DNA of 40,107 nt from Bacteriovoracaceae bacterium (GCA_947451425.1 CANGAC010000006.1:1-40107); one strand, 5' to 3'. Shown: positions 1-40,107, counted from the first letter of the stretch. Numbers and translations: made by a program. Notes: generated by a model not told the origin, from the letters alone.

Positions 1-467
1 ATATGGGAACAGTGGCCAAAGGTGTGGGGATGATTGCGACGATCCTCGGGGGACTCATCGGCGGAACGATCATGCTGAAAATTCCCATGAAGCCTTCACT
101 CATCATCTTCGGTGTGTTCCAGGCCGTCTCAACTCTGGGGTTTGCCCTTCTCGCGAAACTTCCTGTGACGTGGATGAATCTTGCGGGTGTGATTGGGTTT
201 GAGAACTTCTCAGCGGGACTCGGAATGGCCGCTTACGGCGCCTTCATGGCCGCTCTAACGGATAAGCGCTTCACCGCCACTCAGTACGCCTTACTCTCAT
301 CGGTCATGGGGATCACCCGCGTGATTCTTCCGGCGCCAACGGGATACATTGCGGCCAGTGTAGGATGGGAAATGTTCTTTATTGTGTGCACGCTTGCCGC
401 AGTACCGGGAATGCTTCTCTTAATACCTGTGTTTAAACTATCGAGGCCAGCGGCAACTCAGGCTTGA
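1..467 (+). CDS. ampG: AmpG-type muropeptide MFS permease, C-terminal part (5' end outside window)
   Basis: This is the last ~154 residues of a major-facilitator permease of the AmpG type. That family imports anhydromuropeptides from the periplasm across the inner membrane for peptidoglycan recycling. What is seen: several hydrophobic helices, and the stretch with GFENFSAGLGMAAYGAF followed by ALTDKRFTATQYALLSS, which closely matches the conserved AmpG late-helix motif (FEN, GMGTAA, RFTATQYALL). The reading frame is open to the left edge, so the start lies outside the window and the ATG at 3 is probably internal. The stop at 465-467 lies inside the 3' end of the convergent ankyrin gene (30-base overlap). 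It could be another AmpG-like transporter, but the family call is firm. Confidence 0.82.
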   Translation, partial: MGTVAKGVGMIATILGGLIGGTIMLKIPMKPSLIIFGVFQAVSTLGFALLAKLPVTWMNLAGVIGFENFSAGLGMAAYGAFMAALTDKRFTATQYALLSSVMGITRVILPAPTGYIAASVGWEMFFIVCTLAAVPGMLLLIPVFKLSRPAATQA

Positions 468-1616
468 TTGAATACGCCGGTTGATGTCCTGGTCTTCCGG
501 TGTCCTGAGATTTCGTTGGTTGTTATCGGCCACTTTGCAGCCCTTGAAGGAAATTTTTCTCCGGTCTTTCCACGTCTCAAACTTTTCCTGGGCCCCACTG
601 TGGACCAGTAAGTCGGTCATGGCGAGGTCATTGTTCATAATCGCGTAGTAGAGGGCCGGCCGGTCACTCTTATCCGTTTTATCAAGGTCCGGTTTCGCGC
701 TCAAAAAAAGTTCCACGAAGCTCGTTTTCTTCAGTACGACGGCGCGGATGAGCGGAGTTGTTTCTGCGTGAGACGGGCCATTAATCGAAACCTTGAGAGC
801 AATGAGGGACTGGGCCAGTTCAAATCCACGAAGCTCACTCTGGGCCTCTGTCACGAGGACAAGGGGATTCACTGATTCATAGGTGCGGACGATGTCCGGA
901 TAAAGATTCACGGCCTTCCGGAAGTTGATGAGATCGGCATTCTCGAGGATATCTCTGAAAACATCGATCGAAGGAAGTCTCTGTGTGAGGCCCATGATTC
1001 CGTTGAGAGTGTCTCGGATCTCAGAGCGATTGAGAGTCGTCGCCACTTCAACCGGTGTTTGTTCATCAGCGTTTTCGATCAGGAGATCGGCTCCCGCGCG
1101 GATGAGAATCTTGGCCGCATCATCGAATCCATTCTTGATCGCCTTATGAAGGGCGGTGTCGCCGATTTCATCCTGCTGATTGAGATCAGCACCTTTTTCC
1201 AGCAGGCTTCTCATGATGGGAAGCTGACCCCAGAAGGACGAAAGCATCAGGGGAGTCTGTCCCAGAGAATCCGGATGAAGGGATTTCAGATCCGGACTCG
1301 CGCCCTTTTCAAGAAGGATGCTCACGATGAGATTGAATTTCTTTTTGGTCGCATGGGTGAGAAGAGTGTCTCCGTCTTCCAGCGGACGATCGAGAGAAAG
1401 ATCCGGATTCTCAAAAATAACCAGGCGAAGACTTTTGGTATCGTTTGTTTTTACCGCGCGCTCAAGTTCAACCTGGGCATCATAAAGGCGCTCGCTTACT
1501 GACAGCGTGCTTTTCTTGTCCTTCACTTCAGGAGTTGAATTTGAGGCCTTCTTTCCGCACGAACAGAAAATCAGCGCGAAGGAGAATAGGCAGCTCAAGC
1601 TGAGCGAAAATTTCAT
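438..1616 (-). CDS. Ankyrin-repeat lipoprotein
   Basis: This 392-residue protein starts with a hydrophobic signal segment ending in FCSC followed by GKK. It is a probable lipoprotein with Cys20 as the acylated residue, although Phe at -3 is not the classical choice. Ankyrin repeats are visible at about residues 80-205, with units such as QTPLMLSSFWGQ and GDTALHKAIKNGFDDA. A second block lies at about 280-345, with TTPLIRAVV and RPALYYAIMNND. Ankyrin repeats mediate protein binding, so the likely role is an envelope scaffold or inhibitor. The partner is unknown. The gene converges on ampG, overlapping its end by 30 bases, and has no operon partner. The repeat call is confident; export and function are inferred. 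Confidence 0.8.
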   Translation of the reverse strand: MKFSLSLSCLFSFALIFCSCGKKASNSTPEVKDKKSTLSVSERLYDAQVELERAVKTNDTKSLRLVIFENPDLSLDRPLEDGDTLLTHATKKKFNLIVSILLEKGASPDLKSLHPDSLGQTPLMLSSFWGQLPIMRSLLEKGADLNQQDEIGDTALHKAIKNGFDDAAKILIRAGADLLIENADEQTPVEVATTLNRSEIRDTLNGIMGLTQRLPSIDVFRDILENADLINFRKAVNLYPDIVRTYESVNPLVLVTEAQSELRGFELAQSLIALKVSINGPSHAETTPLIRAVVLKKTSFVELFLSAKPDLDKTDKSDRPALYYAIMNNDLAMTDLLVHSGAQEKFETWKDRRKISFKGCKVADNNQRNLRTPEDQDINRRIQSSLSCRWPR

Positions 1617-1675
1617 AGAGGGGCAATGTACTAGCTGAGAGGGAAAATGGGGTGGGAAGGGAAAATTTTATGCAT

Positions 1676-1704
1676 AAAAAAAGGGGGGCAATGCCCCCCT
1701 TAAG
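1676..1704 (-). terminator. Rho-independent terminator of the 1719-2384 lipoprotein gene
   Basis: A perfect GC-rich stem, GGGGGGC (1683-1689) with GCCCCCC (1693-1699), closes a 3-base loop and is extended by two A-T pairs. On the minus strand it is followed by a run of seven T residues, complementary to the A run at 1676-1682. It lies 15 bases beyond the stop of the minus-strand gene ending at 1719. Confidence 0.9.
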
Positions 1705-1718
1705 TCACTGAAATCTAA

Positions 1719-2384
1719 TTAGTATCTCATGTGTGGATTACGACGAGAGAGCTCGAGGAGCTTCTGCAGGCGCTGATCCTTCAAGTTGTTAAGATAAACC
1801 ATAACAACTCCGCCGGCCTTACGACCAGTGGCCACTTCGTTTCCTACGAGACCAAGGAAACCTACGTTCTTACCATTGAGGTTAACTCTCCAGTAACCAG
1901 AGATCCCTGCAGTTTCGAAACCGAATGGCATCCAAACACCGAAGAGAGTCTTGTGGAAGAAGAAGGAAACGTCGAATTGCTTGATGCGAGTGTCGAGACG
2001 AAGAGAGTTCTCAAGACGTCCACCTGGGATACCTGGAACTGGACGACCGTCTGGAAGAGTATTGGCATCACCAACACCGATGTCGATGGCCTGAAGGTCA
2101 TCAGCGTCGAGGTAAAGAGAAAGCATCATACCGCCGTCAATGATGTTCGGTGCGAATTCAATAGCTGATTCACGAGTCTCAGGGATCGGAGCTTTAATAC
2201 CAGCATCGATATCGAGTTTGAGGAACTTCATGGTGATAACAATCTTGCCATCAATCACGCTGAAGAATGGGCCTTTGAAGCCATCAATCTCCGGGAGTCC
2301 GCCGCCTGCCTGGCCGCAGCCCTGAGCAACAACAATAGCAGCGCAGATAACAGCTGCCTTAAGTGAGTTCAACCAAGTTTTCAT
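1719..2384 (-). CDS. Exported lipoprotein of unknown function
   Basis: This is a 221-residue protein with a type II signal peptide. It has Lys2 and Lys9, a hydrophobic core, and AQGC with Cys23 as the predicted lipidated residue, then a Gly-rich linker (GQAGGGLPE). The mature part looks like an all-beta protein: alternating hydrophobic and polar stretches such as KIVITMKFLKLDIDAG and GGVVMVYLNNL, and a basic C-terminus (LSRRNPHMRY). I recognise no family. It is monocistronic with its own strong terminator, and its start is set by the signal peptide. It is divergent from the DUF2797-pepN pair. It could be an outer-membrane-anchored structural or carrier protein; the function is unknown. Confidence 0.75.
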   Translation of the reverse strand: MKTWLNSLKAAVICAAIVVAQGCGQAGGGLPEIDGFKGPFFSVIDGKIVITMKFLKLDIDAGIKAPIPETRESAIEFAPNIIDGGMMLSLYLDADDLQAIDIGVGDANTLPDGRPVPGIPGGRLENSLRLDTRIKQFDVSFFFHKTLFGVWMPFGFETAGISGYWRVNLNGKNVGFLGLVGNEVATGRKAGGVVMVYLNNLKDQRLQKLLELSRRNPHMRY

Positions 2385-2475
2385 TCAAACCGTCCTTTTT
2401 GGTATTTGGAGCATGAGCTTCCGCAAACATTATTTTCTATGGAGAATAGTTTAGCAACGGGTGGCAGAAGTTTCC

Positions 2476-2504
2476 AAGACAGATGCATCAATTTATTAGA
2501 TAAT
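2476..2504 (+). promoter_or_regulatory. Candidate promoter of the DUF2797-pepN pair
   Basis: AAGACA (2476-2481), a 17-base spacer and GATAAT (2499-2504) resemble a sigma-70-type promoter, with 4/6 and 5/6 matches. The predicted start of transcription falls at about 2511, at the ATG at 2512. No Shine-Dalgarno sequence precedes that ATG, so the mRNA may be leaderless. The assignment rests on pattern matching only. Confidence 0.4.
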
Positions 2505-2511
2505 TTTTCGA

Positions 2512-3309
2512 ATGAAAGCGACCGGCACTCTCTCGAAGATGAAAACCACTTATGTTACGCCCATAAAGTACGAATTGACGCTGGGCGAGGTGCAGTGTGA
2601 TATCACTTCACTTGTTGGAAAGACGATCAGTCTTACTTACTCAGGAAATATTTTTTGTGAGAACTGTGGCAAGAAGACCAAAAAGTCTTACGCCCAGGGA
2701 TACTGTTATCCCTGCACGATGAAGCTCGCGTCGTGCGACCTGTGCATACTAAAACCTGAAACCTGCCACTATGATAAGGGCACTTGTCGTGAACCTGAAT
2801 GGGGACTCGAAAATTGCTTCAGGCCTCACGTGATTTACCTCGCGAATTCTTCGGGACTCAAGGTGGGAATCACGCGAAAAACTCAGGTGCCTACCAGATG
2901 GATTGATCAGGGGGCGACAGAAGCTCTGCCGATTCTTGAAGTGAGTAATCGTTTTTTGTCCGGGCAGATTGAAATGATTTTCAAGAAGCTCGTGGCCGAT
3001 AAGACAGACTGGCGGAAGATGCTGAAGGGTGACCCGGAAAAAATTGATCTTCTGGAGTGGAAGGGAAAACTTCTGGAAGGTCTCAAAGCGGAACTCAGCG
3101 TGCACGAATACACCGTTCTCGATCTTCCGGTTGTGCGGTTTCAGTATCCGGTGGAGACGTACCCGGAAAAAGTCAGTTCTTTCAATCTGGATAAAGTAAG
3201 TGTTGTGACCGGAAAGCTCACCGGAATTAAAGGGCAGTATCTGATTTTCGATACGGGGGTTCTGAATGTCAGGACTCATACGGGATACGAAGTCACTATC
3301 GAAGGCTAA
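2512..3309 (+). CDS. DUF2797 zinc-ribbon / GIY-YIG-like protein
   Basis: This 265-residue protein is a clear member of the DUF2797 family, whose molecular function is not established. The N-terminal half is Cys-rich, with pairs at about 49/52, 65/68 and 75/78 and further Cys at 85, 92 and 102. These sit in conserved text such as CENCGKKTKKSYAQGYC and GTCREPEWG, suggesting one or more zinc sites. The middle carries HVIYLANSSGLKVGITR and RWIDQGA, resembling the core of a GIY-YIG fold. The start at 2512 is favoured over ATG 2539 because the residues before Met10 (TGTLSKM) are conserved in the family. pepN follows after 5 bases, so the two are probably cotranscribed. A nucleic-acid role is possible but not shown. 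Confidence 0.85.
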   Translation: MKATGTLSKMKTTYVTPIKYELTLGEVQCDITSLVGKTISLTYSGNIFCENCGKKTKKSYAQGYCYPCTMKLASCDLCILKPETCHYDKGTCREPEWGLENCFRPHVIYLANSSGLKVGITRKTQVPTRWIDQGATEALPILEVSNRFLSGQIEMIFKKLVADKTDWRKMLKGDPEKIDLLEWKGKLLEGLKAELSVHEYTVLDLPVVRFQYPVETYPEKVSSFNLDKVSVVTGKLTGIKGQYLIFDTGVLNVRTHTGYEVTIEG

Positions 3310-3314
3310 AAGTC

Positions 3315-5906
3315 ATGGAAGCAAAAACTATTCACTTGAAAGACTATACTCCGTCAAAATTCCTCGTCGAATCGATCGACCTTGAAGTCGATATTTTCGA
3401 TGAGAAAACCATTGTGACGGCGGTCATGAAGATTGAAAGAAATATCTCGAAACCTACGCACCTTGAACTTTCCGGCGAGAACATGAAACTTCTTGAAGTA
3501 AAGGTCAATGGTAAGGAACTCACGTCGAGCGAATATCAGCTTTCTCCTGAAAAATTGGTGATCCTGAATGTGAGTGACTGTCTGTTTACCGTTGAAACGA
3601 AAGTGGAAATTGATCCTGCTCATAACACAGCACTCGAAGGTTTTTATAAATCGGGTGACCAGTTCTGCACTCAGTGCGAACCGGAAGGATTCCGGAAAAT
3701 CACTTACTATGTGGATCGCCCGGATGTGATGGCGAAGTTCCGGACGAAGATGTCCGGCGAGAAGAAAAGATTTCCCTATCTTCTTTCTAACGGGAACCGG
3801 ATTGGAAGCGGCGATCTTCCCGGAGGAAGGCACTGGGTTCAGTGGGAAGACCCGTTTAAAAAACCAAGTTACTTATTTGCCATGGTCTCGGGAGATTTTG
3901 ATGTCGCCCGGGATGTGTTTCACACCAGATCCGGTAGGAAAGTGGATCTCGAAATTTATGTTGATAAGGGGAATCTCGGGAAAACCCGACACGCCATGGA
4001 GTCTCTCAAGGCCTCGATGAAATGGGACGAAGATACCTTCGGTCTCGAGTACGATCTGGATATTTACATGATCGTGGCGGTCGACTCATTCAACATGGGA
4101 GCGATGGAAAACAAGGGTCTGAATATTTTCAATTCGAGCTACGTGCTGGCCGATGATCACTCCGCAACGGACCATGATTTTCAGGGAATCCAGGGAGTCA
4201 TCGGGCACGAGTATTTCCATAACTGGACCGGGAACCGCATCACCTGCCGGGACTGGTTTCAGCTGACACTGAAAGAAGGTCTCACGGTTTACCGTGACCA
4301 GGAGTTTTCTTCGGACATGCTCTCCCGCGCGGTGAAACGCCTGGAAGATGTGCGGATGCTTAAAGACAGGCAGTTTGCGGAGGACGCGGGACCCATGAGT
4401 CATCCGATCCGTCCTTCAAGTTATATTGAGATCAACAATTTTTATACATCAACTGTGTATGAAAAAGGGGCGGAAGTTATCCGCATGATCGCGACCCTTA
4501 TTGGAAAAGAAAATTTCCGCAAGGGGATGGATAAGTACTTTGAGCTCCACGATGGTCAGGCGGTGACCACCGAAGATTTTGTGAAGGCGATGGAGCTGGC
4601 CTCCGGAAAAGATCTGACGCAATTTAAGAACTGGTACGAAAGACCCGGAACTCCGACAGTGAAAGTGAAAGCCGAAATGTCAGGGGATAAACTCGTGCTG
4701 AATTTTCAGCAGAAGTATCCGCCGACGACTTTAAAAGTCACCGAAGGAAATGTTCTTCATCTCCCGTTCCGGATCGGAATCCTTTCGGAGAACGGCGAAG
4801 AAGAAAAACTTCTGGAACTCAAAAAGCTGGAGGAGAATTTTACGTTTCCGGTGAAAGGGAAACCGATTCTTTCCCTTAACCGCGGATTCTCGGCGCCCGT
4901 TCATGTCGATTACAATTATAGCTTTTCAGAGCTCATGCATCTCATGGGGAACGACAGCGATCCATACTGTAAGTATGAAGCAACTCAGAAAGTTTACGAC
5001 AGGCTTTTCCAGGATGATCTCACGCATTTTAAAGCGTCCGGGAAAGTCCGGGATGATCTTCCTGGCGATTTTATCGATGCCCTGGGAAAACTCGTTCAGG
5101 ATGAACGGATCGATAATTCCTTTAAGTCTTTCCTTCTGGACCTTCCGACCGAGAATGGATTGTCACAGGAAATGAACCGTCCGGATTTCGATGCCATCCA
5201 TGATGTGCACCGGAACCTTGAAACAAAAATCGGAAAGGCCCTGCAGGGGTGGCTCTCCGGTGAGTATAAAAAACTCTCGCAGGTAAAACGTTTTGAGCTC
5301 ACTCCGAAAGCCTTCGGAGAGCGCGCTCTCAAGAATAAAGTTCTCCACTACCTCGTCGCCTCGGGTTCTGAAGAAGGGAAGTCACTCCTTTCTTCTCACT
5401 ATGAAAACGCGACGAACATGACAGAAGAGTTAGCGGGGCTCAACCAATACGTAAAAATGGGTGTGCCGCTGGATCATCCGGCGATCCGGAAATTTTATAA
5501 CAAGTGGAAGAGTGATTCTTTGGTCATGCAAAAATGGTTCGCGGTCATTTCCGCGCAGTCACCGAAAGACGTCGTGGTCGCTCGTTTAAAGGAGCTGGAA
5601 ACGGATCCTTTATTCAAAGCAGAAGTTCCGAATTATTTGAGAGCGCTTTACTTCCAGTTTTCGAAAAATAATCTCGTCTCTTTCCATCAGAAAAATGGTT
5701 CGGGATACGAGTTCCTTGCCGAAAGAATCCGGAAGATTGATAAAATGAATCCGCAGGTGGCTTCAAGAGCAGCGACATCATTTTCGTTCATCAAAAAAGT
5801 GGATGAGACCAGACAGTCTGCGATGAAGAAGGCCCTGACATCAATCCTGGAAAATCACCCTTCGCGCGATACTTTCGAAGTCGTTTCAAAATATCTGGCG
5901 GAGTAG
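3315..5906 (+). CDS. pepN: Aminopeptidase N (M1 metallopeptidase)
   Basis: PepN removes N-terminal amino acids from peptides in the cytoplasm, using one zinc ion. The 863-residue length matches E. coli PepN (870). The GAMEN exopeptidase motif is at residues 262-266. The zinc motif HEYFH has ligands His298 and His302 and catalytic Glu299. The third ligand is Glu321, in the stretch TLKEGLTVYRDQEF. The spacing is the same as in E. coli, shifted by one residue. The N-terminal part has the family's Q/E-rich substrate loop (CTQCEPEGFRKITYY), and a long helical C-terminal domain follows. No signal peptide is present. It lies 5 bases after the DUF2797 gene, and its 3' end overlaps a possible small gene on the other strand. 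Confidence 0.97.
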   Translation: MEAKTIHLKDYTPSKFLVESIDLEVDIFDEKTIVTAVMKIERNISKPTHLELSGENMKLLEVKVNGKELTSSEYQLSPEKLVILNVSDCLFTVETKVEIDPAHNTALEGFYKSGDQFCTQCEPEGFRKITYYVDRPDVMAKFRTKMSGEKKRFPYLLSNGNRIGSGDLPGGRHWVQWEDPFKKPSYLFAMVSGDFDVARDVFHTRSGRKVDLEIYVDKGNLGKTRHAMESLKASMKWDEDTFGLEYDLDIYMIVAVDSFNMGAMENKGLNIFNSSYVLADDHSATDHDFQGIQGVIGHEYFHNWTGNRITCRDWFQLTLKEGLTVYRDQEFSSDMLSRAVKRLEDVRMLKDRQFAEDAGPMSHPIRPSSYIEINNFYTSTVYEKGAEVIRMIATLIGKENFRKGMDKYFELHDGQAVTTEDFVKAMELASGKDLTQFKNWYERPGTPTVKVKAEMSGDKLVLNFQQKYPPTTLKVTEGNVLHLPFRIGILSENGEEEKLLELKKLEENFTFPVKGKPILSLNRGFSAPVHVDYNYSFSELMHLMGNDSDPYCKYEATQKVYDRLFQDDLTHFKASGKVRDDLPGDFIDALGKLVQDERIDNSFKSFLLDLPTENGLSQEMNRPDFDAIHDVHRNLETKIGKALQGWLSGEYKKLSQVKRFELTPKAFGERALKNKVLHYLVASGSEEGKSLLSSHYENATNMTEELAGLNQYVKMGVPLDHPAIRKFYNKWKSDSLVMQKWFAVISAQSPKDVVVARLKELETDPLFKAEVPNYLRALYFQFSKNNLVSFHQKNGSGYEFLAERIRKIDKMNPQVASRAATSFSFIKKVDETRQSAMKKALTSILENHPSRDTFEVVSKYLAE

Positions 5907-6007
5907 AGGCGGATTTTCATTCTTCTGTGTGTGAAGGTCTTCGATTTCCAGACGAAAAAGGCGCTGATGAGGACAAAAAGGGCTGAGGGAATAAGGAAGT
6001 TTTCCAT
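5855..6007 (-). CDS. Putative small single-pass membrane protein
   Basis: This 50-codon frame begins at the ATG at 6007, preceded by a strong Shine-Dalgarno sequence (AGGAAGGAG, 5 bases upstream). It encodes one hydrophobic helix (about residues 4-20, FLIPSALFVLISAFFVW) and then a basic tail (KSKTFTHRRMKIR). The ribosome site plus an ordered TM-then-basic layout argues for a real gene. Against it, the last 52 bases overlap the 3' end of pepN on the opposite strand and I recognise no family. A longer in-frame version starting at 6124 is less likely because it would run across the promoter region of the next gene. The function is unknown. Confidence 0.4.
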   Translation of the reverse strand: MENFLIPSALFVLISAFFVWKSKTFTHRRMKIRLYSARYFETTSKVSREG

Positions 6008-6093
6008 AGGTTCTCCTTCCTCTATTATGCCTCCAGTCCAGATTCTGCGCCAGAGACGATAGCCTCTCCGGGGTTTTCGTGGTAAACTGTGGA

Positions 6094-6099
6094 TATAAT
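6094..6099 (+). promoter_or_regulatory. Candidate -10 element for the 6112 gene
   Basis: A perfect TATAAT lies 12 bases before the ATG at 6112, which predicts an extremely short leader. No convincing -35 hexamer is seen 16-18 bases upstream, and no clear Shine-Dalgarno sequence follows it. Confidence 0.35.
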
Positions 6100-6111
6100 T
6101 AAAGAGAAACC

Positions 6112-7554
6112 ATGGAACAAACACTTTCCCTTAGGCAAAAAGCTCTCAAAATTAATCTCGCGAAGCGCTTCTACGGCACTTTTGCTGAAATCGGCGCGGG
6201 CCAGGAAGTGGCCAGGCACTTCTTCCAGGCGGGCGGTTCCTCTGGCTCCATAGCCAAAACCATCTCCGCTTATGACATGACTTTTTCCGATCATATTTAC
6301 GGAAAAGAGACCAGTGGTCGTTACGTGTGTGAATCCCGCCTCTCGAAGATGCTCTCAAAAGAATTTGAACTCCTACAGGAACGTCTCGCTGATACCCGCG
6401 GGAAAGATCACCAGTTTTTTGTCTTCGCCGATACTGTGGCGGCGCTGAATTTTAAGCGAACCAATGAAGCTCACGGCTGGTTAGGTGTTCGCTTTCAGGA
6501 TTCACCAGGTGGTGAAGTCAGCGAAGTTCTCATTCACGTCAGGATGCTTGATCCTCAGAACGTTCTTCAGCAGGATGCTTTGGGCATCGTAGGTGTGAAC
6601 CTCGTTTATGCCACACTCTTTTTATATCGCTATCCGGAAGCTTTCATCCGCTCTCTTCTTGATCACCTGGATACGTCACGGATCGAAGTGAACTTTATCC
6701 GTTTCAACGGCAAGGTCTTCAAGGACGTGGATAACCGCCTGATGAATCTCATGCTTCTCCAGGAAGGGATGACCCACGCGATTATGTTTGATGAAAAAGG
6801 GGACGTCGTTCTTCCGAGTGATTTCCTCTATAAAAAAGAAGTTCTCGTCGTGCGCGGCTCGTATCGCCCGCCGACACTTGTGTCGCTCGATATGATTGAA
6901 TCGGGGAAAGTGAATTTCGCCCGTGATATTGGAGTTAAGGCAGAAGACATTGTGACGATTTCTGAGATCACCATCTCCAATCTTCGTTCCGATGACGGGG
7001 AGATCACCAAAGAGGATTTCCTCGCACGCGTGGATCTTCTCTGTGCTCTGGGACAAAAGACCCTCATCACGAATTATCCTCAGTATTATAAACTCGCCAA
7101 TTACTTTGCCCGCATGAATGTTCCTCATCTGGGACTGGTGCTGGGGATTTATAACTTCCAGCAGATCTTCACCGATGAGTACGCCAATGTTGAGGGAGGA
7201 ATTCTTTCAGCTCTGGGGCAACTTTTCCGCTCTTATGTGAAGGTTTACATCTACCCTTATAAATCTGAAGAAGGGCAGCTTGAGACTCTGGAGAATCTCC
7301 ATGTGTCGCCGGAGTACGATCACCTGTATCAGCATCTGAAGGCCAGTAAGCACGTCGATACGGTCCTTAACTATAATAAGGATCTTCTCCATATTTACTC
7401 GTCAAAAGTTCTTTCGATGATCACGTCGAATGAACCAGGGTGGGAGAAGATGGTTCCGCCATCAGTAGCGAAAACCATTAATGAGAAATGTCTCTTTGGT
7501 CATCCGTGTTTTATCGGAAAGAAAAATGGCGATCCTACAGGGCAGCGCAATTAA
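6112..7554 (+). CDS. Conserved protein of unknown function (homologues often mislabelled TonB-dependent receptor)
   Basis: This is a 480-residue soluble protein with no signal peptide and no beta-barrel features. Diagnostic text includes FYGTFAEIGAGQEVARHFF, KTISAYDMTFSDHIYG, FFVFADTVAALNF, GWLGVRFQDSPGGEVSEV and GIVGVNLVYATLF. From memory, this matches a widespread bacterial family that databases often name TonB-dependent receptor or nicotinamide-nucleotide adenylyltransferase, although nothing here supports either name. The length is about that of the family and the N-terminus aligns with it, so the ATG at 6112 is accepted despite a weak ribosome site. It is monocistronic, and its 3' end overlaps the convergent hydrolase gene by 20 bases. 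I do not assign a function. Confidence 0.75.
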   Translation: MEQTLSLRQKALKINLAKRFYGTFAEIGAGQEVARHFFQAGGSSGSIAKTISAYDMTFSDHIYGKETSGRYVCESRLSKMLSKEFELLQERLADTRGKDHQFFVFADTVAALNFKRTNEAHGWLGVRFQDSPGGEVSEVLIHVRMLDPQNVLQQDALGIVGVNLVYATLFLYRYPEAFIRSLLDHLDTSRIEVNFIRFNGKVFKDVDNRLMNLMLLQEGMTHAIMFDEKGDVVLPSDFLYKKEVLVVRGSYRPPTLVSLDMIESGKVNFARDIGVKAEDIVTISEITISNLRSDDGEITKEDFLARVDLLCALGQKTLITNYPQYYKLANYFARMNVPHLGLVLGIYNFQQIFTDEYANVEGGILSALGQLFRSYVKVYIYPYKSEEGQLETLENLHVSPEYDHLYQHLKASKHVDTVLNYNKDLLHIYSSKVLSMITSNEPGWEKMVPPSVAKTINEKCLFGHPCFIGKKNGDPTGQRN

Positions 7555-8902
7555 GCGCTTCGTGCTGGGGATCGTTTCCGTACACACTCTTCACTTCACC
7601 AGAGACCGCGCCGTAGACCAGTTCCATGAACGGGTCACGGTACTTATCTGACTCTACGTAAATCCCGTGGCTCGCAGTTTTAAAGCTACAGTCAAAGATC
7701 TGCGCTTTACCGATAGAGCGGAGCTTTTTCATGAATAGATGAGTGCCCACAGGGTTGGCGATGGTATCGGCATCCGTCGCGACCGAAATGAGCTGGATAT
7801 TATTCTCAGCGAGATTCTGGTTGATCGTTTTCATTCTCTTGTTGAGCTTCTTAAATTTTGCATCCGGAAGAAGAAGATCAAAATGTGTGTCGATGGAGGA
7901 CTTCACCCATGACCAGTCGGCACCGGCCGTCTCAAAACCACTCCAGGTGCGGAGGTTATCCGTGAGGGACATGCGGTTTGGAGAATGGCTGATGGAATTT
8001 CCTTCCTTGAATCCGCCCGTCGCTTTCGTGACGAACTCAGGAACTGAGCGTGTAGCATAGACCGGAGTCTTCGCACCCAGGATCGGCTTGAGTGCCAGGA
8101 CCAGTGTTTCCGTGATCGGGAATGAATACGGTACCGGGATCATCTTGTCTGTTCCCATACCGCGAAGGAATGGGCTTTCCATTGTGATCCGGGAAACAGA
8201 TCTGATCCACTCGGCGTCATCTGATTTTTGTCCCATGGCGAGCATGAGATACATAGATCCCGTCGAGTGAGCATTGATCACAATTTTCTTTCCGTTATTT
8301 TCTCTCGTCGCGATTTCCATCACGAAGTTCACGTCACTCACGTGCTCGATGATGTCATTGATGTGGGCGATCCCGATCGGAAGCTGTTTCAGGTTATCCT
8401 GGAGAGTAACGTTTCTGAAATTTTCTTCTGCGAATTTGTCTGAGAGTGCCTTCTGAACTTTCTTTCCGTATTTATCGGCAAACTCCTGGAGCGGGCGGGA
8501 GTTTGCGATCGTTTCGCCGTAGCCCTGGAAGTCGAGAATATAAATCGGCCCGAAGCCCTTTTCAATGAGATCGTAGGCCTGCTCGACGTTCAGACGTCTG
8601 TAGCCCGTGAAGCCCGGAAGAAGAACCAACGGACGATCGGAAGATTTTCCTTCAAAGCGCGAAACAATCTGACAGGCCGACTGTTTCGTCGCACATCCAT
8701 CGGAGTGATAGTCTTTCCTGGAATTCCAGAGCTGATCGAGCTCTGGGACATCAGTTTTTGCGAGATCTTCGCGGAGGGCTTCGTATGACTTTGACTGGAT
8801 GAGAGGAATCACCTTGTCCTGGGTCCGGGTGTTCAATTTCGCTTCAGGCATGGCCTGAAGTGCGGATGAAAGGAGAAGACCCAGGGCAAGAGTGCGTTTC
8901 AT
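7535..8902 (-). CDS. Exported alpha/beta hydrolase (lysophospholipase/S33-like)
   Basis: This is a 455-residue protein with a cleavable signal peptide (KRTLALGLLLSSALQA). It shows the alpha/beta-hydrolase order: an oxyanion-strand motif RPLVLLPGFTG (about 90-100), YILDFQGYGET (about 121-131), and the nucleophile elbow NAHSTGS with Ser213. Later come a candidate acid in ATDADTIANP and a candidate His in KTASHGIYVES. The elbow is A-H-S-T-G rather than G-x-S-x-G. Cys70 and Cys77 near the front may form a disulfide, as expected of a periplasmic or secreted enzyme. The overall pattern is nearest to lysophospholipase/monoacylglycerol-lipase proteins, so an acyl ester is the likely substrate (inference). 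It lies 9 bases downstream of a small secreted protein, implying cotranscription. Confidence 0.82.
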   Translation of the reverse strand: MKRTLALGLLLSSALQAMPEAKLNTRTQDKVIPLIQSKSYEALREDLAKTDVPELDQLWNSRKDYHSDGCATKQSACQIVSRFEGKSSDRPLVLLPGFTGYRRLNVEQAYDLIEKGFGPIYILDFQGYGETIANSRPLQEFADKYGKKVQKALSDKFAEENFRNVTLQDNLKQLPIGIAHINDIIEHVSDVNFVMEIATRENNGKKIVINAHSTGSMYLMLAMGQKSDDAEWIRSVSRITMESPFLRGMGTDKMIPVPYSFPITETLVLALKPILGAKTPVYATRSVPEFVTKATGGFKEGNSISHSPNRMSLTDNLRTWSGFETAGADWSWVKSSIDTHFDLLLPDAKFKKLNKRMKTINQNLAENNIQLISVATDADTIANPVGTHLFMKKLRSIGKAQIFDCSFKTASHGIYVESDKYRDPFMELVYGAVSGEVKSVYGNDPQHEALNCAAL

Positions 8903-8911
8903 AATTCTCTC

Positions 8912-9268
8912 TTAGAGTTCTGGTGTCACTTTAGCGATGAGTTCAGCTTCAGTGAGACCGGTTGCTTGTTCATAAATCTCGAGGATGGCCTTATCTTCCT
9001 GAGAAAGTTCTTCACCATCGTTAGACTTCTGCACGGCCACTTTGAGAGCTTCTTTGGCAGCATCAGAACCGATGTTGATATACGCTTCGCCGTTATCAGC
9101 AAAAACGACGAGACCAGCAATGAATCCCCACTGAACAGACGTAGTTGTTGTTGTGAGAAGACCGCCGACAGCTAAATATTTGTCGTGAAGACCAGCGAGG
9201 AAAGAGGCCACGGCAAATGATTGAGAAGTAGCGAAAGTAAGTGCCAGAACGAGCATGAGTTTTTTCAT
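8912..9268 (-). CDS. Small secreted protein, probably in an operon with the 7535-8902 hydrolase
   Basis: This 118-residue protein has a classic signal peptide (MKKLMLVLALTFATSQSFA). The mature part starts with a Gly- and Thr-rich hydrophobic stretch (VGGLLTTTTTSVQWG, then FIAGLVVFAD) and ends in an acidic helical tail (EDKAILEIYEQATGLTEAEL). A good ribosome site, AGGAG, lies 7 bases before the ATG. Only 9 bases separate it from the hydrolase gene. I recognise no family. It might be a chaperone, inhibitor or membrane-associated partner of the hydrolase, but the only support is gene order. The start and export call are solid; the function is unknown. Confidence 0.75.
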   Translation of the reverse strand: MKKLMLVLALTFATSQSFAVASFLAGLHDKYLAVGGLLTTTTTSVQWGFIAGLVVFADNGEAYINIGSDAAKEALKVAVQKSNDGEELSQEDKAILEIYEQATGLTEAELIAKVTPEL

Positions 9269-9362
9269 AGAGAGACTCCTGTTAAAACGTAAATTGAGGA
9301 GTTTCTTCTATCATTGCCGTGCGTTAGAGACATAGGGGCCGTGTAAAAATGATAAGGAGTTC

Positions 9363-11348
9363 TCATGGGAGAATCCTCGTGATTTCTGCACCTTCCAGAA
9401 CCATGGCGGAAGAATTCCGAAGGAGGGGAAGGGCCTTGGCCTCATCGATTCCCCGTGATCTCACGGCGTGATCCAGATTCATGGCCTCGGGATTGATCCG
9501 GTCAATGACTCCAACATAGTCATAGTTTTTGTCATAGAACGGATACTCAAGGCGGAATTTTTTATTGAGAACAAAGAGGGTGTTGAGACCTGTGTTCGGA
9601 TCGTAAGCGGTGAGGCGATGGCCTTCGGGGATCTCTTTCATGTCAAAAACCAGGATCACGTGAGCATAATCACTCGCTGGTTTTAATTTTCCTTTTTCAC
9701 TCATGCCGATCACGAGCGGGATAAATAAACCTTCGTCGAGCATCGCCTTGAGACGTTTGTCTGTGACCTGATCAAGGATCTCGCGTTCCAGGATATTTTC
9801 TCTCATCTGGGCGATGCGACCCTTCTGCAGAGTTGCCTGAAGTGAGCGGACAAAATTTTTCAGATCTTCTTTGGGAAGGCTTCCGGTGAAATCAGAAATG
9901 TTTTTAAAGCCAGCGATCACGGCAAATTTACCGAGGAATAATTCTTTTAAGAGTGCGAGTTTATCGGCAGTCGTTCCGGAAGGATTACCCGGGACAAAAA
10001 AGGCGCGCTCCAGAAGAGCTTTCTGAAGAAGTGCCAGGGCGTAACAGCTTCCGGCCTCTCCTTTGAAGTCGAGTGAGTTATTGAGAGCGACGATGCCTTT
10101 TTCTTTCAGCTGAGAGAAGTCCTGCTTCAGGGGCTTCACGTTTCGTGAGACATCAATATAGAGAAGAGTTCTCACCGTATCAGTTTCACGGTTCACCTCA
10201 AGCCCGTAATCCAGTCTTTGGGAAAGGATCCATTTGTCGGATTTTGTCCGGATGTAACGGCCTACATTGAGACCCTGGAAGCTCAGAGAAAAGTCGCCGT
10301 TAAACTTAACCTGCGAAAGAGGAACATTGAGTTTCGTCGGAGCTTCGCCGCCCCAGGAAAGCCTGATCACCGGAGCGTCTTTATCGAGGATGAGTTCGTG
10401 CTTGAAGCTTCCGGCCTTCGGAAGATCGGCGCCTTCGAGCTTCACCAGAGGCAGAGAGATGACTTTTTTTCCTTCCGGGTTTTTAAACAGGTTTTTTATC
10501 GTGAACTGGTTCACGTCGTTTTCGTAGGTAAGGAGGTAGCGAAGCAGGGCCTGGGCCCTCTTCTTTTCATGATCATCCTGAGAATTATTCAGAAGCCACA
10601 GAAGCTTTAAGTACGATGATTGCCGGAGGTTGATGTTTCTTTCACCGAGCATCGCTGTGAAACTTTCTTTCCAGCCGGATGGGAATGAGGTTCCGAGACC
10701 CTCGCTCAGGAACTTTTGAGAAAGACGCTCGCGCTCAGAGCTCGCGTCCTGGAATTTTATTTCTTTCGAAACCAGACCCATCTTTTTCAGCTTATTCCCA
10801 ACTTTCCAGGGAAGGTTTTTCAGGGAGATTTTTTTCTCGGTCGCGACTTCCAGTGCATGGGCAGCAAAATAAGAGCAGTTCTTTGTGAGGAAGAGATAGT
10901 TCTCTCCGACTTCTTTTTCCTGGTAGTTTTCGATGATCTCGACGACCTGATCGATTTCTTTCTGCGAGAGGTTCAGGTCATAAACTGTAAGAGACCTGTT
11001 CTCGTTGATGGTTTTTCTTTTTTTGAAATCATAGAAAGGCGAAAGATCTGCTTTGGCGGGATATTTTTTTCCGATACCAGCTCCGTGAATGTATTTCCTG
11101 AGGGAGCTTTCATTCCGGGGAATATCGGCCACGAATTCAATCACCATATCCAGAAGACTTCCGTCCTTATCGGGAGAGAGCTTAAGCGCAACATGTCCGA
11201 AAGAAGACTCGGAAAGCCCCTTGGCAGGACCGACAAAGATGAGTGAGATTTTCTGAGTTTGATCGAGGATTCCCGCTCCCGCAAGAGAAGGGAAGAAGAG
11301 CCCAAGGCTGAATAGAGCACCGAATAGGGCGCGCACGAACTTACTCAT
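9363..11348 (-). CDS. DUF4105 (Lnb_N) periplasmic protein with a second putative papain-like cysteine hydrolase domain
   Basis: This is a 661-residue exported protein with signal peptide MSKFVRALFGALFSLGLFFP then SLAGAG. The N-terminal domain (about 30-190) is DUF4105-like. SSFGHVALKL holds His52 and FLTKNCSYFAAHAL holds Cys158, the permuted NlpC/P60-type arrangement known for this family. The C-terminal domain (about 425-590) has GSCYALALLQKA with Cys435, DYAHVILVFD with His563, and YDPNTG at 582-587. That is the Cys-His-Asn/Asp order and wording of papain-like (C39/staphopain-like) hydrolases. A beta-rich region lies between them. The substrate is unknown; peptide, peptidoglycan or lipoprotein acyl-chain chemistry are all possible. 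It stands alone, with gaps of 94 and 98 bases to its same-strand neighbours. Confidence 0.78.
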   Translation of the reverse strand: MSKFVRALFGALFSLGLFFPSLAGAGILDQTQKISLIFVGPAKGLSESSFGHVALKLSPDKDGSLLDMVIEFVADIPRNESSLRKYIHGAGIGKKYPAKADLSPFYDFKKRKTINENRSLTVYDLNLSQKEIDQVVEIIENYQEKEVGENYLFLTKNCSYFAAHALEVATEKKISLKNLPWKVGNKLKKMGLVSKEIKFQDASSERERLSQKFLSEGLGTSFPSGWKESFTAMLGERNINLRQSSYLKLLWLLNNSQDDHEKKRAQALLRYLLTYENDVNQFTIKNLFKNPEGKKVISLPLVKLEGADLPKAGSFKHELILDKDAPVIRLSWGGEAPTKLNVPLSQVKFNGDFSLSFQGLNVGRYIRTKSDKWILSQRLDYGLEVNRETDTVRTLLYIDVSRNVKPLKQDFSQLKEKGIVALNNSLDFKGEAGSCYALALLQKALLERAFFVPGNPSGTTADKLALLKELFLGKFAVIAGFKNISDFTGSLPKEDLKNFVRSLQATLQKGRIAQMRENILEREILDQVTDKRLKAMLDEGLFIPLVIGMSEKGKLKPASDYAHVILVFDMKEIPEGHRLTAYDPNTGLNTLFVLNKKFRLEYPFYDKNYDYVGVIDRINPEAMNLDHAVRSRGIDEAKALPLLRNSSAMVLEGAEITRILP

Positions 11349-11401
11349 GCCTTTCTTAAAGCAATCCGGAGGCCATATTTATGAAGAAGGAACATCGAAG
11401 A

Positions 11402-11424
11402 CCCGGGTAGTTAGAGCACCCGGG
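11402..11424 (-). terminator. GC-rich hairpin after the 11447-12253 gene, weak terminator candidate
   Basis: CCCGGGT (11402-11408) pairs perfectly with ACCCGGG (11418-11424) across a 9-base loop, 23 bases beyond the minus-strand stop at 11447. On the minus strand it is followed only by TCTTCGATGTTCC, not a clean T run, so termination may be inefficient or the hairpin may protect the mRNA 3' end. Confidence 0.35.
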
Positions 11425-11446
11425 CCGTCCAGAAAATTGACAGTGA

Positions 11447-12253
11447 CTAGGGAAGATTTCTGATGAAAAAAGAGATCTCTGAGGCCTTGGAATAGTACAC
11501 GTAGGCCACTGTGCCCGAGTGTCCCAACCCTTTGATCCAGAAAGTCTGTCCAAGAAGAGCAGAAGAAAGAGTCACCTGGGTTTTCGTCGGGACAACTGTA
11601 TCGTTGGTTGAGCCGTAGAAGAGGACCTGTTTATTCGTGTGGAGAAGCTTCATGGTATCGGTGAAAATGAGGCCATCAAGGTAAGAGCGGTATTCCTCAA
11701 TGTTACTGAAGCGACCTGAGGCCAGACGTTCATTCCGGGTTTTCATCACAGCTTCCTGAGTGGAAGTGGCAAGAACGGAAGGGAGTGGTCCGCCTGCTAC
11801 GGTGGCCACAAGAGAGTCTACCAGTCGAAGATGTTCGTAGGCCGGATCCTGACCCTGGGCCAGAGAATAAATAAGTCCGGCGTAAATTCCCCCGAGGCTC
11901 GCGCCTATAATCGTCGTTGGGTATTTCTCCCGGGAGAAAAAATCTGAAAAGACTTTCAGGATGTCTTTTGTCACTCTTTCGTGCCCTTCAAAATCAGGAG
12001 CGGTAACAACTTCCTGAGGATAGTCCACAACCTTCACCAGATGCCCTCTCTGGCAAAGAGCTTTCGCCAGACGGCGGTCTGCCTTATTTTCTCCGCCGGT
12101 CGGTGGAAGGATCACGATCTGACGGGAAACGCTTTTCTGGGGATCATAGAGACGGATCGTGGCTTCGTTTTTTTCGATGATCTTTCCGGCACAATAATCG
12201 CCGGCAAAGAGATTCGTGGACATTGAAAGAAGGATAAGAATGAGTGTTTTCAT
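11447..12253 (-). CDS. Exported alpha/beta hydrolase
   Basis: This is a 268-residue protein with a signal peptide (MKTLILILLSMSTNLFAG). IVILPPTGGENKADRRLAKAL supplies the oxyanion-loop region, followed by GHLVKVVDYP. The nucleophile elbow TTIIGASLGGIYAGL (G-A-S-L-G) carries the Ser. VLFYGSTNDTVVPT contains the expected Asp, and GLGHSGTVAYVY the catalytic His. A complete Ser-Asp-His triad is therefore visible. It is a small minimal-lid hydrolase. The substrate is not predictable; an esterase or lipase is likely. It has its own gap on both sides. It is one of three exported or cytosolic stand-alone alpha/beta hydrolases in this window, besides a fourth fused domain at 27567. Confidence 0.82.
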   Translation of the reverse strand: MKTLILILLSMSTNLFAGDYCAGKIIEKNEATIRLYDPQKSVSRQIVILPPTGGENKADRRLAKALCQRGHLVKVVDYPQEVVTAPDFEGHERVTKDILKVFSDFFSREKYPTTIIGASLGGIYAGLIYSLAQGQDPAYEHLRLVDSLVATVAGGPLPSVLATSTQEAVMKTRNERLASGRFSNIEEYRSYLDGLIFTDTMKLLHTNKQVLFYGSTNDTVVPTKTQVTLSSALLGQTFWIKGLGHSGTVAYVYYSKASEISFFIRNLP

Positions 12254-12309
12254 GAGGAGTTTCTACCTCTGCCTCATCTCACTGTCCAAAGAATGGAAAA
12301 AAGAATCTT

Positions 12310-12972
12310 CTACAATTTATGAACGATATTCATGTCAGCTAACAGATCTGGAAGTTCGCTCGTAAGCATGGGAATTCCTTCGGCGTGAACTGGTGCTGAG
12401 GCTTCATCAATTTTCATGAAAAACCAGAATCCTACAAGGTGATATTTCATGATGCTTATAATAAGAGGCCGGGGATTTTTGAGGCCTTTTTCTGAAGCCG
12501 CTTTCTCACGTTCCGGGGCAAACCAGGCAAAGCGGTAGATGGATTCCACGAGATGCCGTGTCATGGGATAGTAGTGTGGGTAGGTGTGCATTTCATCAAT
12601 GATGATCTTTGCCACTCTCACGATTTCGGCAGGGTCATTGGTGTTAATTGCCAGAGAAAGCTTCTTTTTAAAATCTTTCCAGGGAATTTTGGGAAAGGGT
12701 CCTGGTGAGACACGTTTTTCCGGATCAAAATCCGGTGTGCGGTTCATGCTGACGAGTTCATCCTTGAGTAAGGGCACGCCATTTTTCTGATAGTAAGCGC
12801 AGCGCTTGTCCCAGAACCAGGTCGAAGGCACCATGAGGACTTCCAGTGCAATCAGAATCCGGAATCCGTTTTCTGATTTTCCTCCGGAGAGTTTTTTGTA
12901 AAAAGGTCTTCGTTCGCTGTTGATGCTGATGGATTCGGTGATGTGATCCAGAAAATAGTGGGGAAGGCTCAT
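12310..12972 (-). CDS. Unknown protein, last gene of the lipid-kinase/acyl-reductase operon
   Basis: This 220-residue protein has no signal peptide and no recognised domain. It is mostly helical and basic, and rich in aromatic residues (MHTYPHYYPMTRHLVESIY, HLVGFWFFMKIDEASAP). The C-terminal half could lie against or in a membrane. The start codon overlaps the stop of the acyl-reductase gene by 4 bases (ATGA), so translation is coupled. Being fixed at the end of an operon for acyl reduction and lipid phosphorylation suggests an accessory or oxygenase-like role, but no motif proves it. The His/Tyr clusters (HTYPHYYP) are noted but are not a known metal motif. Confidence 0.7.
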   Translation of the reverse strand: MSLPHYFLDHITESISINSERRPFYKKLSGGKSENGFRILIALEVLMVPSTWFWDKRCAYYQKNGVPLLKDELVSMNRTPDFDPEKRVSPGPFPKIPWKDFKKKLSLAINTNDPAEIVRVAKIIIDEMHTYPHYYPMTRHLVESIYRFAWFAPEREKAASEKGLKNPRPLIISIMKYHLVGFWFFMKIDEASAPVHAEGIPMLTSELPDLLADMNIVHKL

Positions 12973-15011
12973 CTGGCCTGGGCCTTATCTTTTAACTTCG
13001 CCATCGTGTGCTCTCGACAGAGTTCAATTTCTCTTTCGGTGATTTCTCCGGCATGGCCCATGATGGCCGAAAGCTTCACTCCGTGTTTTCTGGCGATGCG
13101 GTCAATCTCGCAGACTTTATCATACTGAAGGTCGCGTGAAATACTGAAGCTTTCGAATCTTCCTTCGAGAGCAAGGAGTGCTGTTTCCGCGAGACACGCG
13201 TACACGGAACTTCCCGGAAGCCCGATCGTCTGCGTGATCTTCACATCACCGGGAAGTTCAACTTCCCCTGAGGCAATGACCAGAACGTCGGGTCTTTTTG
13301 CTGCATCTTCGAGGCTGATATCAAAAGGGCGACTGACGTCACAGATCACACAACCAGGTTTAACTTTCTCGATGTCCATGACGGATTCGCCCTGGGCAGA
13401 CGTAGAAGTGATGATGAGATCACATTCCGGAGAGTAGCGATCCGGCGAACTCGTTCCGATGACTTCAGCGTTGGGGTTCTGTTCCTGAAGCTCTCTGACG
13501 AGTTCCAGAATCTTATAGGGTCTTGGAGCGGCAACGATGATTCGTTTCCACTGGTTCGTGAGAACCTTCGCGCAGACTTTTCCAATGGAGCCGGTGGCTC
13601 CGATGATCATCGCTGTTCCCTGATAAACGCCTTCGGATTTCGTGACCATTTTCATTTTCTCAATGGCAAAGCCCGCGGCCCAGAGAGTTGAGGCACTGGA
13701 AAGAGAATTCCCTGTGGTGACGGGAATCGGTGAACGGTTATTGACCGTCACTCCGGCGTCTCCCACGATTTTGGTATAAGCACCAAGACCGATGATTTTT
13801 GATCCCCGCTTCATCGCCATATCACACAAGCGGTTCATGGCGTTGTACATCTTCTCCGGAGACTGCTTCAGCATGATCTTGGGGGTCATGAGAATCATGA
13901 AGAGATCACCTTCAACTTCTTTCCCGGTAGATTCGGAGCGGATGCCGGTGATTTTCCCATAGTGATAGCCCGGGATTTTTCCCGCAATCTGCTCGACGTG
14001 AGGCCCGATGGGAGTGTTTGCAAGCGGTTTCCATGTCGGAGAAAGAAAAAACTGACTGGCCGACAGAGGATGAACAATAAAAGAAAATCTCTCTGAAGCA
14101 TTGGTCTCTTCCGAACGCGGAATATAAGTTTCGGGCTTCAGTTTCATGGTCGTGATAATGTCGAGGATATCTTCCTGCTCGAGAGTGCTCTTCCCAAGAT
14201 GGGCCATGAGAATGGCCTCGAGACCATTGAATCCCAGGTGAGGCATGCCGATGAAATCCGGAAAGCAGCTATAGACTTTCGAAACGTTGGCGTCCTGAAG
14301 TTTTTTCCTTGAGAATGTATCGAGCTGATCGATGATCACGACTTTCCCTGAGAGATCCTGCAGCTTAATGAAATCGAGCTGGGTTTCATTGACGACAAAG
14401 ATATCGGAATCAAAAAATGACTTCATCGTCGGGAGCTGGGCAATCTTAGAACGGAAGTCACGCTCTTTCAGGTTCTCGAGATTCAGCCGCTTCATGATGG
14501 GAAGGGCCGTCAGGAGAAAGGACTTGAGATCCTCGAGGCCGCGAATGACTTTCGGAGCACTGATCGCCATGAACGGATCAGCGAAGATGAGATTCGGATT
14601 AATTTCCTGATAGGCGGGAAGATAATCCCACTGCGTAATCCCGGAGAAAAAAGAAATACTCTTTCCCTTAAACAGGTACGGCTCTTTCTGGGCAAGGTTT
14701 TTGATGAAGAGGGGAAGTGCGGTGAGTTTCAGGCGGGAGCCATCAGCAATGGGAGTGTCTCCGGCCGCGCGTCGAAGTTCGAGCACCTGATTATGAGAGT
14801 GAACTTTTCCGTTCACTTTCACATCTGTCGGAAAGCCCCCGAAGGCCATGATGTCACACTGGTCTTTGTATCTTTTCACGAGCTCAAGGGCGAGCTTGAA
14901 ATTGAAATCCACTCCGAGACGTTTCACGCGGAACTGATCACCGAGAAGGGTTAGTGTCTGGTCAAAGTTCTCCGAAGCAGGACCCATGGAGATACAAATG
15001 ATTTCTTTCAT
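12969..15011 (-). CDS. Long acyl-ACP/CoA reductase-like protein (cyanobacterial AAR-type C-terminal half)
   Basis: This 680-residue protein has a C-terminal half (about 310-680) that resembles cyanobacterial fatty acyl-ACP reductase, which makes fatty aldehydes from acyl-ACP using NADPH. Seen: ERFSFIVHPLS, GLGAYTKIVGDAGVTV, TTGNSLSSASTLWAAG, a dinucleotide fold MIIGATGSIGKVCAKVL, and LPGSSVYACLAETALLALEG. The last holds Cys606, aligned with the AAR active-site Cys. Free-standing AAR is about 340 residues. The N-terminal ~300 residues (IICISMGPASENFDQ, DIMAFGGFPTDVKVNGKVHS) are an extra domain I do not recognise. It overlaps both operon neighbours by 4 bases. Expected product: aldehyde or alcohol from an activated acyl chain (inference). 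An alternative is a related acyl-thioester reductase acting on another carrier. Confidence 0.78.
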   Translation of the reverse strand: MKEIICISMGPASENFDQTLTLLGDQFRVKRLGVDFNFKLALELVKRYKDQCDIMAFGGFPTDVKVNGKVHSHNQVLELRRAAGDTPIADGSRLKLTALPLFIKNLAQKEPYLFKGKSISFFSGITQWDYLPAYQEINPNLIFADPFMAISAPKVIRGLEDLKSFLLTALPIMKRLNLENLKERDFRSKIAQLPTMKSFFDSDIFVVNETQLDFIKLQDLSGKVVIIDQLDTFSRKKLQDANVSKVYSCFPDFIGMPHLGFNGLEAILMAHLGKSTLEQEDILDIITTMKLKPETYIPRSEETNASERFSFIVHPLSASQFFLSPTWKPLANTPIGPHVEQIAGKIPGYHYGKITGIRSESTGKEVEGDLFMILMTPKIMLKQSPEKMYNAMNRLCDMAMKRGSKIIGLGAYTKIVGDAGVTVNNRSPIPVTTGNSLSSASTLWAAGFAIEKMKMVTKSEGVYQGTAMIIGATGSIGKVCAKVLTNQWKRIIVAAPRPYKILELVRELQEQNPNAEVIGTSSPDRYSPECDLIITSTSAQGESVMDIEKVKPGCVICDVSRPFDISLEDAAKRPDVLVIASGEVELPGDVKITQTIGLPGSSVYACLAETALLALEGRFESFSISRDLQYDKVCEIDRIARKHGVKLSAIMGHAGEITEREIELCREHTMAKLKDKAQAR

Positions 15012-16042
15012 CTGACAAGCTCCTTGGCCCGGGACATGATCGCAGGCAGATAATCAGCAATTAAGGGGCACTTCAATTGCGGATAATCTTTTTTCATGTT
15101 CGCGGTCGAATACCGGGTCGGGTTCAGGATGTAGGATTCAATCTCTGCGGGGATCTTGAGAAGGGGAAAGACTTTTCTCATCACTCCGAACATAGGAATT
15201 CTCTGGACCCTGAGATTAAGTCCGAAATACTTCGCCGTATCTTCCATCAGCGTTCCGACGAAGATTTTTTCCTCCGGAACAAGATGGTAAGTGCGGGTCA
15301 TGTGATGCGTGGGTTTATTGATCATCTCACTCATCCACTGGACGAGAACATTCACCGGTACCATCGGCATCGTTGCTGACGGGTGATAGGAAACCGGCAG
15401 GACGTTTAAAGGAATATGGCGCGTGTATTTTGAGAGCTGGTCAAAGAAGCGGAAGAAGTAGTAAGGGCCATCAATTTTATCCATCTCTCCAGTGACAGAG
15501 TCTCCGATCACGATCCCCGGGCGATAAATTCTAAGGGCGACGGTGGGAAGACGGGTATTCCGAACGAGCAGTTCGGCCTGCATCTTGGTCTGTGAATAAC
15601 TATCCAGGAAAGGTTTCCCCGGATCAAGGTCTTCTTCCAGGAATTCTCCGTCATGAACTCCGGAAACGGTGTAGGTGCTCATGTAATGGAACATCTGAAG
15701 CTTCTTCATCCTCTGAAGGAGGAACAACAGATTCTGAGTTCCGACGACATTGGAAACGTAAGCTTCTGTCTGGGAAACTGAAAGATCATAAGTGGCGGCC
15801 AGATGAACGACGGCCTCAATGGAGTTGGTGATGACTTCTGCACCTGAGACCTGATCAAGAATATCGTTGTTGGTGAGATCACCGGTCACAAACTGGATAT
15901 TCTTCTCGCCCCGGAACATCTCTTCAGCTTTTTCGAGACTTTGTTTTCTCACGAGGCAATAGATCTCATTTCCGGCACGGGCCAGAGATTTTGTCAGGCG
16001 CTTTCCGATGAAACCAGTTGCTCCGGTAACGAGTATTTTCAT
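15008..16042 (-). CDS. Extended SDR / thioester-reductase-like NAD(P)-dependent enzyme
   Basis: This 344-residue enzyme has an N-terminal NAD(P)-binding motif TGATGFIG (7-14). Other family marks are FVTGDLTNNDI, VVHLAATYDLSV, the SDR active-site YSQTK (Tyr149, Lys153) and TVALRIYRPGIVIGDSVTG. These place it in the extended short-chain dehydrogenases near thioester reductases and 3-beta-HSD/epimerases. The ATGA overlaps at both ends lock it between the lipid kinase and the acyl reductase. A role in reducing a fatty aldehyde, keto-acyl or thioester intermediate is the natural reading. The exact substrate cannot be told. No signal peptide or TM helix is seen, so it is cytosolic. Confidence 0.82.
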   Translation of the reverse strand: MKILVTGATGFIGKRLTKSLARAGNEIYCLVRKQSLEKAEEMFRGEKNIQFVTGDLTNNDILDQVSGAEVITNSIEAVVHLAATYDLSVSQTEAYVSNVVGTQNLLFLLQRMKKLQMFHYMSTYTVSGVHDGEFLEEDLDPGKPFLDSYSQTKMQAELLVRNTRLPTVALRIYRPGIVIGDSVTGEMDKIDGPYYFFRFFDQLSKYTRHIPLNVLPVSYHPSATMPMVPVNVLVQWMSEMINKPTHHMTRTYHLVPEEKIFVGTLMEDTAKYFGLNLRVQRIPMFGVMRKVFPLLKIPAEIESYILNPTRYSTANMKKDYPQLKCPLIADYLPAIMSRAKELVR

Positions 16043-17016
16043 GTGAGGAGAGGGATTTCATCCAGGGAATAACCTTTCCCGTGAATTTCATCGCCGTGTG
16101 AATAGACTTCAAGGCATTGCGGAATGACGCTGATATTGAGTTCCATGGAAGGATCCCAGGTCTCTCCGTCACCAAAGAAGTTCAGATAGGAGCCCGATAC
16201 AGAAATCATTTTCAGGTTATCCGTTTCGAAGCGGATAAGCTTTTTATCATTCTCCGGATGTCCGCCAGTCAGAAAGACCATCGCCGTCTTCAGGAAGTCG
16301 AAACGGTTCGTATGGGTGAAAACAGTCACGTTGAATTTTCCGTCTGTGTTACAGGTATCCGGGGCCACGTGAAGCGAGCCTGCGAGTTTCGGCTGGTTAT
16401 TAATGAGAATGAGAGGAGACATGACTTTCTTATCGAGAAGTGGAAAATCCGGTGACTCCATGTAAACTTCATGGAGCTTGAAGCGGGCACTTAAGAGATG
16501 TTTCGCGAAGACCGCCTGGTAAGCGTGCTTTCCGCTGGCCTTGAGAAATCCCTGAAACAGTTCTGAGTCTTTCCGGTATTGGTTCACGAGATTGGCGACT
16601 TCCTGAGCGATCCCGATACCGCCGTTACTCATGAGGTATTTTCCGTTCACATTGATCATGTCCACTTTTTTTGTACTTTGAGCGTGGAAAATATGAGCGA
16701 GTTTTTTTAAGGCACCATTTGTCCCGATTTCGTCAGCAAAATCGTTGGCGGTTCCCCCCGGAAGAACCATGAGCTTCGTCTGGCTACCGATCAGGTGCTG
16801 AGCGATGGTGTGACAGGTTCCGTCTCCGCCGATGGAGAAGATACATTCCACTTTATTCTCTCTATCTCTCTTAACCTGGGCCACCATCTCTTCGAGAGTT
16901 TCCGGCATATTAATCATCAGCTCATGACGGAAGAAATATTTCCGAAGCTCTTCGATCGTGAAGTTATGATTGGCCCCCGAGGCCTTGGGATTAAGGTAGA
17001 CTGAGATACTTCTCAT
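16039..17016 (-). CDS. Diacylglycerol-kinase-family lipid kinase (YegS/DgkB-like)
   Basis: This 325-residue protein shows the DAGK catalytic domain: a phosphate-binding start (ISVYLNPKASG), FSIGGDGTCHTIAQHL with GGDGT at 63-67, and LPGGTANDFADEIG. Later motifs include NGGIGIAQEVANLV and FFGDGETWDPS. Family members transfer the ATP gamma-phosphate to diacylglycerol, sphingosine-like bases or other hydroxy-lipids at the membrane face. It is the first gene of a four-gene operon, with AAAGGA before the ATG, and its last 4 bases overlap the SDR start. Given the reductases downstream, a long-chain alcohol or lipid hydroxyl is a reasonable substrate, but this is inference. Confidence 0.86.
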   Translation of the reverse strand: MRSISVYLNPKASGANHNFTIEELRKYFFRHELMINMPETLEEMVAQVKRDRENKVECIFSIGGDGTCHTIAQHLIGSQTKLMVLPGGTANDFADEIGTNGALKKLAHIFHAQSTKKVDMINVNGKYLMSNGGIGIAQEVANLVNQYRKDSELFQGFLKASGKHAYQAVFAKHLLSARFKLHEVYMESPDFPLLDKKVMSPLILINNQPKLAGSLHVAPDTCNTDGKFNVTVFTHTNRFDFLKTAMVFLTGGHPENDKKLIRFETDNLKMISVSGSYLNFFGDGETWDPSMELNISVIPQCLEVYSHGDEIHGKGYSLDEIPLLT

Positions 17017-17086
17017 AAGAGTCCTTTGCGGGATATTCTAAGATTTATCGGCAGGTACCGGCGTTTTCCCAACTTAATTACAGAGT

Positions 17087-17105
17087 CTGTCTAATGATTA
17101 GACAG
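17087..17105. promoter_or_regulatory. Perfect 9+1+9 inverted repeat, candidate operator
   Basis: CTGTCTAAT and ATTAGACAG face each other around one central G. The repeat lies in the 152-base divergent gap between the lipid-kinase operon (start 17016) and the secreted ClpP-like gene (start 17169), 71 and 64 bases from the two start codons. It has no T run, is AT-rich at the centre, and is the right size for a dimeric repressor such as TetR or GntR types. No regulator gene is seen in the window. Confidence 0.5.
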
Positions 17106-17168
17106 TAGATTTTACTCAATCCATTGAATTGTGGTGTGACGAATTCAGACCCGGGGTAGATAGAGCTT

Positions 17169-17735
17169 ATGAGAAAACTCTCCCTCTTAATTCTCTTCTC
17201 ATTTTCAACCCAGGCCTTCGCGGCTTCTCATGTCTCGTTCTGGAATGACATCACGCCGGCCTCTTTGAGTTCACTCGTGAAGAATATTGAAAAGGCAGCG
17301 CTCAAGATCAAAGCTGATCAGGAACGTGTTGTGGTGATTGATCTGACATCTGGTGGGGGAGACCTTTACGCAGCTTTTAAATTCGTGAGCGACACTCCAG
17401 CTCTTGAAGAAAGACTGGGCATTGAAATTGATACGCGTGTGACGAGTACCTGTGAGTCAGCTTGCACAGTGCTTTACACGGCAGGAAGAAAACGTCTGGC
17501 CAGAAGGGGTGCTAGCTTCGGCTTTCATTCTCCCGCCATCGCTTCAAGAGTTCCGAGAGGAGTCTCGCGGTCGGCAGTCCTCGAAAGTGCGCGGGCCCGC
17601 TGGATGGCCGCGATTACAAAAGTTGATCCTGCACTGGCCTACGAAATTGATCGGAGAAATCTCCTGATGGATGAGGAAATGACCTACTTATCCGGACGAT
17701 CGCTAGATGGTGGCTACGTTACCACACGGGAGTAG
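17169..17735 (+). CDS. Secreted ClpP-fold protein (COG3904-like)
   Basis: This is a 188-residue protein with signal peptide MRKLSLLILFSFSTQAFA. The mature part looks like the periplasmic ClpP/crotonase-fold family. RVVVIDLTSGGGDLYAAF provides the oxyanion Gly-rich loop. TSTCESACTVLYTAGRKR provides the putative nucleophile Ser flanked by two Cys (CESAC), and ASFGFHSP provides the His. In related proteins these form a Ser-His catalytic pair. The Cys pair may form a disulfide, matching export. The gene precedes the giant IPT-repeat protein by 77 bases on the same strand. A maturation or protease role for that surface protein is possible but rests on position alone. Confidence 0.75.
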   Translation: MRKLSLLILFSFSTQAFAASHVSFWNDITPASLSSLVKNIEKAALKIKADQERVVVIDLTSGGGDLYAAFKFVSDTPALEERLGIEIDTRVTSTCESACTVLYTAGRKRLARRGASFGFHSPAIASRVPRGVSRSAVLESARARWMAAITKVDPALAYEIDRRNLLMDEEMTYLSGRSLDGGYVTTRE

Positions 17736-17812
17736 TCGGAGAATCAAACGGTATTTCATACCGGTCAGACTAAGCTCTCAGTATTTCTTTTAAAATTCCG
17801 ACCTTTAATCTG

Positions 17813-20800
17813 ATGAATAGGATTATTACAGCATTCTCAGGGATTGGGAGAGCGGGCACCATGTGGTGGTCTGTCGTCTTTTTAATTTTCCTTAGCTGTA
17901 ATAAACCTGAAACAAAAAAAGATGGATTCTCCGTTTCATCTGTCACTCCATCGAGTGGCCCTATTGTCGGTGGAACAACAATCTCCATTTCTGGAAAATT
18001 TCTCGACTTCGTTACCTCCGTAAAAATTGATGGAACAAGTTGTCTGAGCTTTGAACTGAGAAGTCCAGAGCTCATCGTTTGTGTCACACCTGCTCACGCG
18101 GAAGGCACTGTCAGCGTAGATGTGACCGGACCTACAGATGAAGTCATTTCGAAAACATTCACTTACATTCCTCCGGTGATGAGTGTCACTTCCATTTCCC
18201 CAGCAGGCGGAACTGATGCGGGCAACACACTCCTTACAGTCGTCGGACAGAATTTTGAAACCGGATCTACGATTACTGTTGGTGGCCTGGATTGTACAAG
18301 TGTTCAGTTCATAAGTTCGACATCGATGAAGTGCCGGACCCCTGCGAATGTGGTCGGGAGTTATCCCGTAGTCGTAACTTCTCCTGGTGGACAAACTGCT
18401 ACTGCGGCAACTAGCTATACGTACTCTCTTTCTCCTACAGTCACTCTTGTTTCTCCCGTATCGGGTACGACCGGCGGTGGAACTGTTTTGACAATTACGG
18501 GAACGAATTTTGTTAATCCGACCGTCTCCTTAGGGGGAACCCCTTGTGTGGTGACGGCAAAAGCTGCGACTTCCATAACCTGTACAACCGGAGCGAAAAG
18601 CCCTGGTGCTGTCACACTGAGAGTCGTGAACTCAAATGCTAACTCTGTTGATGTGCTTTCCGGTTACACCTATATCCGGGGGCCAATTCCTCAGTCTATT
18701 AGTCCTGCCTTTGGAGTTCCGGGTGGTGGAACATCCGTGACAATTACCGGAGGAAATTTCAAACCTCTGGCGACTGTGAAAATTGGTGGTGTCGACTGTA
18801 CTCCCGTGACAGTTGTCAGTTTAACTCAGATTGATTGCGTGACTGGTGCCAAGGCCGTCGGAACATATGATGTTGTCGTGACGAACGCTGATGGCCTGGA
18901 TGATCGGATCGTGAATGGATACTCCTATCGTTTACCTCCGCCGGTTGTCTCAAGTGTTGCTCCCTCAAATGGTCCTATCGCTGGTGGAACTTCCATCACC
19001 ATCACAGGAACAGATTTCCAGGCACTCGCTACGGTGAAAATCGGAACCGTCACCTGTACATCTCCGGTGATAACCGCCACAACAATTACCTGTACCACTG
19101 GTGCATCTACTGACGGGGCACAAACGGTCACTGTAACAAATCCAGATACACTGACCGGATCACTTCCCAGCGGATTTGCCTATCAGGCAGCTCCCACCGT
19201 CACGGCCGTTACTCCCTCTGGAGGAGATGTTCTCGGTGGCACGACAATTTCAGTTGCCGGGACTTACTTCCGTGCCGGCGCAACTGTTTCCGTGGGCGGA
19301 GTCAATTGCGGATCGGTTATTATTTCAAGCGAAACTCTTCTCACCTGCGTGACGGGTGCAAATGCTGCCGGACTCGCAGCGATCACTGTCACGAATACAG
19401 ACGGCCAATTCGGCACACGGGCCGCGACTTACAAGTATGCCCTTCCTCCAGTCGTCACAAATATTCTTCCAGCGGCCGGTGCACTTGGCGGCGGAACTCT
19501 CGTCACCATCTCCGGAACTGGTTTTGTCACCGGAGCTTCTGTTTCTGTCGGGGGAGTGGCCTGTACCACGGTCACGGTTGTGAACGCGACAACTCTGACC
19601 TGTACGACAGGAATTCATGCTGCAGGAGTTGCGAATGTCGTCGTGACAAATTCCGATATGCAGGCCTCGACACTTGCTGCCGCTTACACATTCCAGGCCG
19701 CTCCCGCAGTTACGACCATTGCTCCGGCCTATGGCCCGATCGCTGGTGCCACTTCAGTGACAATCACGGGAACCGGGTTTCTTGCAGGTGCAACGGTCAG
19801 CATCGGGGGAGCAGCTTGTGCGGTGACTGCAACGACTGCGACTTCGATTTCCTGTACTACCGGTGCCGGAGCTGCAGGAGCATCCAACGTTGTTGTCACA
19901 AATCCGGATTCACAGACGGGAACTTTAACAACGGGCTTTACATATCTTGCGGCCCCAACAATCTCAAGTGTGTCTCCTGCCTTCGGACCACTCGCTGGCG
20001 GGAATACGATTACCATCACTGGTACCGGATTTTTCACCGGTGTAACAATGACGATTGATTCCGTTGCCTGCACAACATTTACCAGAGTGAGTGCAACGTC
20101 ACTTACCTGTGTCGTTCCTGCAGCGGCGGCGGGCCCTGTTGATATCGTCGTGACAAACGTCGACTTACAAACCGTGACCTCATCGAACTCTTACACATAC
20201 ACCGGCGCACCAACTGTGACGGCGGCTTCACCTTCGGCCGGAGCTCTTGCTGGTGGAACATCGGTCACCCTGACCGGAACGAATTTCTTTACCGGAGCGA
20301 CGGTGGATTTTGGAGGCTCAGCATGTGCTGTCACTTCTTTATCTGCAACGAGCATCACATGTACCGCAGCTTCGCATGCATCAGGGGCAGTGACGGTAAA
20401 AGTCACTAACACCGATACGCAGAATGGATCAGCAGCTGCACTCTACACGTATCAACCAGCTCCGACAGTCTCTGCGGTTTCTCCTCTCTACGGCCCGATC
20501 GGTGGAGGGAGTGTCTTAACAATTACCGGAACAGGATTCGTTGCCAGTGCGACAGTTTCTGTTGGTGGGACGGCTTGTCCGGTTTCAGCGGTGACTTCAA
20601 CTTCCATCACATGTACTTCCCCGGTTGGAACTGCTGGTGCAGTGAGTGTCACTGTGACAAACGCAGATACGCAATCGGGAACAAAAGCTTCGGCCTTTAC
20701 TTATCTCAATCCACCTACGGTAACAGCAATTTCAAAATCGGCGGGAGCACTTGCCGGCGGAACATCAATCGTCCTCACGGGAACTGGGTTTGTTACCGGT

Positions 20801-23800
20801 GCCACTGTTGATATCAACGGATCGGCCTGTGCCGTCACTGCGACGACTTCAACAACAATTTCCTGCACAACTTCTGCTCACGCCGCTGGAACCTTTGATG
20901 TTGATGTCACTAACGTCGATGCTCAGGTTGGAACTCTTACCAATGGCTTTACTTACCAGGCCGCACCCGCAGTCACCAGTGTTGTGGCTTCGGCCGGAAC
21001 ACTCGCCGGAGGAACGTCCGTCGTCGTCAACGGAACTGGTTTTGTGACCGGTGCCACTGTTCTCTTTGATACCGGAAGTTGTGTGGTGACAGCAGTCACT
21101 GCGACAACCATAACGTGTCTCACTCCTGCCCACATTGCCGGTGCCGTCACAGTCAAAGTGACGAATACAGACCTTCAGTTCGGAAGCCTGGCGACTGCCT
21201 ATACCTATCAGGCGGCTCCTACCATCACGACTGTTTCTCCTGCTGTCGGATCCAGCGCTGGTGGAACAACACTTACGATCACGGGAACAGGATTCGTCGC
21301 TGGTGTGACGGCTACTGTTGGGGGAGTCTCATGCCCGGTAACGGCGAACACAGCGACATCCATTACCTGCACATCGCCAGTTCACGCAGCTGGAATCGTC
21401 AATGTCATTGTCACAAACGTTGATACGCAGACGGGGACTAAAACCAATAGCTTCACTTATCTCGATGCTCCTACTGTCACGAGTGTCACTCCCGCTGTTG
21501 GTGCTGTTGGCGGATTGAAGACCGTCACCGTTCTTGGAACAAATTTCTATGCTGGTGCCACTGTTTCGTTCGGCGGATCTGCTTGTGCAGTTCTTTCTTT
21601 GTCTGCGACATCCATCTCCTGCCGCACGAGTGCTCATGCTGCCGGTGCTGTTGCTGTGACCGTAACGAACGTGGATTCACAATTCGGCACTCTCGCCGGT
21701 GGATACACTTACCGTCCGGCCCCGACAGTTTCCACCGTGAGCCCGGCCTACGGACCTATCGGTGGAGGGACTACTCTGACGATTACAGGTTCTGATTTCG
21801 TCTCACCAGTTTCTGTCACGGTCGGAACCGCGGCCTGCGTAGTTACGGCAGAGTCTGCTACATCCATTACGTGTACCACGGGAATTTCTCCCGTCTCTGG
21901 CTCAGCGGCCGTCACAGTGACAAATCCGGTTGATCTCCAGGCCGGAATTAAAACCGGTGCCTTTATTTATCTCAGAGCACCTGTGATCACTTCTGTTTCT
22001 CCGACGGCCGGTGCCCTTGCAGGATCAACAACAATTTCTCTGGTGGGAACAAATTTCTTCCCGGGTGCAACGGTCACTGTCGGGGGAGTCGCCTGTACTT
22101 CCGTTACTGTTGTCAGCGATACTCTCATCACTTGTTCCACACCGGCAGGAAGTGCGGGAGCGGCCAATGTCGTTGTGACAAATCCTGATGCGCAAGCGGA
22201 TACCGAAACCAACGGCTATACTTATCAGGCGGCCCCTACTGTCTCTACCATTTCTCCAGGTTCAGGAAGACTTTCCGGCGGAACATCCGTCACCATTACG
22301 GGAAGTGATTTCGTCACAGGTGCGACGGTCAAAATCGGTGGCACGAACTGTACCGGTGTCACTTTTGTGAATGCGACAACCATTACTTGTACGACTCCTG
22401 CAGGTGTCGCCGGAGCTCAGTCCGTAGAGGTTATCAATGCTGACACTCAAAGCGGAACGGCCGCTGGTCTTTATACTTATCAGAGTGCTCCGACGGTCAC
22501 GAGTGTTTCTCCCAATGGAGGCCCGGTGGCCGGGGGAACAGTCGTCACCGTAACGGGAACGAATTTCCTGACAGGTGCTTCCATGAGTTTCGGAGGTACG
22601 GTCTGTACGGGCCTCACCGTCGTGAGCAGCTCATCCATTACCTGTACGACTCCGGCCAAGGCCGCTGGTGCCTACACTGTCACGGCGACGAACATTGATG
22701 GACAGACAGGAAGTGCCACGAATGCCTACACCTTCCGGGCCGCTCCAACTATCTCGGCTATTTCTCCAACTATCGGTGCAACAGCTGGGGGAACAGTCAT
22801 CACAGTTACCGGAACTGGATTTGTTACCGGAGCCACTGTTACGGTGGGTGGAGTTGCGTGTACGTCAGTGAATGTTTCCAGCGGAACCAATCTCACTTGC
22901 CGGACCGGCGCCAACGCCGCAGGAAGTGTGACGGCAACGATTACAAATTCTGATACACAAACGGGAACCGGCGGAACTTATCTTTATCAGGTCGCTCCCG
23001 TTGTCACATCTGTCTCACCAACTTCATCGGCCCTGGCGGGTGGAGCAACCATGACCATTACCGGTTCGGGGTTTATGGCAGGGGCCACAGTCACAATCGG
23101 CGGAACCACATGCACGTCACCAACTGTCGTGAGTGCCAATTCCATTACCTGCACAATTCCTGGGAAGTCCGCAGGTGCGTATAGTGTCGTGGTCAGAAAC
23201 ACTGACACGCAGACAGGGACATTAGCTTCGGCCATTACTTACCGGACACCACCAACAGTCACGAGCGTTTCGCCCACAATGGGGGCCATCGATGGTGGCT
23301 CAACCCTTACCATTACCGGTTCAGGATTTGTGACGGGTGCAACCGTTCTCGTGGGATCTTCAAGTTGCGTTGTGGGCTCAGTGACTTCGACCTCAATCAC
23401 ATGTGTGACCGGTTCTGCAGTGGCCGGAACTTATAGTCTCACAGTGACAAACACCGATGCGCAATCGGGCACCCGCGCTTCATCATTCACCTATGTGAAT
23501 CCACCAACTGTGACCTCCGTTTCCCTCAATACCGGAACAATTGCCGGAGGGAAAACGGTCACCATTACCGGAACGAATTTCTACACCGGATCAACCGTAG
23601 ACTTTGGTGGCAGCGCCTGTACTTCAGTGACTGTCATCAGCACAACTTCTATTTCGTGTGTGACGCCTGCGAATGCTGCCGGTGCGGTGACGGTAAGTGT
23701 GATCAGTCCCTATGGCGCTACCGGTTCACTGGCCGCAGGTTACACGTATGTGACAACTCCGGCGTTACTGGCCTTTGTCACAGGGACCAGCAGTCCAACA

Positions 23801-24103
23801 CCACCGGCTTCGGACAACTACGGAACAACTTCCGTTAACATCACTCATACGTTTACGCTCAAAAATACCGGTGACACTGTTTCGTCAAACGTCACCATGG
23901 CCCTCGGTGGATCAAGTCCTGCATCTTTCGCGATCGGAACGGATAACTGCACGGGACTTCCTCTTGCCGCGGGAGCGACCTGTACTGTCCAGGTGACTTT
24001 CCTCGGAGCCTTTGTGACAACCGGAACTTACTCCGCAACCATCGGCGGTACTGCGGTTAGTGGTGGAACTGCAACGAACAATCTTCAGGGTAGAAGACCA
24101 TGA
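17813..24103 (+). CDS. Giant exported IPT/TIG-repeat surface protein (23 repeats)
   Basis: This is a 2096-residue exported protein. The N-terminus has Arg residues, a hydrophobic core and then FLSC-NK, so it is probably a lipoprotein with Cys29, although Phe at -3 is atypical. The ATG at 17861 is an alternative start, with GGGAG upstream but a signal lacking positive charge. Residues 39-1980 are 23 tandem IPT/TIG (Ig-like) repeats of ~84 residues, each with forms of P-x-V-T-x-V-S-P, G-G-T-x-V-T-I-T-G-T-x-F, G-A-T-V and V-T-N-x-D. Nearly every repeat has two Cys about 14-17 residues apart (...GGxxC... SITC), suggesting one disulfide per domain. The last 116 residues resemble an HYDIN/choice-of-anchor-D-type beta domain. 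A cell-surface adhesin stalk is the likely role. The next gene overlaps by 4 bases. Confidence 0.88.
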   Translation: MNRIITAFSGIGRAGTMWWSVVFLIFLSCNKPETKKDGFSVSSVTPSSGPIVGGTTISISGKFLDFVTSVKIDGTSCLSFELRSPELIVCVTPAHAEGTVSVDVTGPTDEVISKTFTYIPPVMSVTSISPAGGTDAGNTLLTVVGQNFETGSTITVGGLDCTSVQFISSTSMKCRTPANVVGSYPVVVTSPGGQTATAATSYTYSLSPTVTLVSPVSGTTGGGTVLTITGTNFVNPTVSLGGTPCVVTAKAATSITCTTGAKSPGAVTLRVVNSNANSVDVLSGYTYIRGPIPQSISPAFGVPGGGTSVTITGGNFKPLATVKIGGVDCTPVTVVSLTQIDCVTGAKAVGTYDVVVTNADGLDDRIVNGYSYRLPPPVVSSVAPSNGPIAGGTSITITGTDFQALATVKIGTVTCTSPVITATTITCTTGASTDGAQTVTVTNPDTLTGSLPSGFAYQAAPTVTAVTPSGGDVLGGTTISVAGTYFRAGATVSVGGVNCGSVIISSETLLTCVTGANAAGLAAITVTNTDGQFGTRAATYKYALPPVVTNILPAAGALGGGTLVTISGTGFVTGASVSVGGVACTTVTVVNATTLTCTTGIHAAGVANVVVTNSDMQASTLAAAYTFQAAPAVTTIAPAYGPIAGATSVTITGTGFLAGATVSIGGAACAVTATTATSISCTTGAGAAGASNVVVTNPDSQTGTLTTGFTYLAAPTISSVSPAFGPLAGGNTITITGTGFFTGVTMTIDSVACTTFTRVSATSLTCVVPAAAAGPVDIVVTNVDLQTVTSSNSYTYTGAPTVTAASPSAGALAGGTSVTLTGTNFFTGATVDFGGSACAVTSLSATSITCTAASHASGAVTVKVTNTDTQNGSAAALYTYQPAPTVSAVSPLYGPIGGGSVLTITGTGFVASATVSVGGTACPVSAVTSTSITCTSPVGTAGAVSVTVTNADTQSGTKASAFTYLNPPTVTAISKSAGALAGGTSIVLTGTGFVTGATVDINGSACAVTATTSTTISCTTSAHAAGTFDVDVTNVDAQVGTLTNGFTYQAAPAVTSVVASAGTLAGGTSVVVNGTGFVTGATVLFDTGSCVVTAVTATTITCLTPAHIAGAVTVKVTNTDLQFGSLATAYTYQAAPTITTVSPAVGSSAGGTTLTITGTGFVAGVTATVGGVSCPVTANTATSITCTSPVHAAGIVNVIVTNVDTQTGTKTNSFTYLDAPTVTSVTPAVGAVGGLKTVTVLGTNFYAGATVSFGGSACAVLSLSATSISCRTSAHAAGAVAVTVTNVDSQFGTLAGGYTYRPAPTVSTVSPAYGPIGGGTTLTITGSDFVSPVSVTVGTAACVVTAESATSITCTTGISPVSGSAAVTVTNPVDLQAGIKTGAFIYLRAPVITSVSPTAGALAGSTTISLVGTNFFPGATVTVGGVACTSVTVVSDTLITCSTPAGSAGAANVVVTNPDAQADTETNGYTYQAAPTVSTISPGSGRLSGGTSVTITGSDFVTGATVKIGGTNCTGVTFVNATTITCTTPAGVAGAQSVEVINADTQSGTAAGLYTYQSAPTVTSVSPNGGPVAGGTVVTVTGTNFLTGASMSFGGTVCTGLTVVSSSSITCTTPAKAAGAYTVTATNIDGQTGSATNAYTFRAAPTISAISPTIGATAGGTVITVTGTGFVTGATVTVGGVACTSVNVSSGTNLTCRTGANAAGSVTATITNSDTQTGTGGTYLYQVAPVVTSVSPTSSALAGGATMTITGSGFMAGATVTIGGTTCTSPTVVSANSITCTIPGKSAGAYSVVVRNTDTQTGTLASAITYRTPPTVTSVSPTMGAIDGGSTLTITGSGFVTGATVLVGSSSCVVGSVTSTSITCVTGSAVAGTYSLTVTNTDAQSGTRASSFTYVNPPTVTSVSLNTGTIAGGKTVTITGTNFYTGSTVDFGGSACTSVTVISTTSISCVTPANAAGAVTVSVISPYGATGSLAAGYTYVTTPALLAFVTGTSSPTPPASDNYGTTSVNITHTFTLKNTGDTVSSNVTMALGGSSPASFAIGTDNCTGLPLAAGATCTVQVTFLGAFVTTGTYSATIGGTAVSGGTATNNLQGRRP
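17927..23752 (+). repeat. 23 tandem coding repeats of about 253 bases (IPT/TIG units)
   Basis: Repeat units diverge in sequence but keep length and landmark motifs. The total of 5826 bases divided by 23 gives 253 bases. Some units are more alike than neighbours are: 10-11 resemble 15-16 (both pass from FGGSACAV to PAPTVS then YGPIGGG). Also, 11-12 resemble 22-23 (both have TQSGT or AQSGT then a NPPTVT linker). This pattern points to past segmental duplication. Confidence 0.9.
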
Positions 24104-24786
24104 GAATAAATATTTTTCTCCTTACGTTTTTTCTCTCATTCAATCTCCTTGCCGACAGTGAGACGGAATCCCAGGTTTCTCTCTGTGAAAAAGAAGCCGA
24201 CAAATTCGGAAACGGGGAAGGTTCGGACAGTATCTCTGAGAGCTGCCTCGAACTATTTGCGAAACTTGCCAATCCGCAGTCAAAAAAATCTACGCTGGAT
24301 AAGAAAGTTTCCATCATCGGCTACCGGAACCTTCTCATTGTGACTAGCAACCTGAAGCGAACTCTGATTGCCGGGGAATACACCCATCTGAAACATGTTG
24401 TGGCACTTTCTTACGATGAAAAAAATCGTGAAATTGCAGTCCTCGAAGACTCTGGGGATATCCTGACATTTTCATCAGTCATTACGGGCAATGTGGCGCC
24501 TCTTCGGATGATCCGACATGCAGAAATTGAAGGTGCGGCCGATCTCGCGATTCTTCCGGAAAGAAACGAGATCGCTGTTCTTCATGGGCCAAAAAAAGAG
24601 CTTCTGTTCTTTTCGCGTCTGGGAAATTTCCATGGTCGTGAGGGACGAAAAAACCTCGGCATCCGGCGTCAAGTTCAGCAGGTGGAAGGGGAGAGTCTTA
24701 CTCTGAGTGATTCGGGAAAAGAGCTTCTCATCAAAAAAAGAACTGGATTGTCGCGGTACCAGCTTCCTCCTGTGAAAACGCAGTAA
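24100..24786 (+). CDS. Secreted protein coupled to the IPT-repeat protein, beta-propeller-like
   Basis: This is a 228-residue protein with signal peptide (RINIFLLTFFLSFNLLA). Its ATG overlaps the stop of the IPT gene by 4 bases, so production is coupled. The mature N-terminus has two Cys (SLCEKEADKF, ESCLELFAKL). The rest reads as repeated beta blades: LLIVTSNLKRTLIAGEYTHL, then VALSYDEKNREIAVLEDSGD, LAILPERNEIAVLHGP and LTLSDSGKELLIKK. Each has the N-x-E-I-A-V-L or related turn of NHL/SMP-30-like propellers, but there are only about three to four blades. I recognise no named family. It may help secrete, cap or anchor the giant protein; this is inferred from coupling only. Confidence 0.72.
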   Translation: MRINIFLLTFFLSFNLLADSETESQVSLCEKEADKFGNGEGSDSISESCLELFAKLANPQSKKSTLDKKVSIIGYRNLLIVTSNLKRTLIAGEYTHLKHVVALSYDEKNREIAVLEDSGDILTFSSVITGNVAPLRMIRHAEIEGAADLAILPERNEIAVLHGPKKELLFFSRLGNFHGREGRKNLGIRRQVQQVEGESLTLSDSGKELLIKKRTGLSRYQLPPVKTQ

Positions 24787-24827
24787 TCCGAGCGGAATCG
24801 TCGCCTTAAAAACCTTCAGACCTTTCG

Positions 24828-24855
24828 TTGCAAAAATTCTGGATCACGAGACAAT
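24828..24855 (+). promoter_or_regulatory. Candidate promoter of the six-gene biosynthetic operon
   Basis: TTGCAA (24828-24833), a 16-base spacer and GACAAT (24850-24855) fit a sigma-70 promoter. The predicted start of transcription is near 24862, two bases before the ATG at 24864, so the message may be leaderless. This would exclude the upstream TTG at 24828 as the start codon. Confidence 0.4.
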
Positions 24856-24863
24856 CTTCTTAC

Positions 24864-25703
24864 ATGGAAACACTACAAAAAGACATTCTGACCTTTGATG
24901 GTCTGAGACTCAAAACAACAATCTTAAACCGGAACGTCGGAGCCTGGGTCGTCGTCACTCATGGAGTGGGCGAACACCGGGGCCGGCATGAGTACTGGCT
25001 TACAGATGAATTTAAAAACTACAACGTCATCCTTTATGATCTGAGGGGCCATGGAGAATCAGAGGGTGAACGCGGAAACGTAAAAGACTTTGATGATTAC
25101 CTGAAAGATATTGATTCAGTCACAGAGTTTCTCGTTTCAGAGTTCGGGATGAAAACTTTCTACCTCTTCGGTCACTCCATGGGTGGGCTCATTACCGCCC
25201 GCTGGATCCAGACGAGAAAGAACCGCGCTCTCTATCCGGCGAAAACAATTCTTTCCGCTCCAGGAGCAGGAACAGTGGGAATTCTGGGAATGATCACGAG
25301 TTCCATTCCGGCACTTGTTTATAAGAAGCTCGCGACTCTCCCGAGTCTTCCTTTAGGTGGGATGCTCGATCTCACAAAACTTTCTCACAATCCGCAGGTG
25401 TACCAGGATTACATTCACGATCCGAAAAATATCCTGAAGGTCCATTCGCATCTTTATTTTGATCTCCTGAACAAGGCCCAGGAAACCTTCCATAAGCCGC
25501 TCAATCCGCGCACACCGATGATGGTCATCATGGGAAGTGAAGACGGAGTCGTGAGTACTGACCTGGTGAAAAAGTATTTTGATAAGTTTGAACCAAGGGC
25601 GAAGTTTGTTCTCGTAAAAGATGCCTACCATGAGTTGTATATGGAAACACCGGAATACTTCGGTCAGTTTGCGAAGAACGTGAAAGAGTTTTTTTCTCCT
25701 TAA
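24864..25703 (+). CDS. Monoacylglycerol-lipase / lysophospholipase-like alpha/beta hydrolase
   Basis: This is a 279-residue cytosolic enzyme of the Hydrolase_4 (S33-like) family. VVVTHGVGEHRGRHEYW gives the conserved HG-x-GEH oxyanion motif, VILYDLRGHGESEGERG the family strand, and YLFGHSMGGLITARW the nucleophile elbow (G-H-S-M-G). MVIMGSEDGVVST holds the acid, and KDAYHELYMETPE the His. The family cleaves monoacylglycerols or lysophospholipids. The start at ATG 24864 is chosen over an in-frame TTG 36 bases upstream because family N-termini begin just before the DGLRL element. It is the first gene of the operon, with 13 bases to the DUF3419 gene. It may release or recycle the lipid substrate of the pathway (inference). 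Confidence 0.87.
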   Translation: METLQKDILTFDGLRLKTTILNRNVGAWVVVTHGVGEHRGRHEYWLTDEFKNYNVILYDLRGHGESEGERGNVKDFDDYLKDIDSVTEFLVSEFGMKTFYLFGHSMGGLITARWIQTRKNRALYPAKTILSAPGAGTVGILGMITSSIPALVYKKLATLPSLPLGGMLDLTKLSHNPQVYQDYIHDPKNILKVHSHLYFDLLNKAQETFHKPLNPRTPMMVIMGSEDGVVSTDLVKKYFDKFEPRAKFVLVKDAYHELYMETPEYFGQFAKNVKEFFSP

Positions 25704-25716
25704 CATCGGAACTCCC

Positions 25717-26823
25717 ATGACGGATAAATATTTTAAGTCGCTGAACTATTCTCTCGCCAATGAGGACACCTGGCCTGAAGTGAGACTCATGCGGGAGTGG
25801 AAGCCGAAGAAGATCCTGAGTGTCGCCGGAAGTGGCGGACGATCTCTCCCACTCCTGGCAGGAAATCCGGCAGAATTGTCTGTAGTGGATTTGTCTGAAC
25901 AGCAACTCTGGCTGGGGTCACTCCGCGAAGAAACGATCAGGAAACTCACCCATGAAGACTTCCTTCTCTTCTGGGGGTATCCGCCCTTTGACAGTGCCGC
26001 CTACAACCGGAAAAGAAAAGACCTCTTCTTTCAATTTGACCTCGAGCCATCAGCGAAAAATTATTTCATCACGCTTTTTGAATCTCTCTCCTGGGGATCA
26101 ATTCTCTACGAAGGAAAATGGGAAAAGACTTTCCGGAAGTTTTCCTATGTTACCCGCGCCATCATGGGACCCAAGCTCCTCATGGAGTCTTTGTCATGCC
26201 TTTCCACCGAGGAACAGGAAAAGTTCTACGTGGATAAGTTCCCCCGCTCACGCTGGGATCTTGTCTTCAAGATTCTCGGGAATGCCTCTGTCTTCAATGC
26301 GCTTTTGTATAAAGGGCACTTCGTTAAAAAGAATGTCCCGGAAAGTCATTTCGATTACTATAAGTCTGCGTTTGACAGAATTTTCACGAATACTCTCCTC
26401 CGCGGCAACTACTTTGCCCAGCTCTGTTTCTTCGGAAAGATTGTGACCAAAGAAGCGATTCCGGTTGAGGGAGATAATGAAGTCTTCACGGCGATGAAAA
26501 TCTGGCTTAACAAAAACCGCACGCATGCCTACCAGGGAAATATTCTTGAGATCATTCCCAGGGAACCGGCCATTTCGGAAATTGATTTCCTTTCTTTCAG
26601 TGATGTCCCTTCCTATTTTGAAGGGGAGACGGAAAAAAATTATCTTCAGATCGTAAAACCCAAGATGGCCATCGGGGGAGTTGTGATCGTCAGAAATTAC
26701 CTCCGGATTCCGGAAAATACGGATCTTAACGGTTACGAAGATATCACCGGCGAAGTCGCCCGTTATTTTAAGAACGAAAACATCCAGATGTACATCATCC
26801 GCGCGTACCGGAGAAAATCCTAG
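25717..26823 (+). CDS. DUF3419 / BtaA-like SAM-dependent 3-amino-3-carboxypropyl transferase
   Basis: This 368-residue protein fits DUF3419. The best-known members (BtaA) move the 3-amino-3-carboxypropyl group of S-adenosylmethionine to diacylglycerol in betaine-lipid synthesis. Seen: KYFKSLNYSLANEDTWPE near the start, a SAM-binding loop KKILSVAGSGGRSLPLL (about 31-47), VVDLSEQQLWL with the acidic residue Asp58, FLLFWGYPP, and a late stretch DFLSFSDVPSYFEG then GGVVIVRNYLRIP. The family match is good. The exact acceptor is not known, and no BtaB-type N-methyltransferase follows. Instead a formyltransferase starts immediately after the stop (no gap), so a formylated amine is a tempting idea. 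Confidence 0.82.
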   Translation: MTDKYFKSLNYSLANEDTWPEVRLMREWKPKKILSVAGSGGRSLPLLAGNPAELSVVDLSEQQLWLGSLREETIRKLTHEDFLLFWGYPPFDSAAYNRKRKDLFFQFDLEPSAKNYFITLFESLSWGSILYEGKWEKTFRKFSYVTRAIMGPKLLMESLSCLSTEEQEKFYVDKFPRSRWDLVFKILGNASVFNALLYKGHFVKKNVPESHFDYYKSAFDRIFTNTLLRGNYFAQLCFFGKIVTKEAIPVEGDNEVFTAMKIWLNKNRTHAYQGNILEIIPREPAISEIDFLSFSDVPSYFEGETEKNYLQIVKPKMAIGGVVIVRNYLRIPENTDLNGYEDITGEVARYFKNENIQMYIIRAYRRKS

Positions 26824-27570
26824 ATGCCGCTCCGGGGGATGCTCGTCACTTCTGAGGTCACATTTGTTGGTGAGAATTACCACCAGGTGATCCTTTCGCT
26901 GGCGAAAAACCCTCATATCCTGGGTCTTATTGTGATTCAGAATCGCGCGCCTTCTCTTTCTGTCCTGGGACTACTCGCAGCCGTTTCGGGTGCGGCCCCG
27001 CGTTTTGGTTTTCAGCTCTTCAGGAACAATCTTTTTCCGGGGACTGAAGATAAAGTTTCGGCCTACAAAAAAGAAGGGAAAGAAGTTCACTTCACCAAAG
27101 ACATCAATGCTCCGGAAACTCTGGAGTACCTCAGATCACTTTCCCTTGATCTCATTATCAATGCCCGCTCACGCTGCTTTTTCCGGGACGACGTGCTGGC
27201 ACTTCCGAAACTGGGCTGCATCAACATTCACCATGGACTTCTGCCTTATCAAAGGGGAGTCATGTGTGACTTCTGGGCGCATATGTATGGTCGCCCCTTT
27301 GGTTTCACTGTTCATCAGATGACAAAAAAAATCGATGATGGTCCGATCCTGAGAGTGGAAGAGGTCAAACTTCTTCCGGAGAGTTATACCAAATCCATTT
27401 TCGAAGGCTCCAAGCGCGAAGCTGTGGTGTTATCCGAAGTCCTGGATGATCTCGACAGGAAACGGGTCATTGCCGGAGAACCCAATCTCAAAACACCTGA
27501 TACAAAATACTGGAAAAATCCGAAGCTCATGGATTTTTACCGTCTAAGGCTGAAAGGAATTAAAGTATGA
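26824..27570 (+). CDS. Formyltransferase (10-formyl-THF-dependent type, Fmt/PurN-like)
   Basis: This is a 248-residue formyltransferase-fold protein. The catalytic trio is visible: Asn113 in LIINARS, His136 in INIHHGLLPYQRG (the HxSLLPxxxG motif), and Asp171 in KIDDGPIL (DxGPI). It lacks the C-terminal tRNA-binding domain of methionyl-tRNA formyltransferase, so it is not a normal Fmt. It also does not sit with pur genes, and PurN is shorter. Similar proteins formylate sugar amines or antibiotic amines. It starts one base after the DUF3419 stop, with CGGAGAA as ribosome site, and overlaps the next gene by 4 bases. Its substrate is likely an amine made by this operon (inference). Confidence 0.85.
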   Translation: MPLRGMLVTSEVTFVGENYHQVILSLAKNPHILGLIVIQNRAPSLSVLGLLAAVSGAAPRFGFQLFRNNLFPGTEDKVSAYKKEGKEVHFTKDINAPETLEYLRSLSLDLIINARSRCFFRDDVLALPKLGCINIHHGLLPYQRGVMCDFWAHMYGRPFGFTVHQMTKKIDDGPILRVEEVKLLPESYTKSIFEGSKREAVVLSEVLDDLDRKRVIAGEPNLKTPDTKYWKNPKLMDFYRLRLKGIKV

Positions 27571-29963
27571 ATAAGATTATCGCGATCCACGGAAATCCCG
27601 GACATAGCGAAGACTGGACTGAAGTAAAAAAACTTCTTCCCAAAGACGCTGAGTTTCTGGCCCTTGATGCGTACGACCCGGAGCTTTTAAAAAAGTTACG
27701 CTCTTTCAACGGACCTTTTATTCTCGCGGGGTTTTCGCTCGGCTGTTACACGATCATGCGCCATCTTCCGGAGATAAAAGATAAAGTCTGTGGTATTGTC
27801 ATGGTGGCCCCTTATCTTTCTTCTGAGAAACCACTTTCCGGAACTGCGAAGGCACTCCTGGGACTTCCGGTTCTCAATAGTGTTCTGATTGAGAGCAGTA
27901 AGAAAAAATCTGTCGCGGGATTTCTGGAAAACATGATCCATCCTCAGAAGATGGGCGATCATCCCTACTACAAAACTTTTCTCACCCGTCTTGAGACTAC
28001 GGATCTCTGGGCGAAAACGGTCAGAAGAAAAATCGACGCGGAAAATAACCCCCTGACAAAATCCTCATATCAGATTCCGGTCATTGCTCTGTGGGGGAAA
28101 GACGACAAAACATCCAATCGCCAGAAACAGTCTTCGATGCTGGAAGGATTTTCCAAAGTTCAGCACAAGGAACTCGTCGGTGGCGGACATGCACTTCTGT
28201 GGTCCCATGCGCGTGAAGTGGCAGCTGCCCTGACGGATGTCGCGAAAGTGGAAACGAAGATCGGTTACTACCCGGGGATGGATGTCAGAAATAACGTTTT
28301 AAATTACCTCGAGGGTCACCTTCGCGATTTCCCGACGAGAACTGCGCTTCGCTGGGGAAAACGGGGTGCACTTGAGGCCTGGGATAAAACCATGACCTCG
28401 GCGATTCCTCACGATGAAATCAATTACGCCCAGATGGCCGGAAGGATTTCTGCGTTCGCCAATGGGCTCAAAAAAATCGGCATCGCTAAAGGTGACCGGA
28501 TTATTATTTTCCTTCCGATGTCCCTGGATATGTATGTGGCGATGTTCGCCGTTCAGAGAATCGGTGCCATTGCCGTTTTCCTGGATTCCTGGGCCAGAGC
28601 GGGTCATCTCGGTGCCACTGCGGAATGCGTGGGACCCAAGGGCATGGTGAGCTTTAAGCAGGCCTTCGATCTCGTTGACCAGGTGGAAGAGTTCAAGAAA
28701 ATGCCTCTTCGGATCATGTATGGTCCTGGTGAGAATTTCACGCATAAGTTTGAAGAACTCATGGTTCCCGGTGATTGTCCGATGGAGCCGGTGGAATCAG
28801 AAACTACCGCCCTCATCACTTTCACGACTGGATCAACCGGAAAACCTAAAGGAGCGAACCGCACGCATCGTTTTCTTTCGGCCCAGCATCACGCCCTCTC
28901 GCATGTGATTCCCTATGCAGCGGCCGACATCGATATGCCGATTTTTCCGATCTTCTCCCTGAATAATCTCGCTACCGGAGTGACGACAGTTCTCCCAGCG
29001 ATTAACCTCGCCGCACCAACTGACATGGATCCCGCGATCCTTGCGAATCAGGTGCTGAATCACAAGATCAACTGTGCCACCATGTCTCCCTCAAACCTCG
29101 TGGGTCTCTCAAAATTCTGCGCGGAAAACAAGATCATGCTGACTCAGATGAAGAGAATGGTTACCGGGGGAGCTCCGATTTCCCGCGATGATGTAGAGAA
29201 ATATTATAAGATCGCTCCTCAGTCAGAGCTCTGGGTCCTTTACGGATCAACGGAAGCCGAGCCCATGGCCCACATTGAAGGCCGGGACATGCTGAAGGAG
29301 AAGAGAAATGCAGATGCAGAAATCGTCGAGGAAGGTGTGAACGTCGGTCACATCTCTGAAGACGTGGATTACAAATTCATCAAGCTCGTGGATGGCCCGA
29401 TCACTCTTGGACCTAAAGGCTGGAGTGATACGGAAGTTCCTGTGGGTGAAGTCGGGGAATTCATCTGCACCGGCGATCACGTCTGCAAAGAATACTACAA
29501 TAACCCGGACGCGTTTCTTGCGACCAAGATCAAAGGTCCCGATGGAAGAGTCTTCCACCGTACCGGAGACCTTGGGTATCTTGATCAGGAGAAAAACCTC
29601 TGGTTAGTCGGGCGCGTGAATAACGCCATCGTCAGAGAAGGGAAGTACTATTTCCCGGTGAAATCCGAAGTCATCATGAAGAGACTCGCGTTTACGTATC
29701 GGTGTGCCTTCTTCGGTCTTCCGGATGATAAACTCGGCCAGAAAACCTGTGTCGCGATTGAACTTCCTTCAGGAACGGATCTTGCGACCTTCAAGTTCTC
29801 TGACGCCAAGACTGAAGTGAAGAGAATTTTCGCCAAGAACAAAACACCACTGGATGAAGTGTACTTCGTAAAATCAGTTCCGATGGATCCGAGACACCAC
29901 TCAAAAGTGGAGTACGCAGTGCTTAAGAAATCTCTCTCTGAACCGGGAGTGATCATTGGGTAA
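27567..29963 (+). CDS. Serine alpha/beta hydrolase fused to an OleC-like ANL adenylating enzyme
   Basis: This is a 798-residue two-domain protein. Residues 1-225 form a small hydrolase with elbow AGFSLGC (Ser57), acid in LWGKDDKT (Asp179 or Asp180), and GGGHALLW (His208). Residues ~245-798 form an ANL ligase: the P-loop ITFTTGSTGKPKGANRTH (417-434), LYGSTEAEP, FHRTGDLGYLD, and a C-terminal PMDPRHHSKVEYAVLKK with Lys780 as the expected catalytic lysine. The DPRHxxK ending and the DGPI segment are typical of OleC, the beta-lactone synthetase of olefin synthesis. OleB-OleC fusions are known, but OleB uses an Asp nucleophile whereas here it is Ser. A different hydrolytic step, such as thioester or ester cleavage, is therefore likely. 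No OleA thiolase or OleD is in the cluster. Confidence 0.85.
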   Translation: MNKIIAIHGNPGHSEDWTEVKKLLPKDAEFLALDAYDPELLKKLRSFNGPFILAGFSLGCYTIMRHLPEIKDKVCGIVMVAPYLSSEKPLSGTAKALLGLPVLNSVLIESSKKKSVAGFLENMIHPQKMGDHPYYKTFLTRLETTDLWAKTVRRKIDAENNPLTKSSYQIPVIALWGKDDKTSNRQKQSSMLEGFSKVQHKELVGGGHALLWSHAREVAAALTDVAKVETKIGYYPGMDVRNNVLNYLEGHLRDFPTRTALRWGKRGALEAWDKTMTSAIPHDEINYAQMAGRISAFANGLKKIGIAKGDRIIIFLPMSLDMYVAMFAVQRIGAIAVFLDSWARAGHLGATAECVGPKGMVSFKQAFDLVDQVEEFKKMPLRIMYGPGENFTHKFEELMVPGDCPMEPVESETTALITFTTGSTGKPKGANRTHRFLSAQHHALSHVIPYAAADIDMPIFPIFSLNNLATGVTTVLPAINLAAPTDMDPAILANQVLNHKINCATMSPSNLVGLSKFCAENKIMLTQMKRMVTGGAPISRDDVEKYYKIAPQSELWVLYGSTEAEPMAHIEGRDMLKEKRNADAEIVEEGVNVGHISEDVDYKFIKLVDGPITLGPKGWSDTEVPVGEVGEFICTGDHVCKEYYNNPDAFLATKIKGPDGRVFHRTGDLGYLDQEKNLWLVGRVNNAIVREGKYYFPVKSEVIMKRLAFTYRCAFFGLPDDKLGQKTCVAIELPSGTDLATFKFSDAKTEVKRIFAKNKTPLDEVYFVKSVPMDPRHHSKVEYAVLKKSLSEPGVIIG

Positions 29964-30822
29964 GTGGCTCACGTTCACCAAAGAAAGGTTTAAGCCCTTA
30001 GAGTATATCCCTCTCATCGTCATGTTCGTGGCCGCGAACTATCTCTTTTCCATCCGTCTTTCCGGAGGAGGATTTGAGCTTTCGCCTCTCGCTCTGATTT
30101 TTGTTTTCCTTGCCACCCTTTGCTTTTTTTTCCGGATGCGGCTCTTTGATGAAATCAAAGACTACGAAATTGACCTGAAAATCAACCCGCACCGGCCACT
30201 TGCCAGGGGACTCATCTCTGTCCGTGAAGTAAAGCGCACAATTATTGGTATCATGATTTTTGAACTCGTTCTCATGTCAAACCTCGGGGCCATTCCTTTC
30301 TTTCTTTATCTCTTTGCCCTTTTTTACTCCCTTCTTATGTATGAGGAATTCTTTATTGGCGACTGGCTCCGTCCCCATCTCACCACCTATGCTGTTTCCC
30401 ATACGATCGTTGTAGGCTTTCTCTCTTTTGCGATTATTTCCTGTGTGCTGGGATTTACTGCTCTTAACTTTTCACCGAATATCTTTCTCTTCTGTCTCTC
30501 TCACTGGTGCATCTTCAACCTTTTTGAATTTGCGCGAAAAACTTTTGCTCCTTCAGAAGAACGCCCTAATGTCCCAAGCTATTCCAATATTTTTGGTCTC
30601 AAAGGGGCCTATGCCCTTTCTGCATCTCAGGTTGTTATCAGTTCGGTGGCCTTGTATTGCTCCAGCGAGATCCGTCCTGACTGGGCCTTCCTCATCGCGG
30701 GCGCATTCTTCTGTGTTCTTTCGGTGCTGACCCTGAAAAAAGTCTCCGCCTTCAGAGGGATCGCAACTGCTTACCTGGCGCTCTATTTTCTTCTTCTTAT
30801 TATTTTACTCCGGAGTTTTTAA
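29956..30822 (+). CDS. UbiA-family prenyltransferase
   Basis: This is a 288-residue integral membrane protein with about 8 hydrophobic segments. The first UbiA motif is clear: Asp65, Asp69 and Asp73 in RLFDEIKDYEIDLKINPHRP, then RPLARG. The usual second Asp-rich motif is replaced by FEFARKTFAPSEERPNVPSY (Glu191, Arg194, Lys195, Glu201/202). UbiA enzymes attach a prenyl or similar chain from a diphosphate donor to an acceptor in the membrane. Translation is predicted to start at TTG 29956, with GGGAG 6 bases upstream, overlapping the ligase gene by 8 bases. GTG 29964 is out of frame. The substrates are not predictable; the location suggests joining a chain to the cluster product. Confidence 0.8.
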   Translation: MGKWLTFTKERFKPLEYIPLIVMFVAANYLFSIRLSGGGFELSPLALIFVFLATLCFFFRMRLFDEIKDYEIDLKINPHRPLARGLISVREVKRTIIGIMIFELVLMSNLGAIPFFLYLFALFYSLLMYEEFFIGDWLRPHLTTYAVSHTIVVGFLSFAIISCVLGFTALNFSPNIFLFCLSHWCIFNLFEFARKTFAPSEERPNVPSYSNIFGLKGAYALSASQVVISSVALYCSSEIRPDWAFLIAGAFFCVLSVLTLKKVSAFRGIATAYLALYFLLLIILLRSF

Positions 30823-33494
30823 TGCTCGTTACGAAAGAGTCCACGACCTTCTTTGCAAAAAATGAATCCGGAGGAAAGGGCTACAATCTTTTTCTCATGA
30901 GCCAGAGTGGATTCCCTGTTCCGGAATGGGTGGTTCTCGGGAAGCGCCACTTTGAGGGATTTCTTGACAGCTCGGGCCTTCGTCCGAAAATCCAGGGGAT
31001 TCTTGAAGGCTTCCTTGTGGGAACGATTTCCGGGAAAGAGACTGAAGAATCGATTACCAAACTCATCAAGGGAACTCCGCTACCCGCGGATATTGATAAA
31101 CTCGTCGATGTTGGCATGCAGACTCTTGGGAAAGAGACGATGATCTCTGTCCGTTCTTCCGCGGCTGATGAAGACGGAAGTTCTCACTCTTTTGCGGGCC
31201 AGCTTTCAAGCTTTCTCTACGTCACAGGGAAGGCCCAGATCGTGGAATCCATCAAAGGCTGCTGGGCCAGTGCCTATTCCGAACGGGGCCTTTCTTACCG
31301 GAAAGAAAACGAACTCGATGTCCTGAAAATTTCCGTTGCCGTGGTTCTCCAGCGGATGATTGATCCGGAGAAATCCGGAGTGATGTTCACCTGTGATCCG
31401 ATTGCCAAGAAGCTCGATAAATTCGTCGTCTCATCAGTTTACGGAGTGGGTGAAGGACTTGTTTCCGGAATCCTCAATGCTGATTCTTTCTGGCTTTCTT
31501 CGGAAGACGGAAAACTGATTTCTGAAGACATCGTTCCGAAAGAACAGATGCTCAAAAAAGGTCCCAATGGCCATTGCGCCACTTTGCCTGTGGAAAAAGC
31601 TCTCGCCGACGCTCCCTCTCTCAATCAGAAAAATCTCTCTGACCTTTTTGAACTCGGGAAAAAAATCCACAAGGACTACCGGCGTCCACAGGATATTGAG
31701 TGGGCGATTGCCGAGGGCAAAGTCTGGCTTCTCCAGACGAGACCCGTCACCACAATTGATCAGGACCTCCAGGGTTATATTAACCTCTGGGACAATTCGA
31801 ACATCGTGGAAAGTTACGGCGGACTCACGTCACCACTTTCGTTTTCCTTCGCGCTTCGTAACTACAAGGCCGTGTACGTTCAGTTCTGCGAAGTCCTGGG
31901 GCTCTCGAACGAAATCATCAAAGACATGGATTCGTATCTTTCGTACATGCTGGGATCGATCAATGGCCGCGTCTTTTACAATCTCTTTAACTGGTACAAG
32001 CTCGTCGGCGTTCTTCCGGGATTTAAGTCTAACAAAGAGTTCATGGAAACGATGATGGGAGTTTCTGAAGGCCTCTCGCAGGAAATTGAAGAAAGAACCA
32101 AGTCCCATCCTTCCTGGGGGACGTTCCGCGGAAAACTCCGGACGGCGACCACCGGATTTCACTTCCTCAAATATCACTTCATCATTCAGAGTGTGGTGGA
32201 AGACTTTCTCACCACCTTCCACAAAGACTATGACCGCTTCAAAGCGATGCCACTCACGCGCATGCGCGGAGATGAGCTCATTAACGTCTACATGGAAGTG
32301 GAACGGAACATGCTGGGCCGCTGGAAGGCACCCATCATCAACGACTTCCTTTGCATGGTTCACTTCGGGCTCCTAAGAAAACTCACTCTCAAATGGTTTG
32401 GTCCGCAGTTTGATTCTCTTCAGAATGATCTTCTCGCTGCGGAAGGGGGACTCGAGAGTGCGGAACCAACCAAGGCGATGATCAAGCTCGCTCACATGGC
32501 CAACCAGAAGCCAAAGATCAAAGACATCATCCTCGCGGTTGATCCGAAAGACGGAATGGAAGCGATCAAGCAATCTGAGTTCCATGAGTTTTATGCGGCC
32601 CTCGAAAAATACATCGAAAAGTACGGCTTCCGCTGCATGAGTGAGATGAAACTCGAAGAGATCGATCTCGTGACTGATCCTTCATATCTGTTTGTTTGCC
32701 TGAAAAACTATCTCAAGGCCGCAAGCTTGCCGGTGGAAGACGATTCTAAGGAAAAAGAAAGACGAGCAGCTGCTGAAAATACCGTGAGAAAGGAACTCTC
32801 CGGCTTCCGGAGGATGATGTACTTCTGGGTCTTGAAACACGCCAGAAAAGCGGTAAAAAATCGGGAGAATACGCGCTTTGCCCGGACCCGCATCTACGGA
32901 GTGGCCCGTACGATCTTCCGCTCCATCGGTGAGGATCTCGCTTTCATCGGAGCGACGAAAGAACCCCGGGATATTTTCTGGCTTACGATTGAAGAAGTCT
33001 TCGGGATCTATAATGGAGCACTTCCGACTTACAATCTCAATGACCTCATTGATCTCCGGAAAAAAGAATACGAAAAGTATGCGGAAGAACCGAGTTCACG
33101 GGTTGTGACGAGGGGAGCGGTCTATTGGAAAAACGTTTTCCAGAATGAAGAAGTCGCCAACATCGCCACTGACGAATACGATCTGAAAGGTCTTCCGTGT
33201 TCGCCAGGTATCATCGAAGGAATTGTGAAAGTGGTGATTGATCCCACTGACAACCTGGAACTCAATGGTGAAATTCTTGTGACCGCAAGAACCGATCCGG
33301 GATGGGTTCCGCTTTATCCGTCGATCTCTGGGCTTCTCGTTGAACGCGGAAGTCTTCTTTCTCACTCGGCGATTGTTGCCAGAGAAATGGGCATCCCGGC
33401 GGTCGTGAGTGTGCCGGGATTAATTAAGACAATTAAGACAGGGATGCGAGTGCGTCTTGATGGGAAAGCAGGGACGATCAAGATCTTAGAGTAA
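30822..33494 (+). CDS. PEP-synthase-family phosphotransferase, rifampin-phosphotransferase-like architecture
   Basis: This 890-residue protein has three parts. An ATP-grasp domain (about 1-315) has Lys19 in GGKGYNL and Arg111 in SVRSSAADEDGSSHSFAGQ. The middle domain begins near Asn321 (NLWDNSNIVESYGGLTSPLS). A C-terminal mobile phosphohistidine domain has His848 in RGSLLSHSAIVAREMGIPAV. It lacks the PEP/pyruvate-binding TIM barrel, so it is not PpsA. The layout matches rifampin phosphotransferase (865 residues), which uses ATP to phosphorylate a small molecule, giving AMP and Pi. Its ATG overlaps the UbiA stop by 1 base and it is the last gene of the operon. The acceptor is unknown. Phosphorylation of a pathway intermediate or a polyprenol is inferred. 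Confidence 0.85.
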   Translation: MLVTKESTTFFAKNESGGKGYNLFLMSQSGFPVPEWVVLGKRHFEGFLDSSGLRPKIQGILEGFLVGTISGKETEESITKLIKGTPLPADIDKLVDVGMQTLGKETMISVRSSAADEDGSSHSFAGQLSSFLYVTGKAQIVESIKGCWASAYSERGLSYRKENELDVLKISVAVVLQRMIDPEKSGVMFTCDPIAKKLDKFVVSSVYGVGEGLVSGILNADSFWLSSEDGKLISEDIVPKEQMLKKGPNGHCATLPVEKALADAPSLNQKNLSDLFELGKKIHKDYRRPQDIEWAIAEGKVWLLQTRPVTTIDQDLQGYINLWDNSNIVESYGGLTSPLSFSFALRNYKAVYVQFCEVLGLSNEIIKDMDSYLSYMLGSINGRVFYNLFNWYKLVGVLPGFKSNKEFMETMMGVSEGLSQEIEERTKSHPSWGTFRGKLRTATTGFHFLKYHFIIQSVVEDFLTTFHKDYDRFKAMPLTRMRGDELINVYMEVERNMLGRWKAPIINDFLCMVHFGLLRKLTLKWFGPQFDSLQNDLLAAEGGLESAEPTKAMIKLAHMANQKPKIKDIILAVDPKDGMEAIKQSEFHEFYAALEKYIEKYGFRCMSEMKLEEIDLVTDPSYLFVCLKNYLKAASLPVEDDSKEKERRAAAENTVRKELSGFRRMMYFWVLKHARKAVKNRENTRFARTRIYGVARTIFRSIGEDLAFIGATKEPRDIFWLTIEEVFGIYNGALPTYNLNDLIDLRKKEYEKYAEEPSSRVVTRGAVYWKNVFQNEEVANIATDEYDLKGLPCSPGIIEGIVKVVIDPTDNLELNGEILVTARTDPGWVPLYPSISGLLVERGSLLSHSAIVAREMGIPAVVSVPGLIKTIKTGMRVRLDGKAGTIKILE

Positions 33495-33939
33495 AGCCTT
33501 CGAGCTTAAGTAAGTCTGATTTCATCTTGAGCCCGTGCGCGAAACCGCCCGGGCCATTTGTTCCCACAACTCTGTGGCACGGGTAAATGAGCATAAAGGG
33601 ATTATTTCCGCAGGCATTTCCGATCGCCTGAAATGCTTTTGTCTTCATCGCTTTTGCGAGTTCGCCGTAGCTCCTGACTTCCCCGTAAGGAATCTTCTTC
33701 ATCTCTTTTAAGACTTTCGCCTGAAAAGGTGTGAGCTCTGTCATGTCCAGAGGAATCTCGAGGTCCGTTTTCTTCCCATCGAGATAATTTTTGAGCTCTC
33801 GGTAACAGTCCTCAAAGAAAGGTGTGAGTTGTGTCGTTTTTTCTTTAGTCGTCGAGATATGAGAAATGGTTTTACCATCGCGGCTCTCGATTTTGAGTTT
33901 ACCCACGATCGGAAGGGCCGGAAGAATAGCTGTCATCAT
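33478..33939 (-). CDS. ogt: Methylated-DNA--protein-cysteine methyltransferase
   Basis: This is a 153-residue suicide repair protein that takes alkyl groups from O6-alkylguanine onto its own Cys. The active site IYPCHRVVG (Cys121) is intact, with TPFQAKVLKEMKKIPYGEVRSYGELA as the helix-turn-helix region before it and GGFAHGLKMKSDLLKLEG after. The position of the usual arginine finger (the RAVG motif) reads QAIG, with Gln104 in place of Arg, which may alter base flipping. The length is normal for Ogt. It converges on the phosphotransferase gene (17-base overlap) and is divergent from the lipoate ligase gene with a 24-base gap. The function is confident; substrate range is not. Confidence 0.92.
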   Translation of the reverse strand: MMTAILPALPIVGKLKIESRDGKTISHISTTKEKTTQLTPFFEDCYRELKNYLDGKKTDLEIPLDMTELTPFQAKVLKEMKKIPYGEVRSYGELAKAMKTKAFQAIGNACGNNPFMLIYPCHRVVGTNGPGGFAHGLKMKSDLLKLEGFTLRS

Positions 33940-33963
33940 ATTTAAATCTCAGTTTCCTCTATT

Positions 33964-34869
33964 ATGGCCACGGAATCGTTTCCCGTCTATGATCGGGAGA
34001 TGCGGGTCTTGTTATCTCCATTCCAGAATTCTTTTCTCAATCTTGCCCTGGAAGATCATTTTCTCCGGGGCGGGGCGGATCTCCCCGTGCTTTTTCTTTA
34101 CGTTAACCGGCCATGTGTTGTTCTCGGCCGTTTCCAGAATCCCTGGCTTGAAACTCAGCTTCCGTATCTCGTGGAAAAAGACATCTGGATGGTCCGCCGG
34201 CAGAGTGGTGGAGGATGCGTTTTCCATGACGAGGGGAATCTGAATTTCTCCTTCATCACACCGGATCCGATGATCAACCGGATGAAGCACGCCGAGCTTT
34301 TAAAAGATGCGTTCGCCAAAGCGGACATTCCTCTGACGATTTCTCCCCGGCATGACCTCTGGCTCGACGGCCGGAAGATTTCCGGCTCGGCCTTCAAGCA
34401 GACGAAAAACGGCTCATTCCATCACGGCACATTTCTCGTCTCCAGTGATCTCGACAAACTCGAAGAAAGTCTGAAGCACACGCTGGTTCCCACAGAATCA
34501 AAATCCATTGCTTCCGTTCGCTCGAAAGTGATTACCCTTCAGGAGAAGTTTCCGGGGACTGAAATAAATGATGTGATTGAAATCATCTGCCACCAACTGA
34601 AGACAATTCCCTTCACGCTCGACGGAACGATTCTCTCTGAACCTCAGGTTCAGGAAAATTTCCGGAGTCTTCTTTCCTGGGAATGGCTCTGGGGAGAAAC
34701 TCCGTATTTTGAATTCGGCGGACTTACTGTGCGGAAAGGAATGATCGAATCTCCCGTTTCCGGAAGATTCGATAAGATGAATGCGAAGGATTTTTTTACC
34801 GAGACTGAGCTTGGCAAATTCTTTCCGGACTTCTCACAAATGCTGGAAGACGCCCGTAGAATTTTTTAG
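33964..34869 (+). CDS. lplA: Lipoate--protein ligase A-like
   Basis: This 301-residue protein belongs to the biotin/lipoate A/B ligase family. RRQSGGGCVFHDEGNLNFSF is the hallmark lipoate-binding segment. DGRKISGSAFKQTKNGSF holds the catalytic Lys, followed by HHGTFLVSSDLDKL, typical of LplA and eukaryotic LIPT1. The family activates lipoate with ATP and attaches it to E2 and H-protein lysines in the cytoplasm. The C-terminal accessory domain (about 195-301) is shorter than in E. coli LplA (~338). The gene stands alone; its 3' end overlaps a small minus-strand gene by 4 bases. It might transfer octanoate or lipoate only between proteins. Confidence 0.88.
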   Translation: MATESFPVYDREMRVLLSPFQNSFLNLALEDHFLRGGADLPVLFLYVNRPCVVLGRFQNPWLETQLPYLVEKDIWMVRRQSGGGCVFHDEGNLNFSFITPDPMINRMKHAELLKDAFAKADIPLTISPRHDLWLDGRKISGSAFKQTKNGSFHHGTFLVSSDLDKLEESLKHTLVPTESKSIASVRSKVITLQEKFPGTEINDVIEIICHQLKTIPFTLDGTILSEPQVQENFRSLLSWEWLWGETPYFEFGGLTVRKGMIESPVSGRFDKMNAKDFFTETELGKFFPDFSQMLEDARRIF

Positions 34870-35156
34870 TTTCCGCAGAGCCAGCTGCTGTTCACGACAT
34901 CCATGACTTTCAGGTCATAGTAGAAAGTGCAAGTGCGCTCACCGTACATCTGTTCTTCATAGGTAAACTGAACTTTCACACGGCTTCCGAGTTCGCTGAC
35001 AACTTTCACTTTCGTGACCGTTGCGTTGAGTTCACCTTCACCACCGACGGCATACATCACGTCAGTTGCAGCGAGGCGGATCTCTTTCATCTGAGCAGGA
35101 GTGACAGAAGCAAAGACTGTAACGGAAAACAGGCAAAGCATGATGACAAATTTCAT
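34866..35156 (-). CDS. Small secreted protein of unknown function
   Basis: This 96-residue protein has a signal peptide (MKFVIMLCLFSVTVFA). The mature domain of ~80 residues begins with a helix (PAQMKEIRLAATDVMYAVG) and continues as beta strands (KVKVVSELGSRVKVQFTYEE). It ends with two Cys (RTCTFYYDL, SSWLCGN) that could form a disulfide. The fold reads like a small cystatin-like or single-domain periplasmic protein, but I recognise no family. It overlaps the convergent lipoate ligase gene by 4 bases. Confidence 0.7.
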   Translation of the reverse strand: MKFVIMLCLFSVTVFASVTPAQMKEIRLAATDVMYAVGGEGELNATVTKVKVVSELGSRVKVQFTYEEQMYGERTCTFYYDLKVMDVVNSSWLCGN

Positions 35157-35231
35157 AGGGCCTCCGGGGTATTTCCGGCAAACTATCGCTGACTGGAGAA
35201 TGCGTACAGAAGGTGTGTAATTATGACCGGA

Positions 35232-35507
35232 TTAGTGGGCCGCGCAGGTTGAGCAACCTGTCTTTTCGGCGGTCTGATTGACGAAATTCCAGTCACTGTA
35301 GCTTGCGTTGAGATAAAGACAGGCATCCTGAAGAGTGGTGAATTCTTTCTGGAAAATCTCAGTTTCTTCATCCTGAAGGACAGTGACGTAATATTCCAGA
35401 CGGTCTTCCGCGAGAGATTCCGGGTCAGCACCAAAGGTAATCTGAGCAAGGAAGTTCTCTTTTTCATAACGGCAAAAGGTCCAGTTATCCGTATTTACGC
35501 TCTGCAT
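35232..35507 (-). CDS. Small acidic protein with a C-terminal CxxC tail, unknown
   Basis: This is a 91-residue soluble protein without a signal peptide. It has an orderly mix of strands and helices (FLAQITFGADPESLAEDR, LEYYVTVLQDEETEIFQKEF, LQDACLYLNASYSDWNF) and ends in GCSTCAAH. The CxxC near the C-terminus plus a terminal His may bind a metal or cycle redox state. An alternative overlapping frame lower on this strand is rejected because it is basic and low in plausibility. I recognise no family. It is the divergent neighbour of rpmG. Confidence 0.6.
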   Translation of the reverse strand: MQSVNTDNWTFCRYEKENFLAQITFGADPESLAEDRLEYYVTVLQDEETEIFQKEFTTLQDACLYLNASYSDWNFVNQTAEKTGCSTCAAH

Positions 35508-35532
35508 CCGATTCCTGTCGTCAATCTATGAC

Positions 35533-35561
35533 TTGTCACATACTTAGAATTGTTCTATATT
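35533..35561 (+). promoter_or_regulatory. Promoter of rpmG
   Basis: TTGTCA (35533-35538), a 17-base spacer and TATATT (35556-35561) form a strong sigma-70-type promoter, with 5/6 matches at each hexamer. Transcription would start near 35568, giving a ~32-base leader that ends with the ribosome site AGAGGAAG before the ATG at 35600. Confidence 0.7.
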
Positions 35562-35599
35562 GGCTGCACTTTTTAGAAATGTCTACATGAGAGGAAGTT

Positions 35600-35776
35600 A
35601 TGGCTAAAGGCCCACGCGTAATCGTTACTATGGAATGTACTGAAGCTCGTAAAGAGAATGGAACACCATCTCGTTATACAACGACAAAAAACAAGAAGAC
35701 GACTCCAGAGCGTCTCGAAATGAAGAAGTATAACCCGAATCTTCGTCGTCACACGCTCCACAAAGAAATCAAGTAA
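35600..35776 (+). CDS. rpmG: 50S ribosomal protein L33
   Basis: This 58-residue protein of the large ribosomal subunit starts [16 protein letters not shown]. It continues [35 protein letters not shown], a textbook L33. It has one Cys only, so it is the zinc-free (C-minus) form. AGAGGAAG lies just upstream, and a strong promoter and terminator bracket the gene, making it monocistronic. In many bacteria rpmG follows rpmB; here the two are about 2 kb apart on opposite strands. Confidence 0.97.
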
Positions 35777-35797
35777 TCTCCCTTAAGAGATCGCGAT

Positions 35798-35830
35798 AAA
35801 AAAAGAGACCCGTTTGGGTCTCTTTTTTTT
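35798..35830. terminator. Bidirectional terminator between rpmG and the DUF4340 gene
   Basis: AAAGAGACCC (35802-35811) pairs perfectly with GGGTCTCTTT (35816-35825) across a GTTT loop. T runs follow on the plus strand (35823-35831), and A residues at 35798-35804 give a T run on the minus strand. It lies 22 bases after rpmG and 5 bases beyond the convergent gene's stop at 35835. Confidence 0.95.
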
Positions 35831-35834
35831 TGTC

Positions 35835-36827
35835 TTATTTGAGTTCGCTGATTTTTGTCCCGAAGACTTTGAGCTGATCCTTATCGATCAGGACGTAGGA
35901 TTTTCGCTCTTCCCCGGCCAGAGCATACTGAGTGCCATTGAGACCCAGGCCAGGAATTCCACCTTTCACTTCACCCACAATATAAGTCCGCACACCCTGA
36001 GTTGTGATGAGTTTTAAGCTGTAAAGCGGAACGGCGGTAGCTCGGTCCATGACTTCTTTCTGTTCCGTCGTGAGATTCTCAAGGATGGATGTACTCTTCA
36101 GGGCCTCCAGGCGATCCAGGAAGCGCACGACTTTCGTCGTCTCAAGTTCCACACCCTGATCACCAAACCATTTGTCGTCTTTTTTAAGGAGCTTCAGGAG
36201 CTGTCCTGATTCCCCGTAGATCTCAAGAGACGCCAGCGACTCCGCATTGATCGCGAGGACCTTTGATTCTACGAGCTGGGCGAGGTCGTAGCTCTCCAGC
36301 TGAATTTCAATCGGATCAATCTGGTAGATCTGATTCTGAGTCGAGATGGTCATGTAGGCCGAGTTATCGATCGGGTTAATGAGTCCCATTTTGATTTCGA
36401 AGGACTTCTCTTTGGAGTTATTAAAGAGAAGTGTCAGCGTCGGGTTATCCAAAGAGTAAGAGGTGATGTTGATCGGTTCAAGCCGGTGGAAGTTCCGCAC
36501 ACGGATCACATTGAAGGCATCGATGATCTTCGTGATGACTTCAGATTTTACTCTCAATGCCTGAGGGGATGTCATCTGCCACGGGCCTTCGAGATTTCCT
36601 TCAGGGTGCGTGTTCAGAAGATCGAACTGGCCCTGCTTATTGGTGAGCTTCATGGATTTTAAATGCTGAAGATCGGCCACGGGGACCGGGTTGGCGTAAA
36701 TCTGCGCGAGATCAACTTCAGGAGTTTCCGATTCGAAGACTTCCGCAAACAATCCCAGAAAGAGCAGGATGAAAAAGAAGAAGGCAACGAGAATGGTTGA
36801 TAGCTGCGGTCTAAGGATACTTCTCAT
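35835..36827 (-). CDS. DUF4340 membrane-anchored protein
   Basis: This is a 330-residue protein with one N-terminal TM helix (STILVAFFFFILLFLGLFAEVF) and a long extracytoplasmic domain. That domain is typical of DUF4340: KLTNKQGQFDLLNTHPEGN, LRVKSEVITKIIDAFN, ESLASLEIYGESGQLLKLLKKDDKWF, and a late beta region LYSLKLITTQGVRTYIVGEVKG. The ATG at 36827, 13 bases after the previous stop, is preferred. A frame-open upstream ATG at 36944 would add a very basic 39-residue extension inside the preceding gene. DUF4340 proteins elsewhere often sit with gliding or ABC-export (Gld-type) genes. Here the partner is a PilZ-like protein, so an envelope or motility role is plausible. Confidence 0.8.
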   Translation of the reverse strand: MRSILRPQLSTILVAFFFFILLFLGLFAEVFESETPEVDLAQIYANPVPVADLQHLKSMKLTNKQGQFDLLNTHPEGNLEGPWQMTSPQALRVKSEVITKIIDAFNVIRVRNFHRLEPINITSYSLDNPTLTLLFNNSKEKSFEIKMGLINPIDNSAYMTISTQNQIYQIDPIEIQLESYDLAQLVESKVLAINAESLASLEIYGESGQLLKLLKKDDKWFGDQGVELETTKVVRFLDRLEALKSTSILENLTTEQKEVMDRATAVPLYSLKLITTQGVRTYIVGEVKGGIPGLGLNGTQYALAGEERKSYVLIDKDQLKVFGTKISELK

Positions 36828-36840
36828 GGAAAGATTATAA

Positions 36841-37641
36841 TCAGAGACCCAGGCTCTCGTCTTCAGCTTCTTTCTTCGTTTTCTTCTTCTCAATGATCGT
36901 TGGTTCGATGGATTTGAGGAAGTTTCTGAGATTTTCCCGCTCACCTTTCAGCGCATAGTTGAACTTACACTGAACGCGGTAGTCGGGCTTGGTTGAGCTG
37001 ATGATGCGCGAACGAAGGGCGTAGTAGTGGCAATAGGTCACGTCTGCCGTCATCATGAAGTTCTGCGGAATCAGAAATTCTACGACCACTGACTGACCCT
37101 GAAGGAATTTTCCCTGAGTGAAGGAAAGAAATGAGTCCATGTGGATGTCAGAAAGAAACGTAAACCCGTAGGAAATTTTTTCGAGGTCCGGGGCCTGGCG
37201 CTGATACGGACGCTCTAAGATGGGATTTGGTTTTTTGGTATCGATTCCCTGGAGATTCTGTTCAGCGATAATTTCTTCCGCTTCGTTGAACGCCTTGGGA
37301 GCAGTTTCACCTGAGGCAAGTCCGGCGAGCACTTCTTCGGTGGATTGCGTTTCTTCAGCTTCCGGAACTTTCTCATCTTCTTTCAGTGACGCCATGAGGG
37401 AGTTGAGATCATCGGAAGAAGGCTGTCCGCGAAGGGGAATGACGTTGGAGCTGTCGGTAAGAGGTGCCGCCATGTTGAGGTTGTAAAATTTCTTGATGTC
37501 TTCCACGAAGAGGGGAACACCAGCGGCTTCGCATTCCTTCATCCGGCGCTCGAGAGCGGCCTCGATTTCGTCGCGCAAAGACCAGATGCGGATGGAGATT
37601 TTCTTTACTTCAACGGGGTGGCCGGATTTGTTGTAAATCAT
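36841..37641 (-). CDS. PilZ-like domain protein
   Basis: This 266-residue protein has an N-terminal part (about 1-55) that is helical and basic. Residues ~60-150 form a low-complexity acidic linker (SLKEDEKVPEAEETQSTEEV). The C-terminal ~100 residues look like a PilZ-type beta barrel: FLSDIHMDSFLSFTQGKFL, QSVVVEFLIPQNFMMTADVT, YCHYYALRSR, DYRVQCKFNYALKGERENL. A classical RxxxR motif for c-di-GMP is not obvious, so it may be a degenerate PilZ that binds protein rather than nucleotide. The tail (EKKKTKKEAEDE) is charged. It is followed 13 bases later by the DUF4340 gene; the two are probably cotranscribed. Confidence 0.65.
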   Translation of the reverse strand: MIYNKSGHPVEVKKISIRIWSLRDEIEAALERRMKECEAAGVPLFVEDIKKFYNLNMAAPLTDSSNVIPLRGQPSSDDLNSLMASLKEDEKVPEAEETQSTEEVLAGLASGETAPKAFNEAEEIIAEQNLQGIDTKKPNPILERPYQRQAPDLEKISYGFTFLSDIHMDSFLSFTQGKFLQGQSVVVEFLIPQNFMMTADVTYCHYYALRSRIISSTKPDYRVQCKFNYALKGERENLRNFLKSIEPTIIEKKKTKKEAEDESLGL

Positions 37642-37723
37642 TCGCGATTACCTCTTGAGAAGATTGTCGCTTAGATTCAAATTTTTCGGGAGAGGGAAAG
37701 TTTTGCGAAGTGAAACGGTCAGG

Positions 37724-37750
37724 AAAAAAGAAAGCCCCCATTCGGGGGCT
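37724..37750 (-). terminator. Rho-independent terminator of rpmB
   Basis: GCCCCC (37734-37739) pairs with GGGGGC (37744-37749), closing an ATTC loop, extended by one A-T pair. On the minus strand a T-rich run (TTTCTTTTTT) follows. It lies 30 bases beyond the rpmB stop at 37780. Confidence 0.88.
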
Positions 37751-37779
37751 CGTTTTGGCTTTTTATGGCAAAAGGTTTA

Positions 37780-38001
37780 TTACCGGAAGTTTTTCCGGAG
37801 GAACTTGGAAAGTCCCATTTTATCGAGAGTTTTGATTGTCGAAGCAGCAAGCTTCAGGCGGATCGTCTGGCCTGACTCTGGATCGAAGATTTTCTTCGTC
37901 TTGAGGTTTGGCTGCTTGAATACGCGAGACTTGATGTTGGAGTGAGAAACCTTATTGTTTGACTGGCGGCTCTTGCCAGTAAGATCACATTGACGTGCCA
38001 T
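37780..38001 (-). CDS. rpmB: 50S ribosomal protein L28
   Basis: This is a 73-residue large-subunit protein, MARQCDLTGKSRQSNNKVSH followed by SNIKSRVFKQPNLKTKKIF and then a basic tail (SKFLRKNFR). The order and length fit bacterial L28. Only one early Cys remains of the zinc-binding set. It is monocistronic, with its own terminator, and divergent from transketolase. Confidence 0.97.
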   Translation of the reverse strand: MARQCDLTGKSRQSNNKVSHSNIKSRVFKQPNLKTKKIFDPESGQTIRLKLAASTIKTLDKMGLSKFLRKNFR

Positions 38002-38158
38002 CGTTATTTTCCTTAGTCAGAATTACTAATTTTAGTTCAGAAAACTTAAGTCTTTTTGAGCACCTTGGCAAGGGAGAAGTTGAAGAAAATTGTGGACTTA
38101 AAGCCTTTAAAAAGACCATACTTGAAGCCAAATTCCCTCACAGAAAGGTGGTCTCTTC

Positions 38159-40107
38159 ATGGCACTTAAACCCTTGAATATTAAACCAAAACTTCTTCCG
38201 GCGCCGACTGGTGCTCCGGTTTATTCCCTGAAAATAAAGAACTCAAAAGGCAAAGACATCGTCGTCGCTCATCCCAAGGCGACGCGTTCACTGATCGCTC
38301 TCATGGACATGGCCGCCACCAATGGCGGGGCCGCTTGTCACTGGGGAGGCCCTTCGGCCATGACGGAAACATGGACTGCGGTTCATCAACTGATGTTCCA
38401 GAATCAGGATTGGTTCAATCACTTTAATTTCGTCAACGACATCGGCCACGCCGAAAACGGTATCTATGCCCTTCGGACAGTTCTGGGTTACGGCGATCTG
38501 ACGCTTGAAACGCTGAAAGGTTTCCGCTCGATGACGTCAAAACTTACGGGCCACGGCGAGTCTCATCTTTATCCGGAAGGCGTTCTTCTATCCAACGGCC
38601 CTCTGGGATCCGCCCTTCCTCAGGCCCAAGGTTTGGCCGTTGCGGATAAAATCTCCGGAAAAAAACGCGTCACCATTGCTTCAGTTTCTGATGGAGCTGC
38701 GATGGAAGGGGAAGCCAAGGAAGCCTTCTCGGCCATTCCGGGACTCGCGATGAAAGGGAAACTGAATCCCTTCGTGATGCTTCTTTCTGATAACAACACA
38801 AAGCTTGGCGGAAGAATCGATAAAGATGCTTTCTCCATGCAGCCGACTTTTGAATCCCTCGCCGCTCAAGGCTGGGAAGTCATGAAAGTTGATAACGGCC
38901 ATGATCTGGAGAAAGTTTACCAGACGCTTGAAACTGCCATCGATCGCGTGAATGCTGATTCCACCAAACCCGTTTGCGTGTGGTTGAAAACCATTAAGGG
39001 TTACGGCGTGAAATCCACGGTGGACTCTGCTTCCGGAGGCCACGGTTTCCCTCTGAAAGCGCACGACGAAGCGATCCATTCCTTTTTAAAAGAAATCTGG
39101 GGAACGGAAAATGTTCCGGCGGAATTCACGACGTGGGCCAATGAGCTCTCAGTAAAGCCGGAAAAGAAAGCCTCTACAGGCCCGGTGAAAGATAAAATGC
39201 AGGTGGGAGTTTCGAAAGGTCTCTCTCGTGCTGCTAAAGACGGTTATCCGGTTTTCTCCATCACCTCTGATCTTCAGGGGTCAACAGGAGTGAAAGCGTT
39301 TCATTCTGAATTTCCAGATCACTTCATTGACGTCGGTGTGGCGGAATCCAATATGGTTTCCACAGCAGTCGGAATGTCCAAAGCGGGATTCATTCCTGTC
39401 GTTGATACCTTTGCGGCTTTCGGTGTAACGAAAGGAAATCTTCCCCTCATCATGGCATCTCTTTCCCAGGCGCCGGTCATGGCGGTTTTCTCGCACACTG
39501 GTTTCCAGGATGCGGCCGATGGAGCAAGCCATCAGTCACTCACATATCTCTCAGCACTTTCGAGCGTCCCTCACTTAAACGTGGTGAATGTGGCGTCGGC
39601 GAAAGAAGCTGAAGAATATATCTATGCGGCCTCGAAGAAGATCGCGACCGAAAGAGAGAAAGGAAAAGACGGAGAGTCTTACGTTTTCTTTGTGGGCCGC
39701 GAGAACTTTGCCCTCGAGCTGAAAGATGGCCTGGGTTACGAACTTCATAAAGCGCAGCGCCTGACGGATGGTCACGATGTCGCGATCGTCGCGAGTGGAT
39801 CTCTCGTCGGGAAAGCACTCAAGGCCTATACCGAACTGAAAGAGAAAGGTATCGAGGCGACCGTCATCAATCACAGTTTTGTGAACAACACAGACTTCGA
39901 AGAGATTGCTCACTGGATTGATGAGGCCGGTGGAAAAGTTGTGACAGTGGAAGATCATCAGCTTATCGGCGGCATGGGTGCCCAGCTCGTGCATCAGCTG
40001 AAGTTAATTGGTTCAGAATTCAGTGTAAAAACTCTCGCGGTGAAAGGGGAGTTCGGTCAGAGTGCGTATTCTGCTGACGAATTGTATGCTAAGCACCATG
40101 TCGACAC
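38159..40107 (+). CDS. tkt: Transketolase (3' end outside window)
   Basis: The open frame runs from the ATG at 38159 (AGGTGG 8 bases upstream) to the window edge without a stop: 649 codons, nearly full length. Transketolase moves two-carbon units between sugar phosphates in the pentose phosphate pathway, with thiamine diphosphate and Mg. The TPP region is SVSDGAAMEGEAKEAF (176-191) then LLSDNNTKLGGRI (208-220), preceded by KLTGHGESHLYPEGV. The pyrimidine domain has DVGVAESNMVSTAVGM, holding the conserved Glu. FSHTGFQDAADGASHQS and VEDHQLIGGMGAQL belong to the later domains. The length fits a single-chain enzyme rather than split N and C halves. It could be a transketolase-like variant such as DXP-synthase kin, but the motifs favour transketolase. 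Confidence 0.9.
   Translation, partial: MALKPLNIKPKLLPAPTGAPVYSLKIKNSKGKDIVVAHPKATRSLIALMDMAATNGGAACHWGGPSAMTETWTAVHQLMFQNQDWFNHFNFVNDIGHAENGIYALRTVLGYGDLTLETLKGFRSMTSKLTGHGESHLYPEGVLLSNGPLGSALPQAQGLAVADKISGKKRVTIASVSDGAAMEGEAKEAFSAIPGLAMKGKLNPFVMLLSDNNTKLGGRIDKDAFSMQPTFESLAAQGWEVMKVDNGHDLEKVYQTLETAIDRVNADSTKPVCVWLKTIKGYGVKSTVDSASGGHGFPLKAHDEAIHSFLKEIWGTENVPAEFTTWANELSVKPEKKASTGPVKDKMQVGVSKGLSRAAKDGYPVFSITSDLQGSTGVKAFHSEFPDHFIDVGVAESNMVSTAVGMSKAGFIPVVDTFAAFGVTKGNLPLIMASLSQAPVMAVFSHTGFQDAADGASHQSLTYLSALSSVPHLNVVNVASAKEAEEYIYAASKKIATEREKGKDGESYVFFVGRENFALELKDGLGYELHKAQRLTDGHDVAIVASGSLVGKALKAYTELKEKGIEATVINHSFVNNTDFEEIAHWIDEAGGKVVTVEDHQLIGGMGAQLVHQLKLIGSEFSVKTLAVKGEFGQSAYSADELYAKHHVD

Follow-up and report, generated by a model that had tools for sequence, protein, structure and literature searches.

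Transfer of an aminocarboxypropyl group is known from the synthesis of betaine lipids, in which it is carried out by BtaA (PMC10491745). Enzymes that resemble those of the locus analyzed here are also found in prodiginine and tambjamine biosynthesis (PigE, TamH, and PigC), in the Ole system (OleBC), in archaeal ether-lipid synthesis (DGGGP synthase and CarS), and among the rifampin phosphotransferases (RPH) and phosphoenolpyruvate (PEP) synthases. The locus lies in a window (that is, the whole stretch of DNA that was analyzed) of 40,107 nucleotides from a Bacteriovoracaceae bacterium (GCA_947451425.1, CANGAC010000006.1:1-40107), the genome of which is a draft of 328 contigs that is 89% complete. 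No described pathway that matches the locus, and nothing on DUF3419 clusters or on combinations of these enzymes, was found in the literature searched, coverage of which was partial.

An earlier note, made from the sequence alone, had drawn attention to six co-directional genes (here A to F) separated by gaps or overlaps of 13, 0, −4, −8, and −1 bases. The table of open reading frames agrees exactly, with all six genes on the plus strand between positions 24864 and 33494. The inferred products are a monoacylglycerol-lipase- or lysophospholipase-like hydrolase (A, 24864–25703; Hydrolase_4, E = 1e-42; the mechanical start is a TTG at 24828), a BtaA-family protein with a DUF3419 domain (B, 25717–26823; PF11899, E = 1e-30, over the cut-off), a formyltransferase-like protein (C, 26824–27570; Pfam Formyl_trans_N, E = 3e-13), a two-part protein with Pfam matches to alpha/beta hydrolases and AMP-binding enzymes (D, 27567–29963), a UbiA-fold membrane protein with a TTG start (E, 29956–30822; UbiA, E = 2e-14), and a PEP-synthase/RPH/PigC-like dikinase (F, 30822–33494; PPDK_N, E = 1e-72; PEP-utilizers, E = 1e-22). 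Of the six names that had been proposed, the broad families are borne out by Pfam and NCBIfam, but D scores far under the cut-offs for OleC and F is not RPH by score. The GC content of the operon (0.46–0.50) does not differ from that of the window (0.49), and composition thus shows no sign of recent transfer.

The operon is half of a larger, two-part locus that is found in Bacteriovorax-like bacteria. The six genes had been taken as a unit, which proves to leave out at least three genes of the locus (c3, c4, and c5) and to include one, A, that is not conserved. The other half lies on the minus strand of the window and consists of c3 (12969–15011), which encodes a 680-residue protein with an acyl-thioester (acyl-ACP) reductase part of the PigE/AAR type (NCBIfam PigE, E = 3e-48); c5 (15008–16042), which encodes an extended SDR of the fatty-acyl-reductase or "male sterility" type (NAD_binding_4, E = 3e-38; PRK07201, E = 3e-64); and c4 (16039–17016), which encodes a lipid kinase of the DAGK/YegS family (DAGK_cat, E = 1e-16; YegS_C, E = 5e-8). 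Both c4 and c5 are syntenic in relatives, as seen in two sets of loci. Next to c3 is c14 (12310–12972, minus strand), the 219-residue product of which has no Pfam or NCBIfam match; it adjoins the core in several relatives of the window's genus, recurring in five loci of the first set and in more of the second. Between c3–c5 and the operon are small genes and a gene for a repeat protein of 2096 residues (17813–24103) with P..G...GGT (IPT/TIG-like) motifs. Among the fetched loci of relatives, A is present at its operon position only in the window and in a sister genome (G023), and A is outside the conserved set. Since neither A nor the upstream repeat-protein genes are conserved, the operon does hold passengers.

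The putative reductase activity of c3 is assigned to residues 310–674 (approximately), which resemble PigE (E = 6e-40) and the cyanobacterial AAR (E = 1e-12) in PDB profile searches; residues 1–305 form a conserved domain that has no family assignment. Cys606, the catalytic cysteine, aligns with Cys294 of AAR and is invariant in 15 relatives, and the predicted structure matches AAR (Foldseek E = 2e-18; TM-score 0.8 over the target). The fold search was confident for the reductase half only, with no confident match for the N-terminal domain. Outside the phylum, some homologs of c3 adjoin a WS/DGAT wax synthase (L141) or an Fe-ADH (L138), and the neighbors of those in Marinobacter, Anaeromyxobacter, and related genomes are mostly uninformative housekeeping genes (ppk, ppx, hemB, and dus). 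A gene for a protein of 856–861 residues in genomes without c3 was considered as a substitute for it and was rejected, as it encodes a MacB/FtsX permease.

How widely is the locus conserved? We searched for B in 98 related genomes and then fetched 33 regions. The fetched regions have a recurrent arrangement, with F-E-D-C on one strand and c4-c5-c3-B divergent from it, and the same synteny is found in dozens of contigs from Bacteriovoracaceae, Halobacteriovoraceae, and Oligoflexia; for the Bacteriovoracaceae, B through F adjoin c3, c4, and c5 in the majority of members. The closest named contigs are from metagenome-assembled genomes (MAGs) of Bacteriovoracaceae, one piece being 85–87% identical in c3, and an isolate that has been grown in culture (PMC4511183), Bacteriovorax sp. 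BSW11_IV (L101), also carries the complete gene set. The possibility that the genes are rarely adjacent, which had been raised as a test of the proposal, clearly fails: B through F are found as a group in dozens of Bdellovibrionota loci. Of the 98 genomes, many of which are incomplete MAGs, 35 have B, 28 have c3, 30 have cluster-type E, and 29 have cluster-type F; wherever cluster-type E or F occurs, B is present as well. Fisher p values, calculated with kinship ignored, were 6e-16 for B and c3, 3e-19 for B and F, and 5e-21 for E and F. Gene presence is patchy even inside the window's genus. B, c3, E, and F are all present in 24 genomes, and in 23 of these they are accompanied by either C or the gene c6 (see below). 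Four genomes hold B and F but not c3, and the core reductase is therefore not indispensable. In one genome (G027) both halves are on a single contig, with 1.17 Mb between B-c3 (at 1.73 Mb) and the C-D-E-F block (at 0.56 Mb); because the halves are unlinked yet both present, the parts are kept together without adjacency. The locus is very probably a conserved biosynthetic locus of the lipid type, and the suggestion that it specifies a lipid-like and apparently undescribed pathway is supported.

The product of B exceeds the cut-off for DUF3419 (107.7 versus 28.2 bits, residues 3–328), and its predicted model is a SAM-type Rossmann fold. A fold search returned only Rossmann SAM enzymes, none with an E value below 0.001, and a PDB profile search returned only a weak methyltransferase match. 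From its membership of the BtaA family, B is a putative SAM-dependent aminocarboxypropyl transferase that would be expected to act on a lipid. BtaA is the one characterized branch on which this assignment is based, and its distance from B counts against the proposal. The locus differs from the BtaA/BtaB system for DGTS in having no BtaB N-methyltransferase among its conserved cluster genes and in containing many extra enzymes, and the amine would here receive a formyl or an acyl group; B itself is about 25% identical to rhizobial DUF3419 proteins. The closest plasmid homolog of B, a DUF3419 protein of Deefgea (33% identical), adjoins speD, the gene for SAM decarboxylase, which likewise uses SAM; this counts in favor of the proposal.

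The product of C has the Formyl_trans_N fold (Pfam, over the cut-off), with catalytic residues Asn134, His136, and Asp171 that are invariant across 11 relatives, and its PDB matches are N-formyltransferases and Fmt. No relative of C was found in viral contigs. Loci without C have instead c6, which encodes a GNAT-type acyltransferase of 340 residues (best Pfam match, E = 8e-12; PDB matches to N-acetyltransferases). C is present in 13 of the 98 genomes and c6 in 16, and none has both; within the 35 B-bearing genomes this lack of overlap has a p value of 2e-5, and no fetched locus contains the two genes together. The distribution of C and c6 calls for at least four changes on the c3 tree and a minimum of five on the B tree. 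The c3 gene of the window belongs to a clade of 14 rows (100% support) of otherwise c6-bearing relatives; the F gene of the window groups with C-type, Oligoflexus-like loci (six rows, 98%). Four c6 loci (L084, L093, L095, and L103) nest with three C loci (L043, L089, and L092) on both the c3 and the B trees. Two exchanges are clear, one in the lineage of the window and one between these two sets of loci, and they indicate that the core was kept while the tail was swapped.

The simplest reading of the exchange is that there is one amine intermediate, which would be either formylated by C or acylated by c6. C and c6 each travel with their own type of D and E, so the two may belong to larger alternative modules and not be strict functional equivalents. 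For B and C, the earlier idea of aminocarboxypropyl transfer from SAM and subsequent N-formylation is the most economical interpretation, and the replacement of C by an N-acyltransferase in other loci strengthens it. We judge the chance that B installs the amine and that C or c6 caps it to fall just short of even.

D combines a serine alpha/beta hydrolase (27567–28280; Abhydrolase_6, E = 3e-8), with a GxSxG motif at residue 55 (GFSLG) and a histidine near residue 208, and an OleC-like adenylate-forming ligase (28281–29963; AMP-binding, E = 5e-42; PRK09274, E = 1e-102), in which the A10 lysine is found in the sequence PRHHSK. The hydrolase part is a separate gene in some relatives. OleC models match D with an E value of 2e-61, yet the scores (208 and 193 bits) are far below the respective cut-offs of 900 and 850 bits; together with the absence of OleA from the locus, this leaves little for the view that D is an OleC that makes a β-lactone. 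In several relatives (L040 and L056) the ligase carries E as its C-terminal part, a fusion that argues that the ligase and E act in succession. The only PDB profile match of E is DGGGP synthase (E = 1e-7). Its first Asp-rich motif, DExKDxxxD, is invariant and aligns with N62, D66, and D70 of MjDGGGPS. The donor-side motif of MjDGGGPS, D180-x2-D183-x3-D187 (PMC9385802), is replaced in E by an invariant E191xxR194-K195, with Lys195 at the position of D180, and ExxRK holds in aligned homologs of both variants and in more distant E-type homologs. Given this replacement and the fusion to a ligase, ordinary prenyl transfer by E, as originally envisaged, is doubtful and finds no support in the motif. 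The loci also differ from archaeal ether-lipid pathways in that no GGGP synthase was seen in them and that their chemistry would be that of acyl reduction, not of isoprenoids.

F shares with RPH and PEP synthase an architecture of ATP-grasp and phosphohistidine swivel domains, and His848 is the phospho-acceptor by motif. It scores 336 bits against the RPH model (cut-off 999) and 288 against PEP synthase, also below the cut-off; the family that it does enter is the uncharacterized PRK06241.2-2, named "phosphoenolpyruvate synthase" (1181.8 versus a cut-off of 883 bits, residues 1–890), and it adjoins a UbiA-like gene here and in related clusters. The label rifampin phosphotransferase is accordingly not supported, and antibiotic resistance of the RPH type was considered and rejected. 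Beside the cluster, relatives have LolCDE/LolA-like genes, permeases of the MacB/FtsX type, or a gene for an MMPL protein; no exporter genes were seen within the window. Clusters of a further kind, variant 3, contain UbiA-like and F-like genes, a P450, a PigE-like aminotransferase/thioester reductase of 972 residues, a CarS-like CDP-lipid gene that again recalls archaeal ether-lipid synthesis, and Lol-type exporters. The theme common to the cluster and its variant-3 kin is lipid assembly.

From the gene content, synteny, and co-occurrence described above, the exclusivity and exchange of C and c6, the catalytic motifs, and the fusion of D to E, we infer a scheme, in its reactions, substrates, order of steps, and product, by which the two-part locus may make an amino-containing lipid. 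In the core, c3 would reduce an acyl thioester to an aldehyde, the SDR c5 and the lipid kinase c4 would process it, and B would add an aminocarboxypropyl group from SAM. In the tail, the new amine would be N-formylated by C in the window's lineage or N-acylated by c6 elsewhere; the ligase D would adenylate a carboxylate and pass it to the physically coupled E, which would link this carboxylate, in the membrane, to a second lipid. F would spend ATP (to AMP and Pi) via its phosphohistidine, either to phosphorylate or to condense. The product would probably go to the outer envelope, given the exporters (LolCDE/LolA-like, MacB-like, or MMPL) that adjoin the genes in relatives. Read from sequence as it is, the full scheme is tentative, and we would put it at somewhat less than even at the most.

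Would a diffusible small molecule account for the locus as well as a lipid? By the logic of tambjamine and prodiginine synthesis, c3 would supply a fatty aldehyde and a PigC/RedH-like F would condense an activated carbonyl with an amine. c3 is indeed homologous to PigE, with its catalytic cysteine, the locus has an AMP ligase, and F scores higher against PigC and RedH (398 and 401 bits) than against RPH or PEP synthase, but those scores are far under the cut-offs of 1300 and 1350 bits. In the variant-3 clusters an F-like gene is accompanied by the 972-residue enzyme, whose architecture is that reported for PtTamH (PMC9594044); c3, in contrast, has no aminotransferase domain but the N-terminal domain without family assignment. 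No pyrrole-forming or carrier-protein genes are present, and the lipid kinase, the UbiA-fold membrane enzyme, and the LolA/LolCDE-like exporters point to a lipid, so that we consider a product of this kind improbable.

A variant of the Ole pathway for olefins or β-lactones is much less probable still. D would be an OleB–OleC-like fusion, of which examples exist in Gram-positive bacteria, and c5 an OleD-like reductase (OleD model, E = 1e-15). The score of c5, like that of D, is nevertheless far below the cut-off (58 versus 580 bits), the nucleophile of the D hydrolase is a serine where that of OleB is an aspartate, and B, C, E, and F would have no role. Neither the annotated genes of the window nor the recurring genes of related loci include an OleA thiolase, and the plain Ole pathway was rejected on this ground and on the scores. 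As for mere chance co-transcription or shared regulation with no common pathway, passengers such as A and the repeat-protein genes upstream are what would be expected of it, but gene order is conserved across families, the unlinked halves are both present in G027, and there are a gene fusion and a block exchange to explain. For B through F and c3 through c5 the recurring synteny and the co-occurrence in 98 genomes refute it, and we give it hardly any credence.

Finally, we return to the aminolipid. In its most specific form, the proposal is that the outer membrane of predatory Bdellovibrionota contains an undescribed class of bacterial membrane aminolipids with an exchangeable formyl or acyl cap, for which a UbiA-fold E without prenyl-donor binding would use the acyl-adenylate from its fused ligase; we regard this form as possible and rather unlikely. 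If it is true, the exchange of formyltransferase for acyltransferase predicts two product masses, which could be checked by lipidomics, and E, with its replaced donor motif and its fusion to an adenylating ligase, would represent a new use of the UbiA fold. A large group of predatory bacteria would then make a class of lipid that nobody has looked for, with a possible bearing on the survival of the envelope inside prey.

The two halves of the locus are separated in the window by the gene for a 2096-aa IPT/TIG-like repeat protein (17813-24103) that has a lipoprotein-like N-terminus and was not seen between the halves in the loci of relatives. The product of a gene near the core genes (9366-11348) is 661 aa long and carries an Lnb N-terminal periplasmic domain.

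A small operon on the Deefgea piscis plasmid NZ_CP054144.1 (locus L161, 19249-23100) encodes a DUF3419 protein that is 33% identical to B, the DUF3419 protein of the window. Its partners there are a serine hydrolase, a redox enzyme that contains iron, and the SAM decarboxylase SpeD (gene speD). This setting suggests aminopropyl or aminocarboxypropyl transfer. On the Rhizobium plasmid pMK-2, a run of genes (L162, 1-6158) that is possibly a further DUF3419 biosynthetic cluster combines DUF3419 with a ketoacyl-ACP synthase III, an oxidoreductase, an MBL-fold hydrolase and a CoF synthetase.

We also note a kin cluster (L145, L146 and L151, from genomes G003, G016 and G022), conserved widely in Bdellovibrionota, with genes for UbiA-like, CarS-like (CDP-archaeol synthase), P450 and GNAT-like proteins, one that resembles the dikinase F, and a LolDCE/LolA-like exporter. 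It also encodes a PigE-like aminotransferase/thioester reductase of 972 aa.

Finally, two homologues of the N-terminal domain of the core protein c3 stand alone, without the reductase domain, in related genomes (G032, contig C5, 220886-221803; G045, contig C49, 25591-26499). In Desulfobacterota (loci L138, L140-L142 and L144), c3 homologues occur in tandem, adjoined in L140 and L141 by a member of the WS/DGAT wax-ester synthase family and, in L138, close to an Fe-ADH with SCP2. These tandem homologues probably represent an uncharacterised fatty-acyl reductase family.
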